Assembly: GCA_963855995.1 (NCBI GenBank)
Contig: OY979716.1
Coordinates: forward strand, 28,470,421-28,534,420
Direction of reading: 5' to 3'
DNA length: 64,000 nt
Source of the DNA: Muricea muricata
Lineage: Eukaryota > Cnidaria > Anthozoa > Malacalcyonacea > Plexauridae
Shown here: piece by piece, positions 1-64,000 of the stretch
How the letters are laid out: every line of letters begins with the position of its first letter
How positions within the stretch are numbered: position 1 is the first letter of the stretch
Made by a program: the position numbers and the translations under genes
Notes under the pieces: generated by a model
The model's database searches: none
The model's input: only the letters and a program-made list of their open reading frames with translations
What the model was told of the DNA's origin: nothing

Positions 1-78
1 TTTTGCAAGCCATATGCACGTGCTGAAACATGGGCTTTATATGTGAGGTGGTAATAAGTGCAGTATACAGGTCTTTAC

Positions 79-669
79 CTCTATAAGTGTTTGGCACAAA
101 CATGGATCTGGTATATCTTGCAATGTCACGTTTTCCAACACGGCATCTCTGTTACCACTAACAAGGTACCTGATGATAGCAGGTGAAATACCCTTCAAAC
201 CTCTACACTTGTTAATTATTGCATGAAGAGCCATCTTTCCAATAAGTTCAAAGAAGTGACCAGACACAAGATCATAACTAACAGCTGGTACTAAGTGCCC
301 CATTTCTCCTTCAAATAATTTGATGCCATGAAAGCAGGACGAAATGATCTCGTTTGTCAGCATATGAAAGAAATCCCTTGTAGGGCCCCCAGCATCAATT
401 CCTTGCTCATAGACACCAGAGCTTATAAATTGTACATTAAGTGGAGCACCCAATTCAAATTGGGGATTCTTGTATCTTCTTATCACTTGCTGAAGGATAC
501 CTTTATCACGAGTTATGGTGATGTCCACTTCAAGGGATTCAGGATGAGCAATGTTTCCAATGAAAGTTTTCATATCATCCAAATGATCTAATTTCTTACT
601 CTTAGCTGATGCAAGTGGCATGTCCCATAACTCTTCAGAGTCACCTATCCAACAGAATATTTTGAACAA
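79..669 (-). CDS. HECT-domain exon of a host ubiquitin-ligase gene (partial)
   Basis: The reading frame encodes the N-lobe start of a HECT E3 ligase domain. The signature is GIDAGGPTRDFF, matching the family's 'G.D.GG..REFF' motif, followed by the conserved small/large-lobe helices. The catalytic Cys region would lie left of the window. The exon ends at a canonical donor (GAG|GTAAAG at 79/78); its acceptor is near 650. HECT proteins move ubiquitin from E2 to substrate in cytosol or nucleus. The CUE-like exon, micro-exons and N-terminal exon to the right share strand and order, so I infer one gene, probably G2E3-like. Domain call is strong; gene identity is weak. Confidence 0.7.
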
Positions 670-1248
670 TAAATGTCTTGTATAATATAATAAGATGCTG
701 GAATATTAAGGAATTAATAAAAAGATAATAAGAAAAATTTCAATTCTGTGCATGAAGCAAGTTACTATCTGGTAGACCATCTGGTTTAATCCACTATCCA
801 ACAATCTAGTGTGGCACATCCCTATTACTGTACTTCCTTTTAATGTTCACCTTCCTACAAAAACCTATAGCTCTCTCTAATAACATTATCTCCTCCCTAC
901 CTATCAAATGATGCAAATTGTCATAGGAGTACAAACAGAGGAGCCTGCTAATAGTGTCAGAATGGTATTTTGAATTGTGCAATCAGCCATTTTCCAGTTA
1001 AGAGCCCACGCATGCATGGATTGTTCACAGAAACAGTGCAATTGAGAGCATCAGTCATGAGAAATGAAACAAATAGTGCAAACAACCTTTGAGGGTTTTC
1101 CTTAGAGATAATGGAGCATCTTTAATATTTGCTTTAATATTTGCTTTAATTTCAACTTTTAAAGCTTCCAATACATAGATGCTTAGTGGTTCTCAATAGG
1201 GAAATAGCAATTGGGAACTGCTAGCAAGAAAGAAGAGCATGTACTCAC

Positions 1249-1396
1249 TGTCATTATTTAGAAGGTAGTCAATTGCTCCTGTCAAAGATTGGCCAACTTC
1301 CAAGGCTTTGTCAAGTCTTTCAGTCGACTCTGTTGGAAACATTGACTCTAAATGACTTTTATCAGCTTTAGGCAATGAATAGACACTGCTTGTTTC
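1249..1396 (-). CDS. CUE/UBA-like exon of the same host gene
   Basis: This 148-nt exon is bounded by TTTTTAG (acceptor, 1397-1398) and GTGAGT (donor, 1248). It encodes a short ubiquitin-binding-like helical motif: 'LESMFP' followed by about 25 residues ending 'GAIDYLLNN', the pattern of CUE/UBA domains (M-F-P signature and C-terminal L-L). It sits between the HECT exon and the micro-exons on the same strand. Ubiquitin binding upstream of HECT is a common domain order. Assignment to the HECT gene is by position only. Confidence 0.55.
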
Positions 1397-1597
1397 CTAA
1401 AAATCAAATAATTCAAGGCTAATTTAAAGGAGTTTTTACATCATATATGTGACAGGAAGTAACAATAAATAGCTAACAAATTTCTTCAATCAAATTTAAG
1501 TGATAGATCAATATTTTTGAAACACCGCTCTGAATATGAGAGAGTAAAATTTGGGCAAATCTTTGAAGCATGGAATAAATAGAGTGAATGCTGATAC

Positions 1598-1630
1598 CGC
1601 AGACTGTATTGCATCATCTTCATTAGCACT
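1598..1630 (-). CDS. Micro-exon 1 (33 nt)
   Basis: A 33-nt open segment lies between acceptor TTTTAG and donor GTATCAG and encodes 11 residues, SANEDDAIQSA. It is a diverged copy of the 36-nt and 39-nt micro-exons to the right. Lengths are multiples of three, so inclusion or skipping would keep frame. Exon status rests on the splice signals and on conservation of coding sequence between the copies. Confidence 0.5.
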
Positions 1631-1771
1631 CTAAAATTAAAACATAAAAATGGCTACTGTAATTCAGTAAAAAAGTACTTTACCAATATCTTTGGACATA
1701 TTGGCAAATTTTTAAGCAAAAATTTTGTTATGTTAATTATGTTAAGTTAATTATGTTGAGTTGCTTTCATA

Positions 1772-1884
1772 CAGGGTGTCTCCAAAAAAACTGGGACCAT
1801 TACCAATATATTCCAGTCAAAATTATAAATATAAAGAAATATAAATATTAGTTTCTTAATGGTCCTGTTTTTTGGGACACCCTG
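1772..1884. mobile_element. Tc1/mariner-like MITE, 113 bp
   Basis: Inverted ends CAGGGTGTCTCC / GGGACACCCTG are flanked by TA on both sides (1770-1771, 1885-1886). There is no coding capacity. A TA target duplication suggests mobilisation by a Tc1/mariner-type transposase. Confidence 0.7.
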
Positions 1885-2001
1885 TATATCCTCTGGTAAC
1901 ATTGCAGAAAAGGCATTTAAAGATATAATTAATAAACATTTTTAAAACACAGTGCTCTGAATATTCAAGGCTATGAATAAATAACAATAATTAATGCATA
2001 C

Positions 2002-2037
2002 CACAGACTGTATTGGACCAAGTTCTTCATTTGCATC
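2002..2037 (-). CDS. Micro-exon 2 (36 nt)
   Basis: A 36-nt open segment lies between TTTCAG and GTATGC and encodes DANEELGPIQSV. It is homologous to micro-exons 1 and 3, and the surrounding introns (about 380 bp per unit) are duplicated with it. Two of the three units carry the same TA-flanked MITE in the intron. The encoded strip is short and acidic; function unknown. Confidence 0.5.
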
Positions 2038-2198
2038 CTGAAATGAAATTTTAAAATATGCATGAAATCATCTACAGTACCATAGAGCACCTATCAATAA
2101 CAACAATACAGTACTGCACCTATCTTTGTATATATGGGCAAACTTTGTAGCAAAAATCTCATGTTGAATGTTAAGTTATATGTTGAGTTGCTTTCATA

Positions 2199-2310
2199 CA
2201 GGGTGTCTCCAAAAAACTGGGAACATTAATATATTCCAGTCAAAATTATAGAAATGTAAAGAATATACATATTAATTAGTTTCTTAATGGTTCTGGTTTT
2301 TTGGGGACAC
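2199..2310. mobile_element. Second, decayed copy of the same MITE
   Basis: It starts with CAGGGTGTCTCC and contains the same interior, but the right end is eroded to GGGGACACAATA. It sits at the same place in the next duplicated intron unit, so it was probably copied with the unit rather than inserted independently. Confidence 0.6.
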
Positions 2311-2336
2311 AATAAGTAACAATAATTAATGCATAC

Positions 2337-2349
2337 CACAGACTGTATT
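2337..2349 (-). pseudogene. Micro-exon 3, 3' half, disrupted by LTR element
   Basis: These 13 nt, ending at donor GTATGC, are the 3' part of a third micro-exon. The 5' part is at 6818-6843 beyond the retrotransposon. Without the insertion and one copy of the GTATT duplication the exon would be 39 nt, with acceptor TTTCAG. The insertion therefore cut a coding micro-exon rather than intron sequence. Confidence 0.55.
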
Positions 2350-2490
2350 TGTAATAACTTGCTAGTAACTATTTTATTCGTTTAAAACTACTTATATACA
2401 CAGTCTATCTAATTAATTATTTAAACAGGAAGCTATTACTTAAACCTAATTACTTAAACAGGAAGCTTGCTTAAACAGGAAGCTATTACA
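2350..2490 (-). repeat. Left LTR (element's 3' LTR)
   Basis: 141 bp, starting TGTAATAACTTG and ending GAAGCTATTACA, with internal triplication of AAACAGGAAGCT. It differs from the right LTR at two positions. Confidence 0.92.
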
Positions 2491-2628
2491 TTCCTCCCCT
2501 CTAAGTTTTAAAAATACATTCCTAAGATCTCTACTGTTTTTTTTTGTTCATTTAATTCTGTTCGTTCACAATTAATAATATAAATCACACAGTTAACCCA
2601 GTTCCCAAAATACTATATGTCTGTAAAC

Positions 2629-4755
2629 TCAGTCATGATATTGTACTTCATAATCTCCAAATCGCTTAGGTCTTTGGCGAATTCGCAGAGAACGTCTTTT
2701 TGGAGGACTAGACGTCACTTGTGGTAACTCATCTTCTATGGTAGCTGGTTGTGGTGGTACAGATGGTGTAGGTGACGGTAATACAGATGTCTGTGATGCT
2801 GGTGTCGGTGAAATATCACTAGGAATCAAGGGTATGTCCAAAGGAGGGGTGTTCTGATTTCCATTGTCTGTTGGTAGCGTCGGAACGGGATCGGTGCGGA
2901 TTCTGATCTGGTCTTGATGCCTTCGTATGACCTCACCAGTGCTCAACTGAACTTTAGCTGAAACAGGACCAGTTTTTTCAACAACAGTTCCCGAAATGCA
3001 GGATTTTGGTCGTCTGAAATCTTTTACATAAACAGGATCGTCCACCTTTATTTCTCGGTGTTTAGCATAATAATCATGAGTTAACTTTTGTCTTGTCTGC
3101 TTTCCCAAAACTCGATCATGGAGGTTTGGACGGAGTTGGTTTAGTTGAGTGTGCAGTTGTCGATTCATCAACAGCTCGGCTGGCGAAACACCAGTAGTGG
3201 AATGCGAGGTAATACGATAACTAAAGAGAAATCTTGCGAGCTTGGTTTTTAAGCTTCCTTCCTCCATTTTCACAATTCCATCTTTAAATACGCAAACTGC
3301 CTGTTCTGCTTGACCATTTGACGCTGGATGATATGGTGATACCTTAATATGTTTGATGCCATTCTGACTCATAAACAGCTCAAACTCGTTACTCCAAAAA
3401 TTCGTCCCATTATCGCTCACCACTGTCTTAGGTAACCCATGCGTTGCAAATATCTCTCTTAACTTTTCGATTGTGGCTGTAGATGTAGTTGATTTCATCA
3501 CGTGTACTTCCAACCACTTTGAATAAGCATCCACCAATACAAGAAACATTTCCCCCTGAAACGGCCCAGCATAATCAACATGAAGGCGTGACCATGGCTG
3601 ACCTGGCCATTCCCAGGGATGAAGAGGTGCTTCTGCTGGCTGTTTCTGATTTTGCTGACACTTTCCACAATTCTTTACTTGCGTTTCAATCTCTTGATCT
3701 AATCCTGGCCACCATACATAACTACGGGCTAAAGCTTTAGTTCTGGTAATTCCAGGATGAGCTTCATGTAATAGTGCCAAGACTTTCGATCTACCCTTCG
3801 AAGGGACAATTACTCTGGTTCCCCACAAGAGGCAACCATCTTCGGCGCTTGTTTCCGTTCTCCGATTGAAATAAGGCTGTAATTCTTTGCTGGAACAAGC
3901 TGAAGGCCAATTCCTAAGTACATACTGATAAACATTGGAAAGTACAGGATCTCTACGAGTCCAGTCTCCAATTTGGCTAGAATGTAATGGGATTTCTTCC
4001 AAATGTTCCATTAGTTTTATCGTATCTCCAGGTATAGGTGTAACATCAGGCATCTCTGGAAGTGGTAAACGGCTTAATGCATCAGCATTCCCATTCGTTA
4101 TTCCTGCTTTGTATTGGATTTCGTATTCATACGCAGCCAGCGCTAGTGCCCACCGCTGAACCCTCGGTGAAGCTTGTGATGATACCCCTTTCTTTTCTCC
4201 AAACAGCCCAATGAGTGGTTTGTGGTCAGTCCTTATTGTGAATTTCTTGCCATACAGGAACTGGTGAAATTTCTTTACTCCCACGACAACGGCCAATGCT
4301 TCCTTGTCTATGGTTGAATAGTTGCGTTCTGCTGGACTGAGTGAACGTGATACATATCCAATAGGACGCTCTGTTCCATCTGGCATTTCATGCGACAACA
4401 CTGCTCCAATCTCGTAATTTGAAGCATCACTAGCCAGAATAAGCTTCAGATCAGGATTGAAATGCACCAGAAGATCAGCCGATTGTAACAAATTTTTAGC
4501 CTCCTCAAACGCTTCCTGCTGCTCTCGATTCCATTTCCACGCTCTTCCTTTCCTCAACAAATCGTGCAGGGGTTCTAAGATTGTGGCGGCATCTGGTAGG
4601 AATCTGTGATAATAATTTAGCATTCCCAAGAAAGCGCGCAATTGAGTGACATCTTTCGGTATAGGTGCATCTTTTATAGCATCAACCTTGGCTGCCACAG
4701 GAGAAACACCTTCTTCATTAATCGTATGTCCACAGTAGACCACTTCTAGTTGCAT
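2629..4755 (-). CDS. RT connection, RNase H and integrase (708 aa)
   Basis: The order is RT thumb ('LGMLNYYHRFLPDAA'), RNase H ('ASDASNYEIGAVLSH', 'TDHKPLIGLF'), then integrase with HHCC zinc finger ('HEAHPGITRTKA...CGKCQ') and a DDE core. The acidic residues lie in 'HVDYAGPF', 'VSDNGTNF' and 'GQAEQAV'. The tail is proline-rich and ends in a basic segment. It is open across 708 codons. The product would prime, copy and insert the element DNA, but needs the preceding frame-broken RT for a complete Pol. Confidence 0.85.
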   Translation of the reverse strand: MQLEVVYCGHTINEEGVSPVAAKVDAIKDAPIPKDVTQLRAFLGMLNYYHRFLPDAATILEPLHDLLRKGRAWKWNREQQEAFEEAKNLLQSADLLVHFNPDLKLILASDASNYEIGAVLSHEMPDGTERPIGYVSRSLSPAERNYSTIDKEALAVVVGVKKFHQFLYGKKFTIRTDHKPLIGLFGEKKGVSSQASPRVQRWALALAAYEYEIQYKAGITNGNADALSRLPLPEMPDVTPIPGDTIKLMEHLEEIPLHSSQIGDWTRRDPVLSNVYQYVLRNWPSACSSKELQPYFNRRTETSAEDGCLLWGTRVIVPSKGRSKVLALLHEAHPGITRTKALARSYVWWPGLDQEIETQVKNCGKCQQNQKQPAEAPLHPWEWPGQPWSRLHVDYAGPFQGEMFLVLVDAYSKWLEVHVMKSTTSTATIEKLREIFATHGLPKTVVSDNGTNFWSNEFELFMSQNGIKHIKVSPYHPASNGQAEQAVCVFKDGIVKMEEGSLKTKLARFLFSYRITSHSTTGVSPAELLMNRQLHTQLNQLRPNLHDRVLGKQTRQKLTHDYYAKHREIKVDDPVYVKDFRRPKSCISGTVVEKTGPVSAKVQLSTGEVIRRHQDQIRIRTDPVPTLPTDNGNQNTPPLDIPLIPSDISPTPASQTSVLPSPTPSVPPQPATIEDELPQVTSSPPKRRSLRIRQRPKRFGDYEVQYHD

Positions 4756-4791
4756 GAAACAGCATTTTTCTTGCCTCAGACGTAATCCAGC

Positions 4792-5637
4792 TTACGAGAG
4801 GCTTGTCAACACTTCATTTAGATTTTCTAAATGCTTTACATCATCTTCACCGCAGACCAATATATCGTCCATTCTTACGATGACATGTGGGATGCCTTGC
4901 AACAAATTTTCGATAGCGCGTTGGAAGATTCCAGGTGACGATGAGACTCCAAATGGTAACCAATTGTACTGAAATAACCCTTTATGCATATTGATTGTAG
5001 TAAATTTCTTGGATTCTTCATCCAATTTCAATTGCTGATATGCTTGAGACATATCCAGCTTCGTGAATTTCTCTCTACCGCCAAGACTAGCCAACAAATC
5101 CTCTGTCTTTGGAATAGGATAATTGTCCAATTTTGACACTTGATTCACGGTACATTTGTAGTCACCACAAATTCTAACAGTTCCATCGGTCTTTACCACT
5201 GGCACGATTGGTGCAGCCCATTCGGAAAAATCCACCGAAGAGATTATCCCCTCTTTTTCCAATCTTTCGAGTTCGTCCTCAACCGCTTTCTTGAGCGCAT
5301 ATGGGACAGAGCGAGCCTTGAGATATAGTGGACTTGCCTTTTCATCAACATAAATTTTCGCTTCCATACCATTTAAAGTTCCTAATTCTTCTTGGAACAC
5401 TTCCTTATGCTCTTCTAGTACCCGTTGTAGACCATGGTTGGCAACTTGTTGCTTGGCTTCAACTTTAAATATTTGACTCCAATTAATTCGGATGACTTTA
5501 AGCCAATCACGACCAATTAAGTTTGGTCCATCACCGCCGATCACCAAAGCTGGAAGCTTCGCCTCTTGATCCCCATACTTTACAGGAACAGACACAACTC
5601 CAGCAACCGGAATTCGTTCTCCTGTATACGTACTCAA
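4792..5637 (-). pseudogene. Reverse transcriptase, N-terminal and palm
   Basis: It starts with protease C-terminal sequence ('LPALVIGGDGPNLIGRDWL'), then RT fingers and palm ('RICGDYKCTVNQ', 'FTKLDMSQAYQQL', 'LPFGVSSSPGIFQRA'). The catalytic box reads RMDD where this family usually has Y-x-D-D. The two aspartates are kept but the tyrosine is not. Frame is lost at about 4792 and resumes at 4755. Confidence 0.8.
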
Positions 5638-5673
5638 GAGTGCTTCCGTTTCCTTTAATGGTCCCAGTTTCCC

Positions 5674-6141
5674 TCACAACTTCGTATACGTACGATAATT
5701 CAGTATCGTTCTGGCGGCCCCAGTATCAAGTTCCATTGTTTCGGGTGAACCACACAGGTTAATATCAATTGTGATCGCTTTATTTTTGTCCCCAGTCACA
5801 CGGTACATCGTATAAGCCCCCTCGGTCTTTTCTTTTGAATCAGCCACGTCCAGAAAATAATTTGAAGACTTCTGGCCTTTAGTCTCATCCTTTCTAAGTG
5901 ATTTCTTGTCTTGACCCTTATTGCGACTTCTACATTTTTTTGCAGTATGGCCTTTCTTTTGACAACTATAACATTTCGCCTCTTTAAATTTGCACGACGA
6001 AGCTTCGTGGTCTCCTCCACAACGGTAGCATTCTTGGTTCTTCTTGCCCAATAATGCGTGCTTCCCCTGCGTGACCTTGTTGACATACTCTGTTGATCTC
6101 ACTAAATTTGCATTTGTTTTTGTCATATGCAAATCGCCCAC
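5674..6141 (-). pseudogene. gag zinc knuckles and aspartic protease
   Basis: Two CCHC-type knuckles are visible: CYRCGGDHEASSC and CYSCQKKGHTAKKC, which would bind RNA. About 80 residues later comes the retropepsin motif 'ELDTGAARTI', a variant of D-T/S-G-A. The frame ends soon after, and protease C-terminal sequence continues in the next frame downstream (5637). The protease would process the polyprotein. Confidence 0.7.
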
Positions 6142-6313
6142 ATTCTATAGCTAAAGCTAGTTCGACTGCTTTCTGATCTTTTAGATCAGGTTCTGCCAAC
6201 AATCGCTTCTGTATTTGGTGGTTGTTTATTCCACAAACAAGATGATCACGAAGCATATCTTCCAGCGACTCTCTAAAGTTACAATATTCTGAGAGGTTTC
6301 GCAAACCTGCCAC
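5984..6313 (-). pseudogene. gag, middle part
   Basis: It continues the capsid region ('NLSEYCNFRESLEDMLRDHL', 'LVCGINN') in a different frame from 6341-6640. The overlap with the zinc-knuckle frame marks another frameshift around 6130. Such capsid C-terminal sequence directly precedes the zinc knuckles in Mag-like elements. Confidence 0.55.
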
Positions 6314-6340
6314 GAACGTCGCTACGCTTTCGCCTTCCTT

Positions 6341-6640
6341 TCACACTCGACTGTGAAATTTAAAACGTTCGACAATCTCGCTTGGCTTTGGATTGTAGTA
6401 TTTCTTTAACTCTTCGATGATTTCTTTGATCTCAGTATCTGCTGGTTTCTTGGGCTGTAATATATCTCGCAACAACCCATAGGTTTTACTGCCACAGACG
6501 CTCAAAAGTATAGCTCTCTGCTTCTTGCCGTCTGTTATCTCGTTCGCCAAAAAATATTGTTCTAACCGCTCCACATACTGCGTCCAAGATTCATCGCTTT
6601 CTTTAAACTCTCCCACCGTACCATACAAAGCCATTTTCAA
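6341..6640 (-). pseudogene. gag, N-terminal part
   Basis: It encodes about 99 residues beginning MKMALYGTVGEF, with a gypsy-type capsid core ('WTQYVERLEQYF...'). The frame then shifts near 6340. The Gag capsid would assemble the cytoplasmic particle. It continues in another frame at 5984-6313. Confidence 0.6.
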
Positions 6641-6671
6641 CGTTTTTTTTTTATCCTATCCTCGTCGCCAA

Positions 6672-6812
6672 TGTAATAACTTGCTAATAACTATTTTATT
6701 CGTTTAAAACTACTTATATACACAGTCTATCTAATTAATTATTTAAACAGGAAGCTATTACTTAAATCTAATTACTTAAACAGGAAGCTTGCTTAAACAG
6801 GAAGCTATTACA
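6672..6812 (-). repeat. Right LTR (element's 5' LTR)
   Basis: 141-bp partner of the left LTR, followed directly by target duplication GTATT. On the minus strand this is the promoter LTR, and the primer-binding site lies immediately internal. Confidence 0.92.
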
Positions 6813-6817
6813 GTATT

Positions 6818-6843
6818 GCATCAAGTTCTTCTTCATTTTCATC
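6818..6843 (-). pseudogene. Micro-exon 3, 5' half, disrupted by LTR element
   Basis: This is the 26-nt 5' portion of micro-exon 3, next to acceptor CAG at 6844-6846. The adjacent GTATT (6813-6817) is the right copy of the target-site duplication of the LTR retrotransposon. It resembles micro-exon 2 (GATGAAAATGAAG against GATGCAAATGAAG). Confidence 0.55.
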
Positions 6844-6859
6844 CTGAAATGAAATTGAA

Positions 6860-7960
6860 AAATATGCATAAAATCATCTATATACAATATTATATAGAAC
6901 ATAATAAAAATGGCTATTATGCTTCAATACAATACAGTACTGCCCCTATCTTTGGATATATGGGCAAATTTTATAGCAAAAAGCTTGTTGAGTTAACTGT
7001 TATTTGAATTATATCGCAACATTGGAGTGATTGCACTACTGCAGACAAACATGCAACAAGTTAGCTGAAAATACAATAATACTGGGCATATGGTCCTGTT
7101 ATTGGGAAGTTACTTTCTGAAAGTCAGTGTTATACCATCTGTGCTAATGTCCCAACACAGCTCTTTTGTTCAAAATATTAAAATATGTTTTATTTTAATT
7201 ACAACTAAACAATATATTGTATTAAATACCTGCGGTCCAAGACTGATGCTTGGAACTACCCAGATGGTTTTCTGGGCAAAAAGTCTGCATAATCGTTCTC
7301 CATTTAATGTTTGACTGGGCATTAATGCTGGCTCAACCAATTTGGAACCAACCCCAATTCTGATTATAAAGCTACATTACATGACAAAGACAGAAAATTA
7401 TGTGAGAAATGCTACAGCAAGGTAAAATATACAATACATATCATCTTTTATATTAGATAGGGATATTCTTGCCACATTAGATTTAGTAAAATACAGCCAT
7501 TACAAATTTTAGCATGTCAACACATCAAGTAGTGAAGGCTGTTGGGCTCTTTACGCATTTATGCACCTGCCTGTATCATGCTTCCAGGGTAGGGGGAGAG
7601 CACACCCAGAGGAATTTTCAATTTTGCTTTTTCTCAGGCGTAGCAAATTTCCAGCCATACATGGAAATTTACATACCCCTCAAACTTTATTAAATGACTA
7701 TCCATATCAACGCCCCCTGGGTATGCCCGTCGCGGAGCTTAGCACTGCCAGGTACTTAAGCATGGTCATAAAATATATAATTTACCTACGCCCTTCAAGC
7801 TTTTCCAGAAAAGCTTGGCGAATATGACCCAAGACCTCCTCTTCGGTCCAGCTTCTATTGAAGTCACACTCGCTAATAACCTGCCCTTTTTCAATAAGAT
7901 CTGCTTTATCATTACCCCTCACAGTAGCACTGGCAGTTGGGTCGCTTAGCAAAACAACTT
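6860..7960. other. Intron sequence without recognised gene
   Basis: The left part (to about 7000) is a third diverged copy of the duplicated intron unit seen at 1680-1760 and 2110-2190. The remainder is AT-rich. I see no open frame with family features. Confidence 0.5.
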
Positions 7961-8016
7961 CTCAAGTAAATGCAGTGTTCCTTGTGGCTGATGTGGCCAT
8001 TGCTGTTGGAGAATAC

Positions 8017-8372
8017 CTTCGGCTTCGTCGACTGTTAAGAGACTGAGTACAACCACGAGTGGTGCTTCTGGTGGTGAATGAAGAAATTGTGCCCGCTCCT
8101 TGTTGTTGTCGAGTAACCCCAAATCTAAAAATGGAGTTAAATTCTTCTACCGGGCTCGAGTATGTGGAATGGCCATCAGTGCCCCCATTTAGCGGTGAGT
8201 TCGAGTTGGACGTTGGATTCGCACCATTGCTCGTTAATTGATTCTTTTGGGATGCTTCCAAGGCTGACCTAGACGTTTCAACAGCGTCGTTTACTAACAA
8301 ACGAAATTGTGGATGGTTAACGACGTTGTTCACGATTGACTGAAGATTATTTGAATTTCCATTGTTCGCCAT
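8017..8372 (-). CDS. Candidate N-terminal exon of the host gene
   Basis: From ATG at 8372 a 118-codon frame runs to a donor GAAG|GTATTC (8017/8016). It encodes an Asn/Ser-rich, low-complexity N-terminus beginning MANNGNSNNLQS, with a short predicted helix ('FRLLVNDAVETSRSALEASQ'). I recognise no domain. An upstream in-frame ATG at 8441 would add 23 residues; I prefer 8372 because composition changes there. It is on the same strand and 5' of the micro-exons, so I infer it starts the HECT gene. Confidence 0.4.
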
Positions 8373-8494
8373 TGTGGCACGTGTGTTGTTTTGTTGTTTT
8401 CCCGTGCAAAGATTTCCCACTTTTCCCACTGACTTTTCCACAGAATGCCTCGAACATACAGTTAAGCCAAGTGGAAGTACACACGGAGAAGTTT

Positions 8495-8632
8495 TTAGAA
8501 CTTATTCCCCTGGTATAATTTATATATCACGGACAAACTAACTTTTATGTCGCGTGTCGCATGTGCACTCGCGTGATATAAAAGTTAGTTTGACCGTGAT
8601 ATATAAATTATACCAGGGGAATAAGTTCTAAA
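8495..8632. repeat. Near-perfect foldback palindrome, about 138 bp
   Basis: Arms of about 53 bp (ending in TTAGAACTTATTCCCC and its complement) are inverted around a short spacer containing GTCGCGTGTCGC. It lies about 120 bp upstream of the candidate start codon at 8372. It is probably a decayed MITE; a cruciform-forming promoter element is possible. Confidence 0.75.
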
Positions 8633-8639
8633 CGTATAT

Positions 8640-8760
8640 AGCTTATATCACAAGTAAATTATACCTTATATCACGAGGCAATATATCAAGTATACCCTAT
8701 GTCACGAGCCATGATATGAATGATAACTTATATCACGACCTTAGTAGTATATGTACGCCA
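8640..8760. repeat. Degenerate tandem TATATCACGA repeat
   Basis: The motif (c/t)TATATCACGA-like recurs about five times at intervals of 25-30 bp. It also occurs in the foldback arms, so both may derive from one satellite-like sequence. Confidence 0.5.
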
Positions 8761-8771
8761 CTTTAACTCAC

Positions 8772-8975
8772 CCTATACACCAGGAGTAGTTGTTTTTGTG
8801 TTTTTCGACCTTTTAAGCAATGTCTTTTTAAATCCAAGATGTTGGCCACTCCAGATACACCAGGAGTAGTTGTTTTTGTGTTTTTCGACCTTTTGGGCAA
8901 TGTTTTTTTTTAAATCCAAGATGGCGGCCACTCTAAATACACCAGGTTTTGTGTTTTTCGGCCTTTTGGGCAACC
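8772..8975. repeat. Minisatellite, about 84-bp unit, 2.5 copies
   Basis: The unit ACACCAGGAGTAGTTG ... AATCCAAGATG ... GGCCACTC is repeated from 8776, 8860 and 8938, with the last copy truncated. The open frame it produces on the minus strand is periodic and not a gene. Confidence 0.8.
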
Positions 8976-9280
8976 CAAGATGGTAGCCTTCAAAAAGTGC
9001 CTTGTCAGCATTTTTTGAAAAAACCGAGAAAATTAAAAAGTGTTTTTTCTAAAATTGTAAAACAATGAAGTTTTGTAAAAAGTGCCACAAACGGATCGTT
9101 ACCGAATACAATAGTCTGTTTCATAGTGTTTTAGACTGTTAAATTTTGTAGGTGTAATATTGGGGTAATACAGTTAGGTAGTGATAATAAGTTTGCTGTC
9201 CAGGAACGCAAAAAATCCCATTCCATTTTGTAAAAAAATCAAAAAAAAATTTTAAAACCTTAAATAGGTTTTAAAATAAA

Positions 9281-12200
9281 ATGCCACCAAAACGCGAAAA
9301 TTGGGACCGCAAAGCCGACCGTGAATTATAACGTCGTGAGAAAAGACATGAAAAAAAGTTGCTGCAGGAACACGAAGGCGCGAACGTGCCGAAGCTGTTA
9401 AATGGGACCCTGAAATACAAAAAGAGCAAACACGTCGTACAAAGGTTACGGCTGCGGAAACGAAGAAACGCGAACGTACCGAGTTTTTAAAATGGAACAA
9501 AGAAATTCAAACAGAGGAGACACGTCGTGAAATACTTCGCGATTTAAATGAAGAAAAAGGGTGGCGCGGGTCTAAGAAAATAGGTCAAATTCGTCGTAAA
9601 TTTGAACGCGTTCTCCGAAAATTACCAACGTTTAACGTTGTAAAAACATTTTCAAATCATAATGCAAAATTTACATCGTACTTCGACACGTACAAGATCT
9701 ACGTGTATGGTCGTACAAACCCCGTCGTTGTGTTTAAAAAAGCCATGGACATGACTGTCGAAACACGTGGTCTAAGGCCTGGCGACAAGATACGTGTCAT
9801 CGTGTCGCACCCGTCGTGGCCGAACCCGTTTTCGACGAAACTAATTACGATCACGGGCGACGAACGGTTTTTCTACATGTTATTAAAAGCCGTGTTGGAA
9901 TATGTGGAGTACAAAGCCGTCCCGTTAGACGTGAAGGTTGAAATCCAGTCGACGAAAATTCCACGGGGGAAAGGCCGGTTACAAATTACAAAAACCAACG
10001 CTGCACGTAAAAGATGTATTATTGCCATAAAAAATTCTGATACCATGTGCCTTGCCCGGGCGGTTGTAACAGCACACGCTAATTTAAACAAGACAAAATG
10101 GACCAATTCCCAAATTAAAAACGGTTTTAACGACTCGAGGAAACTTTAAGGAGAAGAAGCATTAAAATTACACGAAGAGGCTGGCGTACCTTTATCCGAC
10201 CACGGTAATACTTTGGAGGACGTAACCACATTTGCAAACCATCTTGGTGTTCAAATTAGTATTGTAGACGAAGACTACTTTAATGAAATCACATTTACCA
10301 CAGGTAACGGTGAGAATATATACTTGCACAAAAATAAAAACCATTATGACGTGTCACATCGATGCCTGCGTTTTTAAGTAAAAAATATTATTGTCACACA
10401 TGTAAAAGTGCGTATACACGTCGCGACAAACACAAGTGTCCAAACAAATGTTTAGCTTGTTACAAACTTGAAAAACATACGGGTGACATAATAGTTTGCG
10501 ATAAGTGTAACCGGACATTTTTTGGACAAAAATGTTACGACGAACATTTACGGAACCGGTCAAAAGGTGGGAAACGTGACGTTGTCTGCGAACTCATTCA
10601 AAAATGTTTGGAATTTAAACGGACAGTCTCGGATCTGAAACAACATGTGTGTGGTTATGCAACGTGTAGTAATTGTAAAAAGTATTGTGATCTTAAAACA
10701 CACGAGTGTTACATGTTACGTGTAGAGACCAAAGGTGGTGCATGCACGCGTCCTACTCCATGTAAAAAAGACAAGTGTTTGTGCTGTAAGACGCGTACGA
10801 ACAACTCCATGTTTTACGATTTGGAAACGCAACAGGAGACGGGTACGCATATTGTAAATTACGTCAACGCACAAGATTTTAATGGGACCGAACATACGTT
10901 CAAAACAATAGAAGAGTTTTGTAAATTTGTGTTTACTGACAAGCATAAAAAATATACGTTCATTGCACACAATGCAAAAAGTTTCGATGTCCAGTTCATT
11001 TTAAAGTATTGCGTAGATAACACGATAAAACCATTTTGTATTTACAACGGGACGAAAATTATGTACATGTCTGTAAAAGAGTTTGATATAAGGTTTATCG
11101 ACAGTATAAATTTCATTAATGCTCCGTTATCAACGTTTCCAAAAACGTTTGGGTTAAAAGAACTGAAAAAAGGGTATTTTCCGCATTTGTTTAATATTCC
11201 TGTTAACCAAGATTACGTAGGGCCAATACCTAAAAAGTATTATTACGACCCTGATCATATGAAACCAGGGGTGCGTACTGCGTTTTTAAAATGGTACCAG
11301 GAACGCGTTGATGAAAATTACGTATTTGACTTTAAAAAGGAATTAGAAGCCTATTGTCGATCGGATGTTGATATTTTACGACGTGGGATGATGACCTTTC
11401 GTGAGGATTTTCTAAAAATTGGAAACGTTGACCCGTTACAGTATATTACCATTGCGTCGGTATGTATGGCTGTGTACCGGTCAAAATATATGCCAAAAGA
11501 TACGATCGGGGTTCTTAAAGTCGCACCAAAAAACACGGTAAGTAAAATTTCTTTACAGTGGTTGAATTGGCTATCGGAAAATATTTACATTCAACATGCA
11601 ATGAACGGTGGCGAATTCAATATTCCAACGGTTGGAAAAGTAGACGGATACTGTGCACAAACGAACAGGGTGTACGAATTTCAAGGTTGTTTTTGGCATG
11701 GGTGTAAAAAATGTTACACGGAAGACCAAATTAATTCTGTGAACCAATTAGATATGATCGAATTACAACGTACAACGCAACGGAAAAACAAACGTATTCG
11801 TGGATTAGGGTACAATCTTGTTGAAGTATACGAATGCGAAATATTAAAAACACGGCGTTTAAAAAATATCGTAAGACGAACAACGTCGAACTCGTGACGC
11901 CATTAAATCCTCGAGACGCCTTTTTTGGCGGTCAGACCAACGTGACAAAACTTAAATATGATTTTAAACCTGACGAAAAAGGTCGGTATGTAGACTTTGT
12001 AAGTTTGTACCCAACTGTAAATTTTTTTAAAGAGTATCCTGTAGGACATCCAACGAAGATTTACAATCCAAAATGTCACGATAGTAATTGGCACGGATTT
12101 ATTCAGTGTAAAATAGAACCTCCGCGCGGATTGTACCATCCCGTGTTACCTGTAAGGTTAAAATGTGGAAAAGCCATTAAATTACTATTTCCATTATGTC

Positions 12201-13229
12201 GTACGTGTGCGGCACTCCAACAACAAGAAAAATGCGAGCATTCTCCTGATGAACGTGTGTTTACAGGAACGTGGTGCCCGAACGAAGTAGCCCTTGCTCT
12301 TACAAAAGGGTACCGAATTATTGGAATATACGAGGTTTGGCATTTTGTGAAAACGTCCGGTACGTTATTTCGGGATTACGTAAGGGATTTCATGAAACTT
12401 AAAATGGAATCTTCCGATCCACCTAAAGAGGATATAAACGTGTTTAAGGCACGTGTTTAAGGCACGTGTTAAAAACCATTTAGGGATTAAATTAGTTACC
12501 ATTCAAAAGAATCCAGGAATGCGGTCGGTTGCTAAATTTTGCTTGAATAGTTTATGGGGGAAGTATGGGCAACGTACCAACATGACACAAACCGAGTACG
12601 TGACGAAACCTGTTGACTTTTACAAAATTCTTTTAAACGATACGCACGACGATATTAACATCCAGTTTCTTACAAAAGATATGGTCCAAATGAATTACAA
12701 CCTTAAAAACCAATTTGTAGATAATTACAATAACATTAACATTCCTATAGCGGCGTTTACAACATCGCACGCTCGGGAAATGTTGTATGGGGTATTGGAT
12801 AAGATAGGTACAAGAGTGTTGGGGTACGACATGGACAGTTGTTGGTTTTACGAACGGGAAGGCGAAAATACAATACCGACAGGCGATAGTCTTGGCGAGT
12901 TAACGGACGAGCTTGGTGGTGGGTATATTACCAAATGGGTTGGAACAGGTCCAATATCGTATTCGTACGAAACAAGTGACGGTGACGTGACGTGTAAAGT
13001 AAAAGGGTTTACGTTAAATTATGCATGCGGGCAACTCATTAACGGTAACGTGATGAACGACATTGTGCACGATCCGAGTAAGACCGTTATGATCACGAAG
13101 AAAAACGCCATTACACGGGACGCCAAAACAAAGACAATCGTTAACCAGGACTTGACGAAAACGTTCTCTCTCGGATATGATAAACGTGTTGTGCAAAGTA
13201 ATTTTGATACGTTACCTTATGGGTATTAA
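9281..13229 (+). pseudogene. polB: Polinton A DNA polymerase B (broken)
   Basis: Protein-primed-type family B polymerase. A charged N-terminal region (9281-9700, frame-shifted near 9355) leads to the conserved N-domain (9703-10149). There is then a stop at 10147, a frameshift near 10365, a long frame to 11897 with Cys-rich fingers and 3'-5' exonuclease ('FYDLETQ', 'AHNAKSFD', 'YCRSDVDIL'). Another shift follows near 11850, and a 13-bp tandem duplication at 12440-12465 breaks frame again. The palm follows (DFVSLYP, NSLWGKYGQ, catalytic YDMDS). Catalytic aspartates are kept, so decay is recent relative to divergence. No introns are seen where Polinton B has them. Confidence 0.88.
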
Positions 13230-13235
13230 ATAAAG

Positions 13236-13640
13236 ATGAATCCAACACAACATACCGAAAACGAACTTTTACGTATGAAAGATGAAATGCTCGAGGAAGT
13301 TCGAGGTTTAAAAGGCAAGTCCAAGAAGAAGAAGTTGTTATTTGTTGCAAAAACAACGGCAAGAGTCTTGTTGATCGCAGGTGGAGTAACGGCTGCGGTG
13401 TTTTTTCCACATACTATTTTACTGGTTGCCATTGGTGGTGCTGCTGCGCTTTTTGATACGGGGAAATCTTCGAAAAAAGACATGAAGAAAATTCATGATA
13501 CTGCAGCAAAAAAGAAAAATGTGCTTCAAGGATTAAAAGGTGTTAGTGAAGAATTAATTAGAAAACAAACACGTCGTGAGTTTTTAGAAAATCCAACGGC
13601 ACCACCATTATATCCACCATTGGAAATAGAGAAAAATTAA
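13236..13640 (+). CDS. Small membrane protein with PTAP/PPxY late-domain motifs
   Basis: 134 aa. It has a charged helical N-terminus, a Lys-rich stretch, then hydrophobic segments at about residues 40-75 that could form one or two membrane helices. A charged region follows, and the tail contains PTAPPLYPP. Within that tail PTAP and PPLY (PPxY) overlap; these are the two classical motifs that recruit Tsg101/ESCRT-I and NEDD4-type ligases. It starts 7 bp after the PolB stop, same strand. I do not recognise the family. Membrane location and ESCRT recruitment are inferences from motif and hydropathy. Confidence 0.6.
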   Translation: MNPTQHTENELLRMKDEMLEEVRGLKGKSKKKKLLFVAKTTARVLLIAGGVTAAVFFPHTILLVAIGGAAALFDTGKSSKKDMKKIHDTAAKKKNVLQGLKGVSEELIRKQTRREFLENPTAPPLYPPLEIEKN

Positions 13641-13680
13641 ATCGCGGGCAAAATTTTTTAAACTTTTAAAAGTTTAAAAA

Positions 13681-13851
13681 ATGTCTGCTGATGAAATGAA
13701 AAACCGGACAGTGTATATGATTTGTCGTACTGATAAGATCGAAGACGATGGGGTGGATATTTACGCGGGGAGCACGTCGAGTTCTTTAGAAAAACGGCTA
13801 CAGGAACATAGGAATTCGAGTAGGTCAAAAAGGGATGGGGGTGTTAAATTA
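13681..13851 (+). pseudogene. GIY-YIG endonuclease, 5' half (split by EnSpm)
   Basis: It encodes the N-terminal half of a GIY-YIG nuclease: 'VYMI' (GIY position), 'IYAGSTSSSLEKRLQEHR' (YIG position, here YAG, followed by the conserved Arg-x-x-x-His). The ORF is cut at 13851 by the EnSpm end CACTGCAAAAAA. The 3' half resumes at 33776 in a frame compatible with direct joining once the insertion and one TA are removed. GIY-YIG enzymes nick DNA in recombination or repair and are common in large Polintons. Confidence 0.8.
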
Positions 13852-13865
13852 CACTGCAAAAAATC

Positions 13866-14230
13866 AAATTACGCTTTGCATAAGCGTAACACACTTATTT
13901 GAGTAAATCATACAGCTTACTCAAAGTTTGAGTAATTTTACGCAAATAAGTTGAGTAGATAATTTTACTCAAACATTTGAGTAAAGAATGTTGAGTGAAT
14001 TGTGTTATTTACGCAATTGTTGCGCGTAACAGTTTACTCAAACAGTTGCGTAAAATCACACTTACGCGATGTCTGAGTAAAGTTGATGTTGTACTCAGCA
14101 GTTTGAGTAATGTCTAACAATTTTACGCAAATCACGAGTAAATACAAAATAGGTTGAGTAAATTTACTCAAATGATATTCAGTACGCGCTACAGTTACTC
14201 AAAATTTGCGTACAATCACACATATACAAG
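13866..14230. repeat. EnSpm left subterminal repeats
   Basis: More than 20 copies of GAGTAA/TTACTC and ACGCAA/TTGCGT words lie in both orientations over about 360 bp. In plant En/Spm such repeats bind the accessory DNA-binding protein TnpA. That role here is inferred by analogy. Confidence 0.8.
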
Positions 14231-15013
14231 TTGATCTGGGTAACCAAACTCTTGATATATCCGCTAGCGACGAATGAATGCAAAGTGTTAACGTTGAACT
14301 GACGATTATATAGTTTTTGAATGTCAACTAATCCCATCTTAATAGAAAGGCGGTGTTAAATCGATTTTTCTAATGTTTAAAATCAAATTCACTAATGAAA
14401 GCCGGGCTGGCGTTCTGTTAGCCCGGTAAACAAGATCTCCGAGACTGCACGTGGACGCCTGTTTACAGTTTTTGACCCAAGATTTCTGCTGCGAGTTCGA
14501 AACATTTATAATTATTACAACTGTTAATTCCAGTGAGAGAATGGGGAGAATTAATGTTCCAATTTCAGATACTAACATGTAAAGCATAGCAAAAATGTTT
14601 ATGCAAATAATTTGTGCCTTGCGTACATCTCAGAGGAATTCTGTTTAATTTAAATTAGTTCTAGGATGACACTTATTATGACATCCCCCAATAGAAAAAA
14701 AATCTCATGCAAATATCAACTGTGTAAACGCTGACCTCATAAAAAAACGCACAACCTGTTCGGGGCTGTTAAAAATACGCTTGAACAATGTTTTGCTGCC
14801 CACATTGTTTCATGATCAACAATGCTGAAGAATAGTGTTGACAATATTTAACAATGTCTGGTTGGCAGAATGCTGTTTTCAACAACCCTAAACAGATTGT
14901 GCGTTTTTAGCTGTGTATGCGTCCACCAAAGGCATAATACAGTCACGCAAAAGAACGACCCATTAATATATCCATTAATACCCATTATATATATTATGAA
15001 TATTATATATTTA
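14231..15013. other. EnSpm left interior, no gene seen
   Basis: Between the subterminal repeats and the last transposase exon I find only short, featureless frames on either strand. It may contain the 3' UTR of the transposase gene. Confidence 0.4.
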
Positions 15014-17556
15014 ACTATATATGTAGTCGACCCGATAGCGAAGGACAACAAAACTCTTAGTTTTGTTACATTCAAAACCTTTATGGAGTCCAAGTGGATG
15101 AAAATCTATAAGATTTTCATACTTAATGTATTTCACTTCTTCACTCAAGCAAACTTGACAGGCATTAAGATGTTCTTCATGTTTAACCACTTGTAAGATC
15201 TTGCATTGGAATACAACATCTTCATTTTGCGCTACCACCATAATCTTTTCCACCAATCCAAAAGTGTGAATGCCATAGTGCAAGGCTGTGATAAGCACAC
15301 AACCAACACTGTACCTTGTACCACCCATTTACATCTGTAAAAATAAGAAATATATATACTTTATGTACCATAGACATTTAGGGTGATTCTCCTGTCACAT
15401 ATGTGACACTGCTAGTTATTTTCTAGTCACAAAAACCATAAAGACCAGTGGAACTGTGATGTCACATTTGTGATGGGAGAATCACCCACAGTCTACCAGT
15501 TTGTCGACTATGACACACTTTTAGTTAAATACTATACCATAGTTTAAAATACATTATGATTGCATGGTTAAAATTCTAGATTGAGAAAGCTGATAAATCT
15601 TTTGCTTAAGATATTACATACTTTGTCACTAAGGATGTGGGTGTCAGATCTTCTACATCTCCAAGTTCATTTTCTAGACCAGCATCAGCAATGGTAACCC
15701 TCTCTCCTTTATTAGTGGTAAAGAAACATTCTTTATAAAAGGAGTAGTATCAGTATAGCCTGGTTCACATGCACTTGTTGAAAGAATCAGGGATGGCTTG
15801 TTCTGGCCAACATGATTGAGTAAATTCTATACCATTGGTAATATTTGCCCTATTTGTATATAGTTACATTATGTGAGGACAAAATCCCCCGATACACAAC
15901 AAGTGTGAACCAGGCTTTACTAACTGCAAAAAACCCAGAAAAATGTAACACATATTCAAATACATTTATCACACATAGGCCTTCAAGGTCATGTCTGGTA
16001 CATTTATATAAATACACACCCACCCACACACAGGTATACAAACCTGGACCATGTTGAACAGCCTTGTTGAAAAGGCTTCCAGCAGAGGTTCGCAGTAAAT
16101 ATGCTTGCAGAGCTTGGTGTCGCTTAGCCAGAGAGTAATCAATATTTTTGAAGTTATTCAATTTATCCACATATTTCTTAAAATAGCTGTGTTTTGCCTC
16201 ACAAAACGCATTGCCCAGCTGCGAACCAATGGGCCCCTCCTGAAAAGAAATGATATTGTACCATGGTGCTGTACATCCATATTGCAGAATACTTAATATA
16301 TTATTACATTTCAATCAAAAATAAACTAGTATTGAAATTCATTTTAATCTACCTCACAATTTGTCTGGGATAGTGAACCATGTAGTGTTGCTTTGGGATA
16401 ATGGATCTAGTGTACAATTTGCTGAAATTCTCCAGGTACTCCTCTATCAGTACAGCAAGGTAGGCTGCTAACTCTGGGCTTGTTGTTGGGGCAAATAGGA
16501 TTTCTTCAATTTTTAATAGTTGGAGAAAATTTTCCCAGTGACTATCATCTTTTGGAATCAAATCTCCAATCAACAAGGGAAGCATTCTTGCCAAGCACCA
16601 CATTTGGATAGCAACAAAAAATATTGCAAATCTCTATCATGCTATACTATCACTAATTATAAAGCCAGTCATGGTACTGTGCCATATAGATCAGTCGAAG
16701 TAAAGTAACCTGAGGTTAAACAAAGTACAATATACATATGTGATGACTAAGCTTAAAGTGGACTGCATTAAGGTTCACAATTGCCAGTCAACTAATTAAC
16801 AAATAAGAAACAGTTATTAGCAAAATATAATCAACATTACCTGTCTGGCTAATCGTTGCAGAGTTAGTATTCAGGACTTGCTGCTTCAGAGGGCTTGGTC
16901 TATTCTTTCTATCGACAACTCCATATTCAAAGTTGATAATTCTCTCATTCACCATATCAAGGGTGAGAATTTTTTCTTCAAGAACATATCTTTGTAAGAG
17001 CATCTTAACCTCCAAGGGAAGTACACCTTCCAGCTGATCATGCATGATGTCCAAGTCCAGTCCACCAACAACATGGAAGAATTTAGACTGGTTCAATGCA
17101 GATGCTCGCTTAACACCAAATGCCATAGACAAGGAGGAATCTTCACTGACCAGTTCACAGTGTCGATTATGGGCTGTTTTAGTTCTTAGTTGGAACTCTT
17201 CCTCACTGAACTGTCAATCAAATTACAAAAAAATACAGATTATTATTAATAATTAAAATTTTTTTCTGAGCATACACATATAACAATTTTCTTACAAGTA
17301 ACAAAATATTAACTAAACAAAATTTACTCACACTTGTTTGTATATCATCCTTTGTTGCCATACAAACACGGCAAATCCTAAGACAATTGAAGCTTTCATT
17401 GTAGCCACCAATCATATGTGCACCCAGGTTGTCTGTGGAGAAAGGTCCAATGCTTCCTCTAAAGGTTTTCTCCAAACCATCAACTTTTATCGTCAAACCA
17501 GACCCCTGAAATAATAGGAATCAAAATTCATTCACTTCAACCGATTCTTCTTTAAT

Positions 17557-17623
17557 CCACCCTTTTCGAGGTTTGACCGACGGGGGGTAACACGTGTAGT
17601 AATTCGAAACAGTCGGACAAACA
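17557..17623 (+). repeat. ISL2EU left TIR
   Basis: 67 bp, nearly identical in inverted form to 23606-23672, starting CCACCCTTTTCGAGG. Confidence 0.9.
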
Positions 17624-17679
17624 TTGCGTTTCATTGTACTTGCGCATACAAATATTAAGTAGTTCAACTGCGAAAGAAA

Positions 17680-19656
17680 ATGGTTAAACACTGTGCGTGG
17701 GGCACTTGCAATAGTGATTTGCGTTACCCAGAAATATTAATAAATTCTGAAGGAAAATGTGTTCAATTTTACCATTTCCCGTCTTTTAAAAAAGAAAAAA
17801 TGCGACGAGAAGCATGGATAAGGGCATGTTGTCGGGGCGACAATTTTGTTTGCACGAAACATTCTTATATCTGTGGATTGCATTTTATTGGTAATAATGG
17901 ACCGACCGACGAACATCCTGACCCTATTCCAGCTACTGCAAGCCGTGAAAAGGTTAGACAATACACACTCTACATGCATTTGTTTATAGTGTTATTTACA
18001 TATTTGACGATGCCATTTGCCTTTCATTATATGCAGGTAAAGCGACTGAATAACAAACGAAAAGCGCCTATAGAAAGGAACAATATTTGCCCCAAAATAA
18101 GTAAGAAGGAAAAAAATTCGGCTGCAGCGACACTGGTGGCGATATCATCTTCAAATTTATTTCATGGGAAAAATATAGCAGAACTCGAGGCTGCCGAGAC
18201 CTTGGCATCATTTGCAGAGATACCACCAGTGGCAGTGGGTTCAAAAAGTGCCGAAGTTCCATCTCCATTACTTGAAAATTATGATACGCCTATAAACTTG
18301 GTTGAAAACAATCAAAATATGACCACAGACGCCTCTTCTCAGGTAACCAACAGTAACATATTTGGAAAATTCGTTCATTAGTTTCATAGTCTCTTCAAAT
18401 ATTTATTATATACTTTTTAAATAAATTTTTGAATGTTTGTAGACAAGCATCGAAATGGTCAATATTCCTTACACCTATGCTTACACTGAACAAATGCTGA
18501 CCAGCAAGGATGTAATGAGACGATTTCTATTTATTGAAACAGTTAAAAATCCGAAGTATTGTTGCCATTACACTGGTATGCCATTGTATTTTGACTGCTT
18601 TCTGATTTTGTGCATATACATAAAAACTTAATTGTACTTTTTAATGAATACAAGTAATAATATTTTACAGGCCTTGATGCTGCTCTTTTGAAAGCTTTGT
18701 TTGAATTTGTTGAAAAGAAAGCAACCCACATCAGTACATTGAAAGGATCTAGAGGAACCAAATCCACCAGTTTCGATGAAAAATGTTCAAAGGTAAGGAA
18801 TAATTATAAACTTGCCTACATTGTTCTTTGTCTACATTGCTGTCCTAATAGCACTGTTTTGTTTTGTCTTAAGATTAAGCTGGCTCTTAGTAAGGTACCT
18901 TTTGAAGATCAGTTTATTTTGACCCTGGTGAGGCTGAAAAGGAAGCCGAGTGTTATAATGCTGGGCAACTTGTTTGGCATTTCTGCTTCAACAGTGACAA
19001 AAATTTTTATATCGTGGATAATGTTTTTGAAAGATGAACTCTCTTTCCTGTTACCTTTTTCATCACTGAGTGAAATGGCAGGAGTAAAAGTTCCCAAGGC
19101 CTTCAGGCATTATCCTGATCTGAGGAGCATTATAGAATGCACTGAACTTTACATTGAGAAGCCTTTCAAGATAGCTGCCCAAAGATCAACTTACAGTAAT
19201 TACAAGGCAAGAAATACCTTCAAAGTGCTAGTTGGGATTTCACCAATCCCTCATTTCAACTTTGTGTCTGAACTTTTTACTGGAAGTGTTAGTGATAAGG
19301 AAATCGTGGCAAAATCTGGATTCTTGAAACATTTGAACCCAGGAGATGCTGTAATGGCTGATAAGGGCTTCAACATTCAGGACTTGATGGCTCTACATGA
19401 AGCAAGACTTATTGCACCCCCCCTAATGAGAAAGGAAACAATATCATCGAAAGCTTCTACCGATACAAGAAGGATTGCCAAACTTCGTGTTCACGTTGAG
19501 CGACTTATTAGAAAGCTAAAGTGTTATGGTATTTTGCGTGGAGTGATACCGCTTTCTTTGAAACCCTATGTCAACCACATTGTTAAAGTGTGTGCTGCAT
19601 TGGTTAACTTACAACCAAGTGCTATAAGTGTTGAGTCAGTTGAACCAGGGGATTGA
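17680..19656 (+). CDS. ISL2EU THAP-domain DDE transposase (538 aa, five exons)
   Basis: Exons 17680-17952, 18037-18342, 18443-18575, 18671-18792, 18874-19656 all have GT/AG sites and join in frame to 538 aa. The N-terminal THAP zinc finger (CAWGTC ... YHFP ... W ... ICGLHF ... HPDPIP) binds TIR DNA. The C-terminal HARBI1/DDE_Tnp_4-like nuclease core has 'MADKGF' (second acidic residue) and 'HVERLIRKLK' (third). The first position reads IIECTE where related transposases usually have IIDCTE, so the first catalytic Asp appears to be Glu. It would act in the nucleus to cut and paste the element. Confidence 0.9.
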
Positions 19657-19709
19657 ATGAAAATTAAAAGTAAACAATAAAACAGTCAGGGAAACAAAAC
19701 CAAAATATT

Positions 19710-22700
19710 TCATTGATATTTTATTCTACATAATTCAATACTGAAGAGATTTGAAAGAAAAGTTCTTGTATCTGCCCTTGTTTTCTCTGCATCCTCATGA
19801 CAAAACCATCTGTGAACTTTGGAGATATATTCAGCAGGATTTGTTTCAAAATCATCAATGTCCTTAATAAGAAATTAAATGTTCAGTTACATTAGAATTA
19901 CATTAAAAATCTCCTGTTGGGCATTAAACTAATGTTTTTTTCTTAGCATTTGTGGCATTTTGCCGGGAATGATCAGGGTGTACAATATGGTTGATTCCAC
20001 AGAATTCCCCTCCCTACAGTGAGTGTCCAACCCTGAGAACAGGCCTGCTTGTAATTGGTGAGGAGGGTAATAAAAGATGGATAATGTATACCTCCATAAA
20101 GTGCTGGACAAACTTGGAAGTGTATATTCCACAGTTATTACTTCCTGCATTTTGTTGTGGAACCTAAATCAAATACATTCAGGCAAGTAAAATTAAAAAA
20201 AATGAACAACTTTAATGGTGCAAAAAGGTGTTTTGTAGATGTTTTGTACCTGCAGTACTGCTTGTTTTCGCTGGTGCACTGTCCGGGCAAGGTTGTATTT
20301 TTTTGTTAAATACTCCAGGTAACTATTTAACAAGAAATAAAGTTAATGAGAAAAAAATTGACAGAACATTGAGTTGTGCACACGACATGTTGTCAATTTT
20401 TACCTGTCTATTATGCAAAATTCGTTTTTTCTATCAGTTGCATAACAAGTCAATGAATCCATTAACAATACATGGCTGTAAATTAAATATAAATGTGGTC
20501 AATTAATTCACTTAAACATGTTATATTTAGTAGCCTGTCTAATGTATGCTGTAAATGTTAAGACAAATATTTTACCTTGGAGTGATCACAGCCAATAACC
20601 AGTGATAGCTACAACAGGTAGAAAAACAAGTTACAAAATAATGATCTGTCAAAAATATTGGATGTGAAAATTATATTGAAATACCTCCTATTTATTGGAA
20701 TAAATATAAAGTCACTATCCAGCAACTGTGTTGAAAAGAACTGCTCTGTCTCTTGATGCCTTTGTTTTCTATGACAATAAAAAATACCAATGACTTTTAG
20801 AAACAAATTTTTTTAGGAAAAACTACATGTAGTCGCTATAAATGTACCTGGTTTTTCTATTCTTCCCTTCTTGTTCGCCACACAAAACTGTATACCAAAA
20901 TGTGCTCACCACAGGAAAGTTACAGCAAGTTTCACTAAAAGAAATTATTTTCGCCATTGTTCATACAGAAATCTGCCTTGCATATATGTTTTACAATAAA
21001 GCAATTTTATTAACTTACCTAATTAAATAATTGACAATGTTGTCATTGACCATTTTGTTTGGTTGTAGACCCTGAATGCATGATCTATAGATAGTGCAAC
21101 CAGACCCATTTATGCAAACAGAATCCATTTCCTGGGTCAAAATATCATCCACCAATGGTTCATTATCGTCACTTTTGTTTGCAGTAGCATCATTGGCTGT
21201 GTGATCTGAACACTCTTTACCTGGAATGAAAAGTGTCTTATTGTACCAATAACATTAACATAATGACACCAACCCACTATTAGGCTGCAGAATTGGTAAT
21301 CAATTTATGTTTCAGTCACTAATATGATTCTATACTCAAGTATCCCTAACCCATAATATTAACTTTAATCAAACGCCTAACCCTAACCTCTTCTACCCCT
21401 AACCGTTGCCTTAGTTACCAAAACATAAATTGATAACCACAGAGTTTCCCTGTTGTCAATAAATTTGTCAGGTGTTAAACAAGTAAAAGAATTAGGATGG
21501 ACATAGGTACATTGTAGTGCAATGGGTTACAGTAACAAAGAATAACTGTGACAATTACCTTGAGTCAATGGAGCAGATTCCGTTTGAGGCATCATGAAAG
21601 GCAAAACATTGTTGACCCAAAAATTTTGAAGATTTTCCATCAGTAACACTACAAACTCTTCATCAAATTGCACTTCAACCAAAAATATCCCAAGAGTAGT
21701 CCAAACCACAAAATCACATGAAGGAAGTTCATGCACAAACATTTGCACTTGCACTTGAAAGTAATATGTACTGTTCTTCTTTAGTAAAAATTTATCTCCT
21801 TCCTGTTTACCACCAACTACAGCAGACAGAAATGCCTCTTTGGGGTCAAGATATCTTTTACTCCAGGGGCACTTGTACTCAACAACAACAGAAGGGCATT
21901 CTTCTTTACAAGAACAATGGCGAATGTTGTCAACACTTGCTGCTATGAAGAATTTTTTTCTGGATATTGTAAGTCCTCTTGACTGAAGTTCCAGTTTGTG
22001 ATGCTGCTTCTCCTGAACTCGCAGGTAGTTGCTTCGAGCTGTGTCTTCATGCTTAAGCCCCCAGTCACGTGGATTTTGTGGAGAATCAGAAGGTGCTTGA
22101 ATATAAGTTGGAACTTGTGGGTCTGCTATTTCACTGACAAGCTTACTTACATCTTTACTCTTGCAGGCGTTTAAACTCGATTGGGCATCATTTACTTTTT
22201 TTGCTTTTGAAGCCGAAATTATACCTGCTTTGTGGACATACCAATCCGGACATTCCCACTGTTCCACAGTGGTGACATCAACATGATGAATTTCTTCAGG
22301 TGTAAATATTTCTTGATCTTCATTTTCGAGGATTGCTACAACATCCTTTATGGAACTGAATTGCATCAGTTTCTCTCTCATAAGTCCATTTATGTGAGGG
22401 GGTGTTGCCTTGTTTGACTTTATTGAAGTATAGGTGCTAACTGATTCTGAACTGCATTCAAAAAAGTCTTCTTTTGGCATGTATGTTTTTTCTAAAAGAT
22501 GAAGTATTGCAGGTGACTTTATAGCAGGGTTTTCCTTGATTTTTGAAATGAACTTGCAAATAGATTCAGGTGATGGATCTCTTCTGTGGTTCTCATTCCT
22601 CGTATCTACATCAATACTTTCACAAAATATATGATCCTTTCTTTTTTTCTTCCTACGTGTTGTGATTTTCTTAGTGACTTTGGCTCGTTTTCGTGGTATT

Positions 22701-23485
22701 CTCTTTTTGTAGGGTGAGACTTTCTCCTTCGTACGGCGTTTCGACGGAGAGTTCAATTTCCCAATGATCAAGTTTTTTACTTCACACGGTTTACTGGATG
22801 CGGTTGGCCTTTTTACCCATTGACAAGGACCACTGGTGACACTATTTTTAAAGCGTGTATTCAACAAGTCTTCCAGCGAATACATAGCTGCTGAAATATG
22901 TTTACAGCCTCCATCCTGGCCTCCTTTACAAGTGCACTTAGCTTTCAAAACTGACCCTCTACTGGCACCTTTAGCTTCTAGAATAAACCATACATCATAA
23001 AATGCTTTGCCATGATCGTCAGATTTCTTCATACTGGGTCGAACTTTGCCCACATATAAATGCGCTCCCACACTGGGTAATGGCTTTGTTAATAGAGATT
23101 CAACATATCCCTCTTCAAAAAGACGATAGTCATCAAATGCTTTGTATGCGGCAAGCCCTTGTTTATCATATTCTGTGGAACTGTATATGAGATGGTTGAA
23201 AATATCGAAAAGACCAAATGGCGGCGATGCGTTAAAATCATTTACATATTCGTGCGCTGAAGATAGCGGATCTTCTATTTCAACACCATGAACGATCAAC
23301 TTGTTCTCCTCTTTTGATTTTGCATAGTCTAAGACAGGTATCAACATTTTTTCGACGGATTTCGCTATCTCAACTAATGCTGGTTTAAGATATCCCGTTA
23401 CTGAAACGCCACGCGCTTTTAAATATTGTTTCAAGTCAGATAGCGACATTTTCTCAAAATGATTGCGCTCCAAGGTATTATCCAT
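19710..23485 (-). CDS. SAP-SWIM-YqaJ exonuclease fused by splicing to Ulp1-type protease (900 aa)
   Basis: Nine exons: 23485-21559, 21220-21019, 20934-20848, 20768-20685, 20608-20576, 20475-20404, 20322-20250, 20163-20092, 19862-19710. All have canonical GT/AG and join in one frame to 900 aa. Domains: SAP-like ('LSDLKQYLKARGVSVTG', residues 13-45), SWIM zinc finger (CTCKGGQDGGCKH, about 185), YqaJ nuclease (GLKHE, 'ASVD', VEYKCPWS, 'YYFQVQVQM', about 420-630). A C48 protease follows with triad HWLLAVI (His), LLMDSL (Asp), NNCGIYTSKF (Cys). An unspliced message would stop just after YqaJ (at 21527). Role: likely end processing plus SUMO-like protein cleavage; inferred. Confidence 0.85.
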
Positions 23486-23605
23486 GCTTTGATAGAATTT
23501 TGCCCTTTTTTACTTTGCCTTTCTTTGTCTTTAAAAAGTAAATTTCACTAAAATTATCGATGATCAATAGTTCCCCGTATACAAAAGTATTAACGCGACG
23601 CTTGT

Positions 23606-23672
23606 TGTTTGTCCGACTGTTTCGAATTACTACACGTGTTACCCCCCGTCGATCTAACCTCGAAAAGGGTGG
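23606..23672 (-). repeat. ISL2EU right TIR
   Basis: 67 bp, inverted partner of the left TIR, followed by target duplication AT (23673-23674). Confidence 0.9.
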
Positions 23673-23884
23673 ATTGGAATCATGATGCATTTAAGAACAC
23701 CATCATGTTTTGAAATTACAACATACCGACTCAAGAGTGTTGAGGTCATTCATGAATGGTTGTAGAATTCTGTCTATTCCATGTTTCTTGAGAAGTTCAA
23801 CCTTACACAATGTGAACAGGTTGATTAAATTCATGGAAGATCTATATTCTGGCCTTATGTTTCCAAGAATGAAGTAAAATGCAC

Positions 23885-24539
23885 CTGAAATAGTTACATG
23901 ACATATGATAAGAACAGCTAGAAATAAGTGTAAAATTATACTAATTTATTATACTAGTTTATATTACCCTTTAGAGTTAAACTCTACTTTACAGTTCTTT
24001 ACCTAATGATCATGCAAAGTTCATGATTATATACACAAAAAGAAAAAAGTTCATGATTACATACATAAAAAGAAAAAAACATATCTTGAGTTCACAAGAT
24101 GTTATTTTTCGGAGTATGTTTTTTCTTATACTATGATTGCATGCTTGCATGATGTTAGCAGGTATAATCATTTCTGGCATTTTCTACCACTTCAAAACAC
24201 TAAGAAAAAACCAGCCAATTCCAACCAAGTTTTAACTTTTTAAAAACTTCAAACTATTTTACTTCAAAATTATTGTTACATATGGAAATCTATGTTCCTA
24301 GCAAAGGAATTGGACGTTGTAAAGTTCAATTAATGTCAGCATCAAAAGGAATTTTCACACGTGCACGGAAAGCTATGTTCCTACTAAAGGAATGGGACGT
24401 TGTAAAAATGCAGTGTCGATTGAATCTGATTGAATCAAACTGGTATTGTTCAGTGGTGTACGTTGTTCCTCTACTTTAAAAGCACAGACCAAACGCATGA
24501 AAAAAATCGCACAATTTTTGATATTTTTAGCTTGTGGGT
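23885..24539. other. EnSpm intron, no gene seen
   Basis: AT-rich sequence with a short duplicated segment (ATCTATGTTCCTAGCAAAGG-like at 24290 and 24370). No supported coding features. Confidence 0.4.
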
Positions 24540-25405
24540 ATGGAGGACGAATGGAACAAAAAGTTCAATCACGGTATGTATTATGTTTACTGTATTTTAG
24601 AACCGAAAGTTTTTAAACAAATTGTGCATATTAAAATAGTATATATTATTAATATTCATAAGTATATCAAGGCACGTGTTTATAGCTAGCTTATAAACTC
24701 GTGTGATTAAAATGTGACATCCGAGCAGGGTTGCCAGATCACTGCATTTTTGAGGCCAAATCGTCATTAGTGTAGTCAAGTAAACAAAGAAATCAAAAGC
24801 CAAGTACAAAGAAAAACAAAGAGCATTGTTGAAGATTTGGCCTCAAAAATGCAGTGATCTGGCAACCCTGCATCCGAGAACGAGTCAATGTTGGTAGTTA
24901 CTATATTGCAACACACTATGCTTCTGCCGACAAAGCTGTGGTTTTTAAACAAGGAAAAGAATAGTATAGTCTGTGGAATATAACAACTATCAACATTGAG
25001 ACGTGTGACATATAATGGGCTAATATTTGTTTACATTTAACTTTTGTGACTTGTAAAGAAGCCAAAGGAGAATCTGATCCAGATCCCAGAGCAAAATCGA
25101 GATCAAGGAAGACAAAGAGAAAGCTAAAAAGATTACAAAAAAGATTTTCAAATCTTTCTGTGCAAGGAGAGGACAAAAGGCAGAGAAAAATGGAAAGCTC
25201 GTCAAGAAGGCGAAGAAAGTCAAAAGCACCAGAAATAATAAAAGAAACTGCGGACAGTGGTGAAGACACTGAAATAATGGTCAGTGACTCAGAGACCACT
25301 AAAACCTGTGAGTGTGCCCCTGTTGTTTTTAGTGATACAGACATCCCATGCCTGAAACGAGAGAATGCTTTTTATGGAGCTTATCCAGAATCTAACTCTT
25401 TCTAA
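24540..25405 (+). CDS. Small basic protein in EnSpm (two exons, 126 aa)
   Basis: Exon 1 (24540-24573, MEDEWNKKFNH) ends at donor GTATGTA. Exon 2 (25059-25405) starts after acceptor TTGTAAAG and stays open for 116 codons. The product is strongly basic in the first half ('KSRSRKTKRKLKRLQKRF') and acidic later, typical of a DNA-binding accessory factor, but I recognise no family. It lies within an intron of the transposase gene on the opposite strand, and a hAT MITE sits in its own intron. By analogy with plant TnpA it could bind the subterminal repeats; this is speculation. Confidence 0.5.
24726..24870. mobile_element. hAT-type MITE, 145 bp
   Basis: TIRs of about 37 bp starting CAGGGTTGCCAGATCACTGC are flanked by a perfect 8-bp target duplication CATCCGAG (24718-24725, 24871-24878). 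The 8-bp duplication and CAGGG ends indicate hAT. Non-coding. Confidence 0.9.
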
Positions 25406-25452
25406 ATTACTCTAAACGTGTCTAATATAAATACATTTATATACACATATAT

Positions 25453-25631
25453 TGGGTCATTCCAAAAAAGGTCCATACCTCACCCATAGGCAATTCCTGT
25501 CGTCCAGGGAGGGGTTGAGAAAAATGGTCTAAAAAATGTTTCAAATTTGTATAAAATGTCCGGAGATGGGGAGGGCCCGGTATTGTTAATTTCCTCCATG
25601 GGCGGGTGTGGATCTTTTCTGGAACAACCCA
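25453..25631. mobile_element. MITE, family 1, copy 1
   Basis: Inverted ends TTGGGTCATTCCAAAAAAGG / TCTGGAACAACCCA enclose G-rich interior sequence. A related copy is at 30552-30712. Confidence 0.7.
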
Positions 25632-27649
25632 TTATATATTTATACAGTCAGTCATATTGTCAAATAATCAATTGGTTACCTAATTTATGGTTCTTCGTTC
25701 TTGAGCCCAGGGGATTAGTTACTTGAAATTCATCATAGTAGCCATGAATCATCAGAGCATTTTCTACTTCTCCAAACAACGGATGAGTTTTGAAATATTC
25801 TCCATCACAGAAGTCTCTAATTTTACCATCAGTGCTGGTATGAGAATTGCAAGCCTAATTAAAAATAATTAGATCATTTCAATCTTGTATGTAATTCACC
25901 AGTTAACGGTCTGCCCTAGAGAGGGGTATTGGTATCCTGGGTGCCAGAGGCTTTCAGAGGGAAATTGGAGATGTGTAGTGGTGGAGATGAGGGTAGGGTA
26001 TCGGTAAACTCATCGAATTTACAGCTGCATCAGAGAAATTGTCACAAAAATGTCAGAACCTGTGGTTTGCAGGATACCCCTCCCTCTAGTTGAACCAGAG
26101 TAAATTATCTCCAGGTCTCAATGAGGCTGCCTCATAAGTACTGTATGATGATACTACAATAATTTTCATAGTTACATTAGAGATAATTATAATATAGACA
26201 TACATATAGTTTATAATGGGTCATCGCCCACACTAATTATTGAGTTATGAAATTTAAGTCACTGGCAGTATTTACAATGGGGCCTCCTAGTGATAAGGAG
26301 AACTCTACTATTCAAGAGTCTGAAAGAAAAATAACTGAATCTTAATAATAATATATCTAATGACTGAGTTTATAATATCTGGCCTGAAAAAGAAATTTGC
26401 CAAGAAACATCACAGATTTAAAAACATGTTTATATTCTTAATAAATAATCAAAGCAACATATACCTCAGTTAAAATGTCAGGATGATTTAAAAGAGCTGT
26501 CAATGTTTCCAAGATAGGAATGTATTGGAAAGTCTCCTTTCTTTGCACATACTTCATCTGGCCATTTTTCATTATGTACTGTCCCTCTTGGCTAAGAACA
26601 ATACTTTTTGGCTGCTGTAAAATAAAAATTGATCAATACTTATTCATATCATGATAATAATGGTGAAATAACCAACTAGTGTGTCGTTCACCCATTGAGT
26701 TATAGCACTTCCCATCTGGTAAATAAAGCCATCTGGCATTAAATATAATCAGGGTTAAGCATAAACTTTTAGGCAAATGTCAGTTAAGAAATAAAGATGC
26801 AATTATTTAGAACCTGCAGCAACTGATGTGAAAAAGTATATTTTAATGTTCTGAAGTGTCTAGCACAGAAAGTTTCTGTGGGTATTTGTTAGAGGCCAAT
26901 TTTCGTTTCTTCCACTGATAGTAATATATCTCTTCATTAGGTATATCTATTTATAATTATACTTATATATAATATATTTGTTTTTAACTTACAACAAAAT
27001 TAAGTTTTTCCACGAGATATTTAATTTGCAAATACTCGTTTGCCACTGGAGCCAAAGCTGTCTCATATATACTAGATTGGTTATTGAATACCTCCTGTAA
27101 ACCATCAATTTCAGCCCAATCCAAACCATTTCGAGCCAAGCACAACTTTACCTCACCGCCTAGCGTTTGAAGGCAGTAGTCTACTAAACTTTTTGTATTC
27201 TCCAACATTGAGTCAATTGCTTGTTGGCTCACAAGATTCACCTCCTTTGTTTTTAAAACAAATAAGGCAATAAACTTCGTAATATTCTCAATGTCGGTAA
27301 CTTCGTCAATTTCTTTGTCAGCTTGATCATCATCTTCGAATTCAGCATAGTCTTCAGTTGGGACACCTGTCGCATCATTAATTCCATGGTCTTCATCTCC
27401 TTCGTCAATCGAGTGATCTTGTGCGCATTGTTCCTTGTGTTTTCTGTCCAAGTGAGACTTGAAAGATGAGTACTTTTTGAAAGCTTGCCCACAATATGTG
27501 CACGAAATTGTAAAGTTGGGTTCGTTGCTGTGAACAAATCTGATGTGATGCAGGTATCTGTCAAACGTTTGCCCTGTGAACTCGCCACAGTATGGGCAAA
27601 CGTGCATATTAAAATTGAAAACCTCCTTAGCTAGGATTAATAAAGACAA

Positions 27650-28172
27650 GCTGCCAATTTTTCGCTCTCCACTTATTCAAAAAGTCAATACTAGTCTATG
27701 GCAGTCACTCTAACATTTAAATACAACATATATTTCTATCATGACACTATCATGACACTAGCATGACACACCACATTGTGACAATGGTATTGAATGTCAA
27801 CAGACACTAACATATGAATCGAATTACCATGCCGCTGCATGACAAGTTTTCGAGCACATGCACGCATTGTCGCGTAGGTTGAAGTATAACCTTTTTCTGC
27901 ACAGAGTATTCTTTCAAAAAATATTTCTGTTTGTACGCATTTAGATATAGTGTAGTTTTAGCTGGATAAAAGTGTAAAAACCATGCAGTCAAAAACACTT
28001 TTCGATATGCAAGTATTGTGTTGCTTTTCGGCCAATGAAAACCTAGCGTGCGTGGCACCGCCATAGGTTCATATTACATCAGGCCAGATAATAGTCTCAT
28101 TTCGCTTAAGACCAGCTTGGCAAGCAGTCACTGACTCTATAACAGTTACAGATATATTTATATACTAAGAGT
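27650..28172. promoter_or_regulatory. Divergent promoter region of EnSpm genes
   Basis: The 523-bp gap separates the start of the minus-strand transposase gene from the start of the plus-strand SAMD3-like gene. No ORF of note. Both transcripts must begin here or further in, so a shared bidirectional promoter is likely. Confidence 0.45.
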
Positions 28173-31100
28173 ATGGAAGGTGTAGAATTTGTGAAGAAAT
28201 GGTTGGTGGAGAGAGGATTCGAGAAGTACTGTGGCGCATTTGAAGGTAAATCTCAATACAAGTATAAACGTAATCGCCATGCCTGCTTCATTTTGGCTGT
28301 TGATAATGTCGTTGCCACAATAATTTTGGCGCACGAGTTGTCGTTAAATTTTTCTATTCGAGAAATAGTAAACATGTTTTGTCAAAAATACCTCATTATT
28401 AGCTCAAAGGACACAATCAAAGCTGCAATGAAAATCATGCGCGCGGCATAATTTCATGTTAGCTGTTTCAGCGTGTCGCTGCTTGGCTTTGACACTTCGT
28501 TTGGAAAATTCAGCTTCAAGATTTTGCTTGGCATTTCCTCAACTTTAGTAATATTATTCTTGATTGGATGTATGGAGGCGGCGATGTCAGCACAAATCGC
28601 AGTCCCCAAAGTTTGCGAGACCTATTAATCAATGTTTGAAGGCTCGTTTACAAGTGCGTCATGTCCCATGCGATTATCATTCTGGGCGTATAAAAATAAT
28701 GAAAACGATTGCTAGCGCCATTATTTCTGTTTATCAGTTACGGGCGAAATTCAAAACGTGACAACTGTACCACAGATCAGGTATAGAACCAGATGTCTCA
28801 CTTCCTATCTATTCCTAATGTTTTCGTGTCCGCGATTTTTCGGCTGATCACGAATTTCACACGCGAGATGACGCAACCAGAGAGCAAGAATTGCTCACGC
28901 AATGGCAATTGCCACGCTGACTTGTACTGCTTACGTGAGAGCACGAATTGGACACGCAACACCTCTGGCAAGCTTAAGTGTAATGCACATTTTTTATCAG
29001 AAAAAAGATAGGGAAGTGCAGAATTTTGGCAGTTAAACCGCGATTTTAGGTGCAACTACCTATTGATCTTTATTTTCTTGACGAATTTTACTGATAAATG
29101 ATACGCTGCTTCTTTTTAGCAAGAAAGATTCACGCCACGCGAGCAAATCTGACGCGAGCGATCTGACGCAAGTCTGACGCGAGCAAATCTGACGCGAGCA
29201 AATCTGACGCGAGCGATCTGACGCGAGCAAATTTGACGCGAGCGATCTGACGCGAGCGATCTGACGCGAGCAAGTCTGACGCGAGCAAATCTGACGCGAG
29301 AGATCTAACGCGAACAAATCTGACGCAAGCAAATCTGACGAAGGCTGATGCGAGCTCTTCAAAATCGCGGACATAAATTTTGCTTAGTGAGACATCTGGT
29401 TCTATACCTGATCTGTGACTGTACACACATTTACTCAATTACATACGCCATAGTCAGAATCGCATGCGATGTGTTCAAGATATGTCGCATCATGTAATAA
29501 ACCAGCCTTTAGGAAATATTTGAGAAATTAAAAAACCCGCGCATTTTAATTAATATTTGTCAATTAGCTAGTCCTCGTTCTCGGGCCCTTCGCCATTGCT
29601 GTAGACATCAGACTATCAGATCAAAGAGTAGAGACCAGATCATGTAATAACGATCCAAAGTTAGTTTGTATTTCTTCAACCACAGAAGGTGAAGTTGACA
29701 AGGAAACCTTGCTGTGCTTAACAGAGAGAGCAGTCGAACAGCTTGTACCTGTGCTGGGCCATCGTATGAAGTTTCTGAAGGCATTGGAAGCTTACAAAAG
29801 AGAGGCTGGTGAAAATGAGAGGAGTAGCAGTTCATCTGAAGATAGTATAAACCTCACTGCATTGGAAGTCATGTAAGTTTATTTGCATTTGCATACACTT
29901 TAGTATTGGTATAATTTCTTACGCATGCTGCCATACACGGTCAAGCTCATAGCTTGTTCATGGTTGGTGAAAAGAAGATTAGGGCGGTGTTGTTTGGGCA
30001 ATGTAAATTATTTACTCAACTTCTACTTTTTAGGTTTGACAACAGTTTGTATATTTTGCCATGTCTTCTCTTGTCTTCGGTGGCAAATTAATGTTACAAA
30101 TGCCTATTAATGTTAAAAAATACATGATGTCTATTTTGCTAAAAAAACCCAAATGTTTCATTCTGGATGTTGCCTTTTTAAACTTTTTTTGTTGTTTTGT
30201 TTCTCAGCTGCCCAGAAAGCCCATTGCTAAATCAAAGCATAGACATGAGTGAGCCAAGTACATCCCAGCAGCAGTCAAGTCCCCCATCACCAGACCCTGT
30301 CTTAAATGCCAAGCGCCCTTGGCCAGCAATGGTTCAGCTTCCAAAAAGCTTCCGACCAGAATTGGCAAGTGCATTACAGAGTGGCAACCCAAAGAGTTTG
30401 ACTTCAAGATTGAGAAGGGCTTTCAACCAAAGAATTTTTGATTACTTTTCTCAATATACTTTGTAAGTGCTTTACAGATTTCACTGAATTTAACTATAGA
30501 CTGTTATAGAATGCTGTCTATCTTGCATGCAATTAGTTATGTGACCTGATAATGAGTCGTTCCAAAAAAGATCCATACCCCACCCACAGAGGAAATTTCC
30601 GCTGTCGAGGGAGGGCGAGGAGAATCATGTAAAGAATGTCTTGAAGAGAGGGAGGGGAGTATTATCAATTTCCTCCGTGGGGGAGGTATGGATCTTTTCA
30701 GGAACGACCCAATATGTAATAAACTAACCAATATTCAAGTAAGTGTAATGAATTATGTGCATTTTGCCTTTAGTATTATTTGACATTTTTGCCCATTTTG
30801 CAATTTCTTCAATAAAGGTATCCTACCAAAAGTCAAATGCAATCACTCGCCCAGGCCATAATTCGAGAATATCCTTTCTTAAAAGACAAGACTATTGGAA
30901 GTGGCTATGTAAGTATTATAAAGTTTATTATACATTGCTGATGTGTTGGATTGGTCAATTGCATGTAGATACATGTAACTAGAGTGGACTGGAACACAGG
31001 GTATCAATCTGCAGACAACTCTGTTATTTGCTAGCAGATAACTTGAGCAGCTATTAACTAACAGATAACACAGGTATCTGCATTTTGAACCTACAATGTA

Positions 31101-32205
31101 GATTATTGTGATATTCCTGCTAATGATATATCATAAACAATTACTGGATGAGGTTTTTATGGTATGACAAAATGAAATTATGACATCAAGCCTTGGGAAG
31201 AGATAACTCTTACCCTCGACATTGATAATTTAGTATATCATGAAAATCTCATCTAGTACATGTTGAATAATGGAGGATTTGATGACTTCACAAAAAATGC
31301 AGGTAATAGTTACAGACTGATTTAAAGAAAAAAATCAATTTGGCCTGAAAATAAGTTAGGCAATTATGTTAACAGACTGGAAATATCCACGTGCAATAAT
31401 GTAAACTGTGTTTGGCCATGTATTTTTCAGGATTCTTGGGTTGCCCAGTTGTACGAGAAATTCAGGAATGAAAGAAGAAGGCTAACAGAAAACCCAGAAG
31501 TGAAGGCCCAAAAATTGAAACGGTCAGTTGCCGGTGCAGGTGGTACAACACCCACATCCTTGACAAAAAAAGTCAAAAGAGGGGATTTAAACTGGGAACC
31601 ACATTTTCCAGAAGGTGAAGATGAAACAACCATAAATCTTCACAAACAGTTCCTAAAAGCTGAATACCTGAAACGGTTGCCAGATAAGGGGAAAATGGCA
31701 AGGCGAATGTTGGTGACATTTGCTGATCGGAGAAAGATGGTGAATGAGAAAAGGCCCATTAGGGATATAAAGGAGGAATACCCAGCACTGTTTTGTTTCT
31801 CAGAGGTAAGCATGAGAATGATTTATGTTTAATTACTGGTGAAGTGAAGTGTGTAACTAATTGCGTGTGTTACAATTATATGCTGTGATGGTTGATGCAG
31901 ACATCTACAATGTATTTATTTTCTTCTTCTCTTGACTTAGATCGTTGCAGAATTTGAGCGTCTGCTGATGGTAACATCTGGTGTTGCAGAATCATTTATG
32001 CACAATATCGGAAAAGTTGCAGCTGCCATTATACATGTTGCAAGAGGAAAGACTGCCTTCAAAAAAGAGATGAAAAAGTACCTTGACTTGCTAGAAACAA
32101 GCGAAGGAGTTGATGAACCCGCTGAAAGTAAGTCAACCTAGTTTAGTACATGCTTTCAAACAAGCCATGGAATGTCTAAAGAATTTTGTTCATTATAATC
32201 TTGAA

Positions 32206-32265
<60 letters not shown>

Positions 32266-33379
32266 AATTATAAAGTGCTCAATTGATCTCCAGAGCATAA
32301 TCAACAAATAAGACACTAAGACTTAGCAAGTTGTGTAAAGCATATCATCACATACTTGCGCCTTTATTAGGGTGATAACAGGGTCACTGATATCGCTTTT
32401 TGTTCCGCTCTATTTATCGCTGTAAAGCCATGAAGACACAAGTGTTTAAGTATGTAATAAACAGGTTATCATATAATTGGGGCGAGGCGATATCAGTTTT
32501 ATCACTTGAGGGACCATATCGTAAATGTCCCTCGCTCACTGCGCTCACTCGTGACATTTATGATATGGTTACGGTACCTCAAGCGATAAAACTGATATCA
32601 CCTTGCCCAAATTATGATAACCTATACATACAGCCTTATAAATCAGTTTATATTTCAGGGCACATGCATATATATATTGACTTAAACTTAGTTACAAATT
32701 ACTCATGTATATAATTTGTTTTATGCGTATTTTATAGAAGAACTTGCCGAAGTTGCCCTGGCGTTATTGCCCTTTCTGTTACCTCAGAAAAGAAATAAGT
32801 CTAACCAAGAAGAGTTTGTTCGTTTTATCTCGGTAAGAGTTCACTAATGTGTTTCATAAATTATAAAAAGAAATCTGCTTTGATGTATATGTGTTGCACC
32901 TAGTGTATCTAAAAGTATTTGGTGTATTTGGCGAATCTATAATGTTGCGTTTACATTTGCACCACCAAAAATTCGATCCCTGAATGAATTTTATGGCTAT
33001 CATAGATATTGTTTACTGACTTTTAACTGTATCTATTATTTAGGAGGATCAGGATGTGGATGCGTTTGCATTAACGCTCAAGTCACCGTTTCCAGTTATT
33101 GTTGTAAAAGGTGGCTTAGAAGGAATGCTGACTTCGAGCGTTGTGGCCGATCGACAAGTCCTATTTGAAGTGGAAGGCGGAATGGTGGACGCAACAATGG
33201 CGCTGTTTGCGACGTATTATGTATTCATGTATGAATACCCAGCTTCTTTGAACAATGTTTTTACGTATTTACAGAAGTGTATCTTCAAAATTCCAGATGG
33301 ACGGAAACTTCCGACATCTGTGATAACATTTGTGAACTCGTTGGACAGCAACGGAAACGCCGAAGTTGAAGATAGATGA
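28173..33379 (+). CDS. SAM-domain (SAMD3-like) protein of EnSpm, 532 aa, eight exons
   Basis: Exons 28173-28245, 29686-29872, 30208-30462, 30818-30908, 31431-31805, 31941-32127, 32738-32832, 33044-33379. Every junction is GT/AG and the joined frame is open to a TGA at 33377. The N-terminus is a SAM domain split across exons 1-2 ('VKKWLVERGFEKYCGAF', 'LTERAVEQLVPVLGHRMKF'). The rest matches the general layout of 'sterile alpha motif domain-containing protein 3-like' proteins common in cnidarians and fish. SAM domains oligomerise or bind RNA/protein. Location inside the EnSpm, ending just before its right subterminal repeats, shows it is element cargo or an element gene, not an ordinary host gene. 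Function in transposition is unknown. Confidence 0.85.
28771..29417. mobile_element. Non-autonomous TIR element, 647 bp
   Basis: 31-bp inverted ends starting CACAGATCAGGTATAGAACC are flanked by the 7-bp direct repeat ACTGTAC (28764-28770, 29418-29424). It is in intron 1 of the SAMD3-like gene. It contains a tandem array (29147-29345). No transposase. The superfamily is uncertain from a 7-bp duplication. Confidence 0.8.
29147..29345. repeat. 14/15-bp tandem array (CTGACGCGAGCAAAT-like)
   Basis: About 13 units of TCTGACGCGAGC(AA/G)A are present, CpG-rich against an AT-rich background. It generates periodic open frames that are not genes. Confidence 0.9.
30552..30712. mobile_element. MITE, family 1, copy 2
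   Basis: Inverted ends ATGAGTCGTTCCAAAAAAG / CAGGAACGACCCAAT, and an interior related to 25453-25631 (GGAGGG, AATTTCCTCC). It lies in an intron of the SAMD3-like gene. Confidence 0.7.
32208..32263. repeat. (TA)n microsatellite
   Basis: About 27 uninterrupted TA dinucleotides in an intron of the SAMD3-like gene. Confidence 0.95.
32463..32627. repeat. Imperfect foldback element, about 165 bp
   Basis: The arm AGGTTATCATATAATTGGGG... pairs with ...CCCAAATTATGATAACCT. The centre includes CTCGCTCACTGCGCTCACTCG. It is probably a MITE in an intron. Confidence 0.7.
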
Positions 33380-33477
33380 ACGCTTAATTAATGTATACAC
33401 TGGATAAAACCTTCTCATGCTTATAATATATTCTTTTTATAATATACTTGTGCCTTGTGAATTGTTTTTGGTCTTCC

Positions 33478-33760
33478 CTAAAGCGTAACTAAAATTTCAC
33501 TTGCTGGACTGCGTAAAACGTTTGTTTTACGCAATGTATTTGAGTACAAGATTACTCAAATAGATTGCGTAAAACTTACGTTTTACTCACGTTGAGTAAA
33601 GTATTCCTTTTACGCACGTTTTAGGTGTCAGTGTGAACGCATTGCGGTTTACGCAAATTTTGAGTAAATTTTACTCAAACATCACCGGTAAAGTTACTCA
33701 AATATTATGTGTTACTGTGAACGCATTTCTTTACTCAAATTTTGAGTAAGTTTTACGCAA
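33478..33760. repeat. EnSpm right subterminal repeats
   Basis: The same GAGTAA and ACGCAA words as at the left end, again in both orientations, over about 280 bp up to the terminal CAGTG. Confidence 0.8.
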
Positions 33761-33777
33761 GGGTTTTTTGCAGTGTA

Positions 33778-34371
33778 TATGTGAAAATGCGTGAAGTAGG
33801 TTTAGAGAATTGGCAAATAGTTCCTTTACTAACATTTGCGTGCGATAAAATTACAATTCGTAATTATGAAAAAAGCTGGCACGATTTACTAAATGCCAAC
33901 CTAAACACAGTATCGCCCGTTCTTGATCTTAAAAAGAGGAAAGACTATATGACTAACTACCGTAAGCTAAACAAGGAGACTATAAAACAATGGCATGCAA
34001 AGCATTATGAAGCTAACAAAGATATTATTTTAAGAAAGGAAGCAGAATACCGTAAAAATAATATGGAAGTTATACAACAACGGAATTTAAATTACTATGA
34101 AAATAACAAGACGGTTATAAAAAAACGGCATAAAGATTACCGTAAGTTAAATGAAGAGAGTATTAAGCTGTACAATGCTAATAAATACATAGAAAATAAA
34201 AAATTTAAAAAATATTACTGTAGTGTTTGTGAAATGTCCTTTGGTACTCCCGTCAACTTAAAAAACCATTTAGGTACCCTAAAACATTCCTACGCTTGGC
34301 TTACGCTGTCGATTAAAAAAAATCGTGCTTCTTTTGTTTATTCTCTAAGAATAAAAAAATGTCCGTATTAG
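33778..34371 (+). pseudogene. GIY-YIG endonuclease, 3' half, with C2H2 finger
   Basis: It starts with the GIY-YIG C-terminal half ('MREVGLENWQIV', then 'ITIRNYEKSWHDLLNANLNT', which holds the conserved Glu region). Next come repeated helical units ending 'YRKLN/YRKNN...' and a C2H2 finger ('YYCSVCEMSFGTPVNLKNHL...H'). The apparent ATG upstream at 33742 lies in transposon sequence and is not the real start. Confidence 0.75.
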
Positions 34372-34846
34372 TACACAACATTAAGCTATACAAAAGAGTA
34401 CGCAGGGAATTTTGGAATAACTGTTTATGGTACCAAATCGACGGGTACTATCGGGAACAAAAAGGTTTCCAGGAAGCACTATTATTTTACATATTTAACA
34501 TATGTGAGATTAATCCTGCAGACAAAGTTGCAAGTATGGTTCACCATATATTAAAATTTTTTTTTTCAAAAAACCCGAACACCGTGGTGGTGTGTACAAA
34601 CAAATCCGGTGCGAAATTTTACCTATTCTTTGGAAAAACCATAAAGCTATAGAGCGTAAAAAACAACGTAAGCTGACATTTCTTGCAAACGAATTAGGTA
34701 ATGTAGGTCGGTTAGTCGAAGCACACGTCGTACGTACGATTGTGAAACCGTACATTCGCAATATGAATAGGAAATGGTCGAGAATGACTGCATTAAGAAA
34801 ATTAAAAGCGGTACCACCGTTGCTTACCCCACCAAAATACACCTAG
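34359..34846 (+). pseudogene. Conserved small Polinton protein, frameshifted (A copy)
   Basis: Two overlapping frames (34359-34652 and 34592-34846) form one protein interrupted at a T10 run near 34557. The C-terminal part ('ILPILWKNHKAIERKKQRKLTFLANEL') is clearly homologous to 56633-57160 in Polinton B. Function unknown; conservation between two distant Polintons indicates a real gene. It is highly basic and lies next to the GIY-YIG gene. Confidence 0.7.
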
Positions 34847-34985
34847 GTTACGCAGTACGGTTTAAGCACCGCCAGCAAAAATTTAAACAAAATTTTTTTG
34901 TTCAAACAGTACGGCCGGCAAAATTTTTTTGTTTACGCAGTACAATTTAAGCACCGCCGGCAAAAATTTAAAAGAGTACAATGAT
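34847..34985. repeat. Short duplicated GC/AT tract between convergent genes
   Basis: Two copies of TACGCAGTACGGTTTAAGCACCGCC-like sequence lie 50-60 bp apart, each followed by GGCAAAAATTT. It may be a terminator-like spacer between convergent genes. Confidence 0.5.
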
Positions 34986-36251
34986 TTAAAATCGTCGGCC
35001 GTAATGTCTAAATATTGCCCGTCGCGGACTGTAAACGATACGCTCGTTTCGGTAACGTCGCCGGTTTTTATAAGACGACGTTAAACCTGAACCTATCCAA
35101 ATGAGCGTTCGGGTATTGTTGAGCGAATTGTCGTTCCATACGTTTTTTGTACTTTTTAAATTCCGTAACGCCTTGTTGTAATTAGGCCCGAAATATTGTC
35201 TGTACGACGTTTCGTATTTTTTAAAGTCTTCTTCAGACATTTTATTGAATGTTTTTAATACCCACGACTGACTATCGTACCCTAACCATTTTACTAACGC
35301 CATCCCATCCTTTTTTCGAAGTATTTTTTCTATTTTGTACATATCGTCTTTTTTGTTGATGAGGGATAACTCTTGTTCGTAGAATTTTCCGATAATCGGT
35401 TCTCCTTCGTGATCCTGTATTTCGTAAACGGTAGGGTCTCCTCGAAGTACTTTGGACACTCTAAAAATTTCTTCGGTAAAATTTGCTTCGTACTCTTTTG
35501 CAAAAATACTTTTGTATTTGCTAACTCTAACCGTATCCCCGACCTTGAATTTAGGCGGTTGTAAACCTTCCAAAACATGTCCGTATAACGTAACCCATAC
35601 TATATTTTCATTAGTTTTGTTCACGTCTTTTGGTTTCATATGAATGGACTTATGTTCGGTATTGTTGTAATTTTTACTGTAAAAATATTTTTCCATCTTT
35701 GTTTTTAATGTCCGGTTAAACCTTTCGACGATAGCAGCTTTCTTATCGGATTGTGTGGAAAAGTAATGAACGTTATGGCTTTCCAGTAATTCCCTAACAC
35801 CAACATTATAAAATTCTTTTCCTTCGTCAAACTGAGCAACGTTAGGGTATTTTCCAAACCTTGTCCTAAATGTACCTAATAGTTGGTCGACGGCTTTAGT
35901 CATGTTTTTTGTATCCTTCCTGTAAACGGGAACCGTAAAAGCATATCGGCTAAGGATTTCTATAGATGTTAATATCCACCGGTACCCTTTTTACTTGCGT
36001 ATTTTCCCATATCGACGAGGTCCATTTGTATTTGATCGGCAAGACCTTTTACAAACGTTTTCATGAATTTATGTTTCCGAATGACAGGTTTGAATTTCGT
36101 ATATGTATCTTGCGTTTCCAACCATTCTTTTACAAGTCTCGTCTACTAACTTTTACTCCATCGGCTTTTGCTTTTTGGTATAATTTTTCTGCAGATTGAT
36201 AACCTTTAGAACGATCATAGTAGATGCCCCTTAATTCCTGTTCGTTGATCA
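34986..36251 (-). pseudogene. Polinton A integrase (broken)
   Basis: Retroviral-type integrase with C-terminal chromodomain. The open part (35903-34986) has the second and third acidic residues ('AQFDEGKEF', 'AAIVERFNRT') and a chromo-like 'YKIEKILRKKDGMALVKWLGY'. The N-terminal part from ATG at 36251 ('MINEQELRGIYYDRSKG') is intact for about 35 codons and then broken by at least three frame changes or stops, including the first acidic residue's region. The family joins Polinton ends to host DNA. Confidence 0.85.
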
Positions 36252-36257
36252 TATTTT

Positions 36258-36863
36258 TTATTCGATATATAATTCGAGCATAACAGTTAATCCAACACCG
36301 TAACCGATATTCGTGTTCACGTCGAATTGGAACGTGCTGTGATCACCGTTTAGGACCGAGACCGACGTGTGAATATTATCGTACGATGTCACGGATTCGT
36401 TTAAACTTTGTTCGGTCGTGACGGGAATACGTGCGAATACTCGACTCGGTTTACCGTACGTATCGAAATTCCGATCGGTATTAACACAATTACATCCGAG
36501 CGTTACGTACCGTAATCCGCGGTTAATATCGACGACAAACGGCGACTTCGTTTTGGTATTTTTTGGAATGATCGCATTTTCTGGGAATCCAAGTAACGGT
36601 CCAAAATGGTACAGGTTTAACTTTTTTGGCGATAAAATACTGCACCTATTATTGTGTTTGTACCGTTCTAACGTAATACCGGATTCGGCTAAACGATCGG
36701 CAATCATATTAAACGTCCAGTACCCTTCTTCGAATGCAACGCCCGTTGCAGGATGATCGGGAACCGTTATAAATTTTATAAGATTGTTGTCGTTTGTTAA
36801 AATGTTCTTGTACTTCCATAACACGCTAATGTTTTTAACATGGACCTTTTCCCCGTATTTCAT
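36258..36863 (-). CDS. Conserved Polinton virion-type protein (A copy)
   Basis: 201 aa, open. It shares with 54556-55266 of Polinton B the pattern 'EGYW-F--I--RL', then 'N-CSI', 'LGPLLGFPEN' and 'D-N-GLRY----C', and ends in a beta-rich C-terminus ('VGLTVMLELYIE'). The predicted mostly-beta fold and its place among morphogenesis genes suggest a minor capsid or penton-like role; this is inference. It stops 7 bp before the integrase start on the same strand. Confidence 0.6.
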   Translation of the reverse strand: MKYGEKVHVKNISVLWKYKNILTNDNNLIKFITVPDHPATGVAFEEGYWTFNMIADRLAESGITLERYKHNNRCSILSPKKLNLYHFGPLLGFPENAIIPKNTKTKSPFVVDINRGLRYVTLGCNCVNTDRNFDTYGKPSRVFARIPVTTEQSLNESVTSYDNIHTSVSVLNGDHSTFQFDVNTNIGYGVGLTVMLELYIE

Positions 36864-36948
36864 CGTGATGCATCGCTGGAAAAAATCTCGTGTTTGCCCG
36901 TATCGAGCGATAACATGAGTTTATCCATTTTTTATTAAAAATAAAAAA

Positions 36949-37820
36949 ATGGACGATATTGAACTAGATAACCTCGGTGAAGACCGACTAATAGAGCCTG
37001 AAGAAGGGGAAGCAGAGGAAACAAATACGGATTGGCGGGACGAAAGTGTTATTATTAACGGTGGGTTTAATCCGGACATACGTCAAGGAATAGAAGAAGA
37101 AAAACAAGCCGACCGTGAATTAGGTAAAATTCAAGGTGTTAGAAACCGTGGGTACACGAAAGATAAAAAAACCTTCTTAGGGAATTAGGAATTTACCTTA
37201 ACAAAGGAGACGGTCCATTTGCAAAACGTGTTTTTGAAGAACTAAAAATTACTGTGAACAGGAAAGGTAAAGTAAACGGTGCCGAATTTGATGGGGTCCG
37301 GATTATTGTTCAAAAAGGAAAGAAACTCGTGTACACGGAAGATGTAAAAAAATTAGCAAAAGTTACCGAATTCAAAGTGCTTGTACGAGGTGCAGAATTA
37401 GAACATAAAAAAACACCTGCAGCGTTTATTGAAGAAACGTTACCGGACATACCCGTAAGTACAGACCTCGAGCGGTCTGTTTTACGTAACAGTATTGAAA
37501 ATTTAGAAAGTTTCATCGACAATAAGGTTGCGGAAATAGAAGCAAATAGCGTGACGATCGATCGTGAAAAAATCCGCGAATTCCGTGGCATTACAAAAAC
37601 AGCCAACCATAATTTAGATAACGGTGGTTTAAAAGCACAAGAAACTTATTTTCGTGATCTTGCAAGGACAGAACAGAACGTATTAAAGAAAAAATTATAC
37701 GAGGAAATGGCCGAAGTGTGCGTATTAAAAGCCGACGAAATCCGATTACGACGGAACGAACGGCCTGAAAGTCGACCGTTCAATCCATGGTTGAAGAAGA
37801 AGCACAAACGAACGACCTAA
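36949..37820 (+). pseudogene. Unrecognised Polinton A protein, frameshifted
   Basis: The first frame (36949-37188) is very acidic. Just before its stop the frame shifts at 'KKTFL' and the sequence continues through 37254-37820. The second part is helical and charged ('FIDNKVAEIEANSV', 'RDLARTEQNVLKKKLYEEMAEV'). It is divergent from 36258-36863, with an 85-bp shared promoter. I do not recognise it; a scaffolding or coiled-coil role is possible. Confidence 0.5.
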
Positions 37821-38144
37821 CGCGTTTTGAACGGTTTAAAAAATGGGCAAAAAAAAAATCGGAGGTATCTCTGTAGTTGCTATATCGGTTGCGGGTATTA
37901 TAACCACCATCGTTATGGGTGCACGGACCGTGATAAAAAAGGGGCACAAGCAACAAGTAAATTTGCAAAAGCATTAGCAAAAGTTGGTGAAAAAGTAGCA
38001 CCAATTATCGGTGGTCTTTTAAATTTAGCAGCTAAACTCTTAACGTTAAGTGCAGATGCTGTAGGGTTTTTAGCAAAAAACTTATGGTTGCTGGCTGTCG
38101 GTATTGCTTATGTGTTGTACAAAAAATACTATACTAAAAAATGA
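37788..38144 (+). pseudogene. Small multi-pass membrane protein, two A-run frameshifts
   Basis: Starting at ATG 37788 ('MVEEEAQTNDLTRFERFKKW') the frame shifts in the A9 run at 37849 and again near 37938. Across the three frames it has hydrophobic segments 'SVVAISVAGIITTIVMG', 'PIIGGLLNLAAKLLTLSADAVGFL' and 'LWLLAVGIAYVLY'. The layout (short charged N-terminus, three hydrophobic stretches, basic end) is typical of a small membrane protein seen in many animal Polintons. Its 3' end overlaps the next ATG by 4 bp. Confidence 0.65.
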
Positions 38145-39391
38145 ACAGAGATGAACAATTAACTGCAGGGTATAAGAAAACATCGGTACTCGCTAAAGAT
38201 TTACGTGGAAAAAGATGTTACATTGCAGCGTCGTTATTGAAAAAAGAAGCAACTCCCGAAGATATTTACTCGGTAAGTATTCCTGCATTGAATGCAAACG
38301 AATGTATCGTCCCGGATACGATGGCCTTGTCGTTTAAATTTAATAACAGCAATACGAAGTCGTGGTTCTGAAACAATTTAGGCCGATTGCTCATCGACCG
38401 ACTTAGTATTAAAGTTTAAGGTGTCGAAGTCTACCAGAATACGGGCGAAAGCATGTTGGAAGTTTACAAAGACTTGTGGCGATCCGACGACGACCGTGAA
38501 AACCGTCAAAATTATGGGATTGCTAACGAAAATGTTCGAAAACTTATTTCTGGCGACGACAGTGCAAACAAAGCAGCAAAAACCGACGATGTTTTAGACG
38601 TAACGATTGCCGACATGTGCGACCGTATGAAAATTCCGCTCGGAAAAATTTTATGTGATAACGGCCCGTACGCACCGTACGATATGTGTGACTTCGTCTA
38701 TGACATCACGTTACCGAAATCAGAAAAGATCATGAAAGCACAAACGAACGAAGAAACCGGGACGTACAAACTCACCGATTAGCCATTAGAATACGAAGTG
38801 ATTAAACGTGAAGGACTTGCCGCCAGCGTAAGAGGAACGTACAATACCAGCAGGTCGTTCCCGTACAATTATTCAACACTCTTGAAAACTTTACAGTGGG
38901 CTAAAGGAAGTTCACGCGAAGTGATCGATATTAACATCCCAAGAAAAAGCATGAAAGCCGTCGTGTTGTTATTCACGAAAAAAAATGCTGAAGACAGCGA
39001 AGATTTCCCATTCCCTAATTTAACACAAGTCGACGTGACCGTCGAAGGAAACCCGAATGATATTTACAGTCGTGGACTTGCGAAACGCGATATGTACCGG
39101 GAAGCCGTTCGGTTCTTCAATAATGACGACTGCGAAAAATATTTAGGAACAACCTGCGTATCGCGACGAAAGTACTACACCGACAAGTTTGCATGCGTTA
39201 TAGATTTCAGAACCGTGAACGATAATACCATAAGCGGTAGCGGTCGAAAACTTATTGGAACGCAAGCAGGAATACTCATGGAAATAGAAAAAGAAGCGAC
39301 ATCGACGGACTTGTCCTGCCACGTTTTCGTTATTGCCGACGGTGCGATCGATATTAGCAGGACAAAACTCAACGGGACCGCTAATTACTAA
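38141..39391 (+). pseudogene. Polinton A major capsid protein, three in-frame stops
   Basis: A single frame of about 416 codons is interrupted by TGA (38369), TAA (38417) and TAG (38780) without any frameshift. Position directly before the packaging ATPase, length and beta-rich sequence fit a double-jelly-roll capsid protein of a lineage different from the F54H12.2-like MCP in Polinton B. The call is by context; the fold cannot be confirmed by eye. Base substitutions alone explain the stops. Confidence 0.6.
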
Positions 39392-39393
39392 AA

Positions 39394-39918
39394 ATGCATA
39401 TGATTATTGTCGGTATGACCGCGTGTGGGAAAACACACTACTTGTTAAGTATGCTCGAAAAAGAACACAAGAAACATTACGACTATATTTTCATCGTATG
39501 CCCAACCTTAGAAGATAACAAAACGTACCAACAATGGAAATATTTAACCGATCCAGACGTATACGAATTACCCGTCGCGCACAACGTAGAAAACATTCTC
39601 GGGGACATTACAAATTATGCAAAAAATACCAACAGTCTCATTATTCTCGACGATTGTGCTGCTAGTAAAGACGTTAAAAACAGAACGAGCGAACTCGTGA
39701 AATTAGGATTCTCTGGTCGGCATATTGGGTTAAGTACGATCGTCGTCACGCAACAACTTACCTCCATTGCAAAACCGTACAGGATGAACATCTCGAAACC
39801 CGTCACGTTCTACAACGCGCGCAAAGACAACATGAAATATATTTTCAACAATTACCTCAATATCGAAAAAGACGAAGAAAAAAGAATTATAGAAACGCTA
39901 AAAAATAACGACTATTAG
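39394..39918 (+). CDS. Polinton A packaging ATPase (FtsK/HerA-like)
   Basis: 174 aa, open. Walker A is GMTACGKTH near the N-terminus and Walker B is 'SLIILDDC' at about residue 85, followed by a sensor-like 'TIVVTQQ'. This is the A32/FtsK-like genome-packaging ATPase of Polintons, which pumps DNA into capsids. It starts 3 bp after the MCP stop. It is one of the few undamaged enzymes in Polinton A. Confidence 0.88.
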   Translation: MHMIIVGMTACGKTHYLLSMLEKEHKKHYDYIFIVCPTLEDNKTYQQWKYLTDPDVYELPVAHNVENILGDITNYAKNTNSLIILDDCAASKDVKNRTSELVKLGFSGRHIGLSTIVVTQQLTSIAKPYRMNISKPVTFYNARKDNMKYIFNNYLNIEKDEEKRIIETLKNNDY

Positions 39919-39998
39919 AAATACTAACGACACGTCCGTATACGCATCAAGTCATCATTCCATAAAAAAATTTTTTTACTAAAAAAAGTTAGTAAAAA

Positions 39999-40127
39999 AT
40001 GTTAACACAACGCGAAAAATTCCTAATCGTCCTTACCTTATGTCTAACGTTTACATCTACACTCATCGTGCTCACGTACCCGATTACAGCCATCCTCATC
40101 GTTTCCTTAATCCTAAAACATTTATAA
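39999..40127 (+). CDS. Small single-pass membrane protein (42 aa)
   Basis: The frame starts MLTQREKFLIVLTLCLTF and is hydrophobic almost throughout ('STLIVLTYPITAILIVSLIL'). It fits between the ATPase and the next gene, with ATG at 39999 and stop at 40125. It probably makes one or two membrane helices. No family recognised; small size makes this tentative. Confidence 0.45.
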   Translation: MLTQREKFLIVLTLCLTFTSTLIVLTYPITAILIVSLILKHL

Positions 40128-40131
40128 TAAA

Positions 40132-40467
40132 ATGGAAGACGTAGCGCAAAAAATAACCAAAAGGTTATATGGTGACGACGAGATTAAATATGAAATTATA
40201 CTTACTATGCTTTACGTCACACAAAAAGTAGGTGGAGATATTAGGTACTTTACCGAAGGTATTTTGGATGAATTTATTAGGGGTCAAATTGAATTACTTG
40301 AAGAGACTAATAGCCTTGAGAAATTCCAACGCGTACGTGAACATGATATCACCATAAGTGTGAAGAAAAAATGTATAGAATTTTTTGAAGATGTAGATGT
40401 TGAAAAGTTAGATAAGAACTCATCGAAAGAGTTTACTAAACGTTTTTGGAAACATGTGAATTCGTAA
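40132..40467 (+). CDS. Unrecognised Polinton A protein (111 aa)
   Basis: Open, helical, charged ('YGDDEIKYEIILTMLYVTQKVGGDIRYFTEGILDEFIRGQIELLEE'). It starts 4 bp after the small membrane gene. No motif recognised. Confidence 0.5.
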   Translation: MEDVAQKITKRLYGDDEIKYEIILTMLYVTQKVGGDIRYFTEGILDEFIRGQIELLEETNSLEKFQRVREHDITISVKKKCIEFFEDVDVEKLDKNSSKEFTKRFWKHVNS

Positions 40468-40489
40468 AGTTATCACTTTACGAATTTTT

Positions 40490-40884
40490 TTATGCTGTTT
40501 TTTCTTCTTCTTTAGGATTAAATTTTTTACCGGCAACGTGTGCACCGACCGTGATCCCGCCACATATTAACCCAACCATCGGAACGTACGGTGTTAGATA
40601 ACCAATTATTCTTCTAACGTTGCGTTTAAACAATTCGTTCTTAGCGAGATCGTCCTCTAACGACACGTTGTCTTTCACGAGATCGAAATTCACCATAAGT
40701 TCAGACAATTTCGTTATAAGTACGTCCGTAATTTTTTCGTTCACTTTGTCTAATTCCTGCCTTTGGTAATCCTCGTAAATTTTTTTTAACCTTTCGTCCG
40801 TTGCATTTTCGCTGTATGTTTTATTTTTTTCTCGGCAACTAACCGTAACAATTCCTCTTTGTACCTAGGAGCCTCTTCTTCCAT
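40490..40884 (-). pseudogene. Small protein with C-terminal hydrophobic segment, A-run frameshift
   Basis: ATG at 40884 gives 'MEEEAPRYKEELLRLV', then an A7 run near 40830 shifts the frame. The rest (40744-40490) is open and ends in a hydrophobic stretch 'GYLTPYVPMVGLICGGITVGAHVAG'. Probably a membrane-anchored virion protein; family not recognised. Confidence 0.5.
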
Positions 40885-40889
40885 TTTAT

Positions 40890-42434
40890 TTATAATTTCA
40901 ATAACCTTTTAAACGAAAAATACGTGTCTTTTGTAAAGTTCATAGTTTTGTTATTATCGGGTTGGAACACGAAATAGATGGAATTCCCTAAAATGTTTTC
41001 GTTACTCCTAGACTCTAAATTTTGCATAACAAATTCATACGTCGACCGATGTTCGCGATCTTTCGACAAACCTATATCTACACCATAGATACCCGTACCG
41101 CTGTTTAAAAAAGACCCTTTAATGAATACCTTTTTACCAGTAGCCCGATGAAAATAACCACCCTGTATGTTATCTTGTGCAACTTTGTTCGTTAAACTCC
41201 AACTAAAATACTTGTATTTCGCCGACGCATTGTACCTGGACCCACCGCAATCACCCCACAACCCTATGTTATACCCTACAGACGACGTTAATACGATGTA
41301 CATTTTGTATGCGTAAATACCTTTTTGAAGTTTTGGCGAAACGCTGAAGTTAATTTGGTAACTAGTACCTACTTTGGAAAAGTCTACGATGGTGTTACTA
41401 CGACCGTTAAAAGGCGTATCGACCATATCGTCGATGTGAGTAACCGTATGCGTAGTCATCGTCCCTTCAAACGTTAAAATATTTAAATAATCGTAATGAT
41501 GCATTTCGGCAAAAGCTTTCGTCTCGGGTTCACCCGACGATCGTGGAAAAGGTAAATTTAAAATACGGTTGTCGTCCATGTCTGCACCTTTTTTAACGTA
41601 CTGGGACTCTGTAAAGTCCTTCGACACGGCAGACGTACCGTCAGACGGCGTAGAATTTAACCCCAATACTTCATGATTGTTCATACCGGTATTGTCCTGC
41701 ATCGTAAACCCAGAATGCGTTAAGTATACTCGGTTCGCATATTGTTTTGTAATAGGGTCGTTTGCTAGAGTAGGGTCTGGGAGGTTTGTAATTTTATTAT
41801 TATTCATATCAATGTCACCCTGCATCGTAAAACCTGAAGAGGACAACCCACCACTACCGGGCAAACCGCGTGGACCCTGTGCACCCTGATCACCCTTCAA
41901 ACCCTGTGGACCTTGGTCACCCTGATCACCCTTCAAACCCTGTGGGCCTTGGTCACCCTTCAAACCCTGTGGACCTTGGCCACCCTGATCACCCTTCAAA
42001 CCCTGTGGGCCTTGGTCACCCTTCAAACCCTGGTCACCCTTCAAAACCTGTAAACCTTGGTCACCCTGGCCACCCTTCAAACCCTGTGGACCTTGGGCAC
42101 CTTTCAAACCCTGTGGACCTTGGTCACCCTGATCACCTTTAGGTCCTTGATCACCTTGGTCGCCTTTAGGTCCTTGGTCACCTTGATCACCTTTAGGTCC
42201 TTGATCACCTTGATCACCTTTAGGTCCTTGATCACCTTGACCGCCTTTCGGTCCTTGATCACCTTTAGGACCTTGTTGACCACTACCACCAGAATAATGA
42301 CTGTCGGCATAACCCTTCGTTACAGGCTCTGAACCTGTCGATGGATTTGGTAGGTTTATAATCTTATTACCCTGCATATCGATATCTTCTTCGATAGTCT
42401 CTAGACAACTTGAATAACCAAACAATAGCGACAT
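40890..42434 (-). CDS. Collagen-like fibre with phage-tail-fibre-type repeats (514 aa)
   Basis: Start chosen at 42434 (MSLLFGYSSC), close to the divergent gene start. It has one tail-fibre-like repeat (DIDMQGNKIINLPNPS...EPVTKGYAD), then about 50 G-x-y triplets (mostly GDQGPKG/GPQGLKG, residues about 55-200). Three more repeats of the form 'DM--N-I-NLP-P----P-TK-YA' follow, and a beta-rich C-terminal domain of about 190 residues. The architecture is that of a trimeric receptor-binding fibre on the virion surface. No frame breaks despite decay elsewhere in Polinton A. Confidence 0.75.
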   Translation of the reverse strand: MSLLFGYSSCLETIEEDIDMQGNKIINLPNPSTGSEPVTKGYADSHYSGGSGQQGPKGDQGPKGGQGDQGPKGDQGDQGPKGDQGDQGPKGDQGDQGPKGDQGDQGPQGLKGAQGPQGLKGGQGDQGLQVLKGDQGLKGDQGPQGLKGDQGGQGPQGLKGDQGPQGLKGDQGDQGPQGLKGDQGAQGPRGLPGSGGLSSSGFTMQGDIDMNNNKITNLPDPTLANDPITKQYANRVYLTHSGFTMQDNTGMNNHEVLGLNSTPSDGTSAVSKDFTESQYVKKGADMDDNRILNLPFPRSSGEPETKAFAEMHHYDYLNILTFEGTMTTHTVTHIDDMVDTPFNGRSNTIVDFSKVGTSYQINFSVSPKLQKGIYAYKMYIVLTSSVGYNIGLWGDCGGSRYNASAKYKYFSWSLTNKVAQDNIQGGYFHRATGKKVFIKGSFLNSGTGIYGVDIGLSKDREHRSTYEFVMQNLESRSNENILGNSIYFVFQPDNNKTMNFTKDTYFSFKRLLKL

Positions 42435-42448
42435 TTTATTATTAAAAA

Positions 42449-42754
42449 ATGGGATGTACAACTTCAAAAAACGAAAACAAGGCTAACAAAGACGTATGCG
42501 AAAGAAGAAAAATCCTAGCGGGATTACACATGTCCAAAAACCCCGACAGAATAGAAACGAACTTCCAACTCGCAATAGAAAGAAAAGTGAAAAAAACTTA
42601 CGAAGTACCTACAGTTAAAGAAGAAAAACCTATAGTTAAAGAAGAAGAAGAATTTTTTCCTATTCCAAAAAAAAAAATAGGAAAAAAATTTATCCTATAC
42701 CTAGTTTTAACGCAAGTTCGTGCTTTTTGTATGTATAATAATATGAAATCCTAG
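42449..42754 (+). CDS. Predicted N-myristoylated/palmitoylated protein (A copy)
   Basis: It starts MGCTTSK: Gly2 for N-myristoylation, Cys3 for palmitoylation, Ser/Thr and Lys following. It is related to 48498-48728 of Polinton B through MGC-x-(T/S)-SK and a later 'E-NLQ/NFQ' segment. The C-terminal end after an A-run near 42670 overlaps the convergent gene and may be an artefact of frameshift. Its start is 15 bp from the fibre gene start, divergent. Membrane tethering is inferred. Confidence 0.6.
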   Translation: MGCTTSKNENKANKDVCERRKILAGLHMSKNPDRIETNFQLAIERKVKKTYEVPTVKEEKPIVKEEEEFFPIPKKKIGKKFILYLVLTQVRAFCMYNNMKS

Positions 42755-42880
42755 CAGCCTTGGCTAAAATATTTAATTCTCCCCTACTATAATTTTTACC
42801 ATGTTCGGACCATAATGTTTTTGCTTTTTTTGAACTTCTATATGACGAATTCGTCGACGTAGTGATTGAGAAATGTCCAT
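42690..42880 (-). pseudogene. Small SAP-like protein, frameshifted
   Basis: It starts MDISQSLRRRIRHIEVQ, then shifts frame in the A7 run at 42830. The continuation reads 'LWSEHGKNYSRGELNILAKAARISYYYTYKKHELALKLGIG' (split here only by description), with a helix-extended-helix pattern like SAP DNA-binding motifs. The Polinton B insertion lies 10 bp upstream of its ATG. Confidence 0.5.
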
Positions 42881-42895
42881 TTATTTAATAACGAA

Positions 42896-43001
42896 AGTAG
42901 TATTGTGTAGGCACTATAGCGAGATTTTTAAAATTCCATCGTTCAAAAGTCACATTATATATTCCGATCTCGCTATAGTGCCATACAGAATAATCAATAT
43001 T
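42896..43001 (+). repeat. Polinton B left TIR
   Basis: 106 bp, starting AGTAGTATTGTGTAGGCACT. It contains an internal perfect inverted repeat GGCACTATAGCGAGAT (42915-42930) / ATCTCGCTATAGTGCC (42967-42982) able to form a hairpin. Confidence 0.95.
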
Positions 43002-43008
43002 TGTAAAA

Positions 43009-43080
43009 TCCTCTGTAGTATAGTGGTGAGTATCCCCGCCTGTCACGCGGGAGACCGGGGTTCGATTCCCCGCAGGGGAT
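43009..43080 (+). tRNA. tRNA-Asp (GTC)
   Basis: The 72-nt gene folds as a full cloverleaf: a 7-bp acceptor stem TCCTCTG/CAGGGGA, D arm with TAGTGG box A, anticodon GTC at 43042-43044 in CCTGTCACG, and a T arm with GGTTCGATTCC box B. The discriminator base is T where animal tRNA-Asp has G. No CCA is encoded. A TTTT run about 20 bp downstream could end Pol III transcription. It lies 7 bp inside the left TIR, so it is part of Polinton B. Confidence 0.92.
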
Positions 43081-43185
43081 GAAATATTTGTTCATTTATT
43101 TTCTCATCCACAATATTCGTATTCATTTAAATCTTTTTAAAACATTTGAGTGGTTCTTAAAAGAACTGTTTTTTGTTTTTTTCTT

Positions 43186-43695
43186 TTATTTTATTTCTTT
43201 TAACCAACACGCGAACGCTTCAACCTCAACTTTCGGGCAGTGCAGGTATGGATCTTTTCCTATATGTTTCCCGCATGTTTCCAGCCAGGCCAATTTACAA
43301 AAGAGGTGTACGGCTTTTGGACATCCAAAGTCTTCTAGGTTAGCACTAGGTATCCCGAGCTTGCGTAGTATGTCCCTTTCAAAGTGCCCTCCTTTATACG
43401 CTATAGTGCTCCAGGTATCATATTTGGTGCTTTCGTAAAAGTCGCGTACAATGCCTTCTAAATTGTCGAGCGGAATACCATCGGGATCGTCAAAGGGCAA
43501 TTTGTGTATTTTTTCCGATGTAAAATTGCATTGCTGTTTGTCTTTATCTGATAAATCATACCAATTCACCCCTAGATTAAAATTATATGACACCGCCTCA
43601 CCATTTTCAATTTGTATTGCTCCTAGTTCTTTACAATAAAACTTTCTCGATATTGTAAAACCGTCCATGTGTATAATTCCTACCACCCGGTCCAT
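43186..43695 (-). CDS. Conserved TE-associated protein, possibly RNase H-fold exonuclease-like (169 aa)
   Basis: Open frame with motifs seen in many invertebrate transposon ORFs: 'IIHMDGFTI', 'KFYCKELGAI', 'IAYKGGHFERDIL', 'FGCPKAVHLF'. The first and third resemble the acidic and His/Asp positions of DEDD exonucleases, but the usual D-x-E is not complete. I therefore treat nuclease activity as unproven. It is the leftmost protein gene of Polinton B, divergent from 44016. Confidence 0.6.
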   Translation of the reverse strand: MDRVVGIIHMDGFTISRKFYCKELGAIQIENGEAVSYNFNLGVNWYDLSDKDKQQCNFTSEKIHKLPFDDPDGIPLDNLEGIVRDFYESTKYDTWSTIAYKGGHFERDILRKLGIPSANLEDFGCPKAVHLFCKLAWLETCGKHIGKDPYLHCPKVEVEAFACWLKEIK

Positions 43696-43735
43696 TTTGC
43701 TATGTTTTTTACATTTTTTACCCTATATATATACT

Positions 43736-43790
43736 AGGAAAGTGCAGAAATTTAAGACTAGGGAAAGTGCAGAAATTTAAGATGTGTCGT
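43736..43790. promoter_or_regulatory. GGAAAGTGCAG repeat pair in divergent promoter
   Basis: Two copies of AGGGAAAGTGCAGAAATTTAAG-like sequence lie between genes at 43695 (minus) and 44016 (plus), and a reverse copy TGCACTTTCC is at 43870. A TATATAAA box at 43973 lies 43 bp upstream of the plus-strand ATG. Confidence 0.6.
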
Positions 43791-44015
43791 CTTCGTAGAT
43801 GTCCGTTTGAATAATTATAGGATCAATTATCCTTTGTAATTTAATTTTGAATAATTATCTACTCAGAACTGCACTTTCCAAAATTGTTCTGAATAATTAT
43901 CGGATCAATTAACGTTTTATGTAACGATAGTGATTGGTTAAAAACGGCAAGTACTTATCCTCTTCAGAACTATATAAAAACAACAAACATACTTGTTATT
44001 AATACTCTGCAAAAA

Positions 44016-44723
44016 ATGCCTAGGTTAAAAGGGACGATTGAACAGAATAGAGAAGAAATAAGAAAAAGGGAAAGAAAATTAGCCAAAGAAAAGAGTATCG
44101 CAAGACGTTTTAATAACCCGTTAAAGTTGTTTGTAGAACACAGATATAAAGAAGTATATAATGAGTATTGCGAATTATACCTACGGATGCTCTCAGAATA
44201 TCCAAGCAAAAGGGATTTATGCCAAACAAAAGTGTTTCAACAATTTTTAAAGAATCCCAAAGGAGAATTTGAGAACGGTAATGAATCTGAGATGGCTGCG
44301 GAAGTATTATCCGAAGGAAAATTTGAGGGCAATCCTAAATCCGCCTGCAAAGACCAAGAACCAGGTTCGAGTGGATTATTTGTGCCTTTAGTAGAGTTAC
44401 AACCTGTTGTACCGATAATCCGTGATGAAGAACCAGTAGCGTCAATTGCCCCTCACACTGATGAGACATATGAAGAGCCTAATATCCTAGTACAGGCGCT
44501 AAGTGAAACTATCAATGGTGAAATGGCTCCGATAGGCTCTATTGAATTTGATAATAATGTTGAATTAGTGCATAGTATTTTAGAAGAAATGAGCCATCAA
44601 GCGAAATTAAGTAACCTAATAAACGAGGCAGGTATAGACCTAAATGAGGACGAAGAGATTGAAATGAATTATTTTGATGAATTTGAGAAAGACATTCAGT
44701 TGTTTAATCATCCAGTTGTTTAA
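44016..44723 (+). CDS. Unrecognised Polinton B protein, basic N-terminus, acidic C-terminus (235 aa)
   Basis: The N-terminal coiled-coil-like basic region ('QNREEIRKRERKLAKEKS') is followed by a conserved 'NPLKLFVEHRYKEVYNEYCELY' segment I associate with other Polinton ORFs. The long C-terminal half is acidic and presumably disordered. No function can be assigned. Confidence 0.55.
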   Translation: MPRLKGTIEQNREEIRKRERKLAKEKSIARRFNNPLKLFVEHRYKEVYNEYCELYLRMLSEYPSKRDLCQTKVFQQFLKNPKGEFENGNESEMAAEVLSEGKFEGNPKSACKDQEPGSSGLFVPLVELQPVVPIIRDEEPVASIAPHTDETYEEPNILVQALSETINGEMAPIGSIEFDNNVELVHSILEEMSHQAKLSNLINEAGIDLNEDEEIEMNYFDEFEKDIQLFNHPVV

Positions 44724-44767
44724 TTGACTTTTAAGATTTTTTAAAAATATAGTTTTTACCTTTTATT

Positions 44768-44815
44768 AGGTTTTAATATTAGGTTTTAATATTAGGTTTT
44801 AATATTAGGTTTTTT
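44768..44815. repeat. 13-bp tandem repeat TAGGTTTTAATAT
   Basis: Four near-perfect units downstream of the 44016-44723 gene. Confidence 0.85.
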
Positions 44816-45053
44816 AAAAATATAGTTTAGTAAAAGGGTTTTTAAAAATGTTATATAGAAATTTAAAATGTTATATAGTATTAAATCTATTTTTAGAATT
44901 ATAAATAAATTGTTTTTTATACAAGTGTGTGATGTTGTTACCCATGTGGGACGATTGAATATAATTTACACAAGGTCATTTGCGCATGCGCACAAGGGAT
45001 ATAATTTATTTTTTTGAAATACGTACAAAATAAATTGAATTGTTTAAATATAG

Positions 45054-45365
45054 TTATTGCCTGTGCCGAGGGAGTAAATGTCGATATTTGTCAGGACATT
45101 TTCCCCACAGTTCAATATCTTCCACTCCGTCTATTTTGAGAAGGTTATTTCTGACTTGCTGACATTCAGGATGGGAATTGTGCGAAATAGCATAAAATAC
45201 ACCATCAAGTTGTACATACTCTTTTTTTAATAGCCGATGAAATAAAAGTGGTAAAGAGTAAAACTTTTTAAAAAAGTTATACAAAGGGTCATCTCCATTT
45301 ATAAAAAAATTTTTTCCTGTAGATTTATTTGTGACCAAATAGTAACATCCGTCGCAAAAGCACAT
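45054..45365 (-). CDS. Unrecognised Polinton B protein (103 aa)
   Basis: Open frame beginning MCFCDGCYYL, ending basic 'HRQ'. It contains 'QLDGVFYAISHNSHPECQQVRNN'. No family recognised. It shares a repeat-rich divergent promoter with 45609. Confidence 0.45.
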   Translation of the reverse strand: MCFCDGCYYLVTNKSTGKNFFINGDDPLYNFFKKFYSLPLLFHRLLKKEYVQLDGVFYAISHNSHPECQQVRNNLLKIDGVEDIELWGKCPDKYRHLLPRHRQ

Positions 45366-45412
45366 ATTGAGAAACTATATTTGGTATAATTATTTTACAC
45401 CTATTAATACTA

Positions 45413-45580
45413 AACGGAAAGTGCAGTTTTTAAGAAAGTGCAGTTTTTAAGAAAGTGCAGTTTTGAAGAAAGTGCCGTTTTAAAGAAAGTGCAGTTTTTA
45501 AGAAAGTTCGGTTTTTGTAGAAAGTGCATGTTTGGAAAGTACATGTTTTAAAAAGTGTGGTTTTTATAGTATAAATACAA
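45413..45580. promoter_or_regulatory. Array of eight GAAAGTGCA-type motifs plus TATA box
   Basis: Eight GAAAGT(G/T/A)C units spaced 17-20 bp lie between divergent genes 45365 (minus) and 45609 (plus), followed by TATAAATAC at 45571. The same motif occurs in three other Polinton B promoters. Regular spacing suggests a cooperative transcription-factor array. Confidence 0.7.
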
Positions 45581-45608
45581 CCCACTTTTGTATGTCGACA
45601 ATTCAACC

Positions 45609-46316
45609 ATGGATCCTTCTGGGTGCGTTGTTATCGAGTTAGAACTATCAGGCGAGGAACGTTTTCTCAACTATCTTTCAGCCCGTAAAGGGGATTATAA
45701 TTGGATCCTGAAAGAATCTATTGAAGATCCGTCTAAAGTAAAGGCGTGTGTTTGGTGGCGTAGAGATAAGGGATTTTTCAATACTCCTTTGCGTTCGTTC
45801 CTTAAGCGACTAAAGAATAAACGCGTGTTTGACACTCATGACGGCTGCTGGTTTAAATCCGTATACGACCCAAAGATCTCAGGGAAAATGTCAACAGAGA
45901 AGGGTGTGGAAATGGTGTGTAAAGGAATTCCCGGTAGCATAACCAAATATCACCTAGAAATGCCTCTATACCCTTGTTTGAGTGGATTGATACCAGGTGC
46001 ACCTCCCTACCCTATTGAAGATAGTAATGAAGTACCTCCCACTGTTGAAGATAGTAAAGAAGTTGATGAAAGCGGGCCTTCTGGTGGCGAGTCAATATTG
46101 GGGAACATTTTGCAGAGGTTAAATCAAATACATGAGGTGGTGGACGGTATTGCCGACATGAGGATTCAAATTAACAGATTACGTGAGGCTATGAGTGTTT
46201 ATTCAGATTATGACCCGCCACGGAGTTACCCTGACCCTGTTATACAGGCCACGCGAGATCTGCTTGAGTCCAGTTTATCATGCCTTCCTCCCGTTGATCA
46301 ACACCAAGAAGGTTAA
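45609..46316 (+). CDS. Unrecognised Polinton B protein (235 aa)
   Basis: Start chosen at MDPSGC (45609), 38 bp after the TATA box; an upstream ATG at 45588 is less likely. The N-terminal folded-looking domain is Trp-rich ('CVWWRRDKGFFNTPLRSFLKRLKN'), then comes a Pro/Glu-rich linker and a helical C-terminus ('ILQRLNQIHEVVDGIADMRIQINRLREAM') that may form a coiled coil. No family recognised. Confidence 0.55.
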   Translation: MDPSGCVVIELELSGEERFLNYLSARKGDYNWILKESIEDPSKVKACVWWRRDKGFFNTPLRSFLKRLKNKRVFDTHDGCWFKSVYDPKISGKMSTEKGVEMVCKGIPGSITKYHLEMPLYPCLSGLIPGAPPYPIEDSNEVPPTVEDSKEVDESGPSGGESILGNILQRLNQIHEVVDGIADMRIQINRLREAMSVYSDYDPPRSYPDPVIQATRDLLESSLSCLPPVDQHQEG

Positions 46317-46453
46317 GGAACATTATTTGGTTATAGAACTTTATTACTGTTAAAAAACGTTTTTATTAACTTTTTTAATAACATTTATATAAATAATTGT
46401 TAAAGTTTAAATAAATAATTTGTACTCCTTTTTTAAGGAGTTTAACCTATGTT

Positions 46454-48391
46454 TTACAGAATTTGATTTACTTCGAAAATTAATTGAGATTCATTCCCTA
46501 GTGCAGTTGCAGGGCGTTCCTGTCTAAATTCTAAAGTGAATCCAATACATGTTGCTGTGGGAGTGTACATAAGATTTTTATTTAAGTAAAAGGTGTTAAC
46601 ACTCCTTTTAGTTCCCGTGTAATCCATATTCCTAAAAGGGTATGCGGTTGGGGTAGAAACTGATTCTTCATATACCATTAAACGGTATTGGAAGGTAAGG
46701 CTCGCTGTAGGGATTGTATTATCTTTATCAAAGGTATGTGTGAGGAGGGTTATTATTATTTTACCTCTCCCTTGGCAAGGGAGGACTGGTACAGGATAAC
46801 CTGTGACACTTGGTTTAAAATGGCACCAGTCATTATTATTTGTTTTAGCTTCTGCGGGGGATATGTAAGGTAATAAAAAAGTCATACGATGAGGTATTGT
46901 ATTTATTATATTATGTAAGGTTAACCTCAACGACTCGTTTGCAATGACTGTACCATCGGGTTGTTTCATTCCTGCAAGGAGGGTGTCTCCTACCATAACG
47001 TCTTGAAACTTGTTTTTGTCAAAGTCTTTCTGATGCGGATAAGGCATGTGGGTTGTAATATTTGCCATGTTATAATCGCTGTCTGAGAAATTATTAAAAG
47101 TAAACCCTTCAAAAATTTCCATACCCATTTTACCATTCTTTAGTTTTGAAGCTGTGAAATCGAATTGTACAGTAGTTCCTGACCTTGCTAAGGCATCGGC
47201 ATCAACGTTAACCAGGTAGTATTCGTAAACATTTCCATTTAGGTTTATTGAACCAATGCTTTTAATTAATTGGGTGACATCTACATTACCCACATCAGTA
47301 AATGCATCTTTTATTTCGAGAGCTTTTCCTGTTTCGTCAAGAAACTTAACGCAGAATATCATACCATATTTGTCCTTACGGGTTTGAGGTGTAGTGAAAG
47401 CAATTTTACAGAAAATTTCACCATTTACTTTATCTTGTGTGATTTTCAGCGGGGCACGAAAACCTATATGTGGGACTTTTTCATTTCTTGTTTCTCTGTT
47501 TACTACCAAGTTTTGCCCCAGTCCACCGTTGTAGGGTGAGAATTTTCCTGAACTTGCAAATTGGAACTTCTCAAAAGTCCCTTTAACATTCCCACTGCTG
47601 TCTTCATAAGTTATTTTTTCAAAATTTTTATCAACCATAACAAGTTGTCGTTTATTAATACTTCCCATATCTCCTTTTTCACCTTTATCACCTTTTGCAC
47701 CTTTAGGACCTCTTGCCCCAACATTACCTTGAGGTCCTGCAGGTCCTGTACTGCCTTGCTGACCTGAAGGCCCGTTAGGGCCAGGTACTCCTTGAGCGCC
47801 TTGTGCCCCTCGGGGTCCTGGTTGGCCTTGTGCTCCTGAAGGTCCTGTTTTTCCAGGAGGGCCCGTGCTTCCTGAAGCCCCTTGATTACCTGAAGCCCCT
47901 CGTGGTCCTTGATCTCCTTTATCTCCGCGAGGTCCTTGAAGTCCTTGAGGTCCTGCGAGTCCTTGAACTCCTCGTTTTCCTGCAGCTCCTGCCGGTCCTT
48001 GATCTCCTTTGTCTCCTTTAGGGCCTTTTTGTCCTGGTGCACCATTGTTTCCTGCAGTCCCTGTAGGTCCTGCAGGGCCTGTAGGACCTTGAGGACCTAC
48101 ATCACCTTTATCACCTTTAGGTCCTGGATCGCCTTTATGTGCAGCAGCACCGGGATCACCTCTCGGGCCACGCTGTCCTATTAGGCCTTGAATTCCTATG
48201 TTCCCTTTATCGCCTTTATCTCCTTTTGCACCTGTAGGCCCTGGGGGTCCTATTTTCCCAGGAGGACCTATAGGTCCTACCGGACCTGCAGGTCCTACAG
48301 CCCCAGCAGGTCCATGTATACCGTCATTACCGTCATAGTTATAACAAAAATTAAGGTTACCGCTAGTGAATGGATATCCTCTCTTCATCAC
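46454..48391 (-). CDS. Collagen-like fibre protein of Polinton B (645 aa)
   Basis: A 25-residue N-terminus leads to about 74 uninterrupted G-x-y triplets (residues 26-247; many [10 protein letters not shown] and GDKGDKG units), then about 395 residues of beta-rich sequence in at least two domains. It is a trimeric triple-helix stalk with C-terminal head, as in viral receptor-binding fibres. Location opposite the MGC protein matches Polinton A, though sequence outside the collagen stretch differs. It is presumably exposed on the capsid vertex. Confidence 0.78.
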
Positions 48392-48497
48392 GAATGAGTT
48401 TTCAAATGAAAAATCTTTTTCAGTACAACAATTTAAGTACTTAATTTCAATACACGTAATATTATTTCAAAAATGAATAAAACTTCATGCAATAAAC

Positions 48498-48728
48498 ATG
48501 GGGTGCAGGAGTTCAAAAGAAAAATTGAATAAAGAAAGTGAAAAACGTAAAATGTGTAAAATTGGTCTAAGTCTTGGTAGAAATAAATTAAGCTTAGAAG
48601 GTAATCTTCAAGTAGGTTATCACAGTAAAGCAGATAGGAAATACAGTTCTGTCGATGGAATTATTGAACCTGAAAATGAAAATTGCAAAACTTTATCTGT
48701 AATTCACGAAGAGGAAGAAGAAAATTAA
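48498..48728 (+). CDS. Predicted N-myristoylated/palmitoylated protein (B copy)
   Basis: 76 aa starting MGCRSSKEK, with Gly2 and Cys3 as lipidation sites and a basic patch, ending in a Glu-rich tail. It is related to 42449-42754. The stop at 48726-48728 is only 2 bp before the integrase ATG, so both are probably on one transcript. It is divergent from the fibre gene (107 bp). Confidence 0.65.
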   Translation: MGCRSSKEKLNKESEKRKMCKIGLSLGRNKLSLEGNLQVGYHSKADRKYSSVDGIIEPENENCKTLSVIHEEEEEN

Positions 48729-48730
48729 AA

Positions 48731-49813
48731 ATGGATGAGTATGATGAATATTTAACTCAAGTTTATTACAACCCAAAACGAACAGGTGGTCTTGGCGGTG
48801 CAGAACGACTATACCGTGATGTTAAAAAAGATGGAAAGTATGATATCTCTCGAGCTTATATTAAAAAATGGTTAATGAAACAAGACACTTATACATTACA
48901 CAAACCTGCTCGTCGACATTATAAGAGGAACCGCGTTATTGTTGGTGGTATTGATGAATTGTGGCAAATGAATTTAGCAGATATGCAATCTATTAAAACT
49001 GATAATGATGGGTACCGCTACTTACTTATGTGTATTGATGTATTCTCAAAATTTTTATGGGTTATTCCCTTAAAGGACAAAACAGGTCCTGCTTTAGTAA
49101 AAGCTTTTAAGGTAATTCTTGAATCTGGACGTAAACCTCAAAAGATACAGACAGATCAAGGTACCGAATTTTTTAATAGACCATTCAAAGCTTTAATGAA
49201 AGAAGAAGAGATTCAATTATACAATACATATAATGAAACTAAAGCTTCAGTTGTAGAACGAGTAATCCGTACTTTAAAAACACGGATGTGGCGTTACTTT
49301 ACTGCTAAAAAGACCATGCGATACATAGATGTTTTACCTGACCTTGTGGATTCATACAATAGAAGTAAACACAGAAGTATTCAAAAGAAATTTATTAATG
49401 TTACACAAAATAACGAGCAGGAAGTATGGCATACATTATATGGAGAACGTGAGAATAAAGGGAATATTAAATACAAATTCGAAGTAGGAGACCAAGTGAG
49501 AATTAGTAAAATGAAACGTACTTTTGAAAAAGGTTACTTACCTAATTTTTCAAAAGAAATTTTCACTGTTAGTCAACAAATACCTCGACAACCTCCAGTG
49601 TATAAACTGAAAGATTACGATCAAGAAGAATTGGATGGAACATTTTACAATGAAGAACTGCAAAAAGTTATTAAAGAGGATGATGTCTATGAGATAGAAA
49701 AAGTATTGAAAAGACGCGGGAAAGGAAAAAACAAGGAAGTTTTTGTCAAATGGTTAGGATATCCTGCTAAATTCAATTCATGGATTCCTGCATCACAAGT
49801 AAAAGATATTTAA
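48731..49813 (+). CDS. Polinton B integrase with chromodomain (360 aa)
   Basis: Start chosen at 48731 (MDEYDEY). Zinc-binding-like N-terminus, then an rve core with acidic residues in 'MNLADMQS', 'IQTDQGTEFF' and 'VVERVIRT', and a C-terminal chromodomain ('YEIEKVLKRR...EVFVKWLGYPAKFNSWIP') that may target chromatin. It catalyses insertion with 6-bp staggered cuts, matching the observed AACGAA duplication. Complete. Confidence 0.93.
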   Translation: MDEYDEYLTQVYYNPKRTGGLGGAERLYRDVKKDGKYDISRAYIKKWLMKQDTYTLHKPARRHYKRNRVIVGGIDELWQMNLADMQSIKTDNDGYRYLLMCIDVFSKFLWVIPLKDKTGPALVKAFKVILESGRKPQKIQTDQGTEFFNRPFKALMKEEEIQLYNTYNETKASVVERVIRTLKTRMWRYFTAKKTMRYIDVLPDLVDSYNRSKHRSIQKKFINVTQNNEQEVWHTLYGERENKGNIKYKFEVGDQVRISKMKRTFEKGYLPNFSKEIFTVSQQIPRQPPVYKLKDYDQEELDGTFYNEELQKVIKEDDVYEIEKVLKRRGKGKNKEVFVKWLGYPAKFNSWIPASQVKDI

Positions 49814-49849
49814 GGTATGATACCTACTGGTATATATATCATTTCCATC

Positions 49850-50614
49850 ATGAATAGCAACGGTGAAGGTTTTTATTTAACTCTTCCAAATAATTCTTCA
49901 GATTTGTTCCCTGAAAATAAACCATCGGAATATATAACAAAATTACCTCAATGGATTCATTTAAATGGCGAATGGGAAATAGGATTACATTCTATAGCTT
50001 ATGCTCCATGGAATATAATCCGCCACCTCGACGAACCAATAGCCTTCACACATTCAGGTGTTAAAGGAAAAGGAGGGGGAATGAAAAAATACTATTCGTC
50101 TTATCGCGACTATATAGATAGTATTAATGAATCATTAAAAGAGTCACCAGATATAAACAATGGTGAAATTAGATTTGATATACAAAACAGGAAAGTAACT
50201 ATTACTTTATCTCCCGGGTATAAAGTACAATTGAGAAGGGAACAAGCTATTGTTCTTGGGTTCATGAAATTTGAAGATTCTACTGAAGTGAAAGAAATTG
50301 CAAATACCGAGACAGGTGAATACGAGGCAAATTTACATCGGGAAACGAACATTCACGTATATTGTGATATTGTACAACCACAAATTGTAGGAGATAAAAC
50401 ACAATCCCTATTAGCTATAGTTCCTTCTGAAAAAACAACCGGAACATATGAAACAGTCTATGCAGTGGAAAATATACACTACATCCCTGTCCAAACAAAA
50501 TCCTTTCAAGAAGTAGGAATCCTTTTAAGGAGTAGTACTAACAAATCTATACCATTTGAATACGGACGTGCAACGATAACACTACATTTAAAACCCTTAA
50601 ACTATTTTCAATAA
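49850..50614 (+). CDS. Penton-like minor capsid protein (254 aa)
   Basis: Conserved Polinton minor capsid signature: 'GEWEIGLHSIAYAPWNI' near the N-terminus, and 'YCDIVQPQIVGDKTQSLLAIV' and 'HYIPVQTKSFQEVGILLRS' toward the C-terminus. It is beta-rich, as for a single jelly roll at capsid vertices. Start taken at MNSNGEG (49850); an in-frame ATG at 49817 is 3 bp after the integrase stop. Its stop overlaps the next start as TAATG (50612-50616). Confidence 0.8.
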   Translation: MNSNGEGFYLTLPNNSSDLFPENKPSEYITKLPQWIHLNGEWEIGLHSIAYAPWNIIRHLDEPIAFTHSGVKGKGGGMKKYYSSYRDYIDSINESLKESPDINNGEIRFDIQNRKVTITLSPGYKVQLRREQAIVLGFMKFEDSTEVKEIANTETGEYEANLHRETNIHVYCDIVQPQIVGDKTQSLLAIVPSEKTTGTYETVYAVENIHYIPVQTKSFQEVGILLRSSTNKSIPFEYGRATITLHLKPLNYFQ

Positions 50615-51132
50615 TGATTCAGAAAGGAAGAGGTTTAGCGGACCTTTTTAAAAATATTACACGCCCTCTAGCACCTGTCTTAAACCCTGTTTTAAAAGAA
50701 GTAGAGACAATTACCCGTCCTCTTAAGCCTATCTTAAATCCTGTTTTAAAAGAAGCAAAAGGAATTGGTACTGCTGTTGGAGTTAATTTAGCTGATGGGT
50801 TACTCCAAGATCTTATTTCTGGTAAGAGTTCAAAAGCCTCTGCAAAAGCCCGTGGTCAACAAGCAGGTTTAAATGCAAAGAATATGGCAACTGCACGTGT
50901 GTTACAAGCTTTAGGACAAAACGGGAATGGTTTCCCTGGAGGAGATCCTCTAATAGCCCTAGATAGTGATGTTGAGGAAAATATTGCAAAACCTTCGGCG
51001 AAGCGTAAACGAACTCAATCAACAAGTAAACCTCCAGCAAAGCGTAAACGGGCAGAGCCAAAAAGTCAACCACCAAAACGTAAACGGGCTCAAAAAGGAG
51101 GACAACTAAAGAACCGTAAAAAACGTACTTAA
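50614..51132 (+). CDS. Basic core/pVI-like protein (172 aa)
   Basis: The N-terminus has two amphipathic repeats ('ITRPLAPVLNPVLKEV' and 'ITRPLKPILNPVLKEA'); the C-terminus has repeated KRKR motifs that look like nuclear localisation and DNA-binding signals. This combination resembles adenovirus pVI/pX-type core proteins and small basic Polinton proteins. ATG overlaps the penton stop. The frame continues open past the stop for 37 codons with sequence similar to 51300-51360, hinting at an old duplication. Confidence 0.6.
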   Translation: MIQKGRGLADLFKNITRPLAPVLNPVLKEVETITRPLKPILNPVLKEAKGIGTAVGVNLADGLLQDLISGKSSKASAKARGQQAGLNAKNMATARVLQALGQNGNGFPGGDPLIALDSDVEENIAKPSAKRKRTQSTSKPPAKRKRAEPKSQPPKRKRAQKGGQLKNRKKRT

Positions 51133-51142
51133 ACTGGAGGCT

Positions 51143-51484
51143 TTGGTGGACTCTTTAGTGGTCTATATAGGGGTATGGAAAAGCTTGAAAAAAAAGGCTT
51201 CGAAGCGGGTACTAAAACACATAGGCCGGAAAAAACGCAAAAGTAAAAAACGCAAAAGTAAAAAACGTACTCAGACAGGTGGAATAGGTGGTGGAATTGA
51301 AATGGGTAATATTTTCCGTAGTATGTACCGCGATTTTGACCATAATAGGAAGTTGGTAAAAAAACACTTTGGGCGAAAAAAGAGTAAAAAACAGGCAGGG
51401 AAGAAAGCCCGAAAACAAAATGGTAAAAAGAAGCGTACGTTGGGAAGTGTGATACGCGGGGCCTATAAAGAGTTATGGGCATAA
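51143..51484 (+). CDS. Highly basic core-like protein (113 aa or shorter)
   Basis: Lys/Arg-rich, with 'KKRKSKKRKSKKR' and 'GRKKSKKQAGKKARKQ' and a central 'GGIGGGIEMGNIFRSMY'. A protamine-like DNA condensing role is likely. The start is uncertain: MVDSL at 51143 or an internal ATG at 51302. No frame damage is evident. Confidence 0.5.
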   Translation: MVDSLVVYIGVWKSLKKKASKRVLKHIGRKKRKSKKRKSKKRTQTGGIGGGIEMGNIFRSMYRDFDHNRKLVKKHFGRKKSKKQAGKKARKQNGKKKRTLGSVIRGAYKELWA

Positions 51485-51574
51485 TAAAATAGGGAAAGTA
51501 ATATATAAATGAACAATTTATTGAAAAAGTATTCATAATCGTCTTAGCAGAGTTACAGAGAAGAAGTCTACAAA

Positions 51575-52984
51575 ATGAGTTACGTACATCCTTACTCGAA
51601 ACGTTGCGAAAAAAGTGAAATTGATTTATTCAGTATTCCTCCAACACAATTAAGTTTAGAAAAAGGACGATGGATTGATTACCGACCTCTTTCCAGTGTG
51701 CAAAATGACGATAGTGCAATTACTTATTTGATATCGGGAACTGACGAATACATTGATCTATCAAAAACAATCCTAGTTGTTGAAGGGAAGGTTACAGATC
51801 CTGACGGAAACGATCTAACTGGTGGTGGTCAGGCGAATGTGGCTCCGGTAAACAATTTCTTGCATAGTTTATTCAGGCAAGTTGATGTTTATTTGAATGG
51901 AAAACAGGTCACCCCTGCCATGGGTACATATGCATACCGTTCTTACATAGAAACCCTTTTGAACTATGATGTATCAGCAAAGAAATCTCAGCTTTCTTCA
52001 GCAATGTACTATAAAGACACTCCTGGGAAAATGAATGACAAAGGCGGTTTACCGGAAGAATTAGAAACCAAGGTTACGCTTAAAGATGGTACTGTCGAAA
52101 ATAAATGGATCAGAACTGCCGGTACAGGGAACCAGGGGTTTGCAAAAAGGTCGGAGTTCATCCAAAACTCAAAAAAGTTTACTTTATCGGGACCTATTTT
52201 CTCAGATGTGTTCATGGGTGATCGCCTTTTATTGAATGGAATGACTCTTAAAATAGTGTTAAACCGTTCATCCAATGAATTTTGTTTAATGGATAAAAAT
52301 GCTTCTGAAATTGGTGCTAAAGTTAAATTTAGTGATGTTGTTCTAAAAATACGGAAAGTTAAAGTGGACCAGGCAGTCAGTGATGCAACAGAACTTCTCT
52401 TACTAAAGAGTCCTGCTATTTACCCAATCCGATGCGTGGAATGCAAAACCCTTACAATCTCTGCAGGTCTTTCTAATACCCGGATGGATAACATTTTTTC
52501 GGGTCTAATCCCGAAATCGTTTGTATTTGGACTTGTGGATTCTAATGTATATACAGGTAAAAGCGGACTAAACCCGTACAACTTCCATCATTACAAAGTT
52601 ACCAATGTTAGTTTGAGTGTCAATGGCGAAGAAATTCCTTTCAAACAGCTTGTCCTTAATTATACTAGTCCAGACTCTTTGGACTTCATCCAAGCATATA
52701 ACACTCTATTTTCGGGTACTGGAAAAATGTATGCTAATACGGGATTGGATATCTCCAGGGAAGATTACCGTCATGGCTATACTTTATACGCCTTTGATTT
52801 GACCCCTGATATGTGTAACACTACAGACTATTTTAATGCAGTACAACGTGGATCCTTATCAGTTGCTATCACCTTTGGGGAGAATACTCCACAGGACAAA
52901 TCAATTGCTATGGTGTGTTATGGAGATTTTGAAAATGTTATACGCATTGATTCTCAAAGAAATGTAATCTATGACATATCGTAA
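51575..52984 (+). CDS. Polinton B major capsid protein (469 aa)
   Basis: It matches the F54H12.2-like family by its N-terminal 'DLFSIPPTQLSLEKGRWIDYRP', the 'NNFLHSLFRQVDVYLNGKQV' segment and overall length. The family is a double jelly roll forming hexon-like trimers of an icosahedral capsid. Intact; flanked by core and protease genes. It is a different lineage from the capsid gene in Polinton A. Confidence 0.9.
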   Translation: MSYVHPYSKRCEKSEIDLFSIPPTQLSLEKGRWIDYRPLSSVQNDDSAITYLISGTDEYIDLSKTILVVEGKVTDPDGNDLTGGGQANVAPVNNFLHSLFRQVDVYLNGKQVTPAMGTYAYRSYIETLLNYDVSAKKSQLSSAMYYKDTPGKMNDKGGLPEELETKVTLKDGTVENKWIRTAGTGNQGFAKRSEFIQNSKKFTLSGPIFSDVFMGDRLLLNGMTLKIVLNRSSNEFCLMDKNASEIGAKVKFSDVVLKIRKVKVDQAVSDATELLLLKSPAIYPIRCVECKTLTISAGLSNTRMDNIFSGLIPKSFVFGLVDSNVYTGKSGLNPYNFHHYKVTNVSLSVNGEEIPFKQLVLNYTSPDSLDFIQAYNTLFSGTGKMYANTGLDISREDYRHGYTLYAFDLTPDMCNTTDYFNAVQRGSLSVAITFGENTPQDKSIAMVCYGDFENVIRIDSQRNVIYDIS

Positions 52985-53020
52985 ATATTATAAAGTATTA
53001 TATGTATTGAAAGAAACGTT

Positions 53021-53521
53021 ATGGACACTCTTCAAATAGAACGTGCCCTTGAACACAACACATTTACAAAAAAGACATTCTGTGGTGTATTTCCTGCTGA
53101 TGAACTACCTATAATTGATACATTCCCTTGTGGATTGGTTGCTAATACAGATCCTAGTACTGAACCAGGAACACATTGGGTGGCATTTTACTTTCCTCAA
53201 AGTGGAAAAGGAGAATTCTTTGATAGTTACGGGTATCCCCCTGAATATTATGGGGAATCATTTAAATTTTATAAAACGGAAATGATAAACAATCGTAGAT
53301 TACAAAGCTCGTGGAGTGAAGTGTGTGGACAATACTGTATTTTTTACCTTTACCATAGGAGTCGTGGTTATAGCATGAATAAAATTGTAAACTTGTTTTC
53401 AAGTAATGTTGAGTTAAATGATTGTAATGTAGCTTGTTATATTAAAAAACATTTTAAGATAGTTATAGAAAACCAACCCATTTGTGGGCTTAAACAATGT
53501 TGTAAAGCTTTACTGAAATAA
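53021..53521 (+). CDS. Adenain-type cysteine protease (166 aa)
   Basis: Catalytic His in 'GTHWVAFYF', acidic partner in 'GEFFDSYGYP', and Cys in 'VCGQYCIFYLYHRS' (Q upstream forms the oxyanion hole). This is the Polinton/adenovirus C5/Ulp1-fold maturation protease, which cleaves virion precursors after packaging. It ends about 95 bp before the convergent gene at 53615. Confidence 0.9.
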   Translation: MDTLQIERALEHNTFTKKTFCGVFPADELPIIDTFPCGLVANTDPSTEPGTHWVAFYFPQSGKGEFFDSYGYPPEYYGESFKFYKTEMINNRRLQSSWSEVCGQYCIFYLYHRSRGYSMNKIVNLFSSNVELNDCNVACYIKKHFKIVIENQPICGLKQCCKALLK

Positions 53522-53614
53522 ATTATTCACAAAAAAAGTTTTTTGTTTTATAAAAAATTTTATTCAACTTTATATATTAATACATAAAATAGTTTCATAT
53601 TAAAAAGTTTCATA

Positions 53615-54202
53615 TTAAAAAGTTATCCAATCCTTTAATCCTGTTTGAAACTTTCCAGGGGGACTTTTTTTATTATTTAAAACTTTATTCTCCTCAGCTT
53701 CAGACCACCTCCTTTCATTCCTTACAAGATCTTTAGGGATGTTTATTTCATTTAATACATTATAAAATTCCCGTACACCTACAGGGTTAAAATGTTTACG
53801 GGGCCTCATTGCATCGGAAATGAGATCAGAAATGTTGGATTTAGGTATAAGGACACCATTTAAAAGGACTTGTCCCATATCATCCCATGTAATAGCATCT
53901 CTCCTTTCTTTTAAATGTGCCAGTAATGCCTCAGCCCTTGTTTTCATGGTCTTTGGAATACCACGCACTATCATTTCACTGGATAAAGAATCTTCACCCC
54001 CACCATACATTACTCCTTTGGGTAGTTTAGAATATATTCCTGTTGGTGGGGCATAAAATGTATTTATAGCCTGTTGCATATCAAAATCTTCACCCCCACC
54101 ATACATTATTCCTTGTGGTGAATCGGTATTTCCAAGCCTTTGCCTATCACGTTCTTCATATCTTAAAAGTCTTTCTTCAGGGATTAAAACCATACGTTTC
54201 AT
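53615..54202 (-). CDS. Conserved Polinton virion protein with two MYGGG sites (195 aa)
   Basis: Start chosen at MKRMVLIPEE (54202), the usual start of this widespread Polinton ORF family. It contains two near-identical segments, 'GIMYGGGEDF' and 'GVMYGGGEDS', which match the adenovirus protease consensus (M/I/L)-x-G-G|x. The C-terminal domain ('LLAHLKERRDAITWDDMGQVLLNGVLIPKSNISDLI') is the conserved part. Probably a structural or scaffold precursor; inferred. Confidence 0.65.
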   Translation of the reverse strand: MKRMVLIPEERLLRYEERDRQRLGNTDSPQGIMYGGGEDFDMQQAINTFYAPPTGIYSKLPKGVMYGGGEDSLSSEMIVRGIPKTMKTRAEALLAHLKERRDAITWDDMGQVLLNGVLIPKSNISDLISDAMRPRKHFNPVGVREFYNVLNEINIPKDLVRNERRWSEAEENKVLNNKKSPPGKFQTGLKDWITF

Positions 54203-54215
54203 TTCGGTAATAACT

Positions 54216-54542
54216 TTACAAATTCTTTGATAACAAGGCAATTGCAATAGGTAGTACTGCTGCGAGACCTGCACTGCCCCCTTTTTGAAGTAGAAGTTTT
54301 CTTTTCTTTGCTACAGATACATCTTTTTTTGCTAGAGAGTAGAGCTGTTTCTTGTACCGGGACAAACGTTGTTTCTGCTGTGGAGATAACTTTATCACCC
54401 CTTTAATCATATTCAGAACAATCTCTGCAATAGCTTTCACTACGTCAGGAGAAGCGTGTTGTATAATTGCTTTTTTTAATTTAGCATTAGCAACTGCTAA
54501 AATTTTAAGGGTCGGAAGAGCTCTTCTTACAACAGAAGACAT
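54216..54542 (-). CDS. Conserved small Polinton protein with hydrophobic C-terminus (108 aa)
   Basis: Start at MSSVVRRALPTL (54542). Basic helical body ('LSPQQKQRLSRYKKQLYSLAKK'), then 'QKGG' and a hydrophobic tail 'SAGLAAVLPIAIALLSKNL' that may be a membrane-active peptide. It belongs to a very common animal Polinton ORF family of unknown function. It sits between 53615-54202 and 54556-55266, all minus strand and tightly packed. Confidence 0.65.
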   Translation of the reverse strand: MSSVVRRALPTLKILAVANAKLKKAIIQHASPDVVKAIAEIVLNMIKGVIKLSPQQKQRLSRYKKQLYSLAKKDVSVAKKRKLLLQKGGSAGLAAVLPIAIALLSKNL

Positions 54543-54555
54543 TTTGCAAATGAAT

Positions 54556-55266
54556 TTATTCCAATGCAATATTGATTAATATATCCGCATCTACAGTTTC
54601 TTTTATATTAGATTCCACTGTAAATTCCATCTTAAATACAACTTCATTTTTAGCAGGACGCCACGCGTATGAACCCCTTTCATATACATAGCAATTTGAA
54701 TTCAAACGAGTCCCTGGAGTAATTGGTAGGAATGCAAGGATTGTACTCTCATTACCATCCAATCCAATATTTTTTGAGGAATCAATAAGGTCGCATGTTA
54801 CAATTAAATATCTTAAACCGTGATTCACATCTACAGGTTTTTGAGACGCAGTAGTACTACCAACTCCTAATACGTGATTCTCAGGAAACCCTAAAAGTTT
54901 TCCAAACTTTTTCAGGTTTACGGCACTCCCTGTTTCATTAATAATACTGCATTTATTGTCATGTACGCTCATTGAAAGTTTAAGCTTCACTGAATCCAAA
55001 CGTTCCTTAATTTGTTCAAAATCCCAATACCCTTCTCCCAAAGATACCTCTTCATCTTTGCTAGAGTCTGTTGGATCTTTTTTAATAATGATTTTTCCAT
55101 TACCCATACCATTTGTAATATTTTTAAATTTCCAAAACACCGTTACCTCCTTAGCTCCCAAAAGCGATCCGTACGTAGCTATAGGTTTTGTAAAATTTAT
55201 TGTTTCCCTTCCCCCCTTAATAAATACTGAAATATTTTTCATTGTTATCTCTTTAATGCTCTTCAA
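54556..55266 (-). CDS. Conserved Polinton virion-type protein (B copy, 236 aa)
   Basis: Homologue of 36258-36863 in Polinton A (shared 'GYW-F', 'NKCSI', 'LLGFPEN', 'V-HGLRYLIVTCDLID'). Start either 55266 or MKNISV at 55242; an upstream TATATATAC (55272-55280) favours the first. Beta-rich. Probably a capsid-associated protein; the conserved pairing with capsid genes supports this. Confidence 0.6.
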   Translation of the reverse strand: MKSIKEITMKNISVFIKGGRETINFTKPIATYGSLLGAKEVTVFWKFKNITNGMGNGKIIIKKDPTDSSKDEEVSLGEGYWDFEQIKERLDSVKLKLSMSVHDNKCSIINETGSAVNLKKFGKLLGFPENHVLGVGSTTASQKPVDVNHGLRYLIVTCDLIDSSKNIGLDGNESTILAFLPITPGTRLNSNCYVYERGSYAWRPAKNEVVFKMEFTVESNIKETVDADILINIALE

Positions 55267-55287
55267 TAAATGAGTATATATACATTT

Positions 55288-55914
55288 TTACTTTGGCATA
55301 TATACTATATGTCTTTCTCCAGGAAAAATATTGGTACGTAATCGTAGGTTTTCAGAAGTTTGGGGATGACAATCAATAAGTAAATAACTAAAAGGTTTCT
55401 TAGTTGCGTCACGGAAAGAATCCATTAAGTATTGACTTTGTCCCGGGAACATTTGTTTCGCTAAAGTAGCAATTCCCAAAGTATCACGAGGGTTTTTAAA
55501 AACTATAATGTAATGAGAATTCAAACTGATAGTTCTAGATAATTTCCCAGGAGGAAATAAATTTTGGGTAAGATATAGTACTGAAATCCCTTTATGATGA
55601 GAACCTCTTGTAAAAAAATCAGAAACACGTTGATCTTTAGAACATTCACTCATTAAATCATCCAATATTAACAATGTTTGATCGTGCCCTTGTGTTAATT
55701 GTTTTAAATCTCCTGGAAATCCTTCAATAAAATCTACTTCTTTTAGTTCATCAAATTCCTTTTGATATTCTCCATAACAGTAAACCACCTTTGTTGGAAC
55801 AGGATGAAACAATTCATTTAAATAATGTAATAATTTACGAACAAAATACGATTTTCCACTTTGAGTTTGTCCTGATATATAAAAATTAGCAGGTACTTTA
55901 AATCTCACATCCAT
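55288..55914 (-). CDS. Polinton B packaging ATPase (208 aa)
   Basis: Start chosen at MDVRFKV (55914), because upstream codons to 55959 are hydrophobic and untypical. Walker A GQTQSGKS at about residue 15, Walker B 'TLLILDDLM' at about 85, and 'VLYLTQNLF' sensor. FtsK/HerA-like genome packaging motor. Intact. Confidence 0.92.
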   Translation of the reverse strand: MDVRFKVPANFYISGQTQSGKSYFVRKLLHYLNELFHPVPTKVVYCYGEYQKEFDELKEVDFIEGFPGDLKQLTQGHDQTLLILDDLMSECSKDQRVSDFFTRGSHHKGISVLYLTQNLFPPGKLSRTISLNSHYIIVFKNPRDTLGIATLAKQMFPGQSQYLMDSFRDATKKPFSYLLIDCHPQTSENLRLRTNIFPGERHIVYMPK

Positions 55915-56014
55915 AACGTTACAAGTGCAGATAATAAATAAACTAAAAACTATATACAACTTTTTTCTTATAGGTAATATTATTTACAAAACTGGTAAAC
56001 GATAACTAAAAGTT

Positions 56015-56416
56015 TCAGAGCTCTGCAATGTACAGTGCATATCCATCACCGCCTCCTATTCTTTCCACAGGACCTCTGGTTACTAAGTATGCTGCTATGG
56101 TTGCGTCACCATTGTGCTTTAGTATAGGAACTGCTAGACGAACAGCTTCACGTACTGAATTCTCTTCGGGAATGTTCATACGGTAAACAAGTGTCAAGTA
56201 TGCTAGAGCACGTCCAAGATTACGCACATCCATTTCATTAAAAACATTTTGTAATTCCTCGGAATTCAATTGGGTCACAATATCATTATACAAATCCTCA
56301 TGACTATTGAGTATATATTGAGTGAATGTAGAAAGCATTGTTATATTTATATTAACATCATTTTTTTTCAATTCATCCACAATAATCTCCATAGCCCTTT
56401 CCTTGTTGTGCTCCAT
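56015..56416 (-). CDS. Unrecognised Polinton B protein (133 aa)
   Basis: All-helical ('AMEIIVDELKKNDVNINITMLSTFTQYIL'), ending 'ERIGGGDGYALYIAEL'. The IGGG|D there also fits the adenain-type cleavage consensus near the C-terminus. A TATATAAG box at 56446-56454 lies about 35 bp upstream and a motif array lies beyond it. Confidence 0.55.
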   Translation of the reverse strand: MEHNKERAMEIIVDELKKNDVNINITMLSTFTQYILNSHEDLYNDIVTQLNSEELQNVFNEMDVRNLGRALAYLTLVYRMNIPEENSVREAVRLAVPILKHNGDATIAAYLVTRGPVERIGGGDGYALYIAEL

Positions 56417-56462
56417 TCTGACCTTTTAGTGTACCGCTCGTCCTTGGCACTTATATAACTTG

Positions 56463-56635
56463 ATGGAAAGTGCATGTTTGGAAAGTGCATGTTTGGAAAG
56501 TGCATGTTTGGAAAGTTCATTTTTTTTGGAAAGTGCATTTTTGGAAAGTGCATGTTTGGAAAGTTCATTTTTGGAAAGTTCATTTTTTGGAAAGTGCATT
56601 TTTGGAAAGTTCATTTTTTGGAAAGTGCATTTTTA
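56463..56635. promoter_or_regulatory. Array of eleven GGAAAGT(G/T)C motifs
   Basis: Eleven units of TTTGGAAAGTGCAT or TTTGGAAAGTTCAT are spaced 14-20 bp apart upstream of the 56416 minus-strand gene. Both strands read open by periodicity, which explains several false ORFs. Confidence 0.75.
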
Positions 56636-57160
56636 ATAAGTACAGTCCGAATCCCACACAACTGATTCGAGTTTTTGTACACATGTCATTTTACTCCACT
56701 CTAAATTCATATCACGTATGTATGGTTTCACAATTACCCGTACGATGTGCGCTTTGATGTGTTGTCCTCCATTATCCAATTCATTGGCAAGGAATGTTAA
56801 TTTCTTTTGTTTTTTACGTTCAATCATTGTATGATTTTTCCAGAGTACAGGTAAAACTTGATGTTTAATTGTTTTATATACACCTTTCCTATACATAGGT
56901 TTTCCAAACATATTTGATTTCAAAAAACCATGAATTATAGCTGTAACCATACTTGCAATGTTTAATTCGCATACTTTGAATATGATACATTTCGTACATT
57001 CTTTATAGTATACTGTTTCTTTATACCATCGCGGTAAATGATTGTAACGAAATTCCCTATGAAGATCTTTGACTAACTCGTCTGTGCTGTTGAGCGTTTC
57101 CAGAACGGACAGAATGTTATTTATTTTTACACTAACGCACTCATTGATTTTTCCTGCTTT
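56633..57160 (-). CDS. Conserved small Polinton protein (B copy), start codon unclear
   Basis: Homologous to 34359-34846 ('VLPVLWKNHTMIERKKQKKLTFLANEL'). The coding frame is open from about 57200 but has no in-frame ATG before M at 56950, which lies inside the conserved region. Either a spliced leader exon, a non-AUG start or loss of the start must be involved. Function unknown. Confidence 0.55.
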   Translation of the reverse strand, partial: KAGKINECVSVKINNILSVLETLNSTDELVKDLHREFRYNHLPRWYKETVYYKECTKCIIFKVCELNIASMVTAIIHGFLKSNMFGKPMYRKGVYKTIKHQVLPVLWKNHTMIERKKQKKLTFLANELDNGGQHIKAHIVRVIVKPYIRDMNLEWSKMTCVQKLESVVWDSDCTY

Positions 57161-57167
57161 AAAGTTT

Positions 57168-57225
57168 TTGGAAAGTGCATTTTTGGAAAGTTCAGTGTTG
57201 AAGAAAGTGTCGTTTTGAAGAAAGT
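57168..57225. promoter_or_regulatory. Short array of GGAAAGT(G/T)C motifs
   Basis: Four units lie between the PolB stop and the small conserved gene on the same strand. Confidence 0.55.
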
Positions 57226-57228
57226 TCC

Positions 57229-60200
57229 TTAAAACCCATAGGGTAATGTTTCATAACTGTCTGTAATAACGCGCTTATTATATACAATGCGATAATCTTT
57301 CTTCATTTTTTTGGTGACAATGTTTTTTTCTTTTTTGTCCCGTGTGATTTTAAAAGGAATGTCAATTGTTACTTTTGCTTCCATTTCGCAATTCACACTT
57401 AAATGAACAAGAGCTTGAACAACATCATGATTAAGTTTCCCTGATGTAGCATAGTCTAAAGTAATACCACGTATCTTCGTTTCTGTTTTACCATTCTTTG
57501 TGCGGTAGGCATAATTCTTAGGTCCACCAGAGACAAACGATGTAATGTAATCTCCATCCAACTCATCTGTGAGGTCTCCCAAATAATTCCCCAAAGGCGG
57601 GCCAGGTTTACCTGTCTTATGCACATAAATCACAGAGTCTGTGTCATAGTACAAGACACGCTCTTGTAGCACATCTAACAAATCATATAACTTCAAACGG
57701 GCATAAGCTGTAGTAAAGGCTGCAATCACAATATTAACTTTATCATTATATTCAATAAATTCTTCCGCAGTCTTATACTGAACTTCGAGCATAACATCAT
57801 TGACAATACGTGCATTACATACTTCGAATTCTGCAGAGTACAAAAGGTCGTAGAAACGGGAGGGTTCTTGTACCATTTCAGTTTTGGTTAAATTTGAACG
57901 TTGTGCAAATTTCCCTAAAAATATAAAAATTTTTTACTAATACTGCTCAAAAGCTTGATAATAATAATATAATTATATACGTACCCCATAATGAATTCAA
58001 CATAAGTTTTGCTAAAGAACGTAGGCCTGAATTATATTCAATCCTCTCAGGATCAAGATGAATTTCTTCGTGCTCATAATACTCATTGATGTAATCTTGT
58101 TTCTGCTCTTCCGTAATACAACCTTTAAGGTAACCACTGGCCTCTTGTTTAATCTTCAGGAACGTGTTTACATACTCTTTAAACAATTCAGTAGAATGGT
58201 TTGGGAAATGCCAGACTTCGTGAATTTTTAAAATTCGGTACCCTTTTTCAATAGCTTTCATTAATTCCACATGACACCACGTACCAAGGATAGATCTTTC
58301 TTGCTCAGAATGCGTACACGGGGCTTTATTCAAGGTATCAACACAGGTTTTACACAAAGGAAACATGAGTTTATTCTGTGTATGGTAAGGAAGAACAGGG
58401 TGGCGTAAACCTCTGGGTGGTAATGCTGTACATTTGATTAAACCAAAGTAGGAAGAAATATCTTCAAAATTCTCTGTGATAATTACAGGATGCCCAATCA
58501 CATTCTCTGTTGATTTGTTACAACAGGGATATAAACTTGTAAAATCCACATACCTAAATATAATATTTTCAATTATTACTTTTCAAATAAGTCTTATAAA
58601 AAATTTCTTAAAAATACTTACTTTATTTCCTCGTCTTCTTCACATACGTGATATAGTTTTGCAGCATTAGTACGTCCCCCATAGAATGCATCACGTGGAT
58701 GTAAAGGATCAACAAGTTCGTACTCCTCAAAATACCGTTTCATATTTTCATCATGTTCCATTTCTTTCTTTAATTCACATTCCCACATTTCTACAACACG
58801 GAAACCTTTACCTTTAAGATAACAAATCTTTTCCAATGTATCTTCATGAAGCTGTTGCATAGTCTTTCCATTTACAGAATTCACAGTATCCCTAGCATAG
58901 CAATCCAAACACCCTGAAAATATATACACGTTTATATTTAATAACTTATCCTTATTCAAATATTATTAATATTTTTCCACATAACTTACCATGCCAAAAA
59001 CATCCTTGAAATTCGTACGCTGTATGCAGCTCTTCGCAATACCCATCCAATGAATATTTTCCAACACGTTTCTCTCCACCATTTCTAACATGGTCGATCT
59101 GTATGTTGTTTTCTTGCATGACGTAAGATAACCATTTAACAGCTATATTGGACTGTTTTGTTTTCAAGTAACGGTCAGGAGGAAAAATGGCTATGGTATC
59201 TTTCTCCAAGAAATTAGTACGGTAAACTTCATGACAAGCACTTGCAATTGTTAAGCATTTCTCGAATGGATCGATATTTGTAACTTCACGAAGCATTTCA
59301 CGAAATTCCATGCAACATTTCCGTAAAATGTCAACATCAGACCTGCAATACTTGACAATCTCTTCTTTAAAATTAAATACATAATTGTTATCTCTTTGCT
59401 CTTTATGCCACGAAAGGAATGCTTTCCTTGTTTCAGGTTTCATTGAATTAGGAAAGTAATAGGGCTCAGGTGGAATAGGACCTATATAATCTTCATTCTC
59501 TGCCCGGTTAAATAGGTGAGGGAAGTAACCTTTACATAATTCATCCATCCCAAAAGTTTTAGGAAACTTGGCTAAACCCATAGGAATAAAATTGAGGGAG
59601 TCGATGAACTTTATATTGAACATGGGTACTGTCATTGAAAGGATTTTTGCACCTCTTAAAATAACTTCATATTTAACACCATTCTGGTTGAGATAATTCT
59701 GAATGAAATATCCGTCATACCCTTGGAAATTATGTGCTACCAGTATACAATCCTTATGTTCATTTGTAAATAGCCATTTGCAAAAATCCGCATTGGTATT
59801 CTTACCCTGGAATATCCACTCGTCTCCAGCTTCATTATGTACAATACATAAATTAGGTTTGTGAATTCCATCTTCCTGTGTACTCTCAAAATAAAAAAAC
59901 AGTAATTCGCTATACCGACTTTCTTCAGGCTGTACTGTTTTCTGTATATAACACTTATGTTCATTATCCTCTTTAAGAATTTCTCGACATGTTTTACATT
60001 TTCTTCCACATATATGACTCTTTAAGCTTATAACATTCACAGATTTTCCACAATTTTCACACTTCTTTATTCCTTCACAAACTGATTTTCCGCGACCTAT
60101 GGGTTCTTTATGCCGATCATAGCATGCTTTACTTCTGAACATCCGACCACACTGATCACATTTCATAGGACCATCTACTTTACATTCATAAGCACGACAT

Positions 60201-60988
60201 GATTTGCACATCCCTGAACATATATGATTAAGGGTTTGGTCGTAGGGACGTCTGCACTTATGACAAAAATAGGATTTGGACAGGAAACCAGGCATACTGG
60301 TAATAACATCATAATGATTATGATGAAGGTATAGGTAAATAGGTTTTACATCAGAAGTTGCAGGACTGGGTGGATAAATAATGGAATTGTTATGGTCTAA
60401 TGAAACTATATTTATTTCATAGCCAGTAAGATATTCTTGAAACTTTTCCACTTCAGGTATACCACATGGACCAAAAGGAACATTAGCTGACTGATGTAAT
60501 TCTCTTGCTTTATCTTCTTGTGCTTTCCAACGAGAATCTGTTAAAGTCTTATACCTTGGGTCTTTTTCAATTTTAGCAATACCCACTACAAGTGCTCGTG
60601 CTAAACATAAGTCATCTTTATTTCGTATGTTTATAATTGACCTTTTCTTTTGTAAAAATTCTTTTAAATCAATAAGGTCACGCTTTTTTCTCCCACTACC
60701 TTGAGGTGCTTCAACGTGTACTATATCTACTACAACAGTATCATTTAATCGGAAGTCACGGTTGGACTGAATAACACGTTCAATTTGGGAAAAAATACGT
60801 TCGGGTGTAAGTTGTTGCACAGACATGAAAGGTAAGGAAATAGGAGTTTCCAATTGAGTAGAACGTAAAACAAAATGTACTTGATCTTTTTCATCCATAC
60901 CATTAGTTATATCATTGAGCAAATGTTCAAAAATCTTTTGTGTACGTTCATAACTTTGAATTAAATCAAAATCATCTTGAGAAACCAA
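57229..60988 (-). CDS. polB: Polinton B DNA polymerase B, four exons (1181 aa)
   Basis: Exons 60988-58990, 58913-58622, 58553-57985, 57914-57229. Introns of 76, 68 and 70 bp are AT-rich with GTAAGT/GTACGT donors and (T)nAG acceptors, and the joined frame is open for 1182 codons. Domains: N-domain, Cys-rich fingers ('CHKCRRPYDQTLNHICSGMC'), exonuclease ('AHNFQGYDGYF', 'YCRSDVDILRK'), TPR-type palm 'DFTSLYP', 'NSLWGKF', catalytic YDTDS. Exo motif I reads FYFES where D-x-E is expected, so proofreading may be lost. Protein-primed replication of the linear element is the family role. Confidence 0.93.
57915..57984 (-). other. PolB intron 3 (70 bp)
   Basis: GTACGT...TTTTTAG; interrupts the Gly codon of the NSLWG motif. 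Confidence 0.9.
58554..58621 (-). other. PolB intron 2 (68 bp)
   Basis: GTAAGT...ATTTAG; interrupts a Lys codon just before the DFTSLYP motif. Confidence 0.9.
58914..58989 (-). other. PolB intron 1 (76 bp)
   Basis: GTAAGT...TTTTCAG; interrupts a Gly codon in 'FWHG'. Removing it restores the frame. Confidence 0.9.
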
Positions 60989-61701
60989 GGTCGAAACTTC
61001 CTATGTTGTGCTGAGCGACGCAAAGATAGCTGCAATTTTTTCAAATGGTACAAACCACCAAACTCTACCAAACAACCCCTGCCAGACCTGAAAGTCCTAC
61101 GAACCCAATCAAGTCCTACCAAACCTGCTGAAAACCCACTTGAACCAGGATCTATTGTCTTCTTTACAAACCCCGCATCCTATCAATACACCGTGAAAGA
61201 TACAGGATTGAAATTTACAAGCTCAGAAAGTAACCCTGCAAAGGCGTATGCCCAGTTCCTCAGTAAAAATAATCTTACTGATGATGATGTCAGGGAAAAT
61301 AATCTTACTGATGATGACAACCACCCACAAGATGAAAACAAGACACCACCGAAAAAACAAAAAAGAAAATCAAAACCCAAAAAGAAAATCAATCTTGACG
61401 TAAGAGAGAAACCCAATAACGAAATCGGATGGTGGAAAGGCTTCAAAAGACCCCCAGCTCAATGCCCTCCGAACCCTGAATGTGAAAAAGCCACCTGCGA
61501 TCACCTCGAATGCTTTGAGGAAGAGAAACAAGACACCGAGAAACCTACTTCCCCAAAAAATCTATTTCAAGATTTAAAAGATTTTAGAATGCCCCCAACT
61601 GCGAGAAAGGTATTTGTGGTCACTTTGAGTGTTACAACCGCACCTATCAAAAAGGTATACCTAATGAAGAATTGAAAGATTTCTCTGATGATTCATTCTA
61701 G
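60979..61701 (+). pseudogene. GRF-type zinc-finger protein, lacking a start, frameshifted
   Basis: The open frame begins with the second half of a GRF zinc finger (NQGRNFLCC...CNFFKWY) but has no ATG; an upstream stop is at 60962. AG at 60979-60980 could be a splice acceptor for an upstream exon antisense to PolB. Later come a Lys-rich linker and Cys/His motifs 'CEKATCDHLEC'. Near 61595 the frame shifts and a second copy 'CEKGICGHFEC' continues to a stop at 61699. GRF fingers bind single-stranded DNA. Status uncertain. Confidence 0.5.
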
Positions 61702-61860
61702 TGTATGAGACAATATTACTAAAGAACACTATTTAAAGTTTTGTAAGTTATGTTATTTTTTATGAACAAACATTTTATGAACATTTATAATATTATTTAC
61801 CTGTTGTATTATTAAAAAGAGTTAAATAAATACCAATCTTGAATAAGTATGGTTTTCTAA
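61702..61860. other. Spacer between convergent genes
   Basis: AT-rich, no coding features; contains possible polyadenylation signals (AATAAA at 61826). Confidence 0.4.
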
Positions 61861-62181
61861 TTAACAAGTCCGACAATTGCACTTGGTTGCAACAGATACA
61901 ACTTGAACACTACGAGGAGAATTACACAAGACAACTCGCTTTATCCTTTTCTTAATTGGTTTACAGCAAGTACATGTTTCTATAAATCCATTTATCCCTA
62001 ACCGCGGTTTTGCAGTAGATATACAATAGCCATTACATCCAAAACTACTAACTGTTTTTTTACCGCAACCATGTGTCAATACTTCAGCTTGTATCTTTCG
62101 TGAACGACACAACTCATGACTAATAACACTTGCGAAAAGTAAATTAGACAGAATAATCAATCCTAGGCAGATTTTACTCAT
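61861..62181 (-). CDS. Secreted cystine-knot protein (bursicon/DAN-like, 106 aa)
   Basis: Start at MSKICLGLIIL (62181); the first 21 residues form a signal peptide ending near 'FASVIS|HE'. The mature part has 11 cysteines in the CTCK order: C25, C39, then CNGYC (CxGxC), then CTCC, C86, and a C-terminal CNCRTC (CxC..C). This is the layout of bursicon and DAN/gremlin-type extracellular ligands or BMP antagonists. It is the last gene before the right TIR, within Polinton B. It was probably captured from an animal host; it may act on host signalling. An ATG at 62214 would add 11 unlikely residues. Confidence 0.75.
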   Translation of the reverse strand: MSKICLGLIILSNLLFASVISHELCRSRKIQAEVLTHGCGKKTVSSFGCNGYCISTAKPRLGINGFIETCTCCKPIKKRIKRVVLCNSPRSVQVVSVATKCNCRTC

Positions 62182-62227
62182 ATTACTTGAATCATAGCCT
62201 TGAGAAAATAACAAAATAGATTTACCA

Positions 62228-62318
62228 AAAACTGCACTTTAAAAACTGGACTTTCTAAAAATCTGCACTTTCCTAAAAACATGACTTTCCTATTAAATAT
62301 CAATTAACGGGACTTTCC
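62228..62318 (-). promoter_or_regulatory. Promoter array with ACTTTCC motifs and a perfect kappaB-like site
   Basis: Four ACTTTC(C) units (the complement of GGAAAGT) are followed by GGGACTTTCC at 62309-62318, identical to a classical NF-kappaB site. It lies 47-137 bp upstream of the cystine-knot ATG, between it and the right TIR. Confidence 0.6.
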
Positions 62319-62334
62319 TTTTTATAATTAATTC

Positions 62335-62440
62335 AATATTAATTATTCTGTATGGCACTATAGCGAGATCGGAATATATAATGTGACGTTTGAACGATGG
62401 AATTTTAAAAATCTCGCAATAGTGCCTACACAATACTACT
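62335..62440 (-). repeat. Polinton B right TIR
   Basis: 106 bp inverted copy of the left TIR with three mismatches, one inside the internal hairpin stem (CGCAATAG against CGCTATAG). Confidence 0.95.
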
Positions 62441-62459
62441 AACGAAATGGGTATTTTTT

Positions 62460-62776
62460 GGAACCGTACATTTACTTTCGATTTTTTCTGTCTCCTTCTT
62501 CAAGCGTTAGTTTACTAACGAGCGCGTGCACGTCTACCAACCCATTACACATTCACGTTCGTTACACCACCGTAAGCACAATTCACGTTCGTTACGCCAC
62601 CGTAGGTATTTTGGAGCACGTCTCCCATGTGATTACGGACGGTCCCGCCCTCACATATTTTAACGCCTTCTAAAAACTTTACAAGTTTGCGTTGAATGTA
62701 GCCGGACGTGCTCGTGTTCACCGACGTGTCGCACACGCCTTCGCGACTCCAAAAAAAAATAAAACACATTAAAAGA
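62460..62776 (-). CDS. Polinton A small protein fragment
   Basis: The open minus frame contains 'SREGVCDTSVNTSTSGYIQRKLVKFLEGVKICEGG' (split only for description) and a repeated YGGVTNVN. The 5' side near 62760 runs into poly-A without a clear start. No family recognised. It resumes Polinton A-style sequence after the Polinton B insertion. Confidence 0.35.
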
Positions 62777-62830
62777 ACAGGAGGAAAGAAAGAAGAAGAT
62801 GAGTAAAAAACTTTTTCGTAAACAAAAATT

Positions 62831-63153
62831 TTACGAAACATTACTTAACCTTACCTTCACATTATCATACATAACTTCATCCTTGTGTTCCTCCGTATCT
62901 AAATGAAACTTAAAATCCTCGTATGATGAAAACGCTTCGTCACAAACCCCACAGTAAAACGATCTATTTTGCATAAAACGTCCCGTTCTTGTTCTACCGC
63001 AGCTAATGTTTTTACAAGCCGCCAGTATTTACGAGATAACGTTGCCGCTGCAGTTGTTATATTTTCGTACACTTCGGTTAATTCTTTGGCAACATCAAGG
63101 TCGGTAACATCACTAATTTTTGATGACAACACCTCTAAAAGTCTTAACATCAT
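62831..63153 (-). pseudogene. Polinton A coiled-coil/C2H2 protein, probable frameshift
   Basis: The first frame (63153 to about 62970) is helical ('VAKELTEVYENITTAAATLSRKY'). A +1 frame from 62974 carries a C2H2 finger ('FYCGVCDEAFSSYEDFKFHLDTEEH') to a stop at 62831. The two overlap in a way that suggests a one-base frameshift near 62970. The finger resembles that in the GIY-YIG protein. Confidence 0.5.
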
Positions 63154-63537
63154 TTTTTAACTACGCACACAAGTAACGACAGGTGCACGTACCCCAAGTA
63201 CACCGAAGACAATGTGATTTGAGCATTCACTTTGACGTGATTTTCGTCTAACATGTCATTATCAAATTGGTCTTCGCGAAGTTTTAAGTAAAAATTATTA
63301 AACCCCTCATTCTTTTTTAGTCGTCGTAACAAAGATTCCGATAATTTTTTATCTAGCAACGTCCCTACTTTTCCCTCTACAGCGCGTAACTTGTCGTACA
63401 TGGCGTCAGTAACAGTTATACCAATACTGTACGTTTTGTACTCTTTGCTATACGTCACGCCAAAATGAGAGTAGCAATCTTTCAGTAAAAACGTGATTGT
63501 CCCTTTTGGTCCGTACGTCAGGTTTATGTATTTCCCT
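63150..63537 (-). pseudogene. Unrecognised Polinton A protein, 5' end broken
   Basis: The frame is open from 63537 ('YINLTYGPKGTITFLLKDCY') through 'LLDKKLSESLLRRLKKNEGF' to a stop at 63150, which overlaps the next start. No in-frame ATG precedes the conserved-looking N-terminus; a stop lies at 63538. No family recognised. Confidence 0.4.
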
Positions 63538-63652
63538 CATACTTTTTCGACTGTTTCTTGGTCGACACTTGGATGAGATCAGGATTAAAAGGCCTTTTTT
63601 CTCTATTTATACTATTTGGACAAAAAATTTTTTCAAGGCCTCGATTTTTTTT

Positions 63653-63859
63653 TCAATGCCTAAATTTACATTTAGACCCGTACTTACAATCTGCCCCATA
63701 CCTGCACCTTTTTACAGGCGTTACAACCCATGTGTTAACAACCTTCTTCTTCTTCACTTTTAAAAGTTTTTGAGGTTTTTCTTTTAAAATGTCACAAAAA
63801 CCTTTTTGGCGTTGTTTTTGCACAAAATCCCGAATTTCTTTTTCACTACAATATCCCAT
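63653..63859 (-). CDS. CCCH-type zinc-finger protein (68 aa)
   Basis: ATG at 63859; basic body, ending CRYGADCKYGSKCKFRH, a C-x5-C-x5-C-x3-H arrangement like CCCH RNA-binding fingers. Divergent from the plus-strand ORF at 63871, with starts 11 bp apart. Confidence 0.5.
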   Translation of the reverse strand: MGYCSEKEIRDFVQKQRQKGFCDILKEKPQKLLKVKKKKVVNTWVVTPVKRCRYGADCKYGSKCKFRH

Positions 63860-63870
63860 ACTTTATAAAT

Positions 63871-64000
63871 ATGGAATGCGTTTGTAGTGTTTTAAAAGAA
63901 CACCAACTTGGTGACATTGCGAATGTAATTAAAGACATGTCGGAACATGTATCTTTTAAAAAGCCACCTGGTATTGACGAAGACAAATTATACGACCCCG
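63871..64000 (+). CDS. Start of an unrecognised ORF running off the window
   Basis: ATG at 63871 opens a frame (MECVCSVLKEHQLGDIANVI...) still open at 64000. Too short to identify. Confidence 0.4.
   Translation, partial: MECVCSVLKEHQLGDIANVIKDMSEHVSFKKPPGIDEDKLYDP

Follow-up and report, generated by a model that had tools for sequence, protein, structure and literature searches.

It is likely that a Polinton lineage of the host, apparently an octocoral, took up a cellular CTCK gene with the bursicon/norrin cysteine pattern and retained it as an accessory gene, whose product would be a secreted ligand acting on host cells. The gene was found in a 19.5-kb Polinton within the window, i.e., the whole 64,000-nucleotide stretch of DNA analysed here (Table 1). 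The probable target of the protein would be BMP, LGR, or Frizzled signalling of the host, and it may affect host tissue growth or immunity. The host looks like an octocoral, based on a MutS_V domain (120 bits) on contig C74, which is taken to be mitochondrial and carries COX1. To our knowledge, mitochondrial MutS is peculiar to octocorals. The cnidarian host supposed in the preliminary description thus appears to be right.

The element has TIRs ended by AGTAGT, which are complementary to each other at 97%, and a perfect 6-bp duplication at its flanks. With AGT-type TIR ends, a 6-bp TSD, an rve integrase, and a family-B polymerase all present, it is a Polinton/Maverick. In the PolB region, the Pfam comparison covered the ORF 58952-60898, which matches DNA_pol_B_2 (PF03175) over the cut-off (86.6 bits). 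Vertebrate Mavericks show the same (AGT)2 ends and 6-bp TSD in the accessible part of PMC8097293, and likewise have accessory regions with variable ORFs flanking the core modules. Because the TIRs and the AACGAA duplications enclose the CTCK gene, it is placed inside the element, in the interval between PolB and the right TIR. The preliminary description had regarded the gene as cargo in just this position, and the boundaries agree with it.

Table 1. Features of the Polinton and its CTCK gene in the window.
Feature	Coordinates	Strand	Basis or remark
Left target-site duplication AACGAA	42890..42895	.	Flank reading
Left terminal inverted repeat, AGTAGT start	42896..43001	+	Repeat comparison
Further 16-bp repeats	43863; arrays 45417-45566, 56511-56636, 57171-57218		Repeat scan
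Polinton integrase (rve + chromodomain)	48731..49813	+	Pfam PF00665, 44.4 bits, over cut-off
Putative double-jelly-roll major capsid ORF	51575-52984		Position in element only; without Pfam match
Putative adenain-type protease	53021..53521	+	Peptidase_C5, 20.4 vs. cut-off 21.3 bits
Putative packaging ATPase, Pox_A32/FtsK-like	55288..55914	-	20.3 vs. cut-off 22.8 bits
PolB region	57229..60898	-	Four ORFs: 58952-60898, 58618-58860, 57947-58366, 57229-57876
CTCK/DAN-domain protein gene, probably secreted product	61861..62181	-	Pfam DAN, 16-sequence profile, AF2 model
Cystine-knot domain, residues 25-106	61864..62109	-	11 Cys invariant in 16/16 aligned sequences
Putative signal peptide, residues 1-22	62116..62181	-	Hydropathy, model helix 3-17; cleavage site inferred
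Four 16-bp repeat copies, putative regulatory	62226..62289	-	45-108 bp upstream of start codon, gene sense
Right terminal inverted repeat, ACTACT end	62335..62440	-	Repeat comparison
Right target-site duplication AACGAA	62441..62446	.	Flank reading

Several other features were observed in and around the element. Two collagen-repeat ORFs, 46454-48388 (-) and 40890-42434 (-), match Pfam Collagen at 118 and 71 bits; the former is inside the Polinton and may encode a fibre-like protein. A tRNA-Asp(GTC) gene (43008-43081, +) lies directly inside the left TIR, and a second carrier has a 94% identical tRNA-Asp near the corresponding end (L047, 2486-2557). It was dropped as a part of the system, as ARAGORN detects tRNA-Asp in one of the seven other far-end pieces. 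The TIR carries an internal inverted repeat, GGCACTATAGCGAGAT...ATCTCGCTATAGTGCC, at 42907-42982 and in the right copy. The idea that the shared ends are a mere small palindromic element was rejected, because in ten elements the AGTAGT ends are directly adjoined, on their outer side, by the 6-bp duplications. Other Polinton-type pieces in the window (9745-13640 and 34386-36863) have PolB ORFs, along with matches to integrase, a minor-capsid-like protein, and the ORF at 56633-57085.

The CTCK gene is a single open frame on the reverse strand, encoding 106 aa before the stop. Of the 12 cysteines of the protein, C5 belongs to the leader, and the mature part contains the other 11 (C25, C39, C49xGxC53, C70xC72C73, C86, and C101xC103xxC106), which follow the CTCK order. 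This arrangement had been noticed in the preliminary description and is borne out by the reading of the ORF and by Pfam DAN (PF03045), which exceeds its cut-off of 22 with 31.3 bits (E = 2.2e-7). At 20.2 bits, Pfam Cys_knot stays below its own cut-off of 24. No match to the cysteine pattern was seen among 200,000 shuffles of the protein's own residues, a sanity check only, because the pattern was composed after inspecting the protein. The leader is hydrophobic, with an 11-residue mean hydropathy of 2.41 (hydropathy only), and the corresponding values are 2.15-3.06 across L009 and all ten Polinton copies of full length. The protein is probably secreted.

Sixteen CTCK sequences were aligned, leaving out P0005, which is degenerate, and P0008, which is truncated. 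The knot cysteines including CxGxC and CxC are invariant in 16/16, and all 16 match the DAN profile at E ≤ 0.01. The profile built from them matched bursicon, gremlin, VWF-CTCK, NBL1, and norrin in PDB at 3e-13 to 4e-11. A deeper AF2 run gave a model of moderate confidence (pTM 0.51), whose best Foldseek matches are CTCK structures; an earlier run with six close sequences (pLDDT 42) was set aside. The CTCK assignment thus agrees among Pfam DAN, the PDB profile matches, and the AF2 fold matches, the last at the level of fold only. The Foldseek alignments against norrin, bursicon, NBL1, and gremlin show 17-26% identity; the fold and the cysteines are common, which is a similarity and not a demonstration of orthology to any one of them. 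For bursicon, the single-sequence E-value is 0.28 and the best profile match is 3.1e-13, with gremlin and VWF close and with weak deep branches in the tree.

The 11-Cys pattern CxCC...CxCxxC is that of bursicon and norrin and not that of gremlin and NBL1. The activities of the two types are inseparable by sequence. Bursicon and norrin types form dimers via additional cysteines, and their receptors are of the LGR or Frizzled kind; gremlin and NBL1 types block BMPs. Given this behaviour and the CxCC...CxCxxC pattern, the most likely role is that of a dimer that is secreted and acts on host cells; because the pattern is of the bursicon/norrin type, BMP antagonism is one possible activity among several. 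Cnidarian bursicon/glycoprotein-hormone-like peptides have one cysteine pattern in common with bursicon and norrin, according to the accessible part of PMC4079206. These peptides and the cnidarian BMP antagonists share the domain but are cellular, whereas the gene here is borne by a Polinton.

The assembly (453 Mb in 74 contigs; the start of contig C1 has 82 CCCTAA repeats in 3 kb) contains 15 tblastn matches to the CTCK protein, 12 at 69-100% identity and three at 30-37%. Eleven of the 12 close copies are in Polintons or deletion derivatives and one (L023, C2:12553679) is free-standing; eight, including that of the window, adjoin PolB. The derivative L022 (~2.7 kb) retains the CTCK gene, a zinc-finger-like ORF, and a PolB fragment, and L026 (~2.9 kb) has a truncated CTCK copy beside protease and capsid-region ORFs. 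L025 (C10, about 6737-7524) is a 0.79-kb TIR-CTCK-TIR mini-element with an intact ORF and a 6-bp TSD. By flank reading, identical 6-bp duplications accompany 10 of the 11 element copies: AACGAA, TATATT, GCGTAA, GTCGTT, AGTACA, TGTGTA, GACGTT, AATGTT, CTTGTT (where the first base of one TIR deviates), and TCCTTG. The eleventh copy, L021, is outside this count, since its far TIR was not found in the fetched piece. The eleven element copies are distributed on four large contigs (13.9-124 Mb). A chance ORF or an assembly chimera is extremely improbable and is considered refuted by these multiple genomic copies with TSDs, in addition to the DAN score over the cut-off. The gene is thus a recurrent component of related Polintons at other loci, in agreement with the cargo reading of the preliminary description. 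Neither of the two outcomes that the preliminary description named as counter-evidence came about, as the deeper AF2 model resembles CTCK structures and related Polinton copies have the gene.

Sixteen DAN-profile matches were found in the genome, four of which are copies of this CTCK group; the other DAN genes include gremlin-like and NBL1-like ones by cysteine pattern. Three near-identical DAN-type genes (L056, L058, and L059) lie ~120-130 kb apart at 6.13-6.38 Mb of C2. In IMG/VR, where records of the window's own genome are possibly excluded, no relative was found with the CTCK protein, an 11-sequence alignment, or PolB.

The genome search with PolB gave at least 87 matches (615 candidates, of which 68 were scored; the counts are lower bounds). 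Among the matches listed, all seven with at least 629 of 648 residues and at least 85% identity, that of the window included, have the CTCK gene, and one further carrier has a PolB at 79% identity. CTCK was found upstream of none of the 15 other PolB matches (0/15 pieces). A partial PolB match at 87% (C1:54593111) was first taken for a close relative lacking the gene; it is counted as a non-carrier, because the upstream piece has other ORFs without CTCK and a nearby N-terminal match is at 78%. In the same slot, seven of these 15 pieces have a "YYYF" ORF and seven a zinc-finger-like ORF, five pieces having both; each query was taken from one of the pieces counted. In the tree of the PolB 5' region (326 columns), nine carriers are apart from eight non-carriers (non-carriers 100/99). 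Rooted on one long outgroup row, it needs a minimum of two state changes, and carrier monophyly is compatible with it (p-AU 0.31). From this distribution, the CTCK gene is best seen as a lineage-specific accessory gene. The accessory slot appears to have been reshuffled, because the ORF type at 56633-57085 changes its side of PolB: it is downstream of PolB in the window and in five of the seven other carriers with PolB, but on the TIR side of PolB in the CTCK-less relatives L028-L032, L034, and L062.

The protein could also be something other than a signal, either a dimerising extracellular structural part, for example of the virion surface or matrix, or a protein that pairs with host CTCK hormones in a dominant-negative manner. 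The profile matches also take in the structural CTCK domains of VWF and mucin-2, and the 644-aa collagen-repeat ORF in the same Polinton suggests extracellular or fibre proteins. As the gene is upstream of PolB in 0/15 of the other pieces, the protein is not a core part of the virion, and the non-signal role is considered unlikely.

A 16-bp repeat (GAAAGTGCAGTTTTTA) is another characteristic of the element. Allowing up to three mismatches, 22 matches were found in the window against 1.8 expected, all of them inside the Polinton. Repeats in the same sense are upstream of the CTCK gene in 10 of the 11 element copies (the window and nine of the ten others); the carrier L024 has no recognisable ones there. 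The repeat is also present in one non-carrier piece, as expected of an element-wide repeat, whereas the 8.8 kb surrounding the free-standing gene contains none. The repeats may act as promoters or regulatory sites.

The gene has been kept under constraint. All 11 cysteines are retained in 10/10 full-length Polinton copies. dN/dS was calculated by NG86 for the 55 pairs that the free gene and the ten full-length copies from Polintons make up. The ratio is 0.07-0.46 in 48/48 pairs with dS > 0.2, which are not 48 independent tests because the pairs have a common history. The seven closest pairs (dS < 0.08) give 0 to 0.71 and are uninformative. Fisher tests on three pairs, with rounded counts, gave p-values of 9e-4, 3e-8, and 3e-5. 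There is no stop within the matched frame in any of the 12 copies, one of which is truncated. Some copies are non-functional, in view of the truncated L026/L012 and the degenerate relative P0005, which is without some of the cysteines. Taken from the substitution pattern, purifying selection is seen to have held through repeated integrations.

These data bear on whether the gene is a passive passenger, i.e., one that came from the host into the vicinity of the TIR and is replicated with the element without benefiting it. The slots beside PolB are variable, with other ORFs there in related elements; internal deletions spare TIR-proximal genes by position alone; and one element copy is truncated. 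Such a passenger is nevertheless improbable, considering the purifying selection over divergent copies, the intact 11 cysteines in every full-length copy, and the element-type repeats upstream of the gene in nearly all element copies.

The free-standing copy is informative about the origin of the gene. Its DNA is 72-80% identical to nine full-length Polinton copies over 257-305 bases, restricted to the coding sequence, and shows no match at the threshold used to the tenth, L025. Neither Polinton protein matches nor TIR-like repeats were found in the 8.8 kb around it, of which 1.5 kb is on the 5' side. The Polinton copies constitute one clade (98/99 with eight rows; 92/100 with P0005 added). 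The free copy and the database proteins P0003, P0006, and P0007 fall outside this clade, and L013, P0009, and P0010, which form another gene family that is not of Polintons, are farther out. P0001 agrees with two genomic copies at every residue, and P0002 and P0004 are letter-exact in open frames of two others, so these three proteins are no independent evidence.

The direction from host to Polinton is argued from the flanks of the free copy, which show no Polinton sequence over the stretch given above. Capture of the CTCK gene from the host is the favoured reading of these sequences rather than a demonstrated one: the free gene is close to the node joining the groups, and the AU tests reject none of the alternative groupings (p 0.19-0.58). 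The same placement would suit a reverse flow, in which the free gene was domesticated from a Polinton, while the lineage had first received its copy from a different and older gene of the host. This reverse flow is quite unlikely, as the 8.8 kb around the free gene shows neither a TIR-like repeat nor Polinton protein similarity, its homology to the Polinton copies ends at the coding sequence, and P0003, P0006, and P0007 group with it outside the Polinton clade.

Large DNA viruses are known to capture host-type cystine-knot ligands, for example VEGF-E of Orf virus, and Orf virus VEGF-E is among the fold matches of the CTCK model, which include 2gnn and 3v6b. In both cases, a DNA virus or virus-like element has a host-type cystine-knot ligand. 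VEGF-E is of the VEGF/PDGF type and from a vertebrate poxvirus, whereas the ligand here is of the CTCK/DAN type and from a ~20-kb integrating element of a cnidarian. Nematode Mavericks reportedly have captured cargo; they are likewise Polintons carrying non-core genes, but the cargo is different. For accessory genes of Mavericks/Polintons, the accessible part of PMC8097293 describes "diverse proteins" and does not mention a CTCK ligand. In the open literature, mostly at the level of titles and abstracts, no published Polinton, Maverick, or adintovirus with CTCK or cystine-knot cargo was found, nor was any literature pairing Polintons with the cystine knot or with octocorals. The capture of a cystine-knot ligand by DNA viruses is already known, and a CTCK ligand in a Polinton is apparently new, as far as these searches go.

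The following course of events would be consistent with the favoured reading. A small CTCK protein gene of cellular origin would have entered a Polinton lineage, where it came to lie in the TIR-proximal accessory slot beside PolB, behind repeats characteristic of the element. Upon expression of the element, the protein would leave the cell as a dimer, either a disulfide-linked homodimer or one formed with CTCK proteins of the host. The dimer would act on the producing and neighbouring host cells, either blocking BMP-type ligands or engaging LGR/Frizzled-type receptors, and the host tissue would thereby remain permissive for replication or spread of the element. A bolder and still tentative idea is that an endogenous Polinton uses a captured developmental ligand, driven by its own regulatory repeats, as a paracrine reprogrammer of host tissue, with deletion derivatives (one of them just TIR-ligand-TIR) spreading functional hormone genes through the host genome.

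A selected, secreted, host-derived ligand, if true, would be direct evidence of host manipulation by animal Polintons. The idea is testable, since the protein has only 106 residues and a predicted fold, the genome also contains a cellular counterpart, and the pathways can be assayed. Polinton cargo may also be a route by which hormone genes are moved between animal genomes or multiplied within them.
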